Source: Amycolatopsis methanolica 239 (lineage in GTDB: Bacteria > Actinomycetota > Actinomycetes > Mycobacteriales > Pseudonocardiaceae). From it: a stretch of 64,000 nt of DNA. Below the pieces are notes generated by a model. It was not told where the DNA came from and searched no databases. It saw only the letters and a program-made list of their open reading frames with translations. Position numbers and translations under genes: made by a program. Of the stretch, positions 1 to 64,000 are shown piece after piece (position 1 is the first letter of the stretch; each line of letters opens with the position of its first letter). The stretch is taken from NCBI RefSeq assembly GCF_000739085.1, contig NZ_CP009110.1, forward strand, positions 3,286,001 through 3,350,000. Reading direction: 5' to 3'.

Positions 1-940
1 GAGCACACTTCGCGCGCGACACGCAGATCATCATGGTCTCGTTCGCCTCCTGCTCCTCGGGTGTGAGCAAGGAGTCGCGGTGATCAGGTTCGCCGCCGAG
101 CACGACGGTTTCGCACGTGCCGCAGGTGCCTTCCTGGCACGAGGACGGCACGTCCAGGCCGGCGTCCTCGAGGACTTCCAGGATGGACCTCTCCGGGGGC
201 ACGGTCAGCACCTGTCCGGACTGGGCCAGCTCGACTTCGAAGGAGTCCTTGCGCACCGGTTCGCCCATCTCCTTCGGCGCGAAGCGCTCGACGTGCAGCG
301 TGCCCGACGGCCACCGCTCGCACGCCTGCTCCACCGCCTGCAGGAGTGGCTCCGGCCCGCAGCAGTAGACCGCCGTGTCCGGCCGCGGCTCGCCGAGGAA
401 CGCGGCGAGGTCGAGCAGTCCGGTCTCGTCCTGCGGGCGGATGCTCACCCGGTCGCCGAGCGCCGCCAGTTCGTCGCGGAACGCCATCGACCCGCGCGTC
501 CGCCCGCCGTAGAGCAGGCGCCAGTTCGCGCCGGCGCGTTCGGCCTCACGGATCATCGGAACCAGTGGTGTGATGCCGATGCCGCCGCCGATGAACAGGT
601 AGTTCGCGGCCGGCGCGAGCTCGAAGTGGTTGCGCGGCCCGCGAACCCCGATCTGCGTGCCCTCGGTGAGGTGCTCATGGGCGAACGCGGACCCGCCGCG
701 GCTGTCCGGCTCGCGCAGGATCGCGACCTGCCACGTGCCGGTGTCGTCCGGGTCGCCGCACAGCGAGTACTGCCGGACGAGGCCCTCGCCGAACTGCAGG
801 TCGATGTGCGACCCCGGGGTCCACGACGGCAGCGCCGCACCGCCGGGGTCGGTCAGGTGGAGGCGGACGACGCCTTCGGCAAGCGTCTCCTTGCGGCTCA
901 CCAGGAGCTTCAGGTCCACCTCGTCGTGTGTGCTCTGCAC
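1..940 (-). CDS. Ferredoxin reductase (phthalate dioxygenase reductase type), 3' end cut by window edge
   Basis: Electron-transfer flavoprotein passing electrons from NAD(P)H through flavin to a C-terminal [2Fe-2S] cluster and on to a Rieske oxygenase or P450. The visible 313 residues show a flavin-binding barrel (RQYSLCGDP near residue 60), a nucleotide-binding domain (GGGIGITPLVPM, then CCGPEPL) and a plant-type ferredoxin domain with Cys 268, 273, 276 and 306 in canonical spacing. The reading frame is open to base 1, so only the last few residues are missing. The GTG start at 940 is preceded by GGAGGA. It is a close relative of the reductase at 34063-35025, with the same cysteine spacing. 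It diverges from the large operon at 1095. Its terminal oxygenase is not adjacent within the window and may lie to the left. Confidence 0.9.
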   Translation of the reverse strand, partial: MQSTHDEVDLKLLVSRKETLAEGVVRLHLTDPGGAALPSWTPGSHIDLQFGEGLVRQYSLCGDPDDTGTWQVAILREPDSRGGSAFAHEHLTEGTQIGVRGPRNHFELAPAANYLFIGGGIGITPLVPMIREAERAGANWRLLYGGRTRGSMAFRDELAALGDRVSIRPQDETGLLDLAAFLGEPRPDTAVYCCGPEPLLQAVEQACERWPSGTLHVERFAPKEMGEPVRKDSFEVELAQSGQVLTVPPERSILEVLEDAGLDVPSSCQEGTCGTCETVVLGGEPDHRDSLLTPEEQEANETMMICVSRAKCA

Positions 941-976
941 TGGATCCTCCGCCGATCGACAGTCCTGCGGGCACCT

Positions 977-1043
977 TAATCCTTGCAATCTTATACGTCT
1001 ATAGCGGCCCGGTCGAATGCTTCTAATCCTTGATAAGATTGCA
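977..1043. promoter_or_regulatory. Divergent promoter region with perfect inverted repeat
   Basis: TGCAATCTTAT at 984-994 and ATAAGATTGCA at 1033-1043 are perfect 11-base inverted arms separated by 38 bases. Each arm contains TAAGAT read outward, a plausible actinobacterial -10 element for the gene on its side. The nonamer TAATCCTTG is also directly repeated at 977-985 and 1024-1032. The arrangement fits two back-to-back promoters that share an operator sequence. The regulator is unknown. Confidence 0.55.
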
Positions 1044-1094
1044 TAGTTGTGTCAGGATCGGGCACCGAGTCGACGAGGACGAAGGGAAACGCCC

Positions 1095-2597
1095 GTGGAT
1101 GTGCTCAACTTCGTGAGCAACTCGTGGACCCCGGCGCAGGCCGGCCGGACCACACCGTTCTTCGATCCGTCCACCGGGTTGCGGCTGGGCGAGCTGGCCG
1201 ACAGCTCCACCGGGGATGTCGACGCCGCGGTCGCCGCGGCCGTCGAAGCCGGGCGGACCTGGCGCGAGACGCCGCTGGCCGAGCGGGTCGCACTGATGCA
1301 CCGTGCCGCCGACATCGTCGACCGGCGCGCCGAGGAGTTCACCGGGCTGCTCGCCGCGGACACCGGGTGCGCGGTCCGGATGTCGGCCGCCCTGCAGGTC
1401 GCCGGCACCGCGATGCTGTTCCGGGAGTGGCCCAAGCTGGCGCCCTACCTCGAACGCCCCGCAGCCGCACCGATCGACGCGTCGGTGTTCCTCGGCCAGT
1501 GGGAGGTGCACCGCGAACCGCTCGGCGTGATCGCCGCGCTGACCCCGTTCAACGTGCCGATGTACGTGGTGGGGCAGAAGGCGATCCCGGCACTGCTGGC
1601 AGGCAACACGGTGGTCGTGAAGCCCTCGCCCCTGGCGCCGGTCGGGGCGCGGTTGTTCGCCGAGGTGATGGCCGAGGCTGGCCTGCCCGCCGGGGCGTTG
1701 AACATCGTCAACGGCGGGGTGACGCCGTCGCAGCACCTTGTCGCGCACCCGGACGTCGCCGGGATCTCGTTCACCGGCAGCACCGAGACCGGCAGCAAGG
1801 TCATGGCTACCGCGGCCGCCTCCCTCAAGCGCCTCCAGCTGGAACTGGGCGGCAAGTCGCCCGCGGTGATCCTGGAGGACGCCGACTTCGAGCTCGCCCT
1901 GCCCGGCGCGGTGTTCGGCTCCGTGCTGCACGCCGGCCAGATCTGCGTCGCGACCAGCAGGCTGATCGTGCCGCGCAGCCGCTACGACGAGGCCTGCGAC
2001 CGCCTGGCCGAGCTGGTCGGCGCGCTGCGCGTCGGCCCGGCCACGGACCCGGACACCGACGTCGGCCCGGTCGTGTCGGCCGCCTCCGCCAAGCGAGTGC
2101 ACGACATGATCGCCCGGGCGCAGGACCAGGGCGCGAAGATCGCCGGACGGGCGCGGACGCTGGGCGAGCTGCCCGAGGGCGGCTACTACGTGGTGCCCAC
2201 GGTGTTGCGCGACGTCACCTCCGACATGGAGATCGCGCAGGAGGAGACCTTCGGCCCGGTGATCACCGTGCTGGCCGCGGAGTCGGTCGACCACGCCGTG
2301 GAGATCGCGAACTCCACCCGCTACGGGCTGGCGGCCTCGGTGTGGGGCTCCGACCTCGTCGCGGCGCGCGCGATCGGCGCCCGGATCGAGTCGGGCACCG
2401 TCTGGATCAACGAGTACGGCATGGCGAGCGTGTCGGACTCGCCGATGCAGGGCTGGAAGGCCAGTGGCATCGGCGCCCAGTACGGCACCGCCGCCCTGGA
2501 CGACCTCACCCGCACCAAGAGTTTCTACACCGCACTGGACCCCGACCCGGCGCGGCGGCCCTACGGGCTGCTCGGCGCGCAGTGGACCCGCAACTGA
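1095..2597 (+). CDS. NAD(P)-dependent aldehyde dehydrogenase
   Basis: Oxidises an aldehyde to the carboxylic acid, probably supplying an acid for CoA ligation later in the same operon. 500 residues, full family length. The catalytic glutamate is in LELGGKSP (Glu250) and the nucleophile in HAGQICVATSR (Cys284); the cofactor-binding FTGSTETG precedes them. GTG at 1095 is chosen because GAAGGG lies just upstream and the protein then begins VDVLNF like its relatives; an in-frame GTG at 1047 would add an unsupported tail. It shares DTGC-VRM and GQWE-HREP-GV patterns with the aldehyde dehydrogenase at 37265, so the two are paralogues. First gene of a 14-gene operon. Confidence 0.9.
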   Translation: MDVLNFVSNSWTPAQAGRTTPFFDPSTGLRLGELADSSTGDVDAAVAAAVEAGRTWRETPLAERVALMHRAADIVDRRAEEFTGLLAADTGCAVRMSAALQVAGTAMLFREWPKLAPYLERPAAAPIDASVFLGQWEVHREPLGVIAALTPFNVPMYVVGQKAIPALLAGNTVVVKPSPLAPVGARLFAEVMAEAGLPAGALNIVNGGVTPSQHLVAHPDVAGISFTGSTETGSKVMATAAASLKRLQLELGGKSPAVILEDADFELALPGAVFGSVLHAGQICVATSRLIVPRSRYDEACDRLAELVGALRVGPATDPDTDVGPVVSAASAKRVHDMIARAQDQGAKIAGRARTLGELPEGGYYVVPTVLRDVTSDMEIAQEETFGPVITVLAAESVDHAVEIANSTRYGLAASVWGSDLVAARAIGARIESGTVWINEYGMASVSDSPMQGWKASGIGAQYGTAALDDLTRTKSFYTALDPDPARRPYGLLGAQWTRN

Positions 2598-2620
2598 GAA
2601 CCCCAGGAAGGACAGCAACG

Positions 2621-3514
2621 ATGCGTCTGGCGAACAAGGTGGCGATGATCACCGGTGCGGGCTCCGGCCTCGGCCGGGTCTCGGCTCAGCTCTTCGCGCA
2701 GGAGGGGGCGAAGGTCGTCGTCACCGACATCCAGGAGTCCCGGGCGAAGGAGACGGTCGCGCTGGTGACGGAGGCCGGCGGGGACGCGATCGCCGTCAAG
2801 GCCGATGTCACCGTCGAGTCCGAAGTGGAAGCCGCGGTCAACGCTACCGTCGAGCAGTACGGGAAGCTCGACGTGATGTTCGCGAACGCGGGCATCCCGG
2901 CGAAGGGCTTCGGGCTCACCCCGTTCGAGGACATCACCGAACAGGAGTGGGACGAGACCCACGACGTCGTGCTCAAGGGCGTGTTCTTTGCCGTCAAGCA
3001 CGCCGTGCGCGCGATGAAGAACAACCCGGACGGCCCGGCGGGCAGCTCGATCATCTGCACCTCATCGGCGGCCTCGCTGGTCGGCTACCCCGGCTTCCCG
3101 CAGTACGGTGCGGCCAAGGGCGGCATCAACGCGCTGGTCCGCATCTGTGCGGCGTGGGAGATCGGCAAGTACGGGATCCGGATCAACGCGATCTGCCCGA
3201 CGCACGGCATGTCGGCGAACTTCATCCTGCCGCCGGAGGCGCCGGTGCTGGGCAAGTCGCACGAGGAGATGGCGCCGGAGTGGATCCCGGAGCACTCGCC
3301 GATCCCGCTCAAGCTGCCGCGCCCGCCGCGGATCCTGGACAACGCCTATCCCGCGTTGTTCCTGGCCTCCGACGAGTCGATGTACATGTCGGGCGTGAGC
3401 ATCCCGGTGACCGACGGCGGCACGCTCGCCCAGGTCGCGATCCCGTTCGGCGACAACTGGCGGGAAACGATGACCGAACGGGCGGCCAAGGGCATCATGG
3501 GCGAAGGGCAGTGA
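2621..3514 (+). CDS. Short-chain dehydrogenase/reductase (SDR)
   Basis: NAD(P)-dependent alcohol/ketone oxidoreductase of 297 residues. The Rossmann motif TGAGSGLG is near residue 10, NAG follows near residue 90, and the catalytic YxxxK is YGAAK (Tyr162, Lys166). AGGAAGGA sits 9 bases before the ATG. It lies 23 bases after the aldehyde dehydrogenase and just before the P450, consistent with oxidising the alcohol produced by that P450; this role is inferred from context. The C-terminal half carries an insertion (around residues 205-245, rich in Pro and charged residues) longer than in minimal SDRs, which may shape the substrate pocket. Confidence 0.88.
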   Translation: MRLANKVAMITGAGSGLGRVSAQLFAQEGAKVVVTDIQESRAKETVALVTEAGGDAIAVKADVTVESEVEAAVNATVEQYGKLDVMFANAGIPAKGFGLTPFEDITEQEWDETHDVVLKGVFFAVKHAVRAMKNNPDGPAGSSIICTSSAASLVGYPGFPQYGAAKGGINALVRICAAWEIGKYGIRINAICPTHGMSANFILPPEAPVLGKSHEEMAPEWIPEHSPIPLKLPRPPRILDNAYPALFLASDESMYMSGVSIPVTDGGTLAQVAIPFGDNWRETMTERAAKGIMGEGQ

Positions 3515-3519
3515 CCACA

Positions 3520-4752
3520 ATGGACAAGACTATCGGGCAGCTGCGCGAGCAGCACCGCCGCGACTACGACGTCTACGCGCAGACCACCATCGCCGAGCAC
3601 CTGGCCGAACTGGCCGACCGCCGGGAGAAGTGCCCGGTGAGCTTCTCCGCCGACGGCGGCTTCTGGGTGCTCTCCAGCTACGACGACATGAGCAGCGTGC
3701 TGCGGCGCAACAACCGGGGCTTCATCAGCTTCCCCAACATGCCCGACGGTTCGCAGGCGTTCGGGCAGAAGCGGATGATCCCGCTGGAGATCGACGGCTC
3801 GCTGCACCGGCAGTACCGCCAGATCCTCGAGCCGTTCTTCTCCCCGGACGCGGTCGCCAAGCTGGAGCCGCGGATCCGGCGGGTGGCCAACGACCTGATC
3901 GACAACTTCATCGAGAGGGGCCGCTGCGACTTCGATCCCGAGTTCGCCTTCCCGTACCCGGGCACCACGTTCATGGCGCTGATGGGCTGGCCGCTCGAGG
4001 ACGCGGCGAAGCTCACCAAGTGGGTCGACATCTTCCTGCACGGCATCCCCGGCGCGCCGCAGGAGGAGACCGACAAGGCCCGCGCCGAGGCGAGCGCAGG
4101 CGTGCACGGCTACGTCATGGAGCTGATCGAGAAACGCAGGACCAACCGGACCGACGACATCACCAGTCACCTTCTGGAAGCGGAGATCGACGGCGCGCCG
4201 ATCCCGTTGGAGGACCTGTTCGACCTGTTCCTGGTCATGATGCTGGCCGGGCTGGACACGGTGCAGAGCGTGCTCGGCCAGAGCATGGCCTACCTCGGCC
4301 GCAACCCGGACAAGTGGGCGGAGATGTTCTCCTCTCCGGAGAAGCTGGAGCCGGCGGTGGAGGAGCTGCTGCGGTGGTCCTCACCCGCTGTGCCGACCCG
4401 CAATGTCGCCGCCGAGTCGGCGAAGGTGGGCGACCTGGAGCTGCCGAAGGGGGAGCGGGTGCACTGCCCGCTCGGCGCGGCCAACCGCGACCCGAAGTAC
4501 TTCGAGGACCCGGACGAGGTCAAGTTCGACCGGCCGCCCAAGCCGCACCTCACGTTCGGGCTCGGCGCGCACCGCTGCATCGGCGTCCACCTCGCCAGGC
4601 TCGAGCTGAAGATCGCCTTCACCGAGCTGCACCGGCGGATCCCCGAGTTCCGTCTGGCCGACGGCGTGGAGATCACGGAGCACCTCGGGCTGACCTGGGG
4701 CGTGGAGAACGTCGAGCTGGTCTTCGAGCCGGGCCGCCGGGAAAACGCCTGA
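3520..4752 (+). CDS. Cytochrome P450
   Basis: Soluble haem monooxygenase, 410 residues. The haem-binding motif is FGLGAHRCIG with Cys353 as thiolate ligand; the K-helix ExxR is EELLR; the I-helix has the normal acid-alcohol pair in MLAGLDTVQS. ATG at 3520 is preferred because GAAGGG is about 11 bases upstream; a GTG at 3511 overlapping the previous stop would add three residues. It is related to the P450 at 39003 (shared MIPLE-D, LMGWP and LGAANRDP blocks) but retains Asp in the I-helix where that one has His. The redox partner is not adjacent; candidates in the window are the reductase at 1-940 and the ferredoxin at 38772. Confidence 0.92.
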   Translation: MDKTIGQLREQHRRDYDVYAQTTIAEHLAELADRREKCPVSFSADGGFWVLSSYDDMSSVLRRNNRGFISFPNMPDGSQAFGQKRMIPLEIDGSLHRQYRQILEPFFSPDAVAKLEPRIRRVANDLIDNFIERGRCDFDPEFAFPYPGTTFMALMGWPLEDAAKLTKWVDIFLHGIPGAPQEETDKARAEASAGVHGYVMELIEKRRTNRTDDITSHLLEAEIDGAPIPLEDLFDLFLVMMLAGLDTVQSVLGQSMAYLGRNPDKWAEMFSSPEKLEPAVEELLRWSSPAVPTRNVAAESAKVGDLELPKGERVHCPLGAANRDPKYFEDPDEVKFDRPPKPHLTFGLGAHRCIGVHLARLELKIAFTELHRRIPEFRLADGVEITEHLGLTWGVENVELVFEPGRRENA

Positions 4753-4775
4753 TCTCTTCGAAAGGTACGCACATC

Positions 4776-5546
4776 ATGGGAGTCCTGTACGAGGCCGATC
4801 CGCGCACGCACGTCGCGCTGATCACCATCGACCGCCCGGAGGCCCGCAACGCCGTCAACGGCGAGGTGGCCACGGGAATCGAGGAGGCACTCGACCGGAT
4901 CGAGGCGGACGACGACATCTGGGTGTCGATCCTCACCGGCACGCCACCGGTGTTCTCGGCGGGCGCCGACCTGAAGGTGGTAGGCGCAGGCAAGGACCGG
5001 GAGATGCGGACCCGCAAGGGCGGCTTCGCCGGCCTGATCCGCCGGGAGCGGACCAAGCCGTTGATCGCCGCTGTCGACGGGCCCGCGCTGGCGGGCGGCA
5101 CCGAGATCATCCTGGCGTGCGATCTGGTCGTGGCCTCCACGGCGGCCACCTTCGGGCTGCCCGAGGTGCGCCGGGCGCTGGTCGCCGGCGGTGGCGGGCT
5201 GTTCCGGCTGGGCCGGAAGATCCCGATCACCATCGCGATGGAATGGGCGCTCACCGGCGAGGCCTACTCCGCGACCAGGGCGTACGAACTGGGCCTGGTC
5301 AACGAGCTGTGCGAACCGGGCGAAGCGGTGGCGGTGGCGCGCAAGCTCGCCGAGCGGATCACCGTCAACGCGCCACTGGCCGTGCAGTACTCCCGTCAGG
5401 TCGTGCTCACCGCCACCTCGCTGCCGGACAGCGAGGCCTGGCAGATCTCGAACGAGGCGACCCGGAAGGTCGGCAAGACCAACGACGTCAAGGAAGGCGT
5501 CCGGGCCTTCATCGAGAAGCGCCCGCCGAAGTGGACGGCCTCATGA
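4776..5546 (+). CDS. Enoyl-CoA hydratase (crotonase family)
   Basis: Hydrates a trans-2-enoyl-CoA in a beta-oxidation-like step. 256 residues. The oxyanion-hole region FSAGADLK is near residue 62. Both glutamates of the classical hydratase dyad are present: Glu110 in GGTEIILACD and Glu130 in GLPEVRRA. This sets it apart from the two other crotonases in the window (19544 and 62480), which lack one or both. It starts 23 bases after the P450 and its stop overlaps the ATG of the next gene (ATGA), so it is translationally coupled. Confidence 0.9.
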   Translation: MGVLYEADPRTHVALITIDRPEARNAVNGEVATGIEEALDRIEADDDIWVSILTGTPPVFSAGADLKVVGAGKDREMRTRKGGFAGLIRRERTKPLIAAVDGPALAGGTEIILACDLVVASTAATFGLPEVRRALVAGGGGLFRLGRKIPITIAMEWALTGEAYSATRAYELGLVNELCEPGEAVAVARKLAERITVNAPLAVQYSRQVVLTATSLPDSEAWQISNEATRKVGKTNDVKEGVRAFIEKRPPKWTAS

Positions 5547-7030
5547 GCGCCCGGGACGTGGTGATCATCGGCGTCGGCCAGCTCCGCAACAACCGGGAGC
5601 GCGACCTGGCCCAGGCCGCCGAACCGCTCGACCTGATCGAGCGGGCCGCCCGTGCGAGTGCGGACGACGCGGGGATCGGCGCGGACCACCTCGCCCGGGT
5701 GGACGCGGTCGCGGCGGTGCAGATCGTGTCGTGGTCCTACGCCGACGACGCGAAGGCGGTCGCGGACCGGCTCGGTGCCACCGGGGCGCGGTGTGTCACC
5801 TCCGGTTCCGGCGGGCACCAGCCGGTCGAGATGCTCACGCGCCTCGCCGAGCAGGTGGCCGCCGGGGACGCCGACCTCGCTCTGCTGTGCGGTGGGGAGG
5901 CGCAGTCCTCGCTGGAGCTGTTCCAGCGGGCGGAGGCCGACATCCCGTGGTCGCGCGAGCCGGGCGGTCCGGGAAAGTTCAGCCGGGAGGTCGGCGGCAC
6001 CGAGCGGATGTGGGACCTGGGGCTGGTCGGGCCGATCCGGATCTACCCGCTGTTCGAGAACCGGCTGCGGTACGAGCTGGGCCAGTCCTTCGCGCAGGCG
6101 CAGCAGTGGTCGGCCCGGATGTACTCGGAGTTCAGCGCGGTCGCGGCACGCAACGACGCGGCGTGGCACCCCACGCCGCGCACGCCGGACGAGATCGCGA
6201 CGGTGGGCCCGAAGAACCGGATGATCTGCTTCCCGTACCCGCTGCTGATGAACGCCACCGCGAAGGTCGACCAGGCCGCGGCGATCCTTGTCGCCAGCGC
6301 CGAGGAGGCGGACCGGCTGGGCGTGCCGGAATCCAAGCGCATCCACCTGTGGTCGGCCGCCGCGGACCGCGACTGCGAGGACGTGCTGGAACGGCCGGCC
6401 TTCGGGGCCTCGGCCGGCATGGCGAAGGCCCTCGACCAGGCGCTGGACGGCGCCGAGCTCGCCGCGGGCGACGTGGACGTGCTGGACCTGTACAGCTGCT
6501 TCCCGGTGGTGCCCAAGCTCGCCGCGCTGCACCTTAAGGTCACGGACCGGGCGTTGTCGGCGACGGGCGGGCTGACGTCCTTCGGCGGGGCGCACAACAA
6601 CTACTCCTCGCACGCGCTGGTCGCGGTGACCCGCGAGCTGCGCCGGACCGGTGGCACCGGCCTGGTGTACGCCAACGGCGAGTACGTCACCCGGCACTCC
6701 GTCGTCGTGCTGTCCGGCCGGGCCCGGCCCGAGGGTTTCGTGTCCGCGGCGGCCACCGGGGAGCCCGAGACGGTCACGGTGCTCGACGACTACACCGGCG
6801 AGGCCGTGGTGGAGACCTTCACCGTCGAGTACGACCGGGAGGCCAATCCCGCGCGCGGGTACGTCGTGGCCAGCCTGTCCGGCGGCCGCCGGACCGGGGT
6901 GCGCGTGTCCAAGAAGGACACCTACACGCTGGGCGAGCTGGTCCGCGAAGACACCGAACCCATCGGGCGAAGGGGCCGGATCACCGAATCGGGCGGCCGC
7001 CGCACCTTCGCCCTGGAGGGATCCGCATGA
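5543..7030 (+). CDS. Thiolase-like protein with extra C-terminal domain (TLP1 type)
   Basis: 495 residues. It has a thiolase fold over about residues 1-400, followed by a beta-rich C-terminal extension of the kind known from mycobacterial thiolase-like protein 1. The position of the usual nucleophilic cysteine reads TSGSGGHQP (Ser87 in place of Cys, by eye), so ordinary Claisen thiolysis is doubtful. Other thiolase landmarks remain, such as LYSCFPVVPK and TGGLTSFGGAHNNYSSH near residues 315-355. It sits between the hydratase and an acyl-CoA ligase with stop/start overlaps on both sides. The role is therefore CoA-thioester related; carbon-carbon lyase or carrier functions are possible alternatives. 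Confidence 0.75.
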   Translation: MSARDVVIIGVGQLRNNRERDLAQAAEPLDLIERAARASADDAGIGADHLARVDAVAAVQIVSWSYADDAKAVADRLGATGARCVTSGSGGHQPVEMLTRLAEQVAAGDADLALLCGGEAQSSLELFQRAEADIPWSREPGGPGKFSREVGGTERMWDLGLVGPIRIYPLFENRLRYELGQSFAQAQQWSARMYSEFSAVAARNDAAWHPTPRTPDEIATVGPKNRMICFPYPLLMNATAKVDQAAAILVASAEEADRLGVPESKRIHLWSAAADRDCEDVLERPAFGASAGMAKALDQALDGAELAAGDVDVLDLYSCFPVVPKLAALHLKVTDRALSATGGLTSFGGAHNNYSSHALVAVTRELRRTGGTGLVYANGEYVTRHSVVVLSGRARPEGFVSAAATGEPETVTVLDDYTGEAVVETFTVEYDREANPARGYVVASLSGGRRTGVRVSKKDTYTLGELVREDTEPIGRRGRITESGGRRTFALEGSA

Positions 7031-8649
7031 CCGCCACCGTGGAAGCGCAGACCGGCACGTTCGGCTACCTCGCGCTGTGGGACGCCATCGCCGGGGTGGT
7101 GGGCGAGCGCGACTGCCTCGTGCAGAACGGGCGACGGCAGAGCTGGGCGCAAACCCGGGAGCGCACGCTCGCCCTGGGCTGGTGGCTCACCGCGCGCACC
7201 GAAGGCCGTCGCGCGGGTGAGCACCAGCCGTGGGAGTCGCCCAACGATCTCGTCGGCGTCTACGTGCGCAACCGGCCGGAGTTCCTGGAGACCGTTCTGG
7301 GCTGCTACCGCGCCCGGTGCGCCCCGTTCAACGTCAACTACCGGTACCGCGCCGCCGAGCTGGCCTACCTGCTGCGCGACGCCGCCCCGGCGGTGCTGGT
7401 GTACCAGCAGGAGTTCGCGCCCGTGCTGCGTGAGGCCCTGGCCGGTCGGCCCGCGGCGCCGGTGCTGGTGTGCGTGGCCGACGACTCGGGCGAGCAGCCG
7501 GTCGCCGGGTCGGTGGACTACGAGCAGGTGATCGCCACCGCGGTGGCGCCCCCGGTGGAGCGGGTTCCCTCGGGCGACGACGTGCATGTGCTCTACACGG
7601 GCGGTACCACCGGCATGCCCAAGGGCGTGATCTGGCGCCAGCGCGACGCGATACCCGGCCCGTGTGGGATCGCCGCCGGCTCGATCGCGCAGGCGGTCGA
7701 GGGCGCGCCCCGCCGGGAGTGGCTGCGGGCCCTGCCCGCGCCGCCGCTGATGCACGGCACCGCGCTGTGGTACGCGTTCAACGCCTGGTCCAGTGGCGGC
7801 ACGGTGGTGCTGGGGGACAACCCGGTGCACTTCGACGCCGCCGAGATGGTGGGCACGCTGCGGCGGGAGCGGATTTCGTCGCTGGCGATCGTCGGGGACG
7901 TCTTCGCGCGGCCGTTGCTCGACGCGCTGGCCGCCACGCCGGACCCGCCGGAGCACCTGCGGTTCGTGTTCTCCAGCGGCGCGGTGCTCTCGCAGCGGTC
8001 GTGGGCCGGGTTCCGCGAGCACTTCCCGCGAGCGACGATCATCAACGCGCTCGGCTCGTCCGAGACCGGCCCGCAGGCCAACCAGACTGGCGGGGACGCG
8101 ACCTTCACGGCCGGCCCGAACACGTTCGTGCTCGACGAGAAGACCGGCGTCCTGCGCGACCGGACCCGGCCCGGGCAGGGCCTGCTGGCCAACGGAGGGT
8201 TCCTGCCGCGGGGCTACCTCGGCGATCCGGAGCGCACCCGCATGACGTTCCGCACCATCGGCGGCCGCTACCTGGCGGTGTCCGGCGACCGCGCGGAGAT
8301 CGACGCGGACGGCGCGGTGACGTTCCTCGGCCGGGACGCCACCGTCATCAACACCGGCGGCGAGAAGGTCTACGCCGAGGAGGTCGAGTCCGTCCTGCTG
8401 ACCCACCCCGGCGTCGCCGACACCCTCGTGCTGGGCCGCCCCAGCGAACGCTGGGGAAGCGAGGTGGTCGCGCTGCTGGTCGCCGACGGCACAGTGTCCG
8501 ACTCCGACCTCGCCGCCGCCGTGAAGGCGCAGCTGGCCGGCTACAAGGCACCCAAGACGTTCCTGCGCGTGGAGAAGATCCGGCGGTACGACAACGGAAA
8601 GCCCGACTACGCCTGGGCTCGCGCGCAACTCGAGCGAGGAGACGAATGA
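7027..8649 (+). CDS. Acyl-CoA synthetase (AMP-forming, FadD19-like group)
   Basis: Activates a carboxylic acid to its CoA thioester using ATP. 540 residues. The P-loop motif YTGGTTGMPKGVIW is near residue 196, followed by PPLMHGT, the SSETGPQ adenine-binding region, SGDRAEID, and the catalytic lysine in YDNGKPDYAW. The spacing YTGGTTG-PKGV-WR and PPLMHGT resembles the FadD19 family, which activates steroid side-chain acids in mycobacteria (similarity judged from memory). Translation is coupled to the thiolase-like gene through ATGA. The likely substrate is the acid made by one of the aldehyde dehydrogenases of this operon. Confidence 0.9.
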   Translation: MTATVEAQTGTFGYLALWDAIAGVVGERDCLVQNGRRQSWAQTRERTLALGWWLTARTEGRRAGEHQPWESPNDLVGVYVRNRPEFLETVLGCYRARCAPFNVNYRYRAAELAYLLRDAAPAVLVYQQEFAPVLREALAGRPAAPVLVCVADDSGEQPVAGSVDYEQVIATAVAPPVERVPSGDDVHVLYTGGTTGMPKGVIWRQRDAIPGPCGIAAGSIAQAVEGAPRREWLRALPAPPLMHGTALWYAFNAWSSGGTVVLGDNPVHFDAAEMVGTLRRERISSLAIVGDVFARPLLDALAATPDPPEHLRFVFSSGAVLSQRSWAGFREHFPRATIINALGSSETGPQANQTGGDATFTAGPNTFVLDEKTGVLRDRTRPGQGLLANGGFLPRGYLGDPERTRMTFRTIGGRYLAVSGDRAEIDADGAVTFLGRDATVINTGGEKVYAEEVESVLLTHPGVADTLVLGRPSERWGSEVVALLVADGTVSDSDLAAAVKAQLAGYKAPKTFLRVEKIRRYDNGKPDYAWARAQLERGDE

Positions 8650-8957
8650 TGTTGGTCAGGGTTGGCGACCGGCTGGCGAGCGCGGTGTGTGGCACGCAGG
8701 TCATCGTGGTGCGCCCGCCCCGCAAGGCGGTCACGATCACCTGCGGCGGCGAGCCGATGCGCCCGCTCGCCGAGGCGCCCGCCGAACCGCAGGGCACCCC
8801 GGTGGACACCGAACGCGGCACCCTGCTGGGCAAGCGCTACATCCACCCCGAGTACGGGCTGGAACTGCTGTGCACCAAGCCCGGCGCCGGAACGCTGCGG
8901 GCCGACGGCGTGATCCTCGAGATCAAGGAAGCCAAGTCGCTCCCGTCCTCGGACTGA
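8646..8957 (+). CDS. Small conserved protein of unknown function
   Basis: 103 residues, translationally coupled to the ligase (ATGA overlap; a second ATG follows immediately at 8649). There is no membrane segment or signal peptide. Visible features are two cysteines in VCGTQ and ITCGGEPM, a central GKRYIHPEYGLELLCTKPG block, and a C-terminal KEAKSLPSSD. The paired Cys and the VIVVRPP strand suggest a small beta-rich soluble protein, perhaps binding a metal or thioester, but this is inference. I recall similar short proteins beside acyl-CoA ligases in actinobacteria and cannot name the family. Its place between ligase and aldehyde dehydrogenase suggests an accessory role. Confidence 0.7.
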   Translation: MMLVRVGDRLASAVCGTQVIVVRPPRKAVTITCGGEPMRPLAEAPAEPQGTPVDTERGTLLGKRYIHPEYGLELLCTKPGAGTLRADGVILEIKEAKSLPSSD

Positions 8958-8978
8958 AGCGCGGAGGGAGGGAGAGAC

Positions 8979-10430
8979 ATGAGCACCGTCATCGAGCACC
9001 TGCTGGTCGACGGCCGTCCGGTCCCGGCGACCGGCGCGGAACGGGTCACGCTGGTCAACCCGGCCACCGAGGAGGTCCTCGGGTCGGTCCCGGCCGCCTC
9101 GGCGTCCGATGTGGACACCGCGGTGCGGTCGGCGTCGGCGGCGCTGGCTTCGGCGCAGTGGCGCAAGCTCGGCCCGGCCGACCGGGCCGCGCTGCTGCGG
9201 CGGCTCGCGGAGATCATCGAATCGCGGGCCGGTGAACTTGCCGCGCTGATCTCGCGGCAGAACGGCATGCCGGTCAAGATGGCCCGCTGGGGCAACGCGT
9301 TCGGCGCCGCCGCGGCCTACCGCTACTACGCCGACCTCGTCGAGGGGATCGCCGAGGAGGAGGACCGGCCCGGACAGCCCGCGCACGCCGTCGTTCGCCG
9401 CGAACCGGTCGGCGTGGTCGGCATCATCGCGCCGTGGAACGGCCCGCAGATCCTGGTCGCCTGGAAGCTCGCCCCGGCACTGGCCGCGGGCTGCACCGCG
9501 GTGCTCAAACCGGCCCCGGAAACCAGCCTCGACGCGCACTGGCTCGCCGAGGCGGTGCTGGAGGCCGGGTTCCCGCCGGGCGTGCTCAACGTGGTCACCG
9601 GCGGCCGCGACACCGGGATGGCGCTGGTGGAGCACCCGCTGGTCGCGAAGGTCGCTTTCACCGGGTCCACCGCGGCCGGGCGGGAGATCGCCGCGGCCTG
9701 CGGGGCGGCACTCAAGCCGGTGACGCTGGAGCTGGGCGGCAAGAGCGCGGCGATCCTGCTCGACGACGCCGACCTCGACGCGTTCAGCGGCCAGGCGGCG
9801 CGGCTGTGCGCCCCCAACTCCGGGCAGGTCTGCTACTCCTGCACCCGGGTGCTGGCGCCCGAGGACCGCTACGACTCGGTGGTCGACGCCGTGGTCGCCG
9901 GGATGCGTGCCGCGCGGCTGGGTGACCCGGCCGACCGCGGCACCGACTTCGGCCCGCTGGTGAGCGCACGGCAGCTGGACCGGGTCGCCGGATACGTGGA
10001 GACCGGCCGTCGCGAAGGCGCCGAGGTGGTGCTGGGCGGGTCACGGCCGTCGGGGTTCCCGCGCGGGTTCTTCTACGCGCCGACGGTGTTCCGCGGGGTG
10101 CACAACCGGATGACGATCGCCCGCGAGGAGATCTTCGGCCCGGTGGTCGTCGTGATCCCCTACCGCGACGAGGACGAGGCCGTCGAGATCGCCAACGACT
10201 CCGAGTACGGCCTCGGCGGCTCGGTGTTCACCGCCGACCCCGGGCGCGGCATGAACGTGGCCCGGCGCGTGGAGACCGGCACCATCGGCATCAACGGCTA
10301 CGACCTCAGCATGGCGGCGCCGTTCGGCGGGTACAAGGCCAGCGGGCTGGGCCGGGAGCTCGGCCCCGAGGGCCTCACCCCGTATTACGCGGTCAAGTCC
10401 ATCTACAACGCACCCCGGGTGGGCTCATGA
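8979..10430 (+). CDS. Aldehyde dehydrogenase
   Basis: 483 residues, full length. Catalytic glutamate in LELGGKSA and nucleophile Cys285 in NSGQVCYSCTR; FTGSTAAG marks the cofactor site. A strong GGAGGGAGGGAG ribosome-binding site precedes the ATG. Its C-terminus (APFGGYKASGLGREL, then KSIYN) closely matches the aldehyde dehydrogenase at 32606, making these a second paralogue pair separate from 1095/37265. The stop overlaps the ATG of the following SDR, so the two may act in sequence, alcohol to aldehyde to acid. Confidence 0.9.
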   Translation: MSTVIEHLLVDGRPVPATGAERVTLVNPATEEVLGSVPAASASDVDTAVRSASAALASAQWRKLGPADRAALLRRLAEIIESRAGELAALISRQNGMPVKMARWGNAFGAAAAYRYYADLVEGIAEEEDRPGQPAHAVVRREPVGVVGIIAPWNGPQILVAWKLAPALAAGCTAVLKPAPETSLDAHWLAEAVLEAGFPPGVLNVVTGGRDTGMALVEHPLVAKVAFTGSTAAGREIAAACGAALKPVTLELGGKSAAILLDDADLDAFSGQAARLCAPNSGQVCYSCTRVLAPEDRYDSVVDAVVAGMRAARLGDPADRGTDFGPLVSARQLDRVAGYVETGRREGAEVVLGGSRPSGFPRGFFYAPTVFRGVHNRMTIAREEIFGPVVVVIPYRDEDEAVEIANDSEYGLGGSVFTADPGRGMNVARRVETGTIGINGYDLSMAAPFGGYKASGLGRELGPEGLTPYYAVKSIYNAPRVGS

Positions 10431-11254
10431 CCGACCTCACCGGCAAAGTCGCCTTCATCACCGGCGCCGCGCGCGGGCAGGGCCGGTCACACGCCCTCGC
10501 GCTGGCGCGCGCCGGCGCGGCGGTCGTCGCCACCGACTGCTGCGCGCAGATCCCGACCGTGCCCTACCCGATGTCCACTCCGGACGACCTCGCCGAAACC
10601 GTCGCGGGTGTGGAGGAAGGCGGCGGGCGCGGGATCGGCGTGGTCGCCGACGTGCGGTCCCGCGACCAGCTGGACGACGCGGTGCGCCAGGGCGTGGACG
10701 CCTTCGGTCGCATCGACGTCGTGATCGCCAACGCGGGCGTCGCGCAGGGCTTCCCCGAAGAAGAGACCCACTCGCCCGGGGAGATCTGGGACGACTACCT
10801 CGCGGTGAACCTGACCGGCGCCTGGAACACCATCCAGGCCACCGCTCCGGTGCTCGTCGAGGGCGGCCGCGGCGGCAGCGTCATCCTCATCAACTCCACC
10901 TCGGGCCTGAAGGGCATGTCCCGGGGCGACGCCCGCAGCGACGCCTACACCGCGGCCAAGCACGGCCAGCTGGGCCTGATGAAGGCCTACGCGCTCGAAC
11001 TCGGCCCGCACGGGATCCGCGTCAACTGCGTCCACCCCACCGCGGTGGCGACGCCGATGATCGAGAACCCGGCGATGAAGGCCTGGGTCGAGCACAACCT
11101 GCCACGCGTGCCGAGCCGCTTCGGCGACGCGATGCACGCCGGGCGTCTGCAACCCGAAGAGATCAGCGCGGCCGTCCTGTGGCTCGCGTCCGACGCCGCG
11201 AAGCACGTCACCGGTGTGAGCCTGCCGGTTGACGCGGGCTTCGCCGTCGTGTGA
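10427..11254 (+). CDS. Mycofactocin-type SDR (carveol dehydrogenase family)
   Basis: 275 residues. The N-terminal motif TGAARGQGRSHALALA and the insertion before VVADVR are hallmarks of the SDR subfamily that keeps NAD tightly bound and passes electrons to mycofactocin; carveol dehydrogenase is the best-known member. Catalytic YTAAK has Tyr174. It shares an ATGA overlap with the preceding aldehyde dehydrogenase. Carveol-type enzymes oxidise cyclic or terpenoid secondary alcohols, which fits a terpenoid or alicyclic substrate, but specificity cannot be read from sequence. No mycofactocin biosynthesis gene is in the window. Confidence 0.85.
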   Translation: MTDLTGKVAFITGAARGQGRSHALALARAGAAVVATDCCAQIPTVPYPMSTPDDLAETVAGVEEGGGRGIGVVADVRSRDQLDDAVRQGVDAFGRIDVVIANAGVAQGFPEEETHSPGEIWDDYLAVNLTGAWNTIQATAPVLVEGGRGGSVILINSTSGLKGMSRGDARSDAYTAAKHGQLGLMKAYALELGPHGIRVNCVHPTAVATPMIENPAMKAWVEHNLPRVPSRFGDAMHAGRLQPEEISAAVLWLASDAAKHVTGVSLPVDAGFAVV

Positions 11255-11275
11255 ATTCCCGATACGGAGGATCGT

Positions 11276-12427
11276 GTGGATTTCCAAGATTCCGAGCGCG
11301 GCGCGGCTTTGCGCCGCGAGCTGCGCGACCTGGTGCGCTCGGCGATGCCGCGCGAGTACCTCGGCGCCTTCACCACTGACCCGCGCGATCTGGAGCTGGC
11401 GCAGAACTTCTGCAAGCTGCTCGCGGACAAGGGCCAGCTGACGCCGGCCTGGCCGGTCGAGTACGGCGGCGCCGCGTCCAGCCCGTGGGAACAGGCGATC
11501 ATGCGCGAGGAGATGTGGGCGCACTTCGAACCCCGCGGCGCGCAGTACATGGGCGTCAACTGGGTGGGCCCGGCGATCATGCGCTTCGGCACCGAGGCCC
11601 AGCGCGCCGAGCACCTCGAGCGCATCGCCCGCGGGCAGGTCATCTGGTGCCAGGGCTTCTCCGAGCCGGAGGCCGGTTCGGACCTGGCGTCACTGCGCAC
11701 CGCGGCCGTGGCCGACGGCGACGGCTGGCGGGTGCGCGGCCAGAAGATCTGGACCTCCTACGCGACGATGGCCGACTGGTGCTTCCTGCTCGCCCGCACC
11801 AGCCGGGGCGACAAGAAGCACCACGGCATCACGGTGTTCCTGGTGCCGATGGACCGCCCGGGGATCCGGGTCGTGCCGATCAAGGCGATGGTCGGCCCGC
11901 ACCACCTCAACGAGGTCTACTTCGACGACGTCGCGGTGACGCGCGAGGACGTGCTCGGCGAGGTCGACCAGGGCTGGTCGATCGTGCGGGAGGCGCTGGC
12001 GTTCGAGCGCGTCGGGATCGCGCGGTACGCGCGGTGCGACCGGCTGCTCAACCTCGCGCCGGTGATGCTCGCCGACCGGTGGGACGCGCTGCCCGCCGAG
12101 CTGAAGCAGCGGTGGGCCAAGGCGCTCGTGCACACCCGGCAGGCGCGGCTGCTGGCCTACCGGGTGATCGAGAAGCAGGAGACCGGGACGGTCGACCCGG
12201 CGGACGCGGCCGCCTACCGCATCGTCGCGACCCAGGTGGACCAGGAAGTGGCAGAGGTGCTGATGGACATGATCGAGGAACGAGCCGTGGGCGCGGGCGA
12301 CGCGGCCCGGCTGTTCGAGCGCGCGGTGGACGACCACTGGCGCTACGCCCAGGCCGCGACCGTGGCCTCGGGCAGCATCGAGGTGCAGCGGATGCTGCTC
12401 TCGCGCACGCTGCTGGGGGCGAAGTGA
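11276..12427 (+). CDS. Acyl-CoA dehydrogenase, longer subunit of a pair
   Basis: FAD enzyme forming a 2,3-double bond in an acyl-CoA. 383 residues. WCQGFSEPEAGSDLASL and GQKIWTSYA form the FAD/substrate region, and the C-terminus ends SGSIEVQRMLLSRTLLG. It lacks the RxQFGxPxxxFQ motif normally found near residue 270; that motif is in the adjacent gene at 12424. This division is typical of the alpha2-beta2 FadE pairs used for steroid side chains (FadE28/FadE29 type). GTG at 11276 follows CGGAGG by 5 bases. GTGA overlap with the partner gene. Confidence 0.87.
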   Translation: MDFQDSERGAALRRELRDLVRSAMPREYLGAFTTDPRDLELAQNFCKLLADKGQLTPAWPVEYGGAASSPWEQAIMREEMWAHFEPRGAQYMGVNWVGPAIMRFGTEAQRAEHLERIARGQVIWCQGFSEPEAGSDLASLRTAAVADGDGWRVRGQKIWTSYATMADWCFLLARTSRGDKKHHGITVFLVPMDRPGIRVVPIKAMVGPHHLNEVYFDDVAVTREDVLGEVDQGWSIVREALAFERVGIARYARCDRLLNLAPVMLADRWDALPAELKQRWAKALVHTRQARLLAYRVIEKQETGTVDPADAAAYRIVATQVDQEVAEVLMDMIEERAVGAGDAARLFERAVDDHWRYAQAATVASGSIEVQRMLLSRTLLGAK

Positions 12428-13383
12428 AGACCGAACTGAGTGCCGAGGCGCTCGAACTGGAGCAGGTGGTCGAGGCCGCCCTGCGCAAGGCGGGCGGGTT
12501 CGAGCTGGTGCGGCAGGCCGAGGCGGGCGAGCAGTCCGGCACGGTGCGGACCCTGCTCGCCGAGATCGGGGTGTGGGAGCTGCGGCCCCGGGAGTCCGCG
12601 GTGGACGGTGAAGCGGCGGCGGCCGTCTGCCGCGCCGCCGGGCGCTTCGCGTTGCCGTACCCGGTCGCGCAGCGGCTCGCCGGGGACCCGGAGTCCGGAG
12701 TGGACGCGGTGGCCGTGGTGCCGCTGCCGTCGCCGCGGATCAACCTGGCCGACGTCGACCCCGCGCTGAGCTGGTTCGCCCTGGACGGCCGGGGCCGCCG
12801 GGCGCCGGTGGTGTCCACCGGGGCGCGGGTGGGCTCGAAGCTGGGTGCCCTGGCGTGCCCGGTGGAGCTGGGGGAGTGGTCCGACGACGGCGGGCGCACC
12901 CCGCTCGCGCTGACGCTGCCCTGCTGGGTCCTGCTCGGCATGGTCGACGAAGCGCTGCGGATGACCCGGCGCCACCTGCTTGACCGGCAGCAGTTCGGCC
13001 GCCCGCTGGCCACGTTCCAGGCCCTGCAGTTCCAGCTGGCCGACACCGCGGCGCAGCTGCAGGGCTTCGAGGAGCTGGCGAAGTACACGCTGTGGTCGGT
13101 GCTGTCCGGGCAGCCGGGCGCCGCCACCGACGCGATGGCGCTGCGGATGTCCGCGCTGGAGACGGCCGAGACGGTGTTCCGCACCGGGCACCAGATGTTC
13201 GGCGCGATGGGCTTCTGCGACGAGACGGACCTGTCCTGGCTGTCGCGCCACAGCCAGCCGATCCGCCGCCTGCCGTGGGGCCGTTCGCAGACCCAGGCGC
13301 GCCTGCTGGAGACCGTCGAGTCGGTGCCGCTGGCGAGCCTGTTCACCGACACCGGCGAAGACCTGCTGGTGACCGGCACATGA
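12424..13383 (+). CDS. Acyl-CoA dehydrogenase, shorter partner subunit
   Basis: 319 residues, shorter than a self-sufficient acyl-CoA dehydrogenase. The N-terminal half is divergent, but the C-terminal four-helix domain is clear: LLDRQQFGRPLATFQALQ near residue 190, then HQMFGAMGFCDETDLSWLSRH. It starts on a GTG overlapping the stop of the longer subunit, so the two are made together and probably form an alpha2-beta2 enzyme. A matching pair lies at 20350/21270. The substrate is likely a bulky or branched acyl-CoA (inference from the heteromeric architecture). Confidence 0.82.
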   Translation: MKTELSAEALELEQVVEAALRKAGGFELVRQAEAGEQSGTVRTLLAEIGVWELRPRESAVDGEAAAAVCRAAGRFALPYPVAQRLAGDPESGVDAVAVVPLPSPRINLADVDPALSWFALDGRGRRAPVVSTGARVGSKLGALACPVELGEWSDDGGRTPLALTLPCWVLLGMVDEALRMTRRHLLDRQQFGRPLATFQALQFQLADTAAQLQGFEELAKYTLWSVLSGQPGAATDAMALRMSALETAETVFRTGHQMFGAMGFCDETDLSWLSRHSQPIRRLPWGRSQTQARLLETVESVPLASLFTDTGEDLLVTGT

Positions 13384-13799
13384 CCGGGGAACGCAACGCG
13401 GCGGTCGAGTTCGGCCGCCGGGTCGACGCGCCGTACTGGTCGGGCCTGGCCGAGGGCGAGCTGCGGATCCAGCGCTGCACGTCCTGCCGGCGCTGGGCCT
13501 GGCCCGCGGACTGGCGCTGCCCCGGCTGCGGGTCCTACGACCTCGGCTGGGAGGCCGTGGAGCCGGTGGGCACCGTGTTCAGCCGGATCCGCACGCACTA
13601 CCCGTTCGTCCCGGCCTACGCCGACCTCGTGCCCTACGACAACGTGCTGGTGGAGTTGCCGCAGGCGGGCGGTGCCCGGCTCATCGGGCTGCTCACCGGC
13701 GGCGGTGCGCGGATCGGCGACCGGGTGCGCGGCACGTTCGTGGCCGCCTCGGAGCGCACCGCCGGACTGCCGGTGCTGACCTGGACGAAGGAGTCCTGA
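13380..13799 (+). CDS. DUF35 OB-fold / zinc-ribbon protein
   Basis: 139 residues. An N-terminal helix is followed by a rubredoxin-like zinc ribbon with CTSCRRW and CPGCGS (two CxxC pairs near residues 31-48), then an OB-fold ending WTKES. DUF35 proteins partner thiolase-fold enzymes: in steroid catabolism the DUF35 domain of ChsH2 binds the aldolase Ltp2. This gene is coupled to its upstream neighbour by ATGA and abuts the thiolase-fold gene at 13800, so a two-subunit complex is likely. No MaoC-type hydratase domain is fused or adjacent, unlike ChsH2. Confidence 0.85.
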   Translation: MTGERNAAVEFGRRVDAPYWSGLAEGELRIQRCTSCRRWAWPADWRCPGCGSYDLGWEAVEPVGTVFSRIRTHYPFVPAYADLVPYDNVLVELPQAGGARLIGLLTGGGARIGDRVRGTFVAASERTAGLPVLTWTKES

Positions 13800-14969
13800 A
13801 TGGGCAAGCGACCCACGGGCGTGGCCGTCGTGGGGATCGGGATCACGCCGTACCACAAGCGCGGCGCGTCCCCGGACGCCGAACGCAAGCTGCTGCTCAA
13901 GGCCATCGACGCGGCCGCGGCCGACGCCGGGATCCCCGCGAGCGAGATCGACGGCTTCTGCTCCTACGGCGCCGACGTGCAGGAGGGCACCCGGCTCGCC
14001 GGGCCGCTGGGCACCCGCGAGCTGCGCTGGAGCAGCCTCGTGTGGGGCGGTGGCGGCGGGGGCAGCGCCGGGGCGATCGCGATGGCCGAGGCGGCGATCC
14101 TGTCCGGGCACGCCGAAACGGTCGTCGTCTACCGCGCCACCGCGGAGTCCTCCAGCGGGCGGCTGCTGCGCGCGGTCAGCCAGGGTGTGTTCGGGCCGCA
14201 CTACGCCGCGCACGGTGTGGATTCGCCCGCGCAAGCGCTCGGGTTGCGCACGCAGCGGCTCATCGAGCACGACGGCATCCCGCCGTCGGCGCTGCGCGCG
14301 ATCGCCCAGGCCTGCTACCACCACGCGGGCAAGAACCCGGACGCGGTCGGGCACGGGGTGGACCTCACCGACGAGAAGTACGAGTCGTCGCGCTGGATCG
14401 TGGAACCGTTGCGGCTGTTCGACTCCTCCCGCGAGAACGACGCGGCGGCGGCGATCATCCTGACCTCCGCCGAGCGCGCTCGCGACCTCACCGACAAGCC
14501 GGTGTACCTGCTGGCGTCGGCCATCGGCGCGGACGGGCCGAAGTGGGGCGAGCTGGACGAGAACCACGAGCCGTACACGTCCTCGTCGCAGGTCTCGGCG
14601 GGCCGCCGGGTGTGGGAACGCTCCGGGGTCACTCCGTCCGACGTGGACGCGGTCCAGTTGTACGTCAACTTCACCGGTCCCGCCGTCTCGGCCCTGATCG
14701 ACCTCGGGTTCTGCACCGCGGAGAACGCGGGGGAGTTCCTCACGTTCGAGAACCTGATCGCGCCGGACGGCAAACTGCCGATCTGCACGGGCGGCGGCGA
14801 CCTCGCCGAAGGCTTCCTGCACGGCATGGGCAACGCCGTCGAGGCGGTCCGGCTGCTGCGGGGCGAGTCGAGCAACCCCGTGCCGGGCGCGCGCCTGTGC
14901 CTGGTGTCCGGCGGCCCCATCTCCGAGCTGAGCAGCGCCGCGCTGTTCGCCACGACGGACGGGAGGTGA
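13800..14969 (+). CDS. Ltp2-like thiolase-fold protein (candidate aldolase/thiolase)
   Basis: 389 residues. There is no cysteine at the usual thiolase nucleophile position; the region reads GGGGGGSAGAIAMA. The protein instead resembles the steroid aldolase Ltp2 by eye, with SSRWIVEPLRLFDSSREND around residues 196-214, Tyr288 in QLYVNFTGP and a late LHGMGNAVEAV segment. Ltp2 with a DUF35 partner cleaves beta-hydroxyacyl-CoA by retro-aldol chemistry. At the second tyrosine position I remember from Ltp2 (GEAYIHG), this protein has Phe339 (AEGFLHG), so the chemistry may differ. The ATG directly follows the stop of the DUF35 gene. Confidence 0.78.
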   Translation: MGKRPTGVAVVGIGITPYHKRGASPDAERKLLLKAIDAAAADAGIPASEIDGFCSYGADVQEGTRLAGPLGTRELRWSSLVWGGGGGGSAGAIAMAEAAILSGHAETVVVYRATAESSSGRLLRAVSQGVFGPHYAAHGVDSPAQALGLRTQRLIEHDGIPPSALRAIAQACYHHAGKNPDAVGHGVDLTDEKYESSRWIVEPLRLFDSSRENDAAAAIILTSAERARDLTDKPVYLLASAIGADGPKWGELDENHEPYTSSSQVSAGRRVWERSGVTPSDVDAVQLYVNFTGPAVSALIDLGFCTAENAGEFLTFENLIAPDGKLPICTGGGDLAEGFLHGMGNAVEAVRLLRGESSNPVPGARLCLVSGGPISELSSAALFATTDGR

Positions 14970-14971
14970 TC

Positions 14972-17188
14972 ATGTCCGAGGCGGTTCTCGCCGGCCTGCG
15001 GGTCGTCGACCTCGCCGAGGGGATTCCCGGTCCCTTCGCCACGCGCCTGCTGGCCGAGGCCGGTGCGGACGTGGTGAAGGTCGAGCGCCCCGGTGGTGAC
15101 CCGGCGCGGCAGCTGTGGCCGGCCGGGTTCGCTACCTGGAACCGCAGCAAGCGCGGGGTGGTGCTGGACCTCGCCGCGCAGCGGGGGCAGCTGGACGACC
15201 TGCTGGCTCGCGCCGACGTGCTGGTCCACTCGCTGCCGATCGGACGGGCGCGGGAGCTCGGCCTCGACGAGGCGAGCCTGGCCGCCCGCCACCCGCACCT
15301 GGTGCTCGGCTCGGTCCCGGCCTATCCGGCGGGGCACCCGCGGGAGAACTGGGACGCGCCGGACTCGCTCGTCCAGGCCGCCGAGGGGTTCATGGACGAG
15401 CAGCAGGGCAATCGCGAGGGCCCCATCTTCGTGCGGATGCCGTTCCCGAGCTGGTGCGCGGCCTACCTGCTCGCCGCCGGCGTGCTGGCGCGGCTCGTGC
15501 AGCGCGAGCGGACCGGGGTGGTCCGGGCCATGCACACCAGCGTCTTCCAGGGCGCGCTCGCCCCGGCCGCGTTGTACTGGCAGCGGTCCGAGCGCCTGCC
15601 CGCCGGGCTGAACGGGCACACGCTGCCCAAGATCTGGCCGGACGCGGCGCTGAGCATCTTCGAGTGCGCGGACGGCGAATGGATCCAGCTGGCCGGGGCC
15701 ATGGGCGGCTGGCTGGAGTCCCCGCCGGTGATCGAGACGCTCGCGGTGCTGGACAAGGTCGACTTGTGCGAGACCGGCGTGACCCCGGCCAACAGGGACG
15801 AGTGGCAGCAGGTCTTCCGGCAGCACGACTCGGCGCACTGGATCCGCGAGTTCGGTGAGGCGGACGTGCCGTGCATGCGGATCCGCGACCTCGGCGACTG
15901 CTTCACCGACGAACAGGCGCGGGTCAACGGCTACGTCGTCGAGGTCGACGATCCGGTCATCGGGCGTTGCCTGCAGGTCGGACCGCCGATCCACACCACC
16001 CCGGACAGCGTGGTGCGCGGCCCGCTCGAGGAGAGCGCGTTCGAGGAGGTTCTCGCCGCGTTCGGCGAGCCCCGGCCCGCTCCGCGGGGAGAGTCTTCCG
16101 GCGCGCTGCCGCTGGCGGGCATCCGCGCCCTGGACTTCGGCGGCGTGGTCGCCGGCCCGTACGGCGCGCAGTGCCTGGCCGAGCTCGGCGCCGACGTGAT
16201 CAAGGTCGAGCCGCTCTCCGGTGACCGCGGCCGCGGGCTGACGCAGTTCGCCGGGTCGAACCGGGGCAAGCGCTCGATCGCGCTGGACCTCAAGGACGAC
16301 TCGGCGCGGGAACCGCTGCGCCGCCTGGTCGAGCGCGCCGACATCGTCCTGCACAACATGCGGCTGCGCGCCGCCAAGCGGCTGGGCATCGACGCCGACG
16401 GGCTGCGCGCGGTCAACCCTCGGGTGGTGTTCAGTCACGTCAGCGCCAACGGGCAGCACGGCCCGCTCGCGGCCTACCCGGGCTACGACCCGACGGCGCA
16501 GGCGCTGACCGGCTGGGAGCGCGCCAACGCCGGCGCGGGCCGGCCGCCGATGTGGCTGCGCAACTCGATCCTGGACGTGCAGGCCGGGCTCGCGGCGTGT
16601 GTCGGGGCGCTGCTGCAGCTGTTCCGGCGGGAGCGGACCGGGCTGGCGGGGGAGGCGGCGACCTCCCTGCTGGCGGTCGGCATGACCATGGCCGGCGAGG
16701 TGGCCCTGCCGGTGTCCGGCGAGCGGCTGCGGGTGGACCGCGTTGACGCGGACCAGACGGGCGTGTCACCCGCGCACCGGATCCTCCAGGTCCGCGACGG
16801 TTGGGTCGCGATCGCCGCACGCACCGACCAGGAGCTGGCGCGGCTCTACCGCCTCACCGGCACGGCGTCCCCGGCCGAAACCTTCCGCGGACTCGGCACC
16901 GACGAGTTGCTGGCCCGGCTCGCGGAAGCCGGCGTACCGGCGACCCGCGTCGCGTTCGACCGGATGAACGCCTTCTTCGACGATCCGCACCACCGCGCGC
17001 TGGGCTTCAGTCGCACGCTGGACACCAGCGGCTACGGGCGCCTCGACGTTGTCGGGGGCTTCTGGAGCGCCGGGCGCACCGGCGAGTCGGTGCCCGCCCT
17101 CGGCGAGCACACAGCCGAAGTGCTGCGCGAACTCGATTCCCATTCAGGAGTGACACCGATGATGACCCGTGAGGCGGTGGCCCGATGA
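14972..17188 (+). CDS. Tandem-fused family III CoA-transferase (CaiB/BaiF)
   Basis: 738 residues made of two CaiB-like halves, about 1-365 and 375-738, each opening with a GLRVVDLAEG or GIRALDFGGV strand and an LGADVIKVE motif. Family members move CoA between acids or epimerise alpha-methyl acyl-CoAs. In each half the position of the catalytic aspartate, after the RTG segment, appears changed: HTSVFQGAL (Gln) in the first and ATSLLAVGM (Ala) in the second. If confirmed, the protein may be a non-classical or inactive relative. It starts 3 bases after the Ltp2-like gene, with a GGAGGTGA ribosome-binding site, and overlaps the ligase that follows. Confidence 0.85.
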   Translation: MSEAVLAGLRVVDLAEGIPGPFATRLLAEAGADVVKVERPGGDPARQLWPAGFATWNRSKRGVVLDLAAQRGQLDDLLARADVLVHSLPIGRARELGLDEASLAARHPHLVLGSVPAYPAGHPRENWDAPDSLVQAAEGFMDEQQGNREGPIFVRMPFPSWCAAYLLAAGVLARLVQRERTGVVRAMHTSVFQGALAPAALYWQRSERLPAGLNGHTLPKIWPDAALSIFECADGEWIQLAGAMGGWLESPPVIETLAVLDKVDLCETGVTPANRDEWQQVFRQHDSAHWIREFGEADVPCMRIRDLGDCFTDEQARVNGYVVEVDDPVIGRCLQVGPPIHTTPDSVVRGPLEESAFEEVLAAFGEPRPAPRGESSGALPLAGIRALDFGGVVAGPYGAQCLAELGADVIKVEPLSGDRGRGLTQFAGSNRGKRSIALDLKDDSAREPLRRLVERADIVLHNMRLRAAKRLGIDADGLRAVNPRVVFSHVSANGQHGPLAAYPGYDPTAQALTGWERANAGAGRPPMWLRNSILDVQAGLAACVGALLQLFRRERTGLAGEAATSLLAVGMTMAGEVALPVSGERLRVDRVDADQTGVSPAHRILQVRDGWVAIAARTDQELARLYRLTGTASPAETFRGLGTDELLARLAEAGVPATRVAFDRMNAFFDDPHHRALGFSRTLDTSGYGRLDVVGGFWSAGRTGESVPALGEHTAEVLRELDSHSGVTPMMTREAVAR

Positions 17189-18663
17189 ACATCGCGATGC
17201 TGCTGGACATGGTGGCCGACGCGGCCGGCGACCGGCGTGCCGTCGGGAAGGCCACCTACGCCGAGTTGCGGGACCAGGCCCGCGCCGTGGCCGCCCACGT
17301 GACCGGGCGGGACGCCCGCCGGCTGGTGCTTGCCGGACTCAACACCGACGCCATCCCGGCCATGGTGTTCGGCGCCGCGCAGGCGCGGGTCCCGTTCACC
17401 GCGGTGAACTACCGCCTGGCCGACGACCGGCTGCGCGACGTCCTGGGCCGCGCCGCGCCGGCCGTCGTGGTCGCCGACGAACAGACGCGGCCGCGCGTCG
17501 AGGGCGTCGCCGGGCTGGATTTCGCGACCGAGGCGGAGCTGCTGGCCCCGACGGCGGCCGAGCCCGGCGACGGTGGCTCGGACGTGGCGATCGCGTTGTT
17601 CACCAGCGGCACCACCGGGACGCCGAAGCTGGTGCTGCTGCGCCATCACAACCTGGTCTCCTACATCCTGTCCACAGTGGACTTCCTGTCGGCGGGCGAG
17701 GACGAGGCGGCGCTGGTGAGCGTGCCGCAGTACCACATCGCCGGCATGGCGGCGGTGCTGTCCAACGTGTACCTCGGGCGGCGGCTGGTGTACCTGCCGC
17801 AGTTCGACGCGCGCAGGTGGGTCGAACTGGCCGAGGCCGAGCGCATCACCCACGCGATGATCGTGCCGACGATGCTCGGCCGGATCCTCGACGTACTGGC
17901 CGAGACCGGGACCACGCTGCCGCACCTGCGGCACCTGTCCTACGGCGGCGGGCGGATGCCGACCCCCGTGGTGGAGCGCGCCATGCGGCTGTTGCCCGAG
18001 GTCGGGTTCGTCAACGCGTACGGGTTGACCGAGACGAGCTCCACGATCGCGTTGCTCGGCCCGGACGACCACCGGGCCGCGGCGGCGAGCGCGGATGCGG
18101 CCGTCCGCGCGCGGCTGGGTTCGGTGGGCCGCGCGGTGCCGGGTGTGGAGATCGAGATCCGGGACGCCGACGGCGCGGTGCTGCCCGCCGGCGAGGTCGG
18201 CGAGGTCTTCGTCCGCGGTGAGCAGGTGGCGGGGGAGTACGAGAGCGCCGACGCGCGGGACGAGCAGGGCTGGTTCCGCACCAACGACAACGGTCGCCTG
18301 GACGCCGACGGCTACCTGTTCATCGAGGGCCGGGCCGACGACGTGATCGTGCGGGGCGGGGAGAACATGTCGCCGGGCGAGATCGAGGACGTCCTGTTCC
18401 GGCACCCTGCCGTGGCCGAGGTCGCGGTGGTCGGCGTGCCGGATGTCGAATGGGGTGAGACGGTCGCGGCCGCGGTGGTCTTCCACAAGGGGTGCAAGGC
18501 GGAGCCCGACGAGTTGCGGGCCTGGGTGAAGGAGCGTCTGCGTTCCTCGCGCGCACCGTCCATTGTGGTCGAAAAGGACGCGCTGCCCTATAGCGAGACC
18601 GGCAAGTTGTTGCGCCGCGTGCTGCGGGCCGAGCTCGCCGCGGTCCCCGCGGACCGCGGCTGA
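17185..18663 (+). CDS. Acyl-CoA synthetase (AMP-forming)
   Basis: 492 residues, ATP-dependent acid-CoA ligase. FTSGTTGTPKLVLL is the P-loop near residue 137, NAYGLTETSS the adenine site, FRTNDNGRLD the hinge region, and ETGKLLRRVL carries the catalytic lysine. It is the last gene of the long operon and begins on an ATGA overlap with the fused CoA-transferase. It ends 10 bases before the stop of the convergent SDR. Together with the ligase at 7027, this operon can activate two different acids. Confidence 0.9.
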   Translation: MNIAMLLDMVADAAGDRRAVGKATYAELRDQARAVAAHVTGRDARRLVLAGLNTDAIPAMVFGAAQARVPFTAVNYRLADDRLRDVLGRAAPAVVVADEQTRPRVEGVAGLDFATEAELLAPTAAEPGDGGSDVAIALFTSGTTGTPKLVLLRHHNLVSYILSTVDFLSAGEDEAALVSVPQYHIAGMAAVLSNVYLGRRLVYLPQFDARRWVELAEAERITHAMIVPTMLGRILDVLAETGTTLPHLRHLSYGGGRMPTPVVERAMRLLPEVGFVNAYGLTETSSTIALLGPDDHRAAAASADAAVRARLGSVGRAVPGVEIEIRDADGAVLPAGEVGEVFVRGEQVAGEYESADARDEQGWFRTNDNGRLDADGYLFIEGRADDVIVRGGENMSPGEIEDVLFRHPAVAEVAVVGVPDVEWGETVAAAVVFHKGCKAEPDELRAWVKERLRSSRAPSIVVEKDALPYSETGKLLRRVLRAELAAVPADRG

Positions 18664-18673
18664 GCCGGTGATC

Positions 18674-19441
18674 TCAGTGCGCGGTCCAGCCGCCGTCGAC
18701 GACGAGGGTCTGCCCGGTGACGTAGCCGCTGGCATCGCTGGCGAGGTACAGCAGGGCGCCGTCGAAGTCGGCGGCGGTGCCGTGCCGGGGGATCAGCGTG
18801 TTGTCCAGGATCCAGTTCTGGACCTTCTCGTGGTGGATGACCTGGCTGGTCATCTCGCTTTCGAAGAACCCGGGCGCGATCGCGTTGACCCGGATGCCGT
18901 GGCGCGCCCACTGTGCCGCCCACTCGCGGGTGATGGCCTCGAGCCCGCCCTTGGAGGCGGCGTAGGTGGCCTGCGGGAAGCGGGCGATGCCGGCCCTGGC
19001 GACGATCGAGGTGACGTTGATGATGGAACCGCGGCCGCGTTCCTTCATCGCCGGGAACACCGCCTGCGCCAGGCGGATCGGCGAGACGAGGTTGACGTTG
19101 AGGGTGGTGTCGATGTCCTCCGGCGTCTCGTCCTCGGCGCGCACGCCGCCTGCGATGTAGGCGGCGTTGTTGACGAGCACGTCGATGGCGCCGACCGCCT
19201 CGGTGGCCCGCGCGACGACGTCCGGCACGATCGACGGCTGGGCGAGGTCGGCCTGGACCGGGACGCAGCCGGGGTTCTTTTCGGCGATCTCCGCCAGCAG
19301 CGCGGCCCGTCGGCCGACGATCGCGACCTTCGCGCCCGCCTCGCTCAGGGTCTCGGCGAACCGGCGCCCCAGCCCCGCGGTCGCCCCGGTGAGGAGCACC
19401 GACTTTCCTTGCAGCGAAAAGAGATCCTGCGCGATCGGCAT
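18674..19441 (-). CDS. Short-chain dehydrogenase/reductase
   Basis: 255 residues, classical SDR. TGATAGLG nucleotide-binding motif near residue 18, VNNAAY near residue 90, catalytic YAASK, and a C-terminal YVTGQTLVVDGGWTAH. Probable 3-oxoacyl or alcohol oxidoreductase acting on NAD(P)H. AGGAGC precedes the ATG. It is transcribed away from the crotonase at 19544; the roughly 100-base gap between them carries a shared AT-rich element at 19482-19498. Confidence 0.88.
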   Translation of the reverse strand: MPIAQDLFSLQGKSVLLTGATAGLGRRFAETLSEAGAKVAIVGRRAALLAEIAEKNPGCVPVQADLAQPSIVPDVVARATEAVGAIDVLVNNAAYIAGGVRAEDETPEDIDTTLNVNLVSPIRLAQAVFPAMKERGRGSIINVTSIVARAGIARFPQATYAASKGGLEAITREWAAQWARHGIRVNAIAPGFFESEMTSQVIHHEKVQNWILDNTLIPRHGTAADFDGALLYLASDASGYVTGQTLVVDGGWTAH

Positions 19442-19481
19442 GACGTTGGGCTCCTGTCCTCGACGATGGGCGGGGATTCTT

Positions 19482-19498
19482 ATACTGTTAAAGATATA
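19482..19498 (+). promoter_or_regulatory. AT-rich operator-like motif
   Basis: ATACTGTTAAAGATATA lies between the divergent SDR and crotonase genes. It matches the 24674 element at 11 of 17 positions, including a common TTAAAGAT core. It may be an operator for the nearby GntR regulator, or partly just promoter -10 sequence. Confidence 0.35.
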
Positions 19499-19543
19499 GA
19501 AGTTAAGCTACCGTATCAAGCCGTGCTGAAAGACGAGGGTTCC

Positions 19544-20353
19544 ATGACCGGGCACCCCTACCAGACCATCCTGCTGGAGCGGACCGACACCGGAGTCGCG
19601 GTCGTCACGCTCAACCGCCCCGAGGTGCTGAACGCGTTCAACGAAGCCATGCGCGCCGACTTCGCCCGCTTGTGGACGGAGGTGCGCGAGGACCCGGGGA
19701 TCCGCGCCGTGGTGCTGCGCGCCGCCGGTGACCGCGCGTTCTCCACCGGGCTGGACGTCACCGAGCGCACCGGCTCCTCCGACAGCCCCTGGCTGGACAC
19801 GGCCGAGCCGTGGGCGGAGACCGAGGATCCCGGGCACCAGCTGAGCCCGAAGCGCAACGGGTTGTGGAAGCCGGTGGTCGCCGCCGTGCACGGGATGTGC
19901 GCGGGCGGCGCGTTCTACTGGATCACCGAGTGCGACATCGTGATTTGCAGTCCGGAGGCGACGTTCTTCGACCCGCACGTCACCTACGGCATGGTGGCGG
20001 CGCTGGAGCCGATCGCGTTGTCCTACCGCATGCACTTCTCCGAAACCCTGCGGATGGCGCTGCTCGGCCTGTACGAGCGCATGACCGCGGAGACGGCGCG
20101 GTCCGCGGGGCTGGTCACCGAAATCGTCGACCGGGACGAGTTGCACGCCCGTGCGCTGCAGCTGGCGGAGGCGATCGCGGCGCAACCGCCGGCGGCGGTG
20201 CAGGGCACGGTCAAGGCGATGTGGCAGTCGTTGGACCGCACCCGCGTGCAGGCGCTCGACACGGCCCTGATGTACACGCAGATCGGCAACCCGATCGGCG
20301 CCGACGGGCTGGACAGGACGGCGGCGAAACCGGCGAAGTGGTGGACACGATGA
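19544..20353 (+). CDS. Crotonase-family protein (atypical active site)
   Basis: 269 residues with a crotonase fold: FSTGLDVTERTGS forms the oxyanion region and CAGGAFYWITECD the CoA-binding helix. Neither glutamate of the hydratase dyad is at its usual place: GGAFYWITECD has Phe where GGxE is expected, and the later loop reads FFDPHVTYG, with Asp. It is therefore more likely an isomerase, hydrolase or C-C hydrolase-type crotonase than a standard hydratase. ATG at 19544 follows a GAGGGT site. It leads a three-gene operon with an acyl-CoA dehydrogenase pair (ATGA overlap). Confidence 0.82.
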   Translation: MTGHPYQTILLERTDTGVAVVTLNRPEVLNAFNEAMRADFARLWTEVREDPGIRAVVLRAAGDRAFSTGLDVTERTGSSDSPWLDTAEPWAETEDPGHQLSPKRNGLWKPVVAAVHGMCAGGAFYWITECDIVICSPEATFFDPHVTYGMVAALEPIALSYRMHFSETLRMALLGLYERMTAETARSAGLVTEIVDRDELHARALQLAEAIAAQPPAAVQGTVKAMWQSLDRTRVQALDTALMYTQIGNPIGADGLDRTAAKPAKWWTR

Positions 20354-21273
20354 GCGAAGACACCCTGCTGCGGGAAACGGCCGCGGAGATCGCGGAGCAG
20401 TGCCGTCCCGAGCAGCACGACGACTGCTGGAAAGCCCTCACCGAGACCGGTTTCAGCGCGTTGCGCGACGCCGACGGGGACGCTCCGGCGGCCACCGCGG
20501 CGCAGACCGTCGTCGTGGTCGAGGAGATGGCGAAAGTGGTGTGCGGGGCGCCGCTGGTCGGCACGCTGCTGGCTGGCGAGGCGCTCCGGCTGGCCGGCGT
20601 CGCGCTCGATGAGCCCCTCACGCTGGTGCTGGCCGATGACTTGGGTTCGCTCGGTGCGGGGCTCGCCTGGGACTCCACGGCGGTGTCCCGTGGCCTCGCC
20701 CTGGACCAGGGCGAGCTGGTGACGGTCGCGCTCGGCGCCGGGGAGCCCTCCGCCGACCTCACCCGGGGCGTGTCCCGGGTCGGCGAGATCGTCGGCCGGT
20801 GTGGCGCGGCTCTCGGCGAGGCGGAGGCGCGGCGGTTCGCCGGCTTCGCGCGCGTGCTGCTCACCGCGGATCTGCTCGGCGCGGCCGGGGGCTTGTTCGG
20901 CAAGGCGGTCGAGTACGCCGAGCAGCGTGTGCAGTTCGGCAGGCCGATCGGTTCGTTCCAGGCGGTCCAGCACCTGCTGGCCCGGGCGTTCGCCGACCTG
21001 GAGGCGATGCGCAGCACACTGGCGCACGCCGCCCACGCGATCGACACCGGGGACGACGCCCACGCCTGCGCCCTGGTCGCGAAGGCCTACGCGAACGAGG
21101 CCGCGGTCTCGGTGGTGGAGACCGCCATCCAGGTGTTCGGCGGCGTGGCGATCACCTGGGAGTTCCCCGCGCACCTGCACCTGCGGCGCGTGGTGGCGGA
21201 CGCGCAGGTCTTCGGGACCGCGGACGCCCTGTACGGACTGCTGCACGACGAGGTGGAAGGAGTGGCGCGATGA
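20350..21273 (+). CDS. Acyl-CoA dehydrogenase, shorter partner subunit
   Basis: 307 residues. The C-terminal helical domain includes YAEQRVQFGRPIGSFQAVQ near residue 195 and a VFGGVAITWEFPAHLHLRR segment. The N-terminal half is reduced, as in the short subunit of heteromeric FadE enzymes. It starts by ATGA overlap with the crotonase and ends by ATGA overlap with the longer subunit at 21270, so the two are co-translated. In this pair the short subunit comes first, the reverse of 11276/12424. Confidence 0.85.
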   Translation: MSEDTLLRETAAEIAEQCRPEQHDDCWKALTETGFSALRDADGDAPAATAAQTVVVVEEMAKVVCGAPLVGTLLAGEALRLAGVALDEPLTLVLADDLGSLGAGLAWDSTAVSRGLALDQGELVTVALGAGEPSADLTRGVSRVGEIVGRCGAALGEAEARRFAGFARVLLTADLLGAAGGLFGKAVEYAEQRVQFGRPIGSFQAVQHLLARAFADLEAMRSTLAHAAHAIDTGDDAHACALVAKAYANEAAVSVVETAIQVFGGVAITWEFPAHLHLRRVVADAQVFGTADALYGLLHDEVEGVAR

Positions 21274-22379
21274 CCGAGGACGTCGCCGCGTTCCGGGCGC
21301 GGTTCCGCGAGTGGCTGCGCGACAACGTGATCACGCCGGGGCCGGACGAGCCGCACGCGTTGTTCCTCAAGCGCTGGCACCAGACGCTGTACCAGGGCGG
21401 CTGGGTCGGGCTGTCCTGGCCGCGCGAATACGGCGGCCAGGAGCTGGGCAACGTCTACGACGTCGTGCTCAACGAGGAGATCGGCGCGTCCGGAGCGCCG
21501 GACGCGCCGCGCATCGGTTACCTCGGACGCGCGTTGCTGCAGTGGGGCACCGAGGAGCAGCGGCGGAAGTACCTGCCGGCCCTGCTCAGCGGCGCGGACT
21601 ACTGGTGCCAGGGGTTCTCCGAGCCGGGGGCGGGCTCCGATCTGGCGGGGATCGCCGCCAGGGCGGTGCGGGATGGCGACGTGTACCGGATCAGCGGCCA
21701 GAAGGTCTGGACGACCTACGGCGACTACGCCGACTACTGCCTTCTGCTGGCCCGCACCGGGCCGCCGGACGGACGGCACAAGGGGATTTCCGCGTTCGTG
21801 GTCCCGATGCGGCTGCCGGGTGTCGAGGTGCGGCCGATCCGGGCGATCACCGACGAGTCGGAGTTCTCGGAGATCTTCCTCGACGGGGTCGAGGTGCCCG
21901 CGGAGAACCGGGTGGGCGCCGAGGGTGACGGCTGGGCGATCGCGATGATGACGGTCGCCTACGAGCGCGGGGCTGCCGACGTGGGGTATCTGTCCAAGTT
22001 CGGGGCGGCGCTGCAGGAGCTGCGTGCGGAGCTGGCCACGTCCCGGCCGGGCGATCCGCTGGTCCGCCGCGAGCTGGGGCGGCTGGAGGTGCTGTACCGG
22101 GTGCTGGGCCAGCATGTCGCCCGCCGGCTGCGCGAGCGGGACGGCTCGGACGCCCCGCCTGGTCCGGAGATGTCGGTGGACAAACTGCTGATGACCCAGG
22201 TGGACCAGGAGCTGCACGCCGGTGCGGTGCGGCTGCTGGGCGCGTCGGCCCTGCTCGGTGAGGCGACCTCACCGTGGCTTCGCCGCTACCTGTACTCCCG
22301 GGCGGCCTCCATCTACGGCGGCTCCGAGCAGATCCAGCTCAACATCCTGGCTCAGCGGGTCCTGGGCCTGCCGCGATGA
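21270..22379 (+). CDS. Acyl-CoA dehydrogenase, longer subunit
   Basis: 369 residues. YWCQGFSEPGAGSDLAGI and SGQKVWTTYGDYADYCLLLAR form the FAD and substrate region, and the C-terminus IYGGSEQIQLNILAQRVLGL completes the fold. The RxQFG motif is absent and is supplied by the preceding subunit. This mirrors FadE28/FadE29-type alpha2-beta2 acyl-CoA dehydrogenases. A perfect hairpin terminator follows directly after its stop codon. Confidence 0.87.
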   Translation: MTEDVAAFRARFREWLRDNVITPGPDEPHALFLKRWHQTLYQGGWVGLSWPREYGGQELGNVYDVVLNEEIGASGAPDAPRIGYLGRALLQWGTEEQRRKYLPALLSGADYWCQGFSEPGAGSDLAGIAARAVRDGDVYRISGQKVWTTYGDYADYCLLLARTGPPDGRHKGISAFVVPMRLPGVEVRPIRAITDESEFSEIFLDGVEVPAENRVGAEGDGWAIAMMTVAYERGAADVGYLSKFGAALQELRAELATSRPGDPLVRRELGRLEVLYRVLGQHVARRLRERDGSDAPPGPEMSVDKLLMTQVDQELHAGAVRLLGASALLGEATSPWLRRYLYSRAASIYGGSEQIQLNILAQRVLGLPR

Positions 22380-22383
22380 AGAA

Positions 22384-22411
22384 GGGGTGGCGGCCTGGCG
22401 GCCGCCACCCC
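22384..22411. terminator. Bidirectional hairpin terminator
   Basis: GGGGTGGCGGCC and GGCCGCCACCCC form a perfect 12-base-pair stem with the 4-base loop TGGC. It lies exactly between two convergent genes, the acyl-CoA dehydrogenase ending at 22379 and the GntR gene ending at 22412. There is no long T run, which is common for actinobacterial terminators. Confidence 0.85.
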
Positions 22412-23254
22412 TCAGTCCTGCTGGTAGAGGTTGAGATCCGAATGCCGTGCCGTGACCTCGCGCAACCCGCGCAGCGCGCGGGGCGAGGACGCGTCCACGA
22501 CGCGGTCGCCGAACTCCGCCAGCACCCGCTTCTGCGAGGCCTTCGTGTGCGAGCGCGCCGCGCGTTCGGCGCCCTCGGCGTCGCCGTCGAGGATGCGGGC
22601 CGCGATGCGTTTGTGCGCGTCCAGGGCGCTGCGCTGCTCCCGGCGGTTCGGGTAGCGGCCGGCCTCGGTGACCTCGTGCGCCCAGGTCTCCTCCTGCGCC
22701 GTCCAGACCGCCAGCACGCTGCGCACCACCAGCCGCATCGTCATCTGCGGCACGTGTGCGACGATCAGGTCGTGGAACAGCCGGGCCCGGTGGGTGAACA
22801 CCGGGCCGTCGCCGATGGCCTCCTCCGTCTCGGCGAGGTTGGCCTCGATCAGCGGACCGAGCAGCTTCGCCCGGTCGGGCAGGCGCGCGCACCCGGCGGC
22901 GCACATCGGTTCGAGCTGCAGCACCGAGTCGGCGAGGTCCCGCAGCGGCACGTGCTCGCCCTGCAGCGTCATGCCCAGCGCGTGCGACACCGAACCGCCG
23001 TCCGGCCGGTGGATGACCGCGCCGCCGACCTTGCCCCGGCGCACCGTGATCAGACCGTCGACCTCCAGGATGCGCAGCGCCTCGCGCATCGGCGGCGCGC
23101 TGACGCCGAACTGCGCGATCAGGTCCTCCTGCTTGGGCAGCATCCCGTCGGTGTAGACGCCGTTGAGGATCTGTTCGCGCAGCTCGGAGGCGATCATCTC
23201 GGCGAGGCGGGGCTGCACGCGGGCCCTGCGCGGCCGGTCCAGATGATCGAGCAT
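22412..23254 (-). CDS. GntR-family transcriptional regulator (FadR/FCD type)
   Basis: 280 residues. The N-terminal winged helix-turn-helix spans about residues 15-80 (ILNGVYTDGMLPKQEDLIAQFGVS, then REALRILEVDGLITV). The C-terminal all-helical FCD ligand domain runs to about residue 235, with His/Glu-rich metal- and effector-binding segments (HRARLFHDLIVAHVP). FCD regulators typically sense organic or fatty acids and acyl-CoAs. It lies downstream of the P450 on the same strand, 135 bases apart, and that gap holds its own probable promoter and operator at 23291-23308. Confidence 0.9.
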   Translation of the reverse strand: MLDHLDRPRRARVQPRLAEMIASELREQILNGVYTDGMLPKQEDLIAQFGVSAPPMREALRILEVDGLITVRRGKVGGAVIHRPDGGSVSHALGMTLQGEHVPLRDLADSVLQLEPMCAAGCARLPDRAKLLGPLIEANLAETEEAIGDGPVFTHRARLFHDLIVAHVPQMTMRLVVRSVLAVWTAQEETWAHEVTEAGRYPNRREQRSALDAHKRIAARILDGDAEGAERAARSHTKASQKRVLAEFGDRVVDASSPRALRGLREVTARHSDLNLYQQD

Positions 23255-23290
23255 GAAGGGCTCCCCTCACGGCTGGTCAACAGCGTCTCA

Positions 23291-23308
23291 GTGTTTATAA
23301 GTTTACAC
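23291..23308 (-). promoter_or_regulatory. Imperfect palindrome upstream of the GntR gene
   Basis: GTGTTTATAAGTTTACAC has perfect outer GTGT/ACAC arms and lies about 37 bases upstream of the GntR start codon. This is a likely autoregulatory operator. Read on the minus strand (AAACTTATAAACAC) it loosely resembles the AT-rich elements at 24674 and 27695. Confidence 0.45.
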
Positions 23309-23389
23309 AGATTCGGATCGATCCGGTGGCATGCTCACCATCCGGGCGTGCCTGGTCGTCAGGGACCGCCCAGCGTAGTGCATGCGCTC

Positions 23390-24622
23390 TCAGCCGCGGG
23401 GGCGGACGATCAATTTCGCCCACCCGTTGTTCACGCCCAGCCGCTCGAACCGCCGGGAGGCCGTCCGGTCGACCGCGTAGTCCGGCATCCGGTCCAGCAG
23501 GCCTTCCACCGCGAGGCGGAGTTCCATCTTGGCAAGCCAGATACCCATGCAGAAGTGGATCCCGGCGCCGAAGGTCAGCGGCGGGCCGTCCCGCCGGTCC
23601 GGGTCGATGCGGTCCGCCGCGGGGAACACCTCGTCGTCGAGGTTCGCCGACGGGATGACCGCGGCGATCCGGTCGCCCTCGCGGATGCGCACCCCGTCGA
23701 GTTCGACATCGCGGACCGCCGTCCGCGCGACCACCGGCGTCGCCGGGTAGAACCGCACCAGCTCATCGACGGCGCGCGGGATCCGGGCGCGGTCCGCCTG
23801 CAGCTCACGGCGCAGATCGCGGTCGGCGTCCAGGTGCCACACCACGTTCTCCAGCGTCGCCGCCGTGGTACGCACTCCGCCGAGCACGAGCGACAGGGTC
23901 AGCGAGACGATCTCCGGCACGGTCAGGGCCGGCTCGGCCGCGACCATGCGCCCGATGAGGTCGTCACCCGGGTCCGCGGCCGCGCGGCGGGTCTCGACGA
24001 TCCGCGTGACCAGTGCCTCCGCTTCCAGGAACTGCGTGGAGGTGACCTCGGCCAGCTTGTCGCGCTCGGAACCGGCCTCCGGGTCGATGGCGAAGGCGTC
24101 TTCGAGCATGCGGATGAACCGGGCTTTGTCCGGCACGTCCCGGTCGAGACCGACGAACTTGAAGATGGTCCGCACGGTCAGCTCGAAGCTGAACTCGGCG
24201 GCGAAGTCGAACTCCTCGCGCTCGCGCAGGCTGCTCGCCAGCTCGTGGACGATATCGGCGACCTCGCCTGCCATCCGGCTCTCCACGTAGGGGCGGAGGA
24301 AGTAGCGCCGCAACGGGTCACGCAGCCGGTCGTGCTCCGCGCCGTCCAGCGCGCCGGGGAGGATCAGCGGCGCGTGCGGCGCGGTGGGGATGAGCTTGCC
24401 GCCGCGGAGTCCGTCCGCGCTGCGCTCGACGGTGAAGTTCTCCGGCTCGCTGAGCACCCGGCGCGCGTTGGCGTAGGTCGTCGCGACCCAGTAGCCGTCG
24501 TGGCTCGCGGTGTAGCCGAGCGGGCACCGGCGACGGAGTTCCGCGAGCTCCGGCACCGGGTCGCGGTTGAACTCCGGCGAGTGGTGGTCGAACTCGACCG
24601 CCAGGTCCTGCTTCGCGTCCAT
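23390..24622 (-). CDS. Cytochrome P450
   Basis: 410 residues. The haem motif is FGAGIHFCMG with Cys358; the ExxR motif is in VDELVRFYP. The I-helix reads LGGVRTTAATL, so Arg stands where most P450s have Asp or Glu before the threonine. This is unusual and suggests altered proton delivery or a non-standard reaction. GGAAGGA precedes the ATG. It diverges from an FprB-like reductase at 24730, a plausible electron donor, with an operator-like palindrome between the two. It is clearly different in sequence from the P450s at 3520 and 39003. Confidence 0.9.
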   Translation of the reverse strand: MDAKQDLAVEFDHHSPEFNRDPVPELAELRRRCPLGYTASHDGYWVATTYANARRVLSEPENFTVERSADGLRGGKLIPTAPHAPLILPGALDGAEHDRLRDPLRRYFLRPYVESRMAGEVADIVHELASSLREREEFDFAAEFSFELTVRTIFKFVGLDRDVPDKARFIRMLEDAFAIDPEAGSERDKLAEVTSTQFLEAEALVTRIVETRRAAADPGDDLIGRMVAAEPALTVPEIVSLTLSLVLGGVRTTAATLENVVWHLDADRDLRRELQADRARIPRAVDELVRFYPATPVVARTAVRDVELDGVRIREGDRIAAVIPSANLDDEVFPAADRIDPDRRDGPPLTFGAGIHFCMGIWLAKMELRLAVEGLLDRMPDYAVDRTASRRFERLGVNNGWAKLIVRPRG

Positions 24623-24663
24623 CCCAGCCGTTTCCTTCCCGTCCGCACCGACGTTGCCCCGCC

Positions 24664-24693
24664 ATTGTATCTCATCTTATTAAAGATTACGAT
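24664..24693. promoter_or_regulatory. Divergent promoter with palindromic operator
   Basis: On the plus strand TTGTAT (24665-24670) and TACGAT (24688-24693) are spaced 17 bases, a good -35/-10 pair for the reductase gene. Between them ATCTT-ATTA-AAGAT (24674-24687) is a perfect 5-base inverted repeat filling the spacer. On the minus strand TACAAT (24664-24669) is a plausible -10 for the P450. The 17-mer from 24674 matches the element at 27695 at 13 of 17 positions. Confidence 0.6.
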
Positions 24694-24729
24694 GATGCGG
24701 CCGTGGAGAGTGCGAGGAGGCACATTCGG

Positions 24730-26388
24730 ATGACGTTCGTCATTTCCCCAGGCTGCTGTCGCGACGCCTCGTGCGTGAGCGTCTGCCCGGTCCAATGCAT
24801 CCGGCCCCGCCCGGGGGATCCGGAGTTCGAGACCGCGGAGCAGCTCTACATCGACCCCGACGTGTGCATCGACTGCGGCGCGTGCGTCGAGGAATGCCCG
24901 GTGGACGCGATCCACCCGGGACACGACCTCCCCGCCGAGCTGGCCGGCTACCTGGACGTCAACGCCGGGTACTTCAGCGATCTGCCGGGCTACGACCGCG
25001 TTCCGGTCCGCCGTCCGCGGCCACGGCTGGACGACGCGCCGGAGGAGCTGCGGGTCGCGGTGGTCGGCACCGGGCCCGCCGCGTGCTACGCGATCACCGA
25101 GCTGGCGACCATGCGCGGCACGCGGGTCAGCGTGTTCGAGCGCCAGCCCGCGCCCTTCGGGTTGGTGCGGTCCGGTGTCGCGCCGGACCACCCGCACACC
25201 CGGCTGATCGGCGACCGGTTCGGCCCGGTGCTGGCCCGGCCGAACGTCGACTGCTTCTTCGGTGTCGACGTCGGCGCCGACATCACGGTGGACGAGCTGC
25301 TCGAGCACCACCACGCGGTCCTCGTCGCGACCGGCGCGCAGGAGGACCGGCGGCTGGGCGTCCCCGGCGAGGACCTGCCCGGCGCCTTCGGGGCGAACGC
25401 CTTCGTGGGCTGGTACAACGGCCGTCCCGAGCACGCCGCGGACCGGATGGACTTCTCGGGTGAGCGCGCGGTGGTCATCGGCAACGGCAACGTGGCACTG
25501 GACATCGCCCGGATCCTGGTCCGCGACCGGGAGACCCTGGCGCGTACCGACATCGCCGACCACGCGCTGGAGGCGTTACGGTGCAGCACGATCCGGGAGG
25601 TCGTCATCGCCGGCCGTCGCGGTCCGGATTCGCTCGCCTGCAGCGCGGGGGAGCTGGGCGAGCTGGCCCGGCTGCAGGACGTGGACCTGACGGTGACCTG
25701 CTCGCGCGAGGAACTTGAGCACCTGGAGTCCACTTCGCACACCGGCGACACCACGCGCCGCCGGGCGAACCTCGTGCTCGAAGCCGCGCGGCGCCCCCAG
25801 CGGCCAGGGGCGAAGCGGATCGACTTCCGTTTCCTGTCCGTGCCCGTCGCGATCGAGGGAACGGACCGGGTGGAGGGGATCACCTTCGCCGAGCAGCGCA
25901 TCGACCGCTCCAGCGGGTCTCCGCTGCTGGTGGAGACCGGGCGGCGGGAAACCCTGCCCGCCTCCGTGGTCGTGAAGGCGATCGGCTATTCGTCGCGGCC
26001 GCCGGCCGGTGTACCCGTCGATCCGGCGAAGGGAGTCATCCCGAACCGGGCGGGCCGGGTGATCGAGGACGGTGAGCCGCTGGCCGGGCTCTACTGCGCC
26101 GGTTGGGCCAAGCGCGGGCCGTCCGGTGTCATCGGCAGCAACAAGGTCTGCTCGGAGGAAACCGTCGCCGGCTTGCTGGAGGACTTCACCGCCGGCCGTC
26201 TGGCGAAGCCGGTCAAGACCCGCGCGGACCTGGGCGCCCTGGTCCGCGCCCGGGTGCCGGGTGTGCTAGGGGCGGCCGGCTGGCAGCGCATCGACGCGGC
26301 TGAGCGGGACGCCGGCCGGGCCGCGGGGCGGCCGCGGGTCAAGTTCGTGTCCGTCGAGGAGATGCTGTCCGTCGCGCGGGGCCGCTGA
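24730..26388 (+). CDS. Ferredoxin-NADP reductase with N-terminal ferredoxin domain (FprB-like)
   Basis: 552 residues. A bacterial-type iron-sulfur domain (CCRDASCVSVCPVQC, then CIDCGACVEECPVDAI near residues 42-58) is fused to an FAD/NADPH reductase resembling adrenodoxin reductase (VVGTGPAACYAI, GLVRSGVAPDH, VVIGNGNVALDIARIL, GWAKRGPSGVIGSNK). It moves electrons between NADPH and ferredoxin or P450. ATG at 24730 is preferred over GTG 24703 because GAGGAGG precedes it and the protein then begins like the paralogue at 60735. It diverges from the P450 at 23390, its probable partner. Confidence 0.9.
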   Translation: MTFVISPGCCRDASCVSVCPVQCIRPRPGDPEFETAEQLYIDPDVCIDCGACVEECPVDAIHPGHDLPAELAGYLDVNAGYFSDLPGYDRVPVRRPRPRLDDAPEELRVAVVGTGPAACYAITELATMRGTRVSVFERQPAPFGLVRSGVAPDHPHTRLIGDRFGPVLARPNVDCFFGVDVGADITVDELLEHHHAVLVATGAQEDRRLGVPGEDLPGAFGANAFVGWYNGRPEHAADRMDFSGERAVVIGNGNVALDIARILVRDRETLARTDIADHALEALRCSTIREVVIAGRRGPDSLACSAGELGELARLQDVDLTVTCSREELEHLESTSHTGDTTRRRANLVLEAARRPQRPGAKRIDFRFLSVPVAIEGTDRVEGITFAEQRIDRSSGSPLLVETGRRETLPASVVVKAIGYSSRPPAGVPVDPAKGVIPNRAGRVIEDGEPLAGLYCAGWAKRGPSGVIGSNKVCSEETVAGLLEDFTAGRLAKPVKTRADLGALVRARVPGVLGAAGWQRIDAAERDAGRAAGRPRVKFVSVEEMLSVARGR

Positions 26389-26395
26389 GCACGAA

Positions 26396-26428
26396 GACGG
26401 GGCCGGTCCACTCAGGACCGGCCCCGTC
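26396..26428. terminator. Bidirectional hairpin terminator
   Basis: GACGGGGCCGGTCC and GGACCGGCCCCGTC form a perfect 14-base-pair stem with loop ACTCA. It sits between the convergent FprB-like gene (stop at 26388) and the secreted propeller gene (stop at 26445). Confidence 0.88.
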
Positions 26429-26444
26429 TCGTTGTCCGCGACGA

Positions 26445-27605
26445 TCAGCCGAACACCGGGAAGGTGTTGCTGATGTCCTCGGTGACCGGGATGTCGAAGT
26501 AGGCGATCCGGTTGCCGGTGAACTCGGCGAAGAAGATCTTGCCAGGCACCGTGTTGTTCAGGTCGCAGGGCGAGGAGTACGGCGTCGGCGTGCGGAGCTC
26601 GTTGTACTCCAGGGTCTTCGGGTCGAACTGGCCGACCTGGTTGCCCAGGGTGAACGTGCCCTGCATGATGTAGAGCTTGCCGTCGCTGCCGAAGCGCATC
26701 TGCCCGGGGTTGGGCAGGGGGTTGCCGGTGAGCAGGTTGCTGGGCAGCCCCTTGCGCAGGGCGAGCAGGTCGAACTCCTCGATCTTGCCTGTGGCGTACT
26801 CGATGCGGCCGATCTTGTTCGTCAGCGTCTCACCGAAGTAGAGGTACTTGTCGTCCGGCGAAACGGTGAGCCCACCGGGGAACGCGCCCGGGGTCGGGAT
26901 CGTGTACTCGGTGAACTCGTGGGTGTAGATGTCGAACAGGGCGATCTTGTTGCCGATCGCCTCGGTGAAGGCGATCGTGTTGGCCGGACCCTTCTCCATC
27001 GCGATCGGCCCCGACAGCGGCGTGGGAATGTCGTAACGCTCCCACTGGCCAGTGGCCGGGTCGTAGCTGCCGAAGATGTTCAGTCCGATCAGGGCGAAGT
27101 AGAGCTTGCCGTCCTTGCCGAAGCTGTTGTCGAACGGAACGCCCAGCCCGGTGTTGATGGTGGGCGTGGCGGGCAGGTTGATCGGGCCGATGTTGCCCCA
27201 GGGGAAGGGGTAGGTGTCGATGTGGAGGGTTTCCGGGTTGAGCCGCCCGAGGGCGTTCCCGGTCGCCTCGACGAACCAGATGCTGCCGTCGGGCCCCTTG
27301 TTCTGCCCGCCGGGCAGGCCGGCCAGGTTCGGCAGGGGCGTTTCGCTGACCTGGCCGGTCTCGGGGTCGACCCGCCCGTAGCGGTTGCCGATGAACTGGT
27401 CCGTCCATAACTTGCCGTTGTCGTCGACGATGACCTCGCACGGGTAGCTGACCGGCGTGGGGAACGGGGCGTACTCCTTGATGGGGCCCGCCCCGCCCAC
27501 TGTGCCGTCCGCCGCCGACGCCGGGATGGCTGCGGAGCTCGCGAGCAGGGCGGCACCGGCGACGGCGGTGAGGACTCTGCGTTTCTTGGTGACCGAACGT
27601 GGCAC
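26445..27605 (-). CDS. Secreted seven-repeat beta-propeller protein (Vgb/streptogramin lyase-like fold)
   Basis: 386 residues. The N-terminus is a clear Sec signal peptide: KKRR, a hydrophobic stretch, and cleavage after ASA near residue 31. The rest contains about seven repeats of the form K-LWF-E-x-GN-IGR-DP-TG-x-EY-x-PTP, as expected for a seven-bladed propeller of the virginiamycin B lyase superfamily. GTG at 27605 is chosen because GGAAGGA lies 7 bases upstream and it places the signal peptide at the N-terminus. The function is unknown: a lyase, lactonase or extracellular ligand-binding role are all possible. It is the only clearly exported soluble protein outside the mce operon. Confidence 0.85.
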   Translation of the reverse strand: MPRSVTKKRRVLTAVAGAALLASSAAIPASAADGTVGGAGPIKEYAPFPTPVSYPCEVIVDDNGKLWTDQFIGNRYGRVDPETGQVSETPLPNLAGLPGGQNKGPDGSIWFVEATGNALGRLNPETLHIDTYPFPWGNIGPINLPATPTINTGLGVPFDNSFGKDGKLYFALIGLNIFGSYDPATGQWERYDIPTPLSGPIAMEKGPANTIAFTEAIGNKIALFDIYTHEFTEYTIPTPGAFPGGLTVSPDDKYLYFGETLTNKIGRIEYATGKIEEFDLLALRKGLPSNLLTGNPLPNPGQMRFGSDGKLYIMQGTFTLGNQVGQFDPKTLEYNELRTPTPYSSPCDLNNTVPGKIFFAEFTGNRIAYFDIPVTEDISNTFPVFG

Positions 27606-27694
27606 TACGGCGTCCTTCCGTGGCTTCGTTGACAGGGAGCGCAGGACCGGCGGCGTCACGTCCGGACGGCCGGTCGCGAGCACGATAGCACATT

Positions 27695-27711
27695 AACTTT
27701 GTAAAGATTAA
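27695..27711 (-). promoter_or_regulatory. AT-rich operator-like motif upstream of the propeller gene
   Basis: AACTTTGTAAAGATTAA contains the near-palindromic core CTTTGTAAAG and matches the P450/FprB element at 24674 at 13 of 17 positions. It lies about 90 bases upstream of the chosen GTG at 27605, within the promoter region of that gene. Shared control by the GntR protein is proposed, not shown. Confidence 0.45.
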
Positions 27712-27750
27712 CTGCTTACCCGTGCGCGCGTCCGGCCCTGGTGACGCCTG

Positions 27751-30076
<2,326 letters not shown>

Positions 30077-30091
30077 AAGGGGTGTTGTGAC

Positions 30092-30853
30092 ATGGAGGTC
30101 GGCAACGCGGTCGCGCTGGTGACTGGTGGCGCGTCGGGGCTCGGGCTGGCGACGGTCAAGGAGCTGCACGGCAAGGGCGCGAAGGTCGTCATCGTGGATC
30201 TGCCCTCGTCGCAGGGTGAGGCGGTGGCCAAGGAGCTGGGCGACGGGGTGGTGTTCGCCGCGGCCGACGTGACCGACGAGGCGCAGGTGTCCGCGGCGCT
30301 GGACGCGGCGGAGGCGCTGGGCACGTTGCGGATCGCGGTGAACTGCGCGGGCATCGGCAACGCGCACAAGACCGTGGGCAAGCGGGGTCCCTTCCCGCTG
30401 GACGGGTTCGTCAAGGTCATCAACGTCAACCTGGTGGGCACGTTCAACGTGATCCGGCTGGCCGCGGAGCGGATCGCCAAGACCGAGCCGGCAGGCGAGG
30501 AACGCGGCGTCATCGTCAACACCGCGTCCGTGGCCGCGTTCGACGGGCAGATCGGGCAGGCGGCGTATTCGGCGTCCAAGGGCGGGATCGTTGGGATGAC
30601 GTTGCCGATCGCGCGGGATCTGGCGAGCCTGCAGATCCGGGTGGTGACGATCGCGCCGGGGTTGTTCCACACGCCGCTGTTCGCGACCCTGCCGGAGGAG
30701 GCGATCGCCTCCCTCGGCGCGCAGGTGCCGCACCCCTCGCGGCTGGGTGACCCCGCCGAGTTCGCGGCGCTGGCCCGGCACATCGTGGAGAACCCGATGC
30801 TCAACGGCGAGACCATCCGGCTCGACGGCGCCATCCGGATGGCCCCGCGCTGA
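30092..30853 (+). CDS. 3-hydroxyacyl-CoA dehydrogenase, HSD10-type SDR
   Basis: 253 residues. [21 protein letters not shown] and the insertion [28 protein letters not shown] are typical of type 2 3-hydroxyacyl-CoA dehydrogenases (HSD17B10 family). The catalytic motif is YSASKGG, and the tail is [16 protein letters not shown]. It oxidises 3-hydroxy-2-methylacyl-CoA or hydroxysteroid-like substrates with NAD. AAAGGGG precedes the ATG. It is followed by the remnant quinone oxidoreductase, whose reading frame begins at this gene's stop. Confidence 0.9.
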
Positions 30854-31816
30854 CCCGGCACGCGCTTCAGCTCACGGACCTCACCGGGCCGGAGGGCTTG
30901 CGGCTGGTGGATTTCCCGGAGCCGCAAGCCGGTGACGTGGTGGTGGATCTCGTCGCGGCCGGTGTGTCGTTCCCCGACCTGCTGCAGACGCAGGGGCTCT
31001 ACCAGCTGAGACGGCCACTGCCGTTCGTGCCCGGGGCGGAGGGCGCGGGCGTCGTCCGCGCCGCCCCGCCGGGGAGCGGTCTGCGGGCGGGCCAGCGGGT
31101 CGCGGTGCTGTCGTTCGAGGGCACCTGGCGGCAGGTCGCGGCCGTCGCCCCGGCGCGGGTGCTGCCGTTGCCGGACACCGTGTCGCCGACGGCCGCCGCC
31201 GGGCTGCCGGTGAACTACCTGACCGGGCACTTCGCGCTGCGGCGCCGCGCGAAGGCGGAGGCGGGGGAGGCGGTCCTGGTGCACGGCGCCGCGGGCGGTG
31301 TCGGCATCGCCGCGCTGCACCTGTGCCGGGCATGGGACCTGCGGAGCGTCGCGGTCGTGAGCGACGCGGAAGGCCGAGGTGGCCGCCGCGGCGGGTGCCG
31401 ACCATGTCGTGCGCGTGGACGGCCGGCTGGACGAGGTGCGCCGGTGGACCGGCGGGCGCGGGGTCGACATCGTGCTCGACCCGGTGGGCGGCGACCGGTT
31501 CACCGACAGCCTGCGCAGCCTGGCGCCCGAGGGGCGCCTCGTGGTGCTCGGCTTCACAGGCGGTTCGATCCCGACGGTCAAGGTGAACCGCCTGCTGCTG
31601 AGCAACACCTCCGTGCTGGGCGCCGGCTGGGGCGAGATGCTCCGCCAGGAGCCCGCCTCCCTGCGGTGGCGGTGGGACGAGCTGTACCCGCTGCTCGAGC
31701 ACGGCACGCTCACCGCTGCCGAGCCGACCGTGTACCCGATGGCAGAGGCCGCAGACGCGCTCGGTGCGTTGGCGGACCGGACGGCCACCGGCAAACTCGT
31801 GCTCGACCTGCGCTGA
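30850..31816 (+). pseudogene. Quinone oxidoreductase (MDR family), frameshifted
   Basis: The frame from 30850 encodes the N-terminal two thirds of a zinc-less NADPH:quinone oxidoreductase (GVSFPDLLQTQGLY, VPGAEGAGVV, VHGAAGGVGIAALHL). Near 31360-31372 the homologous protein jumps to the +1 frame and continues as AAAAGADHVVRVDG to GKLVLDLR at 31816. Loss of two bases in GCGGAAGGCC would explain this (an expected Asp-Ala-Glu-Lys-Ala reading). The only start overlapping the upstream stop is CTG (30850, CTGA); a TTG at 30898 is the other choice. It may be a decaying gene or a sequencing or assembly error. Confidence 0.75.
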
Positions 31817-31876
31817 GGCGGTTCCGGCGGCGTTCGGCGGGCGGCCGTGCTGCCGGCTGCGCCGCCCTGCCGCAGC

Positions 31877-32494
31877 TCAGCGCTGGACGGCGCCCCGGAG
31901 GAACGAGCGGATCGACTCGGCAAACAGCTTTTCGCCGGTCCGCCACTCGTTGGCCTTCACCGCGCTCGCCAGGGCGGGCTCCTTCTCGGCGTCCACGTGC
32001 GGAAAGATCCGGTTCCGGATGTCGGCCGGCTTGACGGCCTGGGTGAGCGCCGCGCCCAGGGTCAGGTTCTCCAGCCCGTCCAGGATCAGCACGTGCACCT
32101 CCTCCGGCACACCGGCGTCTCGCATGAGTTGCGCCGCGTCGTCGTAGCGTGCGCTCAGCAGGTCGCGGGGCACGTGCTCGAGCAGTACCGGTGCCGCGTT
32201 GGGGTGCCGGAGGACGACACGCCGGAAGTTGACGGCGAGGGTGACCAACCACTCCTGCCAGTCCGCGGGCTCGCGCCGTCGCGGCGCTGCCGCCTCCAGC
32301 ACGATGCTGCGCGCCACCCCGGCCATGATCTCGGCGCGGTCGGCGAAGTGGTGGTAGAGCGACGGCGCCTTCACCTCCAGCTCCCGCGCGAGGCGAGGCA
32401 GGCTGCACGCCGCAAGCCCGTCGGTGTCGATGATCTCCAGTGCCGTGCTGATCACCCGGTCACGACTGATCAGTGGCTGCGCGGGACGTGGCAT
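31877..32494 (-). CDS. TetR-family transcriptional repressor
   Basis: 205 residues. N-terminal TetR helix-turn-helix (RDRVISTALEIIDTDGLAACSLPRLARELEVKAPSLYHHF, residues about 12-55); the C-terminal helical domain would bind the inducer. It is divergent from the aldehyde dehydrogenase/Rieske operon. A palindromic site at 32508-32522 sits 14 bases upstream of its ATG, as expected for autorepression, and similar sites lie at three further promoters in the window. This makes it the best candidate for the local pathway regulator. Confidence 0.9.
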   Translation of the reverse strand: MPRPAQPLISRDRVISTALEIIDTDGLAACSLPRLARELEVKAPSLYHHFADRAEIMAGVARSIVLEAAAPRRREPADWQEWLVTLAVNFRRVVLRHPNAAPVLLEHVPRDLLSARYDDAAQLMRDAGVPEEVHVLILDGLENLTLGAALTQAVKPADIRNRIFPHVDAEKEPALASAVKANEWRTGEKLFAESIRSFLRGAVQR

Positions 32495-32507
32495 GACTCG
32501 ATTATGG

Positions 32508-32522
32508 CCTATCGGTATTAGG
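32508..32522. promoter_or_regulatory. TetR operator candidate A
   Basis: CCTATCGGTATTAGG; on the minus strand CCTAATACCGATAGG. CCTA/TAGG arms flank a 7-base centre. It lies immediately upstream of the TetR gene and matches site D (43971) at 11 of 15 positions and site B at 10 of 15. Confidence 0.6.
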
Positions 32523-32543
32523 TAGCCCGGCTCCCGCTTCCCC

Positions 32544-32584
32544 TTGCGCGACGGCGACCCTCCCCTTAACCTAAAGCCATTAGA
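32544..32584 (+). promoter_or_regulatory. Promoter and TetR operator candidate B
   Basis: TTGCGC (32544-32549) and TAACCT (32567-32572) are 17 bases apart and make a plausible promoter for the aldehyde dehydrogenase operon. CCTAAAGCCATTAGA (32570-32584) overlaps the end of the -10. Read on the minus strand it matches site D at 12 of 15 positions. Confidence 0.6.
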
Positions 32585-32605
32585 TGACGGTCGAGAGGAA
32601 CCCTT

Positions 32606-34060
32606 GTGGGACAGGGAGCAACGGTGCGCCAGGAACCCGCATTCTTCGTCGATGCGAGCTGGAGCCGGCCCACGGGCGGCTCGTTCGAGGTGGTCGAGGC
32701 GGCGAGCGGAGCGCCCCTCGGGGTGGTCGGCTCGGCCTCCGGCGCCGACGTCGACGCGGCGGTCACCGCGGCCCGGCGAGCCCTGGACGGGCCGTGGAGC
32801 CGCTGCCGGCCGGCGGAGCGCGCGCACGCCCTCGACCGGTTCGCGGCGGCGCTCAAGGCACGGGGCAGAGACACCGCGACGCTGGTCAGCCGCGAGAACG
32901 GGATGCCGATCGCGCTGTCGAAGGCGGTCAACGGCTTCGCTCCGGCCCAGATCATCGGCTACTACGCGCGGCTCGCCCGCGACCTCGAGGTCGAGGAGAG
33001 CCGCGCAGGGCTCTTCGGCGAGGTGCTGGTGCGGCGCGAGCCGGCCGGCGTGGTCGCCGCGATCGTGCCCTGGAACTACCCCCAGCCGCTGGCCGCGATG
33101 AAGATCGGCCCGGCGCTGGCCGCGGGGTGCACGGTGGTGCTCAAGTCCTCGCCGGAGACCGCGCTCGACGCCTGTGCGTTCGCCGAAGCCGCGCTCGCCG
33201 CCGACCTCCCGCCCGGTGTCCTCAACATCGTGCCGGGCGGCCGGGGCACAGGCGAGGCGCTGGTCGCCCACGCGGGCGTGGACAAGGTCGCGTTCACCGG
33301 CTCCACCGCGGCCGGGCGCGCCATCGGCGAGGTGTGCGGGCGCCTGCTGCGCCCGGTGACGCTCGAGCTCGGCGGCAAATCGGCCGCGATCATCGCCGAG
33401 GACGCCGACCTCGGAGCCTTCGGGCGGGCGCTGCCTGCGGTGTCCTTCGCCAACAACGGCCAGACCTGCCACGCGAGCACCCGGATCCTCGCCCCGGCCT
33501 CGCGCTACGACGAGGTGGTGGACCTGGTCACCACGGTCGCGCGCGGGCTCGTGGTCGGCGACCCGCTGGATCCGGCGACGCAGATCGGGCCGCTGGTGAG
33601 CAGCGCGCAGCGGGACCGGGTACTGGGCCACATCCGGGCCGGCCTGGCGAGCGGCGCGCGGCTCACCGCGGGAGGATCGGTTCCGGCGGACCGGCCGAAG
33701 GGCTGGTATGTGGAGCCGACGGTGTTCGCCGACGTCGACAACGCCGCGCCGGTGGCCCAGGACGAGATCTTCGGCCCCGTGCTGTGCGTGATCCCCTACG
33801 AGGGTGACGACCAGGCGGTGGCGATCGCGAACGACAGCGCCTATGGCCTCGCCGGCACGGTGTGGACCGCCGACGAGGAGCACGGCCGGGACATCGCGCG
33901 CCGCATCCGCACCGGCACCTTCGGCGTCAACACCTACGAGCTTGACCCGGTCGCCCCGTTCGGCGGGGTGAAGGCCAGCGGGCTCGGCCGCGAACTCGGG
34001 CCGGAAGGGCTGGAACCCTACGTCAGCCTGAAGTCGGTCTATACCACGGCCGGGCGCTGA
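32606..34060 (+). CDS. Aldehyde dehydrogenase
   Basis: 484 residues. Glutamate in LELGGKSA and nucleophile Cys288 in NNGQTCHASTR; FTGSTAAGRA for cofactor. GTG at 32606 follows GAGAGGAA; a GTG at 32624 with AGGGAG upstream is an equally good start and would remove six residues. It is a paralogue of the enzyme at 8979 (shared APFGG-KASGLGRELGPEGL tail). First gene of an operon with a ferredoxin reductase and Rieske oxygenase, and it probably oxidises an aldehyde derived from the oxygenase product or substrate. Confidence 0.9.
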   Translation: MGQGATVRQEPAFFVDASWSRPTGGSFEVVEAASGAPLGVVGSASGADVDAAVTAARRALDGPWSRCRPAERAHALDRFAAALKARGRDTATLVSRENGMPIALSKAVNGFAPAQIIGYYARLARDLEVEESRAGLFGEVLVRREPAGVVAAIVPWNYPQPLAAMKIGPALAAGCTVVLKSSPETALDACAFAEAALAADLPPGVLNIVPGGRGTGEALVAHAGVDKVAFTGSTAAGRAIGEVCGRLLRPVTLELGGKSAAIIAEDADLGAFGRALPAVSFANNGQTCHASTRILAPASRYDEVVDLVTTVARGLVVGDPLDPATQIGPLVSSAQRDRVLGHIRAGLASGARLTAGGSVPADRPKGWYVEPTVFADVDNAAPVAQDEIFGPVLCVIPYEGDDQAVAIANDSAYGLAGTVWTADEEHGRDIARRIRTGTFGVNTYELDPVAPFGGVKASGLGRELGPEGLEPYVSLKSVYTTAGR

Positions 34061-34062
34061 CC

Positions 34063-35025
34063 GTGCCGGGGAACGGTTCGGCCGCGGTCGAGATGGACGT
34101 CAAGGTCGTCGGTAAGGAACAGGTGGCCGACGGCGTCGTGCGGCTTGTCCTCCGCCGCTCCTGCGGTGAGGGCTTCCCGGCCTGGGAACCGGGTGCGCAC
34201 GTCGACCTCGTGCTGGATGAGGACCTGGTCCGCCAGTACTCGCTGTGCGGCGATCCCGGCCGGTCCGACGTCCTCGAGGTCGCGGTGCTGCGGGAGCCCG
34301 CCGGAAGGGGCGGCTCGGCCTTCGTGCACGACAAGGTGGAGGTGGGGGACCGCCTCCGGATCCGTGGCCCCCGCAACAACTTCCCGCTCGTCGAGGCGGA
34401 CGAGTACCTGTTCGTCGCGGGCGGAATCGGGATCACGCCCATTCTGCCGATGGTGCGCGCGGCCGCGGCCGCCGGTGCGCGGTGGCGGCTGGTCTACGGC
34501 GGACGCACCCGGAGGTCGATGGCCTTCCTGGAGGAACTGGCGGACTACGGCGAGCGGGTCCGGATCCGTTCGCAGGACGAGACCGGGCTGCTCGACCTTG
34601 CCGGCGAGCTCGCCGGGGCCGGTGAGAGTGCCGCTGTCTACTGCTGCGGGCCGGAAGGGCTCCTGCGGGCGATCGAGGACGAGTGCCGGGGCCGGCGCCC
34701 GGGCTGCCTGCACGTCGAACGGTTCAGCCCGAAGGCGCGGGACACCACGGTTCCGGATGGCCCATTCGAGGTCGAGCTGGCGGTGAGCGGGCGGACGCTC
34801 GAGGTGCCGCCCGGGAAGTCCATCGTCGGCGTTCTCGAAGAGGCCGGTGTGGACGTTCCCGTGTCCTGCCTCGAGGGCACCTGCGGAACGTGCGAAACCG
34901 CCGTGCTGGAAGGAGAACCCGATCATCGGGACTCGATCCTCACCGACGAGGAGCGGGCCCGCAACGACACGATGTTCCTGTGCGTGTCGCGAAGTCTGAC
35001 ACCACGGCTGCGCATCGACAGGTGA
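34063..35025 (+). CDS. Ferredoxin reductase (phthalate dioxygenase reductase type)
   Basis: 320 residues. A flavin domain (RQYSLCGDPG), a nucleotide domain (AGGIGITPILPM, CCGPEGLL) and a C-terminal plant-type [2Fe-2S] domain with Cys 269, 274, 277 and 307. It passes electrons from NAD(P)H to the Rieske oxygenase encoded 26 bases downstream, forming a two-component class IA system. GTG start 3 bases after the aldehyde dehydrogenase stop; an ATG at 34093 is possible. Close paralogue of the truncated reductase at 1-940. Confidence 0.93.
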   Translation: MPGNGSAAVEMDVKVVGKEQVADGVVRLVLRRSCGEGFPAWEPGAHVDLVLDEDLVRQYSLCGDPGRSDVLEVAVLREPAGRGGSAFVHDKVEVGDRLRIRGPRNNFPLVEADEYLFVAGGIGITPILPMVRAAAAAGARWRLVYGGRTRRSMAFLEELADYGERVRIRSQDETGLLDLAGELAGAGESAAVYCCGPEGLLRAIEDECRGRRPGCLHVERFSPKARDTTVPDGPFEVELAVSGRTLEVPPGKSIVGVLEEAGVDVPVSCLEGTCGTCETAVLEGEPDHRDSILTDEERARNDTMFLCVSRSLTPRLRIDR

Positions 35026-35051
35026 ACGGCCGGCGGAGAAAGGAGACCGAC

Positions 35052-36224
35052 ATGAACCAGGTGGAGACCGACCGGGAGGACCGGATCCGTCGAGCGTTGC
35101 ACCACCTGCGAGAAGGGACCACGGACCAGTGGGACGACGTCGCCGGGTTCGAGGCGCGCGAGTTCACTGACCCCGAAGTGGCTCGCCGCGAGCGGGAGCG
35201 GATCTTCGGCCGGGTGCCCTCGATCGTCGCGCATTCGTCGGAGGTGCCGAAGCCGAACGACTTCATCACGCTCCGGATGCCGCTCAACAACGTCCTGATC
35301 GTCCGTCAGAAGGACGGCAGTGTGCGCGGCTTCGTCAACCTGTGCCGCCACCGGGGCGCTCTGCTGGAGGAGCAGGAGTCCGGCCGGTGCCGCCTGTTCT
35401 CCTGCGGCTACCACCGCTGGTCCTACGACCTGGACGGCTCGCTGCGGGCGATCACCCGGGACAACACCTTCGGCGAGGTCGACCGGTCGAAGTACGGGCT
35501 CGTCGAACTGCCCACCGAGGAACGCCACGGGTTCATCTGGATGGTCGACTCGGCGGACGCCAAAATCGACGTCGCCGCCTGGCTGGGCCCGGAGATGGAC
35601 GCGATCCTGGCCGGATACGACCTGGACGGTCTGCAATGCGTGCGCGCCGAGGGGTTCGACGAGCCGGTCAACTGGAAGATCATGCAAGACGCCTTCCTGG
35701 ACGGCTACCACATCCAGTACGCCCACCCGAACAGCGCGGCCAAACACATCCACACCAACGTGATGACCTTCGAGGACTTCGGCAGGCACTGCCGGTTCGT
35801 CGCGCCTCGCAAGACGATCGACAAGTGGATCGAGGACGACCCGGGCGAGACCAGCCTCGCCGCGCACGTCACCGAGACGCACTTCGTCGGACCGAACTGC
35901 ACACTGCTCCGGCAACCCGATCACTTCCAGCTGCTGACCTTCCGGCCCGATCCCAGCCGGCCGGACTGGTCGCGCATGGAGATGCGGCTGATCGTGCCGC
36001 CGGTGGAGCGCAGCGGGATGGACCCCGAGCGGTGGCAGAAGCTCTGGGACAAGAACTGGGAGATCCTGCTGGCGGTGCTGCATCGCGAGGACTTCCCGCT
36101 CCTGCGCGCGTCGCAGGTGGGCATGGCCAGCGCGAGCGCGGGCCCGATGGTGCTCGGCCGCAACGAGGTCGCCAACCACCTGTTCCACCGTGAGACGCGG
36201 CGCCTGGTCGAGGAGAGCTCGTGA
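35052..36224 (+). CDS. Rieske non-haem iron oxygenase, alpha subunit
   Basis: 390 residues. The Rieske [2Fe-2S] ligands are Cys98, His100, Cys118 and His121. The mononuclear iron site is His220 and His225 in a DGYHIQYAH motif, with bridging Asp217 and a likely third ligand in HREDFPL. It adds oxygen to an aromatic, alicyclic or alkylammonium-type substrate. No beta subunit is encoded nearby, so it is probably a homotrimer fed by the reductase at 34063. AGGAGA precedes the ATG. The GTGA overlap with the GNAT gene shows a continuing operon. Confidence 0.93.
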   Translation: MNQVETDREDRIRRALHHLREGTTDQWDDVAGFEAREFTDPEVARRERERIFGRVPSIVAHSSEVPKPNDFITLRMPLNNVLIVRQKDGSVRGFVNLCRHRGALLEEQESGRCRLFSCGYHRWSYDLDGSLRAITRDNTFGEVDRSKYGLVELPTEERHGFIWMVDSADAKIDVAAWLGPEMDAILAGYDLDGLQCVRAEGFDEPVNWKIMQDAFLDGYHIQYAHPNSAAKHIHTNVMTFEDFGRHCRFVAPRKTIDKWIEDDPGETSLAAHVTETHFVGPNCTLLRQPDHFQLLTFRPDPSRPDWSRMEMRLIVPPVERSGMDPERWQKLWDKNWEILLAVLHREDFPLLRASQVGMASASAGPMVLGRNEVANHLFHRETRRLVEESS

Positions 36225-37108
36225 TCACCTGCACCTGGCGGCAGGCTCTCGACGCGGACGAGGCGTGGGAGGTGCGGGAGCTGGTCGCCGAGGCGGCGGA
36301 GTACGACGAGGAGGCCGGGTTCTCCACGGTCACCCCGCCGGGGGAGACACGGGGGCACGAGCTGCTCGTGCGGATCCAGCCCGGTGAGGGCGAGCGGGTC
36401 TGGCCGCTGGCGGCCTACCTGCGCGTGGACGTGGACGAAGGCGTCGGTGCCGTGCAGTTCGTGGTGCGGCCGAGGTTCCGATCCCTGGGCGTGGCCACCT
36501 CGGTGTTCGAAAAGATCGGCCTGCCCGGCTCGTCGGCCGGGAACTGGTGCGGCACCTCCGCCAGGGAACTGCGCATCTGGGCGCACGGCGACCATCCCGC
36601 CGCGCACCGGATGGCGCGGCGGTTCGGCGCTCGGCCCGTGTCCCGGATGTGGGCGCTGGTGCGGAGGCTGGACGCCGCCGCGGAGTGGCCATCCGGCCCG
36701 CTCACGGTGCGGGCCGCGACGGCCGCCGAGGCGGCCCGGGTGGCGGGGATCGAGGCTGGGGCGACGGGCCTGGTCAGTCCGGCCGGATGGGAGCACCTGC
36801 TCCCCGGCAGCGTCGCGCTGGTGGCGGTCGGCGAGTCCGGCGAACCCCGTGGCGTGGTGCGCTTGAGCGGCCCCGCGGCGAACGGCTCGCCGGGAACCGC
36901 CACCGGCGTCGTGCTCACGCTCGCCGTGGCGGGCAGCGGGGACCGCGGCGTGGTACGGGCGTTGCTCGGGGCGGGCCTCGACCACCTCCGGCGCGGCGGG
37001 GCGGGGAAGGTCGAGCTGTACCTGGATTCCGGCAACCGGACAGGAGTGGCGGTGGCCCGTGAGTTCAGTTTCGAGCACGACCGTTCCGACGTCTGCTACC
37101 TGGTCTGA
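36221..37108 (+). CDS. Tandem GNAT acetyltransferase (mycothiol synthase-like layout)
   Basis: 295 residues that read as two GNAT modules. The first has the acetyl-CoA-binding turn VRPRFRSLGVATSVFEKIG near residue 85. The second, weaker module ends VELYLDSGNRTGVAVAREFSFEHD, as in the family C-terminus. Two-domain GNATs of this size include mycothiol synthase MshD, but the similarity here is to the architecture only. It starts on a GTG overlapping the Rieske stop. The acceptor is unknown; acetylation of an amine or of a pathway intermediate is possible. Confidence 0.8.
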   Translation: MITCTWRQALDADEAWEVRELVAEAAEYDEEAGFSTVTPPGETRGHELLVRIQPGEGERVWPLAAYLRVDVDEGVGAVQFVVRPRFRSLGVATSVFEKIGLPGSSAGNWCGTSARELRIWAHGDHPAAHRMARRFGARPVSRMWALVRRLDAAAEWPSGPLTVRAATAAEAARVAGIEAGATGLVSPAGWEHLLPGSVALVAVGESGEPRGVVRLSGPAANGSPGTATGVVLTLAVAGSGDRGVVRALLGAGLDHLRRGGAGKVELYLDSGNRTGVAVAREFSFEHDRSDVCYLV

Positions 37109-37148
37109 GATCCGGTTCTCCGCTGCGAAAGTCCCAAGTGGACCGCGG

Positions 37149-37178
37149 TTGACCGCGATAAACCTAAAGTGATAAGGT
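37149..37178 (+). promoter_or_regulatory. Promoter overlapped by TetR operator candidate C
   Basis: TTGACC (37149-37154) and TAAGGT (37173-37178) with an 18-base spacer form a clear promoter about 85 bases before the aldehyde dehydrogenase start. CCTAAAGTGATAAGG (37163-37177), framed by perfect AACCT/AGGTT arms, covers the spacer and the -10. It matches site B at 11 of 15 positions. Confidence 0.65.
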
Positions 37179-37264
37179 TGAGCGACGGTGGGTGCGCTTC
37201 CCATTATCAGCAATCGGCTTTTTGAGCACTGTCGGTCAACGAAGACGAAGGACAGCAAAGCCTG

Positions 37265-38767
37265 ATGTCGAATTTCAGCAACTTCATCGGCGGCTCCTGG
37301 CGCGGCTCCGACGCGGCGCGCCTCCCGGTCGACGACCCCTCCACCGGTGAGGTGACCGGATCCGTCCCCGACAGCGGCGCCGCCGAGGTGGACGCGGCCG
37401 TCGCCGCCGCCCGCCAGGCGTTCGAGACCGGGCCCTGGGCGCGCATGACCCCGGCGGACCGGGCGACGGTACTCCGCGACCTGGCCTCGGCCCTGGAAGC
37501 GCGGTTCGACGACCTCGTCGACGGGCTGGTCGCCGACACCGGGTGCAGCGTGCGGATGTGCCCGATGTTGCAGGCCGGGGCGCCACTGGCGCACCTGCGC
37601 GATTTCGCGGACATGGCGCCGCTGTTGGAGAAGCCGGTGCCCTATCCCATCCAGTCGACGCCGGGATTCGGCCAGTGGGAACTGCACCGGGAACCGGTCG
37701 GTGTCGTCGGAGCTTTCACGCCCTACAACTTCCCGTTGTTCATCGCGGTCTGGAAGATCGCGCCGGCCTTGCTCGCGGGCAACACCGTGGTGGTCAAGCC
37801 ATCGCCCCTGACGCCGTTCGGGCTCGACGCCTTCGCCAGGGCGGCCGAGGAGGTCGGCTTGCCGCCGGGGGTGGTCAACGTCGTGCACGGCGACCGCGTC
37901 GCCGGTGAGGCGCTCGTGGCCAGCCCGGGCGTCGACCTGATCACCTTCACCGGCAGCACCGCCGTCGGAAAGCGTGTGCTCGCCGCCGCGGCCGGCACCG
38001 CCAAGGACGTGATCCTGGAGATGGGCGGTAAGTCGCCGGCCGTGGTCCTGCCGGACGCCGACGTCGAGCTCGCCGTGCGCGGAACCCTGTTCAGCAGCAT
38101 GATGCACGGCGGGCAGGCGTGCGTGGCGACCACGCGGATGCTGGTCCCGGACAGCAGGTACGACGAGTTCCTCGAGGTCCTGCGCGCCCGTTCGGAACGT
38201 CTGGTGGTAGGCCCCGCGGCGGACTTCGCCACCGACGTGGGCCCTGTGGTCAGCCAGGCGCAGCGGGTGAAGGTCGAGAAGTACGTGTCCGCGGCCGTGG
38301 AGCGCGGCGCGCGGGTGCTCACCGGCGGCGAGCGGCCGTCCGGGGTTCCGGACGGTGGCCACTACGTGGCGCCCACCGTCCTCGTCGACCTCGACAACGA
38401 CAACCCGGCGGCCTCCGACGAGATCTTCGGCCCGGTGCTGTCGGTGCTGCGTTACCGCGACGTCGACGACGCGATCCGGATCGCGAACGACACCCAGTAC
38501 GGGCTGGCCGCCGCCGTCTGGTCGGCCGACCTGGAGCGAGCGCGGTCGGTGGCCGCCCGGTTGCAGGGTGGGCTGGTGTGGATCAACGACGTCGCGCAGG
38601 CCGACGTCGCGCGGACCCCGTTCGCGGGGAAGAAGCAGAGCGGTGTCGGGACCGAACTCGGGCCGGACGGCCTGTTCGCCTACACCAAGGTGAAGAGCCT
38701 CTACACCGCGTTGGACGACAACCTCGACGCGCGCCCGTACGGTGCGGTCGGCAGTGACTGGGAGTGA
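37265..38767 (+). CDS. Aldehyde dehydrogenase
   Basis: 500 residues. Catalytic Cys286 in HGGQACVATTR and glutamate in the variant LEMGGKSP; FTGSTAVGK for cofactor. It is a paralogue of the enzyme at 1095 (shared DTGC-VRM and GQWE-HREP blocks). The tail KSLYTALDDNLDARPYGAVGSDWE also resembles that of 1095. It leads the operon containing the ferredoxin, P450, SCP2, alcohol dehydrogenase and ligase, so it probably oxidises the aldehyde made by P450 plus alcohol dehydrogenase. Confidence 0.91.
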   Translation: MSNFSNFIGGSWRGSDAARLPVDDPSTGEVTGSVPDSGAAEVDAAVAAARQAFETGPWARMTPADRATVLRDLASALEARFDDLVDGLVADTGCSVRMCPMLQAGAPLAHLRDFADMAPLLEKPVPYPIQSTPGFGQWELHREPVGVVGAFTPYNFPLFIAVWKIAPALLAGNTVVVKPSPLTPFGLDAFARAAEEVGLPPGVVNVVHGDRVAGEALVASPGVDLITFTGSTAVGKRVLAAAAGTAKDVILEMGGKSPAVVLPDADVELAVRGTLFSSMMHGGQACVATTRMLVPDSRYDEFLEVLRARSERLVVGPAADFATDVGPVVSQAQRVKVEKYVSAAVERGARVLTGGERPSGVPDGGHYVAPTVLVDLDNDNPAASDEIFGPVLSVLRYRDVDDAIRIANDTQYGLAAAVWSADLERARSVAARLQGGLVWINDVAQADVARTPFAGKKQSGVGTELGPDGLFAYTKVKSLYTALDDNLDARPYGAVGSDWE

Positions 38768-38771
38768 GCCC

Positions 38772-38969
38772 GTGGCCGACCAGCGGATCGCGATCGACCG
38801 GGAACGGTGCGCGGGGCACGGCCGGTGCTACACCGTCGCTCCGGAGATATTCGAACCCGACGACGAGGGTTTCGCCGTGGTGACCAGAACGCCCGGTGGT
38901 GAGCGGCTGGAGAACGCCCTGGCAGCCGCCGTGCGCAACTGCCCCGAACGTGCCGTCGTCGTCGACTGA
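38772..38969 (+). CDS. Single-cluster ferredoxin (CxxHxxC type)
   Basis: 65 residues. The cluster ligands are Cys13, Cys19 and Cys57 (NCPERAV), with His16 in the place of the fourth cysteine: CAGHGRC. Ferredoxins of this CxxHxxC...CP type carry [3Fe-4S] or variant clusters and serve actinobacterial P450s. The gene lies 33 bases before a P450 and is its obvious electron donor, with FprB (60735 or 24730) as probable reductase. GTG at 38772 is preferred because an upstream ATG at 38742 would run back into the aldehyde dehydrogenase gene. Confidence 0.92.
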   Translation: MADQRIAIDRERCAGHGRCYTVAPEIFEPDDEGFAVVTRTPGGERLENALAAAVRNCPERAVVVD

Positions 38970-39002
38970 ACGTCCCCGCAACCGTAACCGGAGAGGAGAT
39001 CC

Positions 39003-40229
39003 ATGACCACGACCCCGAAGGCGGCCGCGGACGAGGAACTGCGGACCGATTTCGACATCCACGATCCCGCGAACGCCGATAACGTCTACGAACGTTACGC
39101 CGAGCTGCGCGCGAAGTGCCCGGTCGCGCACTCCAGCGCCTACGGCGGCCACTGGGTCGCCACCCGCTACGACGACATCCACGAGATCGTGCGGAACCCG
39201 GAGGTGTTCTCCAGCGAGTGCGTGAACATCCCGCCGACCATCGGCCAGGACGGCCCGATGATCCCGCTGGAGGTGGACCCTCCCGACCACACGACCTACC
39301 GGCAGCTGCTGACCCCCTTGTTCTCGCCGACGCGGATGGCCGCGATCGAGCCGGACGTCCGCCGGATCGTCGTCGAGCTGCTGGACGGCATGGCGGGCAA
39401 GGAGAAGTGCGACTTCATCACCGACTTCGCGAAGCCGTTGCCCACCAAGGTGTTCTTGACACTGATGGGCTGGCCGATGTCGGACACCGCGAAGTTCCAC
39501 GAGTGGACCGACACCATTGTGCTGGGCAAGCCGGGCGCGTCGGAGGAGGAGGCCACCGCGGTGCGGATGGCCGCGGCGATGGAGGTCTACGCCTACTTCG
39601 CCGAGATGCTCGACGACCGCATGGCGGACCCGTCGTCCGGGCCGGACGACGTCACCTCCGTGCTGGTCAACGGGAAGTTCGGGGACCGCCCGCTGACCCA
39701 GTTCGAAATCCTCAACACGTTGTTCGTGATGATGATCGGCGGCCTGCACACCGTGCAGGGCCAGCTCGCGCACAGCGTCATCTACTTCGCCGAGCACCCG
39801 GACCGGCGCAGGCAGCTCGTCGACGACCCGGACCTGGTGCCTTCCGCGGTGGAGGAGATGCTGCGGTACGAGTCCGCCGTGTCCCCGGCGCGGGTGGTCA
39901 AGCAGGACACCGAGCTCGGCGGTGTGCGGCTGACCGCGGGCGACCGGATCCTCATCCCGCTGGGCGCGGCCAACCGCGACCCGGAGAAGTTCGACAACCC
40001 CGACGAGGTCGACCTCACCCGGGAACCGAACCCGCACCTGGCGTTCGGCGGCGGACGGCACCGGTGCCTGGGCTCGCACCTGGCGCGCATCGAGCTGCGC
40101 GTCGCGTTCGAGGAGCTGCACCGGCGGTTCCCCGACTACCGGCTCGACCCCGCCGACCCGCCGCAACGCCACCTGAGCCAGGTCAAGGGTGTCGAGCGGC
40201 TTCCCCTCGTGCTCGGCCAGTCGGTCTGA
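39003..40229 (+). CDS. Cytochrome P450
   Basis: 408 residues. Haem motif FGGGRHRCLG with Cys355; ExxR in EEMLRYE. The I-helix reads MIGGLHTVQGQ: His replaces the usual Asp/Glu before Thr. Its relative at 3520 has the normal Asp, so the change arose within this lineage. GGAGAGGAG precedes the ATG. It sits between its ferredoxin and an SCP2 lipid-carrier protein, suggesting a hydrophobic substrate delivered by the carrier. The promoter is the site-C promoter upstream of 37265. Confidence 0.93.
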   Translation: MTTTPKAAADEELRTDFDIHDPANADNVYERYAELRAKCPVAHSSAYGGHWVATRYDDIHEIVRNPEVFSSECVNIPPTIGQDGPMIPLEVDPPDHTTYRQLLTPLFSPTRMAAIEPDVRRIVVELLDGMAGKEKCDFITDFAKPLPTKVFLTLMGWPMSDTAKFHEWTDTIVLGKPGASEEEATAVRMAAAMEVYAYFAEMLDDRMADPSSGPDDVTSVLVNGKFGDRPLTQFEILNTLFVMMIGGLHTVQGQLAHSVIYFAEHPDRRRQLVDDPDLVPSAVEEMLRYESAVSPARVVKQDTELGGVRLTAGDRILIPLGAANRDPEKFDNPDEVDLTREPNPHLAFGGGRHRCLGSHLARIELRVAFEELHRRFPDYRLDPADPPQRHLSQVKGVERLPLVLGQSV

Positions 40230-40269
40230 GCGGACGTTCAACGCATCAACGGAGATTCGGAGAATCAGC

Positions 40270-40659
40270 ATGGCGGTCAAGTTCGGTTCCCTCGACTTCT
40301 ACCAGGCGATGGCCGACGAACTCAACAACGACCCGGAGTGGGCGGAGAAGGGCAAGAAGCTCTCCTACACGATGGTCTACAACTACGAGGCGCCCGTCGA
40401 GGGCTCGTTCTTCGTGGAGTTCGACCAGGGCAGGGTCGTCCAGGTCCGGGACGCCTCGGCCCAGGACGTCGAAGACGCGAACTTCGTGATCTCGGGTTCC
40501 AGCGACGTGTGGCGCGGAATCTTCGAGAAGAAGATCAACCCGACCGTCGCGCTCACCCGCGGGCAGCTGCGAGTGCGCGGCAAGATGGCTCAGCTGCTGA
40601 AGAACATGTCCGCCTTCCAGCACGTCATCGTCGCCATGACGCGCGTGGACTTCGAGTAG
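40270..40659 (+). CDS. SCP2 sterol-carrier-domain protein
   Basis: 129 residues, a stand-alone SCP2-type lipid-binding domain: GKKLSYTMVYNYEAPVEGSFFVEFDQGRV for the sheet, FVISGSSDVWRGIFEKKINPTVALTRGQLRVRGKMAQLLKN for the ligand tunnel and C-terminal helices. Soluble, without a signal peptide. SCP2 domains bind sterols, fatty acyl-CoAs and other hydrophobic molecules. Between the P450 and the alcohol dehydrogenase it probably holds or presents the hydrophobic substrate to these enzymes. An ATG at 40270 with GGAGATTCGGAG nearby was chosen. Confidence 0.9.
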   Translation: MAVKFGSLDFYQAMADELNNDPEWAEKGKKLSYTMVYNYEAPVEGSFFVEFDQGRVVQVRDASAQDVEDANFVISGSSDVWRGIFEKKINPTVALTRGQLRVRGKMAQLLKNMSAFQHVIVAMTRVDFE

Positions 40660-40676
40660 AAGGGGCCGGTGAGACG

Positions 40677-41786
40677 ATGAAGTCCAGGGCAGCCGTTCTG
40701 TTCGAAGCGCCGGGCAAGTGGGACGTCGTCGAGGTCGACGTCGACGAGCCCCGCGACCACGAGGTGCTGGTCCGCTACGTGTCGGCGGGCCTGTGCCACT
40801 CCGACGACCACCTGACCAAGGGCGACGTGCCCTCGGCTCACTACCCCTACTGCGGCGGGCACGAGGGCGCCGGCATCGTCGAGGCTGTCGGGCCGGGTGT
40901 ACGCGACCTGCAGGTCGGCGACCACGTCGTCGCCGCTTTCATCCCCGGCTGCGGCCGGTGCCGGTGGTGCGCGGCCGGGATGCAGAACCTGTGCGACAAC
41001 GGCGCGTTCATGATGCAGGGCACCCAGCTCGACGGGACGTTCCGCCTGCACCACAACGGTGTCGACGTCGCGCAGTGTTCGCTCGTGTCCACTTTCTGCG
41101 AGTACAGCGTGCTGCCGGAGTGGGGCGCGGTGAAGATCGATCCGGACATCCCGCTGGACAAGGCCGCGCTGGTCGGCTGCGGTGTCGCGACGGGCTGGGG
41201 CTCGGCGGTCAACGCGGCCCAGGTGCGGCCCGGCGACGTGGTGATCGTCATGGGGGTCGGCGGCATCGGCATCAACGCCGTGCAGGGCGCCGCGCACGCC
41301 GGCGCGAGCCGCGTCATCGCGGTGGACACCGTCCCGTTCAAGCGGGAGTTCGCGCTGGGCCTTGGGGCGACCGACGCCGTCGAGACGATGACGCAGGCGA
41401 CCGATCTGGCCCAGTCGCTGACCTTCGGCCAGGGAGCCGACTCGGCCATCGTGACGGTCGGTGTGGTCAAGCCCGAGCACGTCGGCGACGCCTTCGCCGC
41501 GGTGCGCAAGGCCGGCACGGTCGTGGTCACCGGTGTCGCCAACATCGACGAGACCACCATCCCGGTGAGCCTGTTCGAACTGGCCATGTTCCAGAAACGC
41601 ATCCAGGGCGCGCTCTACGGCATGATGTCCCCGTCGTCCGCCACACCGTTCCTGCTCGACCTTTACCGGGCGGGCAAGCTCAAGCTCGACGAGCTCGTCA
41701 CCCGCCGGTACCCGCTCGAAGAGATCAACCAGGGTTACGAGGACATGCACGCCGGAGTCAACATCCGCGGCGTCATCGACTTCTGA
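40677..41786 (+). CDS. NDMA-dependent (mycofactocin-type) zinc alcohol dehydrogenase
   Basis: 369 residues, medium-chain zinc alcohol dehydrogenase. Catalytic zinc ligands Cys40 (AGLCHSDDH) and His in GGHEGAGIVE; structural zinc cysteines in CGRCRWCAAGMQNLC; Rossmann motif GVGGIGINAVQGA. The FMMQGTQLDGTFR block and overall sequence match the NDMA-dependent Rxyl_3153-like family, whose tightly bound NAD is thought to be reoxidised by mycofactocin. It probably oxidises the primary alcohol formed by the P450 to an aldehyde for the aldehyde dehydrogenase at 37265. Confidence 0.9.
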   Translation: MKSRAAVLFEAPGKWDVVEVDVDEPRDHEVLVRYVSAGLCHSDDHLTKGDVPSAHYPYCGGHEGAGIVEAVGPGVRDLQVGDHVVAAFIPGCGRCRWCAAGMQNLCDNGAFMMQGTQLDGTFRLHHNGVDVAQCSLVSTFCEYSVLPEWGAVKIDPDIPLDKAALVGCGVATGWGSAVNAAQVRPGDVVIVMGVGGIGINAVQGAAHAGASRVIAVDTVPFKREFALGLGATDAVETMTQATDLAQSLTFGQGADSAIVTVGVVKPEHVGDAFAAVRKAGTVVVTGVANIDETTIPVSLFELAMFQKRIQGALYGMMSPSSATPFLLDLYRAGKLKLDELVTRRYPLEEINQGYEDMHAGVNIRGVIDF

Positions 41787-41832
41787 CCCACCGCTTCCGG
41801 ATCCCCTGCCGTTCTCAGTGTCGAGGAGTGTC

Positions 41833-43350
41833 ATGTCCGCATCGGTGGTGTCCGCGCTGCGCTGGTGGGCGCGGACCAAGGGTCAGCAGGCCGCCCTGCG
41901 CGTCGGGGACGACGAGGTCGGTTACCGCGGTCTGCAGGACTGGACGAGCCGGGTGGCTCGATGGCTGGCAGCGCAGGGGGTCCGGCCGGGTGACCGGGTG
42001 TGCGTTCTCGGGGGCAACTCGGTGGAGTGGTGTGCGACCGCGGTGGGTGTGCTGAAGGCGGGTGCCGTACTGGTCCCGCTCAACCCGCGCCTGGTGGCCG
42101 CCGAGATCCGCAAGATCACCGACGACGCCGGGGCGGTGTTGATCATCGCCGCGCCCGAGCTGCGTTCGCTCGCCGAGGACGCGGCCGCGGCCGGACCACC
42201 GCTGCCGGTCGCCGGCTTTGCGGAAGTCGCGGCGATGCGGGACGGCCCGGGCGACGACCACGCCGTGGAGATCGGTGAGGACGACCCGGCCATGATCCTG
42301 TTCACCAGCGGCACGACCGGCCTGTCGAAGGGGGTCGTATGCACCAACCGGACCCTGCTGAGCATCGTCTTCGAGGCGTCGCTGACCGAGGCCGGACTGC
42401 GGCCCGGGTCCCGCACGCTCCTGGTGCTGCCGCTCGCCTTCACGCCCGGCCTGGTGTGGGGGCTGGCGATGACGCTCGTGCTGGGCGGGACCATCGTGGT
42501 CGAGCGCGAGTTCGACCCGGGCCGCGCGGTGCGGCTGATCGACGAGCACGGCATCGACGCGTTGTTCGGCGTGCCGCTCATCTTCGGCGCGATGGCGAAG
42601 TCGCCGGAGTTCGCGACCGCCCAGCTGTCGTCGCTCAAGACCGCGCTCACCGGCGGCGCGGCGGTGCCCGTCCCGTTGCTGGAGGCGTGGGGGAGCAAGG
42701 GCGTCAAGCTCCGCCAGATCTACGGCATGACGGAGGCGGGCGGGGTCGCGACCAGCACCGGGGTGGACGACGCGGCGGCGCATCCGGACACCTGCGGCAC
42801 CGGGTCGATCTTCACCGAGTTCAAGGTCGTGCGGGAGGACGGCTCGGCGTGCGAGCCGGGTGAGCCGGGCGAGATCATCCTCCGCGGGCCCGGTGTCACA
42901 CCGGGGTACTGGCAGGATCCGGAGAACACGGCACGGGCCCTGCGCGAGGGCTGGCTGCACAGCGGCGATCTCGGCGTGACGACCGAGGACGGCAGACTGA
43001 AGTTCGTCGACCGGATCAAGGACCTGATCATCTCGGGCGGCATCAACATCTCGCCGATCGAGATCGAGCAGGTGATCTCCGGGCTGGACGATGTCGAGGA
43101 GGTCGCGGTGATCAGCGCCGCCGACGAGAAGTTCGGCGAGACACCGGCGGCGATCGTCGTCAGCCGCGGCCACCGCGATCCACATCGGATCGTCACCGAC
43201 TGCGGCCGTCTCCTGGCCGACTACAAGATCCCGCGGTACGTGGTGTTCCGCGACGAGCCGTTGCCGCGGCTGCCCAGCGGGAAGCTCGCCAAGGTCGCCA
43301 TCCGCAAGGAGTACGCCGACATCCCGTCGACGCACCCGAAGGTCCGGTAA
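41833..43350 (+). CDS. Acyl-CoA synthetase (AMP-forming)
   Basis: 505 residues. P-loop FTSGTTGLSKGVVC near residue 156, QIYGMTEAGG, GWLHSGDLGV, and the catalytic lysine in LPSGKLAKVAI. It activates the acid produced by the preceding oxidation steps. GAGGAG lies 5 bases before the ATG; an in-frame GTG at 41818 is less likely. It ends one base before the ECF sigma factor start, so the two are in one transcript. It is the third AMP ligase in the window. Confidence 0.92.
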   Translation: MSASVVSALRWWARTKGQQAALRVGDDEVGYRGLQDWTSRVARWLAAQGVRPGDRVCVLGGNSVEWCATAVGVLKAGAVLVPLNPRLVAAEIRKITDDAGAVLIIAAPELRSLAEDAAAAGPPLPVAGFAEVAAMRDGPGDDHAVEIGEDDPAMILFTSGTTGLSKGVVCTNRTLLSIVFEASLTEAGLRPGSRTLLVLPLAFTPGLVWGLAMTLVLGGTIVVEREFDPGRAVRLIDEHGIDALFGVPLIFGAMAKSPEFATAQLSSLKTALTGGAAVPVPLLEAWGSKGVKLRQIYGMTEAGGVATSTGVDDAAAHPDTCGTGSIFTEFKVVREDGSACEPGEPGEIILRGPGVTPGYWQDPENTARALREGWLHSGDLGVTTEDGRLKFVDRIKDLIISGGINISPIEIEQVISGLDDVEEVAVISAADEKFGETPAAIVVSRGHRDPHRIVTDCGRLLADYKIPRYVVFRDEPLPRLPSGKLAKVAIRKEYADIPSTHPKVR

Positions 43351-43351
43351 C

Positions 43352-43900
43352 GTGCCGGGCGACGACGGTTCCTGGGACCTTGTGCGCGCCGTCCAGGCCG
43401 GCGACGTGGCGACCTTCGACCGGATCTACCAGCGGTACCAGCCCGCGCTCCTCGGCTACTTCCGCGGCAGGCAGTTCGACCCGGCGACCGCCGAAGACCT
43501 CACGAGCGAGACGTTCGTCCGCGCCCTGCAGGCGATCCACCAGGTGTCCGACCGGGGCCGGGATCTGGCCGCCTGGTTGCTGACCATCGCACGCAACCTG
43601 GCGCTGGACCACCGCCGGTCCGGACGGGTGCGGCGGGAGATGCCCACGTCCGAGTTGCCGGAGTGGGGGGCGGCGCCGGTGGACGGGCCGGAGAAGCGCG
43701 TGCTCGCGGCGATCGAACTCGACGAGGCGGCGCGGCGCATCGCGCTGCTGACCGTCGAACAACGACAGTGCCTCCTGCTGCGGCGCGTGCACGGTCTGTC
43801 GGTCACCGAGACCGCCGCGGCGATGCGCCGTTCGGAGACCGCGGTGCGGGCGCTGCACCACCGCGCGGGACGGCAGCTCAGCGCGCTCGCCACGAGCTGA
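43352..43900 (+). CDS. ECF-type RNA polymerase sigma factor
   Basis: 182 residues. Region 2 (DRIYQRYQPALLGYFRGRQ through AEDLTSETFVRALQ and LAAWLLTIARNLALDHRR) binds core polymerase and -10 DNA. Region 4 (LTVEQRQCLLLRRVHGLSVTETAAAM, then RSETAVRALHHRAGRQL) contacts the -35. GTG at 43352 comes one base after the ligase stop. No anti-sigma factor is encoded on either side, which is unusual for this class. Its position just before the mce promoter suggests it could drive that operon or act in positive feedback (inference). Confidence 0.9.
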   Translation: MPGDDGSWDLVRAVQAGDVATFDRIYQRYQPALLGYFRGRQFDPATAEDLTSETFVRALQAIHQVSDRGRDLAAWLLTIARNLALDHRRSGRVRREMPTSELPEWGAAPVDGPEKRVLAAIELDEAARRIALLTVEQRQCLLLRRVHGLSVTETAAAMRRSETAVRALHHRAGRQLSALATS

Positions 43901-43942
43901 CGCGCGCCCTCCGGGCAATTCCTTTCTCAGACCACAGTGGAC

Positions 43943-43985
43943 TTGACGGAAAGTTCACAGCTGTGTTTAAACTAATGGCAATAGG
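43943..43985 (+). promoter_or_regulatory. mce operon promoter overlapped by TetR operator candidate D
   Basis: TTGACG (43943-43948) is a strong -35. TTTAAA (43966-43971, 17-base spacer) or TAAACT (43968-43973, 19-base spacer) is the -10. ACTAATGGCAATAGG (43971-43985) starts inside the -10 and matches site B (minus strand) at 12 of 15 and site A at 11 of 15 positions. A protein bound here would block transcription initiation of the mce operon. Confidence 0.65.
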
Positions 43986-44053
43986 TAAGCGATGACGCTG
44001 CGGCCGGCGAGCGTGCCTCCTTCCGGGAACGTGTCGCCGTCGAACGGGAGACA

Positions 44054-44968
44054 ATGATGTCGAATTCCGAATGGCGGCCTCCGCGCGGGGACGGCGCCGG
44101 ATCGGGGCTGGGGTCCGCGGCGGTCCTCGCCGGGCTGCCCACCGGGCCCGCGCCGGTGTTCGAGAAGCCGCCGGTGGCTGGCAAGCTGCCGGCCGCGGTG
44201 TTCGGTCCGCTCGAACAGGCCGGTGCGATGGCCCAGTTGCTCGGCAAGGTCGTCTGGAGCGCGGTCCGCCACCCGGCCGGCTACTGGCGGGCGGTGCGCG
44301 ACGAGATGTACACCCTGCTCAAGCTCTGCTGGTTCCCGATGATCCTCGCGGTCTTCACCTTCGGCGTGATGGTCGCGATCCTGGGCATCAACTTCACCAC
44401 CCTGATCGGCGCGAACAACCGATACGGCCAGTACTTCTTCATCGCCAGTGTCCGGGAGTTCTCCCCGTGGATCAACTCGATGGTGGTCGCCGGGATCATC
44501 GGCGCCGCACTGGCCGCGGACCTCGGCGCCCGCCGGGTGCGCGAGGAGTTGGACGCGCTGCGCGTGCTCGGCATGGATCCGGTGCGCGAGCTGGTGCTGC
44601 CGCGGGTGGTGTCCGCGGTGTTCATGACCGCGCTGCTGAACCTGGTGGCGATCATGATCGCGATCCTGTCCGGGCTGTTCGGGATCATCGTGTTCGGCGG
44701 GGTGTCCGGAGGCGAGTACTTCTCCACGTTGTACGCGAACCTCACTCCGGTCGAGGTGTGGGGGAGTTTCGTGAAGAGCGCCGTCTTCGGCCTCGTGATC
44801 GGCGTTGTGTGCTCCTACAAGGGGTTCACCGCGCAGGGCGGCGCGATTGGGGTCGGCCGCGCGGTCAACCAGGCCGTGGTCATCTCGTTCGTGGTGATCT
44901 GGCTGGTGAACTTCGCGTTCAGCTCGATCATGCTCGGGCTCAACCCGGAAATGCAGACGGTTCGCTGA
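44054..44968 (+). CDS. yrbEA: YrbE/MlaE-family permease A of Mce transporter
   Basis: 304 residues. A cytoplasmic N-terminal tail of about 85 residues is followed by five or six membrane segments and the MlaE signature EELDALRVLGMDPVRELVLPRV. It pairs with the permease at 44982 and the ATPase at 45822 to form the inner-membrane ABC unit that powers lipid or steroid import through the Mce hexamer. ATG at 44054 or 44057 (GGGAG spacing favours the second). First gene of the mce operon, about 80 bases after promoter D. Confidence 0.93.
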   Translation: MMSNSEWRPPRGDGAGSGLGSAAVLAGLPTGPAPVFEKPPVAGKLPAAVFGPLEQAGAMAQLLGKVVWSAVRHPAGYWRAVRDEMYTLLKLCWFPMILAVFTFGVMVAILGINFTTLIGANNRYGQYFFIASVREFSPWINSMVVAGIIGAALAADLGARRVREELDALRVLGMDPVRELVLPRVVSAVFMTALLNLVAIMIAILSGLFGIIVFGGVSGGEYFSTLYANLTPVEVWGSFVKSAVFGLVIGVVCSYKGFTAQGGAIGVGRAVNQAVVISFVVIWLVNFAFSSIMLGLNPEMQTVR

Positions 44969-44981
44969 GGAAGGGCGTTCG

Positions 44982-45788
44982 ATGACGAGCGTGCGCAACG
45001 CCCGGCCGACGGGCAGGTTCGCCGGTCTTCTGACCAACACCTCCGACGTGGTCCGGTTCTCCGCCGGCGCGCTCGGCAGTGTCGGCAAGACCCGGATGTA
45101 CTTCTCCGAGGTGTTGCGCCAGGCCGGGATCCTGGTGCTCTCCAGCGGCCTGGTGATCTGGGCGATGGAGTTCGTGATCGGCGCGGTGTTCGCCGTGGAG
45201 GGCCACTACATCAGCCGGCAGTTCGGCGCCCAGGGGCTGGTCGCGGTGTTTCCCGCGCTCGGCGGGCTGCGGACCTGCGCTCCCGAGATGTGGGGCTGGA
45301 TCCTCGCGGCGAAGGTCGGCTGCGGCATCGTCGCGGAGCTGGGGTCGATGCGCATAACCGAGGAGATCGACGCGCTGGAGGTCATGGGCATCCGGCCCAA
45401 ACCCTACCTGGTGGGGACGCGGGTGGTGGCGGCCTGGATCGCGATGCCGTTCCTCTACCTCGTCGGACTCGGCCTGATGTACATCGCGTCATACCTGATG
45501 CTGGTGCCGGTGCTCGGCACGGTGTCCGAGGGCGGCTTCTCCGCGGTGCTGTGGGCGTTCCAGAGCCCGCTCGATGTGCTTTTCAGTCTGTTGTGGACGA
45601 TGGTCGCGGGCACACTGATCGTCCTCGTGGCGTGTTACTACGGCTTCAACGCCCGCGGCGGCCCGGTCGGTGTCGGGATGAACACCGCGAAATCGATGCT
45701 CGTCAACATGGTGCTGATCAGCGTGGTCGGCATGATCTGCCAGCAGCTGTTCTGGGGCGGTTTCCCGAACGCGCCCATCGGAAACTGA
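44982..45788 (+). CDS. yrbEB: YrbE/MlaE-family permease B of Mce transporter
   Basis: 268 residues. Hydrophobic, with the MlaE signature RITEEIDALEVMGIRPKPYLVGTRV and C-terminal GFNARGGPVGVGMNTAKSM. It is the second transmembrane subunit and starts 13 bases after permease A behind GAGGAAGGGCG. Two adjacent, different YrbE genes are standard for actinobacterial Mce loci. Confidence 0.94.
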   Translation: MTSVRNARPTGRFAGLLTNTSDVVRFSAGALGSVGKTRMYFSEVLRQAGILVLSSGLVIWAMEFVIGAVFAVEGHYISRQFGAQGLVAVFPALGGLRTCAPEMWGWILAAKVGCGIVAELGSMRITEEIDALEVMGIRPKPYLVGTRVVAAWIAMPFLYLVGLGLMYIASYLMLVPVLGTVSEGGFSAVLWAFQSPLDVLFSLLWTMVAGTLIVLVACYYGFNARGGPVGVGMNTAKSMLVNMVLISVVGMICQQLFWGGFPNAPIGN

Positions 45789-45821
45789 TCCCGCCACGTG
45801 AAGAACCCTTCGGAGGAACCG

Positions 45822-46649
45822 ATGTTGCATCCGGCCGGGAACGAGCCCGGGGGAGTCGCGACGACTCAGCCCATCCGGCCACTGCCGGTCCCCGCGGCGC
45901 CGACCGTGGAGATCCGCGAGGTCTACAAGTCGTTCGGCTCGTTCGACATCCTGCGCGGCCTCAACCTGAGCTTCGCCGCCAACGCGATCACCACGGTGCT
46001 GGGGCCGTCGGGCACCGGCAAGAGCGTGCTGCTCAAGCACATCGTCGGCCTGCTTGAACCGGACGCGGGCGAGGTGCTGGTGTTCGGTGACGACATCTGG
46101 AAGGCGAGCGAGGAACAGCGCTACGAACTGCGGAAGCGGTTCGGGGTCCTGTTCCAGGACGGCGCGCTGTTCGGCTCGATGGACGTGTTCGACAACGTCG
46201 CGTTCCCGCTGCGCAAGCACACCGACCTGCCGGAGTCGGAGATCACCGAGATCGTGATGAACCGGTTGCGCGAGGTCGGCCTGGAAGCGGCGAAGAACAA
46301 GGAACCCGGCTCGATCTCCGGCGGGATGCGCAAACGCGCCGGGTTCGCCCGTGCACTGGTGATGAACCCCGAGGTGGTGCTCTTCGACGAGCCGGACTCC
46401 GGTTTGGACCCGGTGCGCACCAGCCTGCTCAACGACCTGATCCTGCAGATGCACGCCGAGCACGGCGGCACCTACGTGCTGGTCACCCACGACATCCGCA
46501 CCGCGCGGAAGGTCAGCGACTACGTCGGCCTGATCTGGAAGGGCAAGCTCATCCACTACGGGCCCACCGAGGAGGCGTTCAACTCCGACGACCCGTTCGT
46601 GCGCCAGTTCCTCGCCGGTGACTCGGCCGGCCCGCTCGGGATGGACTGA
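45822..46649 (+). CDS. mceG: ABC transporter ATPase of Mce system (MceG/Mkl type)
   Basis: 275 residues. Walker A GPSGTGKS near residue 62, Q-loop FGVLFQDGALFGSMDVFDNV, signature ISGGMRKRAGFARAL, Walker B VVLFDEPDSGLD, switch His in VTHDIRTA, and a C-terminal extension FNSDDPFVRQFLAGDSAGP typical of MlaF/MceG. It energises the YrbE permeases. ATG at 45822 with GGAGGAACC upstream is preferred to GTG 45798. In mycobacteria this ATPase is usually encoded away from the mce loci; here it lies inside the operon. Confidence 0.93.
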   Translation: MLHPAGNEPGGVATTQPIRPLPVPAAPTVEIREVYKSFGSFDILRGLNLSFAANAITTVLGPSGTGKSVLLKHIVGLLEPDAGEVLVFGDDIWKASEEQRYELRKRFGVLFQDGALFGSMDVFDNVAFPLRKHTDLPESEITEIVMNRLREVGLEAAKNKEPGSISGGMRKRAGFARALVMNPEVVLFDEPDSGLDPVRTSLLNDLILQMHAEHGGTYVLVTHDIRTARKVSDYVGLIWKGKLIHYGPTEEAFNSDDPFVRQFLAGDSAGPLGMD

Positions 46650-47890
46650 TGATGCGGGGGAAGAGGCTGGCCGCGGTCGCGGCGGTGGCGGTGCTGCTCG
46701 TCACGGCCGCCGCGGCCTGGACACTCGTGTCCGAAGAAGACGGTGGGTACCGGGTCCGCCTGGTGATGCCCTCGGCCGCGGGGCTGGTGCCCGGCGCTCC
46801 CGTGCGGGCCAACGGCGTCGACATCGGCCAGATCAGCGAGATCACCGCCAAGGACAACCAGGCGGTGGTCACGGTGTCGCTGGACGCCGCGCACGCCCCG
46901 CTGCACACCGGGACCGTCGCGTGGGTGGAGACGCGGTCGGTGCTGGGGGAGCGCAACATCGAGTTGAAGCCCGGCCCGGCGGGCAACCCGGCGGTTCCGG
47001 ACGACGGCCTGGTCGAAGCTCGCCCCCAGGTCAGCGTCGAAGACCTGCTGGAAGCGCTCGACCCGCAGACCCGCACCCACCTGACCGGCCTCGTGCGGCA
47101 GCTCCAGGACACGCTCGCCGGCCGCGAGCAGGACGTCAACGCGACCGTGCGCACCGCCGGGCCGACCGTGCAGGCACTCGGCGAGGTCCTCGGCGCGATC
47201 GGCCGCGACGGCCCGGCGATCCGGGAACTGGTCACCAACCTCAGTGATATGACCGCGGTCCTGACCCAACGGCAGGACCGGCTGCGCGGCACCGTGCAGA
47301 ACCTCTCGACACTGGCCGGGCAAGCCGCACGACAGCAGGAACAGCTCGCGACCGCCCTCGGCCAGCTGCCCGCCACACTGAGGGACGCGCGGACCGGGCT
47401 GGACAAGCTGCCCGCGGCCGCCGACGCACTCGAGCCGGTCCTGACCGACCTCCGGCCGGTGACCGCGAAGCTGCCCTCGGTCGCCGCGAACCTCGGGCCG
47501 TTGCTGACCGACCTGCGGCCGACGATCGCGGACCTGCGCCCGACGCTGGACGCCGCGAGCACGCTGCTGGGCGACACCCCGGCGCTGCTCGACAGCGTGC
47601 ACAACACCGCGCCCGGCCTGAACGCCGCGATCCAGGGGCTCGCGCCCACGCTGAAGTACTGGCGGCCCTACAGCCCGGAGCTGGCCGGCTTCCTGGCCAA
47701 CTGGGGTTCGGTGTTCTCCGGTTACGACTCCGTCGGCCACTACATCCGCGGCCTCCTGGTGCTGTCGCCGACCAGTGTCAACGGCCTGCCGGTCAGCTCG
47801 GTCCCCGGCTTCACGCGCCGGGTGGACCCGCTCCCCGGTGAAGCGGGCGGGCAGCCGTGGACCGACGCGCACGGGGAGGGAATGCGATGA
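46649..47890 (+). CDS. mceA: Mce protein, first of six (MceA position)
   Basis: 413 residues. N-terminal membrane anchor (residues about 7-23), one MCE domain (YRVRLVMPSAAGLVPGAPV, then ANGVDIGQI and GERNIELKPG, to about residue 115), a long helical region with repeated LRPT/LGPLL heptad-like segments that would form the needle, and a tail with YDSVGHYIRG. It is exported and anchored, forming part of the lipid-conducting heterohexamer. TGATG overlap with the ATPase. Confidence 0.92.
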   Translation: MMRGKRLAAVAAVAVLLVTAAAAWTLVSEEDGGYRVRLVMPSAAGLVPGAPVRANGVDIGQISEITAKDNQAVVTVSLDAAHAPLHTGTVAWVETRSVLGERNIELKPGPAGNPAVPDDGLVEARPQVSVEDLLEALDPQTRTHLTGLVRQLQDTLAGREQDVNATVRTAGPTVQALGEVLGAIGRDGPAIRELVTNLSDMTAVLTQRQDRLRGTVQNLSTLAGQAARQQEQLATALGQLPATLRDARTGLDKLPAAADALEPVLTDLRPVTAKLPSVAANLGPLLTDLRPTIADLRPTLDAASTLLGDTPALLDSVHNTAPGLNAAIQGLAPTLKYWRPYSPELAGFLANWGSVFSGYDSVGHYIRGLLVLSPTSVNGLPVSSVPGFTRRVDPLPGEAGGQPWTDAHGEGMR

Positions 47891-49209
47891 GGTCACGACT
47901 CGTCCGCACCATCGCGACGGTGGCCGTCGTCGCCACCGTCGCGGCCACCGGGGCCGCCTTGTGGAGCGGTGGTGACGACGACCAGGCGACCGTGGTCGCG
48001 ATGTTCGCCGACGCGTCCCCGCTCATCCCGGGCAACACGGTGAACCTCCGCGGCATGAAGATCGGCGAGATCACCGACATCGCGCTCGAGCGCGGCCAGG
48101 CCCGCGTCGTCATGTCCGTCGATCCCGGCGTCCTGCCGTTGCACTCGGACGCGCGGGCCACAGTGCGACCCGTCAGCCTGCTGGGCGAGCGCTACGTCGA
48201 GCTCGACCCTGGGTCACCGTCGGCGCCGGTGCTGCCCGGTGATGCGGTGATCACCGCCGACCGCACCAGCGCGGCCGTCGACCTCGACCAGGTGCTCAAC
48301 TCGCTCGACGACCCCACTTCCACCGCACTGGCGGCCCTGGTGACCACCCTCGGCGAGGGCACCGGCGGACGGGCCGGCGACATCGACGCCGCGCTCAAGG
48401 CGCTGCAGCCGGCGATGACGCGGACCGGCGAGCTCGGCGCCCTGCTCGACGACCAGAACGCGGTCCTGACTCAGTTGCTCGACCGGGTCCGCCCCGTCGC
48501 CGACGCGCTCGCGGCCGGGCAGGGCCGCAACCTCGACCAGCTCGTGCAGTCGTTCACCGCGACGCTCGCCACGGTCTCGCAGAACCGCGAGGCGTTGCGG
48601 GAAACTCTGGCCGAACTGCCCGGGTTCCTCGACCACGCCCGGGCCGCGGTGCGCGAGATAGCTGGCGTGACCCAGCAGATGACGCCGGTGCTCGCCGACA
48701 TCCGCCCCGTCACCGACGACCTGACGGCGATCACCCGCGAGCTGACCGCGTTCGCGGACACCGCCGACCCGGCGCTGGCCGCCGCGCGTCCCGTGCTCGA
48801 CCACGCGAAGGCCCTGCTGGATCAGGCCGCGCCGCTGGTCAAGGCGCTGCAGCCGCAGATGGCCGACCTCCGGTCCGGGGCCGAGGCGGCGGTCCCGCTC
48901 GGCCGGGAACTCGCGGACAACCTCGACGGGCTGCTCGCCATGATCACCGGCTGGGGACTGGCGTGCACCGGGTACGACTCGGTGTCGCACTACTTCCGCG
49001 GGATGCTCGTCGCCACCCCGTCGCCCTTACTGCAGACCGTCCAGTCCGAACTCCTCGGCTCGCCGGGCGGCGGCAAGAGCGCGCCGGAGACGCCGGACGC
49101 GCCCGCACCGCAGGCGGTGCCCGTTCTCACCGACCCGCTCACCGCCACCGGCCTGAGCCAGGAGCAGGAGAAATCGTTGATCGGACAGTTGCTCGGCGGG
49201 GGGCGGTGA
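47887..49209 (+). CDS. mceB: Mce protein, second of six (MceB position)
   Basis: 440 residues. N-terminal hydrophobic anchor (residues about 7-28), MCE domain ending LLGERYVELDPGS near residue 110, a helical needle region (LRPVADAL, DIRPVTDDLTAITREL), the conserved tail YDSVSHYFRGML, and a Pro/Ala-rich low-complexity stretch before a C-terminal helix EQEKSLIGQLLGG. ATGA overlap with the previous gene. Subunit of the Mce heterohexamer. Confidence 0.92.
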   Translation: MRSRLVRTIATVAVVATVAATGAALWSGGDDDQATVVAMFADASPLIPGNTVNLRGMKIGEITDIALERGQARVVMSVDPGVLPLHSDARATVRPVSLLGERYVELDPGSPSAPVLPGDAVITADRTSAAVDLDQVLNSLDDPTSTALAALVTTLGEGTGGRAGDIDAALKALQPAMTRTGELGALLDDQNAVLTQLLDRVRPVADALAAGQGRNLDQLVQSFTATLATVSQNREALRETLAELPGFLDHARAAVREIAGVTQQMTPVLADIRPVTDDLTAITRELTAFADTADPALAAARPVLDHAKALLDQAAPLVKALQPQMADLRSGAEAAVPLGRELADNLDGLLAMITGWGLACTGYDSVSHYFRGMLVATPSPLLQTVQSELLGSPGGGKSAPETPDAPAPQAVPVLTDPLTATGLSQEQEKSLIGQLLGGGR

Positions 49210-50498
49210 CCGTGGCGGCACGTGTCTCCCGCGCCCAGGGACGGTCCTTCTACCTCGGCGTCGTCATCCTGGTGCTCGCGGGCGTGATCACCTACATCTC
49301 GCTCACCGCGGACCAGGGGCTGCCCGGAGCGCCGAAGACGACGGTGCGAGCCGCGTTCGACGACGTCGGCAGTCTCACCGCGGGCGCCGACGTGCGGCAG
49401 AACTCGATGCGTATCGGCCGGGTCGAAGCCATCCGGCTCGTCGACGGCAGGCCCGAGGTCGTCATGGAGCTGGACGGCCACGTCGAGGTCTTCGCCAACG
49501 CGCGGGCCGCGATCTGGGACCAGTCGGCGCTGAGCCAGAAGTTCGTCGAGCTCCTGCCCGGCGATCCGTCCGCCCCGCCGCTGGGGGAGGGCGTGATCCC
49601 GGCCGGTGCCACCGAAAGCTCGTCGGACATCTCCCGCCTGCTCGACGTGCTGGACCCACCGACGCGGGACGCGGCCACCGGCGCGGTGCGCGAACTGGGC
49701 GACGGGATGGCTGGCCACAGCCAGGACCTGCACGAGTTCCTGGCCGCGCTGCCCGGCCTGCTCGACGACACCGGCGCCGTGTCGGCGGCACTGGCGGCAC
49801 CCGAGGCGAACCTACCCGCCCTGCTCCGCAGCGCCGACCGGCTGGCGGGCCGCTTCGCCGGGCGTCAGGACGACCTGGCCCGGCTGGTCACCCAGCTGGA
49901 CCAGACCCTCGCCGCGGTCGGGGTCGACCATGGCACGCCACTGTCCCAGGTGCTGTCCAAGGCCCCGGACCTGCTGCGCCACGGGTCCGCGGCGGCCGCC
50001 GCGCTCACCCAGCCCCTGGCCGACACCCGGGTCGCGCTCACCACCCTGCGATCCGGAGCCCAGGCGCTCGGCGAAGCGACCCCGGACGTCCGCGGCGTGC
50101 TGCGGGAGGCGCCCGGTCCGTTGCGGAAGATCCCCGGGGTGGCCGACGCGGCGACACCCGCGGTGGACGAGCTGACCGCGACCTCCGCCGACCTCCGTCC
50201 GCTGGCTGTGCGGCTGGGTGACGGTCTTCCCGCACTGCGCTCGCTGCTGCAGACGCTGTCCCCCTACGCGGCCGACATCGGCGACTTCGCCTACCACGGC
50301 GGGCTCGTCTTCGCCGGCCACGCCGGAGACCGCCACTACATGCGCGTCCAGCTCGTGCTGCCCGGCATCGCCGGCCTGAACTCTGCGGTGTCGCCGCTGG
50401 ACGAGCTGACCCCGGCCCCGCGCAACCCCTATCCCGAACCCGGGCGCGCCGTGGAGGACCGCGCGCAGGGGCCTGGACTGCTCGGTGGGAGGAACTGA
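49206..50498 (+). CDS. mceC: Mce protein, third of six (MceC position)
   Basis: 430 residues. Anchor SFYLGVVILVLAGVITYIS (residues about 14-32), MCE domain with RQNSMRIGRVEAIRLVDG and SQKFVELLPGD, a long alpha-helical region, and a tail GDRHYMRVQLVLPG. GTG start on the overlap with the preceding stop (GTGA); GTG at 49212 is also possible. No lipoprotein box. Confidence 0.91.
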   Translation: MTVAARVSRAQGRSFYLGVVILVLAGVITYISLTADQGLPGAPKTTVRAAFDDVGSLTAGADVRQNSMRIGRVEAIRLVDGRPEVVMELDGHVEVFANARAAIWDQSALSQKFVELLPGDPSAPPLGEGVIPAGATESSSDISRLLDVLDPPTRDAATGAVRELGDGMAGHSQDLHEFLAALPGLLDDTGAVSAALAAPEANLPALLRSADRLAGRFAGRQDDLARLVTQLDQTLAAVGVDHGTPLSQVLSKAPDLLRHGSAAAAALTQPLADTRVALTTLRSGAQALGEATPDVRGVLREAPGPLRKIPGVADAATPAVDELTATSADLRPLAVRLGDGLPALRSLLQTLSPYAADIGDFAYHGGLVFAGHAGDRHYMRVQLVLPGIAGLNSAVSPLDELTPAPRNPYPEPGRAVEDRAQGPGLLGGRN

Positions 50499-51802
50499 TG
50501 ATCCGGCGGCTGCGCACCATTTCCCCGGTCTGGCAGGGACTCGCGTTCATCCTCCTGCTCGCCGTGGGGACGGCGGTGCTGTTCGAGAAGCAGGCGATCG
50601 TCACCGCGCTGCGGCCCGGCGACGAGATCGAGATCTCCTTCGCGCGGGACTACAAACTCGCGGCCGACGACAGCGAGGTCAAGGTGGCCGGTGTGCCCGT
50701 CGGCATCGTCTCCGGGATCGAACCGCGCGAGGGCGGCGCGGTCGTCGTGACCGTGAAGATCGACTCGGAGATCCGCGAACGGCTGGGTCCCGAGCCCACA
50801 GCCGCCATCCGGCCCACCACGATCCTCGGCGGCCGGTACTTCGTCGAGCTCGCGCCCGGCGGTGGGAACGGGCGTTTCGACGGCGAGGCGATCCCGGTGG
50901 AGCGCACCTCGACGCCGGTCGAGCTGGACGAGGTGCTCGCGGCGATCCCGCCCCGCGCCCAGCAGGGACTCCAGGGCGCCACCCGGCAGCTCGACGGGAC
51001 GCTGGCCGCCGGCGGCAGCGCCGCGATCCGCGACGTCGTGCGCGACGCGCCCGGCACGCTCGTGCCCTCCCACGACGTGCTCGACGCGATGCTGGGCAAC
51101 CGGCCGGAAACCGACCTGTCCGCCCTGGTGCGGGACGTCGACACGCTCGCCGCGACGCTGAACCGGCACGACGGGCAGCTGGAGTCCATCGTGGACAACG
51201 CCGACACCACGTCCGCGGTGCTGGCCCGGCAGAGCGACCCGCTCGCCCGCACCATCCGCGACCTGCCGTCGACGCTGACGTCCGTCCGAACCGGACTGAC
51301 CAGCATGGGCGGCATCCTCGATCGGCTCACGGCCACCGCGCCCGGCCTCCGCCCGGCTGTCCAGCAGGCAGCTCCGCTGCTGGAGCGGCTGGACCCGGTG
51401 CTCGCCCAGGCCCGGCCACTGGTGGCCGACCTGCGCCCGCTCCTGCACGACGCCCGGCCACTGGTCGACCAGCTCGTGCCCATGAGCAGGCAGACGACCG
51501 CCGTGCTCGACGACGTCAACGGCGCCCCACTGGACCGGATCAAGGGCCCGGTCGTCGACGCCCTCAACGAGAAGTGGATCGGCACCGGCACCTACAAGGG
51601 CGGCGGGAACACCGGATACACCCTCGGCCAGGAGATCGCACACATGATCGTGAACCTCGACATGGACGGCATGCGCACCACCGCCAACGGCGCCACCCTC
51701 GGCATCCAGGCCGGGTTCGGGCCCGGCTCGGTGTGGGGCCTGCCGGGTGGTCTGGACGACCTGATGGCGAGCCTGGGCACCGTGGGAGGCGCGCCGAAAT
51801 GA
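50498..51802 (+). CDS. mceD: Mce protein, fourth of six (MceD position)
   Basis: 434 residues. Anchor GLAFILLLAVGTAVLFE (residues about 14-30), MCE domain with EVKVAGVPVGIVSGIEP and LGGRYFVELAPGG, then a helical region (LTATAPGLRPAVQQAAPLL). Its C-terminus differs from MceA/B: NEKWIGTGTYKGGGNTGY and a Gly-rich GSVWGLPGGLDD segment. TGATG overlap with MceC. Confidence 0.91.
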   Translation: MIRRLRTISPVWQGLAFILLLAVGTAVLFEKQAIVTALRPGDEIEISFARDYKLAADDSEVKVAGVPVGIVSGIEPREGGAVVVTVKIDSEIRERLGPEPTAAIRPTTILGGRYFVELAPGGGNGRFDGEAIPVERTSTPVELDEVLAAIPPRAQQGLQGATRQLDGTLAAGGSAAIRDVVRDAPGTLVPSHDVLDAMLGNRPETDLSALVRDVDTLAATLNRHDGQLESIVDNADTTSAVLARQSDPLARTIRDLPSTLTSVRTGLTSMGGILDRLTATAPGLRPAVQQAAPLLERLDPVLAQARPLVADLRPLLHDARPLVDQLVPMSRQTTAVLDDVNGAPLDRIKGPVVDALNEKWIGTGTYKGGGNTGYTLGQEIAHMIVNLDMDGMRTTANGATLGIQAGFGPGSVWGLPGGLDDLMASLGTVGGAPK

Positions 51803-53073
51803 ACCTGCGCAAGACGTGGCAGCGCGTCCGCACCGTGCCCGGCCTCGGCCGGGACGTCCTCGCGGTGACGCTGGTGATCGCACTCGGGGTGGTGTCAGGC
51901 GGCATCATCCTGTCCCATCTCAACGTCGACGCACCCTGGTCGGACCGGTACGAGTTCGCGGCCGAGTTCGACCACGCGCCGGCGATCAGCCCGGGCAACA
52001 ACCAGGAGGTGCGCATCGCCGGCGTCCGCGTCGGCGAGATCACCGGGGCGTCGGTCACCGCCGACGGGCACGCCCGGGTGGCCATGGCGATCGACCCCGG
52101 TCACCCGATCTACGACAACGCCCAGCTCGTGCTCCGGCCGAAGAACCCGCTGAACGAGATGTACGTCGAAATCAACCCGGGCGGCCCGCCGGGGCGGCCG
52201 CTCGCCGCCGGTGGCACCATCCCCCGGTCGCAGACGCACCGGCCGATCCAGCCGGACGAGGTCTTCGGCAACCTCGACGCGCGCAGCCGCACCGCGCTCA
52301 CCACGCTGCTGTCCGAATCGGACATCGCGCTGGCGAACGCGCCGCAGTCGCTGCCGGGCGGGCTCCGTGCCACTGACGACACGCTGGTGAAGCTCCGGCC
52401 CGTGGTGGAGTCCCTGCGCACGCGCCAGGACACCATCCGTCAGCTGGTGACCGCGTTCAGCCAGATCGCGACCGCGGTCGGCGGCGACGACGACCGCCTG
52501 ACGCAGATGGTCGACGCCACGCGGCAGACGCTGACCACGCTCGCCGCGGGGCAGGACGACCTCAGCCGGTCGTTGGCCGACCTGCCCGGTTTCGCGACCG
52601 AACTGACGGGCGCGATGGACGGCGTCACCGCCGTGTCCGCGCAGATCAACCCGACGCTGGACAACCTGAAGGCGGCGTCGGCCGATCTGCCGCCCGCGCT
52701 GACCCGGCTGAGTGGGACGGTCGACCAGCTCGGCCGGACCGTCGGCACCGCACGGCCGGTCGTCAACCAGGCCCGCCCGGTGGTGGCCGACCTGCGGCCG
52801 CTCGTGGACAACCTGCTGGGGGCCATGAACGCGCTGCGCCCGACCACCCTGCGCCTGGACGAGATGACCACCAAGGTCGTCGCGTCCCTCGACGGCGGCC
52901 TGCAGGGCTTCGTCTACAACACCAACTCGGTGTTCTCGGTCCGCGACAACGCCGGAACATTCCCCCGCGGGAACTTCGGCGTCCAGGTCGACACGCTCGG
53001 CACGGGATACGTGCCGGACCAGGTCCCGGACTGGGCCAAGGACCGTCCGCAACGGCAAGGGGGCACCCGGTGA
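51799..53073 (+). CDS. mceE: Mce protein, fifth of six (MceE position)
   Basis: 424 residues. Anchor DVLAVTLVIALGVVSGGIIL (residues about 20-40) without the lipobox cysteine that many MceE/LprK proteins have, an MCE domain (QEVRIAGVRVGEITGASV, then LNEMYVEINPGG), a helical needle and a tail NTNSVFSVRDNAGTFPRG. ATGA overlap with MceD. Confidence 0.91.
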   Translation: MNLRKTWQRVRTVPGLGRDVLAVTLVIALGVVSGGIILSHLNVDAPWSDRYEFAAEFDHAPAISPGNNQEVRIAGVRVGEITGASVTADGHARVAMAIDPGHPIYDNAQLVLRPKNPLNEMYVEINPGGPPGRPLAAGGTIPRSQTHRPIQPDEVFGNLDARSRTALTTLLSESDIALANAPQSLPGGLRATDDTLVKLRPVVESLRTRQDTIRQLVTAFSQIATAVGGDDDRLTQMVDATRQTLTTLAAGQDDLSRSLADLPGFATELTGAMDGVTAVSAQINPTLDNLKAASADLPPALTRLSGTVDQLGRTVGTARPVVNQARPVVADLRPLVDNLLGAMNALRPTTLRLDEMTTKVVASLDGGLQGFVYNTNSVFSVRDNAGTFPRGNFGVQVDTLGTGYVPDQVPDWAKDRPQRQGGTR

Positions 53074-54377
53074 ACCTGCGATCATCCCCGGCCCGGTTGC
53101 GGCTCACCCTGGTGCTCGCGTTCGTCCTGGCCTGCGTGGTGTTCCTCGCCTTCCTCCTTGCCCAGGCCGGCGCGAAGGTGCCGCTGATGAGCGGAAGCAG
53201 GGACTACCGGGTGTCCGTGCGGGTGGCCGACGTCGACAACCTGGTGCCCTTCTCCGACGTGCGGATCGCGGGCATCGACTGCGGCAAGGTCGCGGCGCTT
53301 ACGCGGGAGGGCGACCAGATCCGGCTCGACCTCGAGCTGAACTCCACCGCCGCCCCGCTGCACGAGGGCGTCACGGTCCAGGTCAGCGAGAAGTCGCTGG
53401 CCGGGCAGTCCTACCTCCGGCTCGTCGACGGGGCCGGCGCCGAGCTGCCGAGCGGCACCACGCTGCCCGCGTCGGCGGTCAAACCGAGCGTGCAGCTGCA
53501 CGACGTGCTGGCGAGCCTGGACCAGCCCACCCGGGACGCCTTGGGCGCGACGCTGCGCTCGCTCGGCCAGGCCACGCAGGGCAGCGCGAACGACATCAGC
53601 CGCACCATGATCGGTCTCGCCGAGCTGGGCCGCGACGGGCACACCGCGCTGGACGCCATCGCCGCCCAGTCCGAGGACCTGAAAGCGCTGATGACCCAGT
53701 CGACGACGCTGCTCGACGCACTGGACACCGGCCAGGGGGAGATCGCGTCGCTCGTGTCCGACGCGAGCCGGCTCACGCAGGCGACCTCGGCCCAGCGGCA
53801 GGCTGTCGAGGACGCATTGCGGCAGCTGCCGGGTGTCCTCGACAGCACCCAGCTCGCGGCGGACCGGTTCCGCACCATCTCCGGCTCGCTGGCGCCGGTC
53901 GCGGCCGACCTGAAACAGGCGGCGCCGGACCTCAACACCGCCCTGCTGACACTGCCGGCCGCCACGCGGGACCTGCGGGGGCTCTTGCCCTCGCTGGGCG
54001 TGACCCTGGATCGGGCGCCGGCCACGCTGCAGCGCATCCCCACCGCGGGCGGTGACCTGCGGGCGCTCGCGCCCACCGTCCGAAGTGTCCTGCGCGACGT
54101 CAACCCGATGCTGCGCTACCTGGAGCCCTACGGCCGGGACATCAGCGCGTTCTTCGCCGGCTTCAACGCGGTGTGGGCGTACAAGGCGGAGGACGGGCTC
54201 ACCGTCCTTCGGCTCGCGGCGGTCAACCTGACCAGCCAGGTGCTCAAGACCGGGCTGCCGCTGCCGACCGACGTCGGGCCGCTGCGCAAGAGCAATCCCT
54301 ACCCTCTGCCCGGGATGTCCGCGACACCCACGTTCAACGCCGGCCCCTACCCGCGCGTGGAACAGGACCCGCAGTGA
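53070..54377 (+). CDS. mceF: Mce protein, sixth of six (MceF position)
   Basis: 435 residues. Anchor LTLVLAFVLACVVFLAFLLA (residues about 12-32), MCE domain (DVRIAGIDCGKVAALT, then AGQSYLRLVDGAG), a helical region and a tail WAYKAEDGLTVLRLAAVN. It completes the set of six Mce subunits required for a heterohexameric channel. GTGA overlap on the upstream side and another into the RND gene, so the transporter and its additions are co-translated. Confidence 0.92.
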   Translation: MNLRSSPARLRLTLVLAFVLACVVFLAFLLAQAGAKVPLMSGSRDYRVSVRVADVDNLVPFSDVRIAGIDCGKVAALTREGDQIRLDLELNSTAAPLHEGVTVQVSEKSLAGQSYLRLVDGAGAELPSGTTLPASAVKPSVQLHDVLASLDQPTRDALGATLRSLGQATQGSANDISRTMIGLAELGRDGHTALDAIAAQSEDLKALMTQSTTLLDALDTGQGEIASLVSDASRLTQATSAQRQAVEDALRQLPGVLDSTQLAADRFRTISGSLAPVAADLKQAAPDLNTALLTLPAATRDLRGLLPSLGVTLDRAPATLQRIPTAGGDLRALAPTVRSVLRDVNPMLRYLEPYGRDISAFFAGFNAVWAYKAEDGLTVLRLAAVNLTSQVLKTGLPLPTDVGPLRKSNPYPLPGMSATPTFNAGPYPRVEQDPQ

Positions 54378-56656
54378 GGCGGGTCGCGCGGCAGCTGGTC
54401 GCGTCGGTGCTCGTGGCCGTCGTCGTCACGACAGTGGCCGCGGGGCTCCTGCGGGTCCGCCTGGACACCAGTGTCGAGTCCTTCCTGCCGCGGGAGGACC
54501 CGGTGGTCGCCGCGATCGAGGACAAGGCCCGTTCCTTCGGCGGTGACCCGATCGTGGCCGTGCTGGAATCGGAGCTACCCACCAAGCTGCTCACCGACGG
54601 CGACAGCCTGCCGAAGCTGCTCGCGCTGGAGGGGCGGCTGGCGAAGCTGCCGGACGTCGCCGCGGTGTACGGCCCGGCGACGGTGCTCAACCAGATCGCG
54701 GCCTCCGCGCAGGGGCTGCTGGCGCAGATCGCCGGGCGGCGGGACGCGCTGCGCAACGAGGCTGAGCAGCGCGCGCGGGACGAGGGCAAGCCGGCGCGGG
54801 CGGTCACGGAGGCGGGGCAGGCGGCGCTGCGCGAGTTCGATCTGCGGTACGGAAGCCTGCTGGTGCAGGGACTTCCGGCGGGGCTGCCCACCCTGCGGAA
54901 CCCGCAGTTCGTCAACAACGTGGTCTACGACGACCAGCAGCACCCGCGCCCGCAGTGGCAGTTCGTCGTGCCCGGCGCCTCCGCGGTGGCGCTGCTGGTG
55001 CGGCCGCGGGAGGGACTGGACCAGGAGGGCACGCAGCAGCTGGTGGCCGCGGTCCGCGCGGCGGTCGCCGACGCCGGTCTGCCCACCCGGAAGCAGACGG
55101 TGACCGGCGCGCCGGTGATCACCGCGAGCCTGGCCGACGAGGTGCGCGGTGAGCTGCCCCTGCTGGGCGCGCTCGCGCTCGTCGTCTGCGCCGCCGGCCT
55201 GCTGGCCGGCCGCTGGCTCGGTCGGCCGCTCGTCCGGTTGTGGCCGTTGCTGGTGGCGGTGGCCGGGACCGCGGTCGTGCTGTCCGGCTTCGGCTGGTTC
55301 GGGCAGCCGCTGTCCCTCGGCGTGCTCGCCTTCCTGCCGATCCTGCTGGGACTGGGCTGCGGCTACCCGCTGTACCTCGCGCAGCGCCCCGTTAATCGCC
55401 GCCGGATCGTGGTGACCGGGCTGAGCAGCGCCGCCGCGGCCGCCGCCCTCGTCCTGTCGCCGCTGCCGTTCGTCGCGCAGCTCGGCGTCGCCCTCGCCGC
55501 CGGGATCGTGGTGACCCTGGCGCTGGCACTGCTGGTGCACCGGCGGGTGAGTGTGCTGCAGCCCGCGAGCCGGTGGACCCCGCCGTCGTTGTCCCGCCGC
55601 ACCCGGATCGGAGTCCTCGCCGGGGCTGTCGTGATCGCGGGGCTGGGCGCGGCGGCCCTGCCCGGCATGCGCGTGGAGGCGCAACCGGAGAAGCTCGCAC
55701 ATGGCCTGCCCGCCGTCGCCGACGCGCGCTACGTCGAGCAGTTGCTCGGCTCGTCCGGGGAGATCGGGATCGTGGTGCACGGGGACGTGCGCAGCCCGGA
55801 GGGGCTCGCCTGGCTCGCGCAGCTGCAGCGGACGCTGGTGGTTGCGCACGGCGACCGGCTGCGGCCCGTCCTCACACTGCCCGATCTCCTGGCCTTCCTG
55901 GGTGAGCAGCCGACCGCCGGGCAGATCACCGCCGCGCTGCAGCTCCTGCCGCCGTACCTGACTTCGGCCGTGATCCGCGCGGACGGCCAGGAGTCGGTGA
56001 TGGTGTTCGGCACCCGGCTCGACGATGTGGCCGAGCAGGCCCGTCTGGTGCACGAGATCGAGGCCGGGCTGCCCGCGCCACCGCCGGACCTGCGCGCCGA
56101 GCCGGCCGGGCTGCCGCTGGCTGCGGTGCGCGGCTACGAACTGGTGTCCGCCGACCGCTATCTGGCCAACCTGGCCGGTGTCGTCGCGACCGGCGTCGTG
56201 CTGCTGATCGGCTTGCGGCGGCGGGCCGACGCCGGCCGGGCGGTCCTCGCGGCGTTGCTGTCCACCGGGTGGGGCCTGGCCGCGCTGTGGGTGCTGGGCG
56301 GGACGCTGAGCCCGCTGACGGTCGCGCTGGGTTCGCTGGCCACGGTCACCGCCTGCGAGTTCACGGTACTGCTGGCTGACGCGTGGCGGGCCCGCCGCCC
56401 GTGGCTGCGCCGCGCCGTGGGGCTCACCTGCCTGCTCGCGGCGGCCGGATACCTCGTGCTGCTGGTGTCGCAGGTCGCCCTGCTGCGGCAGTTCGGCGGC
56501 CTGCTCGCCGCGACGGTGGGGCTGTCGCTGCTCGCCGGGGCGACGGTGGTGGCCGTGCTGCCTCCGGCACCGGTCCCGGTGCCCGTACCGAGCCCCCGTC
56601 CCCGCACATCGGCGGCTCCGGCCGTCGCGACGTCGAAAGCCGAGGTGAACCGGTGA
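54374..56656 (+). CDS. RND/MMPL-family membrane transporter
   Basis: 760 residues. Typical RND topology: one N-terminal membrane segment, a large periplasmic loop (about 30-250, RLDTSVESFLPREDPVV at its start), a cluster of about five segments, another N-terminal-like segment (about residue 415), a second periplasmic loop (415-595) and a final cluster, ending in a Pro-rich cytoplasmic tail. MMPL proteins export or flip lipids, or assist uptake. Translationally coupled to MceF by GTGA, it probably works with the Mce channel, in place of the Mas/Mam accessory proteins that often follow mce genes. Confidence 0.88.
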   Translation: MRRVARQLVASVLVAVVVTTVAAGLLRVRLDTSVESFLPREDPVVAAIEDKARSFGGDPIVAVLESELPTKLLTDGDSLPKLLALEGRLAKLPDVAAVYGPATVLNQIAASAQGLLAQIAGRRDALRNEAEQRARDEGKPARAVTEAGQAALREFDLRYGSLLVQGLPAGLPTLRNPQFVNNVVYDDQQHPRPQWQFVVPGASAVALLVRPREGLDQEGTQQLVAAVRAAVADAGLPTRKQTVTGAPVITASLADEVRGELPLLGALALVVCAAGLLAGRWLGRPLVRLWPLLVAVAGTAVVLSGFGWFGQPLSLGVLAFLPILLGLGCGYPLYLAQRPVNRRRIVVTGLSSAAAAAALVLSPLPFVAQLGVALAAGIVVTLALALLVHRRVSVLQPASRWTPPSLSRRTRIGVLAGAVVIAGLGAAALPGMRVEAQPEKLAHGLPAVADARYVEQLLGSSGEIGIVVHGDVRSPEGLAWLAQLQRTLVVAHGDRLRPVLTLPDLLAFLGEQPTAGQITAALQLLPPYLTSAVIRADGQESVMVFGTRLDDVAEQARLVHEIEAGLPAPPPDLRAEPAGLPLAAVRGYELVSADRYLANLAGVVATGVVLLIGLRRRADAGRAVLAALLSTGWGLAALWVLGGTLSPLTVALGSLATVTACEFTVLLADAWRARRPWLRRAVGLTCLLAAAGYLVLLVSQVALLRQFGGLLAATVGLSLLAGATVVAVLPPAPVPVPVPSPRPRTSAAPAVATSKAEVNR

Positions 56657-57708
56657 AGAACCTGGTCTCCCGAGTCGCCGCGTGGGCGCGGCCGAGGGTC
56701 CTGCCGTCCGGGCGGCGGGGCACCGTTGCCGGGACGGCGCTGCTGGCGGTCGTCCTGGCCGGGTCGGGCACGCAGATCGTGATCGACCGCCTGACCTCGC
56801 TCCCCGACGGGGCGGTGCTGCGCGCCGCCGGAGTGACCGTCAGCGAGCAGGACTACCAGCGGCGCGTGCACCTGCTGGGAGCGCTCTACGGCGTCCAAGC
56901 CCCGCCTGACGGCAGCAAGGCGGGCGAGTTCGCCCGCGCCACTGCGAAGGCGATCGCGGTCGGGCTCGTGCTGGACCACGAAGCGGCCGCCGGGGGTGTC
57001 GTGATCGCCCAGAAGTCCGCGGAGGACCAGCTCGACAAGCTCGTCGCCGAGTCCTTCCCGCAGGGGCGCGACGCGTTCATCCAGAAACTCGGCCAGAACG
57101 GCGTGTCCGAGGCCGACGTGCTCGACGAGGTCAAACGGCAGCTGGCGAACCAGCAGCTCTACGAGCGCGTCACCGCGCCGGTGGCCGCGCCCACCGACGC
57201 CGAGGTGGTGCAGGCGTACCAGGAGCGGCAGGCGCAGCTCGTGCAGCCGGAGGCGCGGCACCTGCGCAACATCGTGGTCGCCACCCGGGAACAGGCCGAC
57301 GCCGCGGTGGACCGGCTGCGGGGCGGCGCCGACTTCGCCGTCCTCGCGGCGGAGATCTCGCTCGACGGACAGACGAAGAACGCCGGTGGCGACCTCGGCA
57401 CCCTAGCGGCGAACCAGCTGCAGGACGCATACGCGCAGGCCGCGTTCGCCGCCGCGCCAGGTGCGGTGTTCGGTCCGGTGCAGACGCAGGACGGCTGGAA
57501 CGTCGGGCAGGTGCTCGGTGTGCAGCCGCCGAAGCAGCTGACACTCGACGAGGTCCGTGAGCCGTTGAAGAACACCCTGGTCGACGAACGTCGCCTCGCC
57601 CTGTGGAACTCGTGGCTGGCCGAGCGGATGAAGGCCGCCGACATCCGCTACGCCGACCAGTACCGGCCCGCGGATCCGGACACACCGGGGGAGGGGACGG
57701 CGCCGTGA
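56653..57708 (+). CDS. SurA-like membrane-anchored peptidyl-prolyl isomerase
   Basis: 351 residues. A cytoplasmic Arg-rich start, one membrane anchor (GTALLAVVLAGSGTQIVI, about 30-47), a SurA N-terminal helical chaperone domain (about 65-180) and a parvulin rotamase domain (ARHLRNIVVATREQADA, ISLDGQTKNAGGDLGT, GPVQTQDGWNVGQVL, about 200-300). It would assist folding or assembly outside the membrane, plausibly of Mce or RND proteins. GTGA overlap with the RND gene supports a shared function. I know of no standard mce operon with such a gene. Confidence 0.87.
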   Translation: MKNLVSRVAAWARPRVLPSGRRGTVAGTALLAVVLAGSGTQIVIDRLTSLPDGAVLRAAGVTVSEQDYQRRVHLLGALYGVQAPPDGSKAGEFARATAKAIAVGLVLDHEAAAGGVVIAQKSAEDQLDKLVAESFPQGRDAFIQKLGQNGVSEADVLDEVKRQLANQQLYERVTAPVAAPTDAEVVQAYQERQAQLVQPEARHLRNIVVATREQADAAVDRLRGGADFAVLAAEISLDGQTKNAGGDLGTLAANQLQDAYAQAAFAAAPGAVFGPVQTQDGWNVGQVLGVQPPKQLTLDEVREPLKNTLVDERRLALWNSWLAERMKAADIRYADQYRPADPDTPGEGTAP

Positions 57709-57896
57709 TCTCCCTGCTGCTCCTCGCCGGCGCGGTGGTCCTGGCGGTGCTCGGCCGGTGGGCGAGCGCGAACCTGGAGGCACTCGCCGACGGGCCCGGT
57801 CCCGCCCACCGGCGCGCCGTCCTCCGGCGCGGGTACCACACCTGCCACGGGGTCGCGGTGCTGTTCGTCGTCGCCGCCGTCGTCCGCCTGCTGTGA
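57705..57896 (+). CDS. Small two-helix membrane protein
   Basis: 63 residues. Two hydrophobic segments (SLLLLAGAVVLAVLG, about 3-17, and GVAVLFVVAAVVRLL, about 49-63) are joined by a charged loop containing YHTCHG. GTG start overlaps the isomerase stop and its own stop overlaps the next GTG. No family recognised. Its location suggests a small accessory subunit of the transporter. Confidence 0.65.
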   Translation: MISLLLLAGAVVLAVLGRWASANLEALADGPGPAHRRAVLRRGYHTCHGVAVLFVVAAVVRLL

Positions 57897-58231
57897 GTCT
57901 GCTGGTCGTCGTGGTCGCGATCGTAGCCACCGGAACCGGCAGCGCCCTGCCGACGGCGGCGGTGCTCGGCGTGGCCCTGACCATCCTGATCCCCGGCGTG
58001 GCGGTCGACGTTCTCGTCTGCCTCAGCCGGTCCGACCAACGAAAGGAGCCGCACAATGCTTCTCGCGCTGCTGATCGTCCTCGGGGCGGCCAGTCTCGCC
58101 ACCGGGGTGCTGCTCGCCCAGATGGTGTTCGTGCATGCCGCCTTCGCCCTCAGCCTCGCCGGCCTGGCGCTCGTCCTCGCCCGGGCGCTGCGTCGTCGCA
58201 AGAGGACGGTGACACCCGGGCGGCCGGCTGA
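57893..58231 (+). CDS. Possible small membrane protein with anomalous 3' end
   Basis: The GTG at 57893 overlaps the preceding stop. The first 50 or so residues are strongly hydrophobic (two predicted helices: SLLVVVVAIVATG and LGVALTILIPGVAVDVLVCL). The frame then continues as an Arg/Pro-rich tail that overlaps the next gene for 176 bases. The overlapping part looks like the out-of-frame copy of that gene, so the real stop may have been lost, or a frameshift may lie near 58030. Confidence 0.4.
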   Translation: MSLLVVVVAIVATGTGSALPTAAVLGVALTILIPGVAVDVLVCLSRSDQRKEPHNASRAADRPRGGQSRHRGAARPDGVRACRLRPQPRRPGARPRPGAASSQEDGDTRAAG

Positions 58232-58430
58232 GGACACCGACGCGGCCCCGGCGGAGGAGACCCCGGACCTGGTCGTCGTCGTGGCCGGCCGTCGCCGGTA
58301 CCACCGCGCGGACTGCGCGGCGCTGGACGGCACGGAGGGCGACGAGCTGACCCCGGCCGAAGCCGTGGAAGAGGGGTTCTCGCCGTGCACGCGGTGCCAC
58401 CCGGAGCCCGAACTGGTCGGCCAGGACTGA
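58056..58430 (+). CDS. Membrane protein with C-terminal Ada-like cysteine motif
   Basis: 124 residues. Two N-terminal membrane helices (about 2-20 and 25-43) are followed by an acidic Pro/Ala linker and a compact domain VVVAGRRRYHRADCAALDG ... EAVEEGFSPCTRCHPEP. The H-x3-C and CxxC pattern resembles the zinc-binding motif of Ada N-terminal domains and some nucleases. GAAAGGAG precedes the ATG. It may bind metal near the membrane; the role in the transporter operon is unknown. Confidence 0.72.
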   Translation: MLLALLIVLGAASLATGVLLAQMVFVHAAFALSLAGLALVLARALRRRKRTVTPGRPAEDTDAAPAEETPDLVVVVAGRRRYHRADCAALDGTEGDELTPAEAVEEGFSPCTRCHPEPELVGQD

Positions 58431-58442
58431 GGAGACGTCATC

Positions 58443-60716
58443 GTGGTGCTGCCCCTGGACGAGGTCCGCGTCCTCGACCTCACCGACGGCCTCGGCGAGT
58501 CCTGCGGCCGATACCTCGCCGACCTCGGCGCCGAGGTCGTCCGGGTGGAACCGCCCGGCGGCAGCCGCTCCCGGCGGGCCGAACCCGTGGTCGACGGCGT
58601 CAGCATCCCGTTCGCCCTGCGCAACGCCAACAAGCTCGGCGTCACCCTCGACCCGCGTTCGGGGCGGCTGCGCGAGCTGATCCGCACGGCCGACATCCTG
58701 ATCGCCTCCGGTCCCGTGCCCGCGGTCGACGACCACCCGGCGCTGGTGACCGTTTCCATCACCCCGTTCGGACTGACCGGGCCCTACCGCGACTGGGTGG
58801 CGACCGAGGAGGTCCTGTACGCGCTGAGCGGTGTGCTGTCCCGGTCCGGCGCGCCCGGCGCCCCGCCCCTGCTGCCGCCCGCCGGCCTGGTCGAGGGCAC
58901 GGTCGGGGTGCACGCCGCCTGGGCCGCCCTGCTGGCGTACCACCAGCGGTGCGACAGCGGTATCGGGCAGGAGGTCGACGTGTCCGCGTTCGAGGCGATG
59001 GTGCACGGGTTCGACCCGGCCTTCGGCACTCAGGGCACGGCGGCGGCCGGACGCGCCGAGGATTTCCCGCGCGGACGGCCGGACGCCGCGAACTTCTACC
59101 CGGTGTTCCGGTGCCGCGACGGCCACGTGCGGATCTGCCTGCTCGCGAAACGCCAGTGGCGCGCCATGTTCTCCTGGCTCGGCGAGCCGGCCGAGTTCGC
59201 CGACCCGAAGTACGACACCATCCCGGCGCGGTTCGCCGCCGCGGATCGCCTGCACCCGCTGATCGCCCGGCTCTTCGCCGGTCACACCAGGGACGAGCTG
59301 GTCGCGGAGGGCGCCGCGCGCGGGGTGCCGGTCGGTGGGGTGCTCGGCGTGCGCGAGGTGCTGGCGGCCGACCACTTCGCCGAGTCCGGCGCGCTGACCG
59401 ACTTCGAGATCGCGCCGGGGGTCCGCGCGCGGGTGCCGTCGGGATACCTGACCGTCGACGGCGAGCGCGCCGGGCTGCGCACCCGCGCACCGGCGCCGGG
59501 GGAGCACAACGACATCGTGCCGGCCCGGCCTCCCGTCCGGGCGGCGCGCGGCGAGGCCCCGGCGCGGCCGCTCGACGGGGTGCGAGTGCTCGACCTCGGC
59601 GTCATCGTGTTCGGCGCCGAGCTGAGCCGCCACCTCGCCGACTACGGCGCCGACGTCATCAAGATCGAGAACGCGGACTTCCCGGATGGTCTCCGCCAGT
59701 CGCGGCGCGGATCGGCGTTGGCCGCCTCCGTCGCGTGGGGACACCGCAACAAGCGGAGCCTCGGGCTGAACCTGCGCACGCCGGAAGGCCGGGAGATCTT
59801 CCTGCGCCTAGCCGCAAGCGCCGACGTTGTGCTGGCCAACTTCAAGCCGGGAACGCTCGCGTCGATGGGACTCGGCTACCGCGAACTGTCCACTGTGAAC
59901 CCGAGGATCGTCCTCGCGGAGAGCAGTGCGTTCGGCAACAGCGGCCCCTGGCGGACCCGGCTCGGGTACGGGCCGCTGGTCCGCGCGTCGTGCGGGGTGT
60001 CGGCGCTGTGGCGCTACCCGGGCGAGGAGGACCGGTTGTGCGACGGCTCGACCGTCTACCCGGACCACATCGCCGCGGGTGCGTCGGCGGTCGCCGTGCT
60101 GGCCGCGTTGATCCGGCGCCGGCGGACGGGGGCGGGCGCCGTGCTGGACTTGGCGCAGGCCGATACCGCGCTCGTGCACCTGGGCCACCATCTCGCGCTG
60201 GAGTCGCTGCGTCCGGGCGCCGCCGTGCGAACGACCGCCTGGGTGCACGCGTGCGCCGGGGACGACGAATGGTGCGTGGTGGCGCCACGGGACCACGACG
60301 ACGTCACCCGGCTCGCCAAGTTGATCGAGCGGCCCGGACTCGCCGAGGACCCCGGTGCGCTCGGCAGGGCGCTGGCGGACTGGCTGGCCGCGCGGTCGCC
60401 GAGGGACGCGGCGAAGGCGCTGCAGGAGGCGGGTGTTCCCGCGGGTGCGATGGTCCGGCTGCCGGAGCTGCTCACGGATCCGCATCTGCGGGCGCGCCGG
60501 TCCTACACCACGCTCGAACACGACCTGCTGCCGAAGCCGCTGCCCGCGGTGGCGCGCGCGGCGGTGTTTCCGGCCATCGCCGACCCGCCCGGGGAGCCTG
60601 CTCCCGTGGCGGGCCGGGACACCGTGGAGATCTGCGAGTCGCTGCTCGGGATGCGCCGCGACGAGATCGACCGCTTGATCGCCGCGGGCGTGCTGCAGCC
60701 TGCCCCGCTGCCCTGA
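58443..60716 (+). CDS. Tandem-fused family III CoA-transferase (CaiB/BaiF)
   Basis: 757 residues in two halves (about 1-365 and 378-757), each with a VRVLDL start strand and LGAEVVRVE or YGADVIKIE motif. In the second half the catalytic aspartate position is kept (LDLAQADTALVHLG); in the first half it is Glu (VDVSAFEAMVHG). The second half is therefore the more likely active site. It transfers CoA between carboxylic acids or epimerises a branched acyl-CoA. GTG at 58443 follows GAGGAGA. It is a paralogue of the fused protein at 14972, here downstream of the transporter genes. Confidence 0.87.
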   Translation: MVLPLDEVRVLDLTDGLGESCGRYLADLGAEVVRVEPPGGSRSRRAEPVVDGVSIPFALRNANKLGVTLDPRSGRLRELIRTADILIASGPVPAVDDHPALVTVSITPFGLTGPYRDWVATEEVLYALSGVLSRSGAPGAPPLLPPAGLVEGTVGVHAAWAALLAYHQRCDSGIGQEVDVSAFEAMVHGFDPAFGTQGTAAAGRAEDFPRGRPDAANFYPVFRCRDGHVRICLLAKRQWRAMFSWLGEPAEFADPKYDTIPARFAAADRLHPLIARLFAGHTRDELVAEGAARGVPVGGVLGVREVLAADHFAESGALTDFEIAPGVRARVPSGYLTVDGERAGLRTRAPAPGEHNDIVPARPPVRAARGEAPARPLDGVRVLDLGVIVFGAELSRHLADYGADVIKIENADFPDGLRQSRRGSALAASVAWGHRNKRSLGLNLRTPEGREIFLRLAASADVVLANFKPGTLASMGLGYRELSTVNPRIVLAESSAFGNSGPWRTRLGYGPLVRASCGVSALWRYPGEEDRLCDGSTVYPDHIAAGASAVAVLAALIRRRRTGAGAVLDLAQADTALVHLGHHLALESLRPGAAVRTTAWVHACAGDDEWCVVAPRDHDDVTRLAKLIERPGLAEDPGALGRALADWLAARSPRDAAKALQEAGVPAGAMVRLPELLTDPHLRARRSYTTLEHDLLPKPLPAVARAAVFPAIADPPGEPAPVAGRDTVEICESLLGMRRDEIDRLIAAGVLQPAPLP

Positions 60717-60734
60717 ACCACCGAGGAGAACGCG

Positions 60735-62357
60735 ATGGCGCATGTCATCACCCAGGCGTGCTGCAACGACGCGAGCTGCGTCGCGGTGTGCCCGGTCAAC
60801 TGTATCCACCCGACCCCTGACGAACCGGGTTACGCGCGCGCAGAGATGCTGCACATCGACCCGGAGACGTGCATCGACTGCGGCGCGTGCGTCGATCCGT
60901 GCCCGGTGGACGCGATCGTGCCGGACTACGACCTGACCGACGCGAACATCCGGTTCTCCGAGATCAACGCGGCCTACTACGCCGACCCCGCCCGGCGGTG
61001 CTACCCGCCGGAACCATCCGCAGTGCCCAAGCCGCAGATCGAAGTCGCGGAGCCGGGACCGTTGCGGGTGGCGATCGTCGGTTCCGGGCCGGCGGCCTGC
61101 TACGCGGCGGAGGAGCTGCTGACCCGGCGCGGCCTCGATGTCGAGGTGCACCTGTTCGAGCGGCTGCCGACACCGTGGGGCCTGGTCCGGTTCGGCGTCG
61201 CGCCCGACCACCAGACCACAAAGGCGGTGACGAAGCTCTTCGCCCGCACCGCCGCTCGCGCAGGTCTGCGGTTCCACCTCAACGTCGAGGTCGGCACGCA
61301 CCTGTCACACGAGGAGCTGCTGGCCCACCACCACGCCGTGGTGTACGCGGTCGGTGCCCCGCGGTCCCGGTCCCTGGGGGTCCCGGGGGAAGAGCTTCCC
61401 GGCAGCTGTTCCGCGACCGACTTCGTCGCCTGGTACAACGGTCACCCGGACTTCGCCGGCGCGACGTTCGACTTCTCCGGCGAGCGGGCCGTGATCATCG
61501 GCAACGGCAACGTCGCTCTCGACGTGGCGCGGGTGCTCGCCGCCGACGTCGACGAGCTGGCCCGCACCGACATCGCCGACCACGCACTGGAGGCGCTGGC
61601 GCAGAGCAAGATCCGCGAGGTCGTCGTGCTGGGCCGGCGCGGGCCCGCCCAAGCGGCCTACACGGTGGCCGAGCTGCTCGGCCTGTCCTCGTTCGAGGTC
61701 GCCGTGCAGGACGACGTGTGCGACGACGCCGCGTTGAAGGTGGCCATCGCGCGGGAGCTGGCCGCGCGTCCGCCGTCCGGTCGCGCGCGCCGGATCGTGC
61801 TGCGCTACCTGGCCTCGCCGGTGGAGATCCTCGGCGGCTCGCGGGTGTCCGGGCTGCGGATCGTTCGCAACGACCTGGTCGACGGCAGGGCGGTGTCCTC
61901 CGGTGTCACCGAGGAACTGCCGTGTGGCCTCGTCCTCCGCTCCATCGGCTACCGCGGTGTCCCGGTGGCCGGGGTGCCGTTCGACGCCGAGCGAGGCGTG
62001 CTGCCCAACACCGGCGGCCGCGTGGTGGATCCGGAGACCGGCACGCCCCTGCCGGGTGTCTACGCGGCGGGCTGGGCCAAGCGCGGTCCCTCCGGAGTCA
62101 TCGGCACCAACAAGAAGTGCGCCGCCGACACGATCGCCGCCCTGCTGACCGACTACGCCGGGAGGCGGTTGAGGCCACCCGCCGCTGGCGCGGACGAACT
62201 GGCCGCCCTGATCAGTCGCAGGCAGCCGATGGCGCTGGACTACACCGCCTGGAAGGCGATCGACGCCCACGAACGCGCGACCGGCCGCGAGCGCGGGCGA
62301 CCGCGGGTGAAGGTGGTGGAGGTACAGGAGATGCTGGACATCGCGAAGCGCGGGTAG
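60735..62357 (+). CDS. fprB: Ferredoxin-NADP reductase with N-terminal ferredoxin domain
   Basis: 540 residues. It matches mycobacterial FprB closely from memory: VITQACCNDASCVAVCPVNCIHPTP, then CIDCGACVDPCPVDAI (about 43-58), followed by FAD/NADPH domains (VGSGPAACYAAEEL, GLVRFGVAPDHQTTK, IIGNGNVALDVARVLA, GWAKRGPSGVIGTNKKC). It transfers electrons between NADPH and ferredoxins and could reduce the ferredoxin for the P450 at 39003. GAGGAGAA precedes the ATG, 18 bases after the CoA-transferase. Confidence 0.93.
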   Translation: MAHVITQACCNDASCVAVCPVNCIHPTPDEPGYARAEMLHIDPETCIDCGACVDPCPVDAIVPDYDLTDANIRFSEINAAYYADPARRCYPPEPSAVPKPQIEVAEPGPLRVAIVGSGPAACYAAEELLTRRGLDVEVHLFERLPTPWGLVRFGVAPDHQTTKAVTKLFARTAARAGLRFHLNVEVGTHLSHEELLAHHHAVVYAVGAPRSRSLGVPGEELPGSCSATDFVAWYNGHPDFAGATFDFSGERAVIIGNGNVALDVARVLAADVDELARTDIADHALEALAQSKIREVVVLGRRGPAQAAYTVAELLGLSSFEVAVQDDVCDDAALKVAIARELAARPPSGRARRIVLRYLASPVEILGGSRVSGLRIVRNDLVDGRAVSSGVTEELPCGLVLRSIGYRGVPVAGVPFDAERGVLPNTGGRVVDPETGTPLPGVYAAGWAKRGPSGVIGTNKKCAADTIAALLTDYAGRRLRPPAAGADELAALISRRQPMALDYTAWKAIDAHERATGRERGRPRVKVVEVQEMLDIAKRG

Positions 62358-62450
62358 CCGGGACGCGGCTCGCGCGGGCTGGTGTCTGGCGCGGCGGGGT
62401 GCGCCAGGTGCGGGTGGCCGGGAGGCGGCTGCGCGCGGGCTGGTGTCTGG
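62350..62450. repeat. Two-copy imperfect direct repeat
   Basis: About 40 bases at 62350-62389 recur at 62410-62450 with few differences; the units end in GCGCGGGCTGGTGTCTGG. The first copy includes the last codons and stop of the FprB gene. It lies in the 122-base gap between two convergent genes, where no clear hairpin terminator was found. Confidence 0.7.
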
Positions 62451-62479
62451 TGGGGTGTGGCCGGCCGCGCCCGCGCGTC

Positions 62480-63244
62480 CTACTTCCCGGTGAAGCGCGG
62501 CTTCCGCTTGCCCAGGAACGCGTCCGTGCCCTCGGCGAAGTCGTCGGTCCCGAACAGGAACACCTGCCCCTCCCGCTCGGCCTCCAGTGCCGTCTCGAGG
62601 CCGGCGAGAGCGGTCCGGTTGAAGGCGTGCTTGGTCCGCGCGAATGCGTGCGTCGGGCCTGACGCCACCCGCGTGACGAGCCGGCCGGCTTCGTCCGGGA
62701 ACTCCGCGTCCGGCACCGCGGCCGTGATCAGGCCCCACTCTTCGGCGGTGCGGGCCGGAATCCGCTCGCCGAGCATCGCCATCCGGGTGGCCCGTGCCCG
62801 GCCGGCGGCGGCCGGGATCACAGCGGTGGCGCCGGCGTCGGGCATCAGGCCGACCCCGGCGAAGGCCAGCAGGAAGTACGCGGACTCCGCGGCGACGGTC
62901 AAGTCCGTGGCCAGGGCGATCGAGCACCCCGCGCCGGCCGCGAGCCCGTTCACCACCGCGATCACCGGTGCCGGCGTCGCGCGGATCGCCCGGATCAACC
63001 GGTTCGCGCAGTCGATCGTCTCGGTTCCCAGCGCTTGTCCGGGGTTGACCGCCGTCAGATCCGCGCCCGAGCTGAACGCCCGTCCCGCGCCGGTCAGCAC
63101 GATCGCGCGCACACCGGGATCCGCGGCCTCGATGGCTTCCGACGCGTCGCTCAGCATCTGGGAGGTCAGTGCGTTCAGCGCCTCCGGGCGGTTCCACGTG
63201 ACGCGCAGAACGGCGTCTTCGCGCTCGATCAGCACCGCTGCCAT
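62480..63244 (-). CDS. Enoyl-CoA hydratase/isomerase family protein (PaaG-like site)
   Basis: 254 residues. Crotonase fold with FSSGADLTAV and AAGAGCSIALATDLTVA. The hydratase glutamates are replaced (Ser in AGCSIA; LAFAGVGLMPDAGA in the second loop). The GLMPDAG motif with its Asp is like that of PaaG-type enoyl-CoA isomerases, so double-bond isomerisation is more likely than hydration. The ATG at 63244 lies one base after the stop of the upstream acyl-CoA dehydrogenase; the two form an operon entering from the right edge. Confidence 0.88.
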   Translation of the reverse strand: MAAVLIEREDAVLRVTWNRPEALNALTSQMLSDASEAIEAADPGVRAIVLTGAGRAFSSGADLTAVNPGQALGTETIDCANRLIRAIRATPAPVIAVVNGLAAGAGCSIALATDLTVAAESAYFLLAFAGVGLMPDAGATAVIPAAAGRARATRMAMLGERIPARTAEEWGLITAAVPDAEFPDEAGRLVTRVASGPTHAFARTKHAFNRTALAGLETALEAEREGQVFLFGTDDFAEGTDAFLGKRKPRFTGK

Positions 63245-63245
63245 G

Positions 63246-64000
63246 TCAGGCCTCCTGACGGGCGAGGTCGCGGCCGATGATCTCTTTCATGATCTCGGTC
63301 GTGCCGCCGTAGATCGTCTGGATCCGCGAGTCGAGATAGGCACGCGCGACCGGGTACTCCACCATGTAGCCGTAGCCGCCGTGCAACTGCAGGCAGCGGT
63401 CGATCACACGTTTCTGCAGCTCGGTGGCCCACCACTTGGCCTTGGCCGCGTCCACCGCGGTGAGGTCGCCCGCGTTGAGCGCGAGCACCGCGGCGTCGTG
63501 GTAGGCCCGCGTGACGTCCAGTTCGGTGCTCATCTCGGCCAGTTGGAAGCGGGTGTTCTGGAAGTCCCCGATCGGCTGCCCGAACGCCCGCCGCTGGAAG
63601 CAGTACCGCCTGGTCTCGGCGAACACGGCCGCCGCACTGGCGAGCGCGCCGGTCGCGATCGACAACCGCTCCAGCGGCAGCCGCTCCATCAGGTGCGCGA
63701 ACCCGCGTCCCTCCGTGCCCAGCAGGTTCGACGCCGGCACCCGGACGTTGTCGAAGTACAGCTCGGCCGTGTCCTGTGCGTGCAGTCCGATCTTGTCGAG
63801 CTTGCGGCCGCGGGTGAAGCCCGGCGTGCCGGTCTCGACGACGATGAGGCTGAACCCGCGGGAGCCCGCCCCGGGATCGGTGCGGGCGACGACGATGACG
63901 AAGTCGGCGTTGATCCCGCTGGTGATGAACGTCTTCTGCCCGTTGATCACCCACTCCTCCCCGTCGCGTACGGCGGTGGTGCGCACGCCCTGCAGGTCGC
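63246..64000 (-). CDS. Acyl-CoA dehydrogenase, 5' end cut by window edge
   Basis: About 250 C-terminal residues are visible; the frame is open to base 64000. INGQKTFITSGINADFVIVVAR, DKIGLHAQDTAELYFDNVRVP, RRAFGQPIGDFQNTRFQLAEM, LQLHGGYGYMVEYPVARAYLD and IYGGTTEIMKEIIGRDL cover the beta and C-terminal helical domains of a self-sufficient acyl-CoA dehydrogenase. Unlike the two heteromeric pairs, it contains the RRAFGQPIxxFQ motif and the full C-terminus in one chain. It introduces a 2,3-double bond that the adjacent crotonase could process. Confidence 0.93.
   Translation of the reverse strand, partial: DLQGVRTTAVRDGEEWVINGQKTFITSGINADFVIVVARTDPGAGSRGFSLIVVETGTPGFTRGRKLDKIGLHAQDTAELYFDNVRVPASNLLGTEGRGFAHLMERLPLERLSIATGALASAAAVFAETRRYCFQRRAFGQPIGDFQNTRFQLAEMSTELDVTRAYHDAAVLALNAGDLTAVDAAKAKWWATELQKRVIDRCLQLHGGYGYMVEYPVARAYLDSRIQTIYGGTTEIMKEIIGRDLARQEA

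Follow-up and report, generated by a model that had tools for sequence, protein, structure and literature searches.

The DNA considered here, referred to as the window, is a 64-kb stretch from a genome of 7.24 Mb in one contig, whose genus is that of two sequenced Amycolatopsis. To the right of a gene for a TetR-family protein, genes run forward in three transcription units (32606-37108, 37265-43900 and 44057-57896 from gene calls, their limits as operons being predicted), and a copy of one short palindrome, termed operator below, heads each of the three between 32.5 and 57.9 kb, with a further copy at tetR. The features are as follows.

31877-32494, minus strand: TetR-family repressor gene, 205 aa, TetR_N and TetR_C_1 (domain matches)
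32506-32524, no strand: operator 1, 19 bp, core 32508-32522 (matrix and promoter alignment)
32568-32586, no strand: operator 2, 19 bp, core 32570-32584, upstream of the ALDH/reductase/Rieske operon (matrix and 19-bp pattern)
32606-34060, plus strand: aldehyde dehydrogenase (ALDH), start at 32606 or 32624 (PF00171)
34063-35025, plus strand: FAD/NAD/2Fe-2S reductase, likely partner of the Rieske oxygenase
35052-36224, plus strand: Rieske ring-hydroxylating oxygenase alpha subunit
36221-37108, plus strand: MshD-like GNAT protein, below the NCBIfam cut-off
37161-37179, no strand: operator 3, 19 bp, core 37163-37177, overlapping the putative ALDH/P450 -10 (matrix and alignment)
37265-38767, plus strand: aldehyde dehydrogenase, first gene of the ALDH/P450 operon
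38772-38969, plus strand: 4Fe-4S single-cluster ferredoxin
39003-40229, plus strand: cytochrome P450, best solved match CYP125MRCA (a name implying ancestral reconstruction)
40270-40659, plus strand: SCP2-type sterol-carrier-like protein
40677-41786, plus strand: NDMA-dependent alcohol dehydrogenase (ADH; TIGR03989, above cut-off)
41833-43350, plus strand: AMP-forming acyl-CoA ligase
43352-43900, plus strand: ECF-type sigma factor, closing the ALDH/P450 operon
43969-43987, no strand: operator 4, 19 bp, core 43971-43985, abutting the putative mce -10 (matrix and alignment)
44057-57896, plus strand: mce operon, with two MlaE/YrbE permeases, its own ABC ATPase and six Mce (MlaD) proteins, and as further members an MMPL-like protein, a PPIC isomerase and a 63-aa ORF

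The TetR_N helix-turn-helix of the 31877-32494 protein scores 33 bits against a gathering score of 24. Between 32.4 and 57.8 kb only three gaps between genes exceed 60 bp and together they hold the four operators; a matrix scan of the window revealed no operator in the next gap after the mce operon, at 57896. In the stretch 45822-57708 that operon encodes an ABC ATPase of its own, something that many actinobacterial mce operons lack, together with a PPIC prolyl isomerase and a protein of 760 aa that weakly resembles MMPL. The mycothiol-synthase-like GNAT gene (36221-37108) adjoins the Rieske oxygenase gene here and in several other genera.

The first-pass annotation had drawn attention to four 15-mers, and these are indeed present, at 32508-32522, 32570-32584, 37163-37177 and 43971-43985; gene calls and domain matches agree with its placing of them at the promoters of tetR and of the ALDH/Rieske, ALDH/P450/ADH and mce operons. 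Its figure of 10 to 12 shared positions of the 15 has to be lowered, to 8 to 11 for same-strand pairs or 9 to 12 in the better orientation. The operator as a whole is a 19-bp palindrome, about AACCTAAWNNNWTTAGGTT, and the only places in the window within three mismatches of CCTAATNNNATTAGG are the four sites, each with exactly two. Could they simply be chance AT-rich palindromes of the kind found in promoter regions? Crude counting leaves this some room, since by mismatch count shuffled versions of the window average 1.46 matches and four are reached in 9 of 100 shuffles. In the whole genome, MCTAATNNNATTAGG with up to two mismatches is found at 11 places, four of them being the noted sites (within 11.5 kb of the 7.24 Mb), and a reversed-pattern control is commoner than the core (22 and 21 rows versus 10 and 11); the 19-bp pattern with up to three mismatches has seven places, three of them at the locus, versus six for its reversed control. 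The raw number of core matches thus shows no genome-wide enrichment, and because mismatch counts in both window and genome were too weak, a matrix derived from relatives was used instead.

The matrix was trained on 50 unique upstream sites from relatives and none from the window (they were picked by core similarity, at most three mismatches and upstream of a gene, so their independence is one of genomic origin and is not motif-blind). It ranks the four operators highest in the window, at 28.1 (operator 2), 28.0, 26.3 and 15.0, the next best place scoring 7.4 and the best of 100 Markov sequences 13.4. A matrix from the 30 non-Amycolatopsis sites gives the same four at the top (27.0, 23.6, 23.5 and 16.4; next 5.9), operator 1 at tetR being the weakest with either matrix (15.0 or 16.4). 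Equally good matches at random places are not found within the 64-kb window. The four sites are real: the wide gap obtained with the matrix from other genera, together with the conservation of the orthologous promoters described below, contradicts the chance explanation, whose remaining probability is vanishingly small. Of the seven other core matches in the genome, six score 2.6 to 9.8 and one 14.8, a value like that of the weakest window site; this one, CCTAAATGTTTTAGG (L009 1501-1515, genome 3877556-3877570), falls within the final part of a called gene, just upstream of the following gene, which is on the reverse strand.

Close homologues of the TetR protein are present in 3 of 19 genomes of the genus (E <= 1e-30) and in 14 of 394 genomes of a sample of the class (E <= 1e-27, with eight first-look candidates scored per genome), the genome of origin being included both times. 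The relatives' set consists of 20 fetched stretches amounting to 524 kb, of which 41 kb is upstream, 471 kb coding and 12 kb other DNA; two loci with distant TetRs, G000b and Phyc, with one and no core match at up to three mismatches, were left out of the counts, matrices and promoter alignments, as they were from the spacer and permutation tests. At up to two mismatches the core is found 25 times upstream, never in coding and never in other DNA, and at up to three the figures are 51, 4 and 2. Matrix scores of at least 15 occur at 75 places, none inside a called gene and only one lacking a called start within 400 bp, a count that is partly circular as the training sites come from the same stretches. 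When the CCTAAT half-site was searched with spacers of 0 to 8 and up to two mismatches, a spacer of 3 gave 25 matches and a spacer of 8 gave 8, with none for the others. Among 90 letter permutations of the half-site, coding DNA included and again up to two mismatches, only TCATCA surpasses CCTAAT (41 versus 25). When each of the 4096 possible half-sites was ranked blind on its raw number of upstream occurrences at spacer 3, CCTAAT came 30th, the top words being GC-rich, and the same palindrome appears in the top list as AACCTA-N7 and ACCTAA-N5.

The sites are kept upstream of orthologues, at the mce and ALDH/P450 promoters of two other Amycolatopsis. The mce promoter has the identical 15-mer in G009 and ACTAAAGCCAATAGG in G018, and the ALDH/P450 promoter operator is also found in G009, G018, G071, G093 and G127; in G018 and G009 operator 1 does not keep its position with respect to the start of tetR. 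In other actinomycete families, at loci close to relatives of the 31877-32494 TetR, the operator stands ahead of genes for Rieske proteins, ALDHs, CoA ligases and importers. The G018 cluster (C57, L042/L043) also contains another TetR paralogue, the second, with 66% identity, and a further strong operator precedes its homologue of the CoA-transferase gene, a place where the window has no such site. In many genomes of the class sample AACCTAAGTGGGTTCGGTC is found in unaltered form at one or two places each; this may be part of a conserved gene and no operator.

An overlap or abutment with -10 elements had been claimed for three of the promoters. A sigma-70 scan of the three intergenic regions found no promoter, and for this reason promoter boxes were taken from alignment of orthologues, which makes the overlap plausible. 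With three Amycolatopsis aligned, TTGACG stands 18 nt before TTAAAC at the mce promoter and TTGACC 17-18 nt before TAAGGT at the ALDH/P450 promoter, with the boxes at both touching or overlapping the operator; G071, G093 and G127 have TTGGAC or TTGGAG at the ALDH/P450 -35 place instead of TTGACC. At tetR, CATAAT is just before the ATG and the core of operator 1 is 13 nt upstream of it. A rival view starts from the ECF sigma factor gene (43352-43900), which is directly before the mce promoter and whose homologues are likewise placed in G018 and G009: the motif might be a promoter element recognized by that factor and not an operator. Its palindromic nature, its occurrence in loci that have no ECF homologue (matches were found in 2 of 22 stretches and in none of the other 20) and a distance to the start codon that ranges from about 10 to over 200 nt led to this being set aside as very improbable.

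Which protein reads the palindrome? The first-pass annotation assigned all four sites to the neighbouring TetR, and the assignment gains support from comparative sequence evidence of three sorts found by computation, namely linkage of gene and operator across families, their co-occurrence in genomes and covariation of recognition residues with operator letters. As to co-occurrence, at least three 19-bp matches above control are present in 7 of 14 genomes that have the TetR versus 19 of 380 that do not (hand count; Fisher 6e-6), and, when the control is not subtracted, in 8 of 14 versus 44 of 380 (Fisher 9e-5). All but one of the 19 genomes without a close TetR belong to a single family, f31, in three examined genomes of which 19 of 23 sites carry a CTAAC or CGAA half.

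The half-site of tetO, the operator of the tetracycline repressors, is CCTATC, and the half-site here, CCTAAW, differs from it at positions 2 and 3, those read by Arg28 and Gln38. These are the sole TetR side chains that hydrogen-bond bases, guanine +2 and adenine +3 (PMC7102968), with Arg28 contacting G and Gln38 contacting A, and CTATC within the tetO half (PMC2723105). Across the DNA-reading domain the alignment of the 31877-32494 protein with TetR(D) has no gaps; the protein retains Pro39, Leu41, Tyr42 and His44, has Ser for Thr40 and His for Trp43, and carries, in the alignment numbering of the 205-aa protein, Pro33 and Ala43 as the counterparts of Arg28 and Gln38. The DNA ahead of 57 TetR homologues was searched for CTA...TAG palindromes with positions 2 and 3 left free; 16 of the 57 have one (24.5 kb), versus 4 of 57 for control DNA (50.9 kb of gene interiors and downstream DNA). 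C is at -2 in 16 of 16 half-sites of homologues with Arg and in 4 of 18 of those with Pro (Fisher 2.3e-6, uncorrected for kinship and so only a guide because related sequences are not independent). Relatives with Pro in the Arg28 column lack a site scoring at least 15 within 400 bp upstream of their own gene in 9 of 21 cases. In genus g79, chosen for its unexplained operator matches, 3 of 12 fetched sites have a TetR homologue at a distance of 130-183 bp; each of these homologues has Arg, and each of the three sites has C at -2 in both halves. The other 9 have no TetR homologue within 1.5 kb. Six Arg-keeping homologues (L023, L024, L027, L033, L035 and L039) have the exact palindrome ACTAACNNNGTTAGT upstream and, as judged from their sequences, are a second, related TetR-operator group in the bacterial family of the source.

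An alternative is that a different member of the subfamily reads the palindrome, with the neighbouring TetR controlling something else: the genome has 22 matches to the 31877-32494 protein at E <= 0.001, there are several paralogues in G018 and G009, and the palindrome of the Arg-column homologues is closely similar. Nevertheless, the next best relative in the genome is just 43% identical over residues 3-153, the 10 kb around it has a single core match with three mismatches, and in the various genera the motif is concentrated near close relatives of the 31877-32494 TetR, so that another reader of these sites is improbable.

The likeness to TetR(D) and tetO extends to the TetR_N and TetR_C_1 domains in both proteins and, for the DNA, to the 15-bp length of the palindrome, its centre and its CCTA outer half-site. 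The differences are that Arg28 and Gln38 are replaced by Pro and Ala with operator positions 2 and 3 changed, and that, where tetracycline repressors have a divergent tetracycline efflux gene, the divergent gene here is for an ALDH and the neighbours are catabolic and mce genes; the Arg28/Gln38 pair and the efflux gene, marks of the tetracycline-repressor class, are both missing. A palindromic operator at the own or a neighbouring promoter, typical of the TetR family at large, is present as far as sequence goes. KstR, which is linked to mce4 and cholesterol catabolism, has a different palindrome, TnnAACnnGTTnnA, and an enzyme set that looks different from that of the Amycolatopsis locus. It is similar in being a TetR-type repressor tied to lipid degradation, in its case the mycobacterial lipid-degradation regulon (PMC1995591). 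Mce3R of M. tuberculosis, described as a TetR-like repressor of an mce operon (PMC2277422), has a double TetR motif and a non-palindromic site (PMC11667970), whereas the present protein is a single 205-aa unit with a palindrome. The best solved-structure match, 2G7G (Rha04620; E 1.1e-17), was deposited as a putative regulator, and searches of plasmids for relatives of the TetR and Rieske proteins yielded best places below 60% identity and no function. TetR control of mce genes or lipid catabolism is therefore already known in principle from KstR and Mce3R. A literature search of titles and abstract beginnings recognized no paper on the 205-aa TetR or its operator, and the regulator with its altered recognition residues, the operator and the importer exchange considered below are apparently new as far as that search reaches.

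Very probably, on the comparative evidence, the TetR of 31877-32494 acts on the four operators to repress its own gene and the three units, and is released by a compound of the pathway. A dimer would bind the AACCTAAWNNNWTTAGGTT-like sites, thereby holding down tetR, the ALDH-reductase-Rieske-GNAT unit, the ALDH-ferredoxin-P450-SCP2-ADH-CoA ligase-ECF sigma unit and the mce importer unit; at or beside the -10 of the catabolic and mce promoters it would block RNA polymerase. The releasing compound would come from the pathway and is probably either its imported substrate or one of the early acid or CoA intermediates, with the outcome that uptake and oxidation of what is presumably one shared substrate would start together. 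The enzyme set (CYP125-like P450, SCP2, NDMA-type ADH, ALDH and CoA ligase) points to a lipid of isoprenoid- or steroid-like kind that undergoes terminal oxidation and activation with CoA, though this is a guess.

In some other lineages the operator is found before importers of different types. In G114 and G396 it is about 180 bp before the gene for a Peripla_BP_6 binding protein accompanied by Liv-type permease genes, with ATPase genes also at these loci (Pfam-checked in G114), and in G157 it is 184 bp before a gene whose product resembles Peripla_BP_4, narrowly below the cut-off, in the company of ABC and BPD_transp_2 genes. G071 has a weaker site (17.0) 44 bp before the gene for a 428-aa protein near a Liv-type permease; the G127 homologue of that protein (72% identical) has no Pfam match, and no site scoring at least 15 is present at the importer genes of G127 and G111. 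A tentative and somewhat doubtful possibility is that a catabolic regulon, marked by the TetR-operator pair, extends through several actinomycete families and keeps much of its enzyme set while the importer is exchanged: Mce in Amycolatopsis, a Liv-type binding-protein/ABC system in two other families and, in a further genus, an ABC system of the Peripla_BP_4-like type, all of them with this operator in front.

To our knowledge most mce importers have no known cargo. The genome has 14 MlaE/YrbE matches in seven pairs, pointing to about seven mce loci, and none of the seven other core matches has a further MlaE match within 15 kb. When a repressor is linked to a single mce locus it offers a simple handle, as the compound that releases it is probably the cargo or its first product, and the replacement of Arg28 by Pro, matched by a change in the operator, amounts to nature's own test of specificity in the TetR recognition code. 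If the importer exchange is true, an Mce importer and a binding-protein ABC importer could stand in for each other in the uptake of one compound or of closely related ones, and membership of the regulon would identify what an orphan mce system carries.
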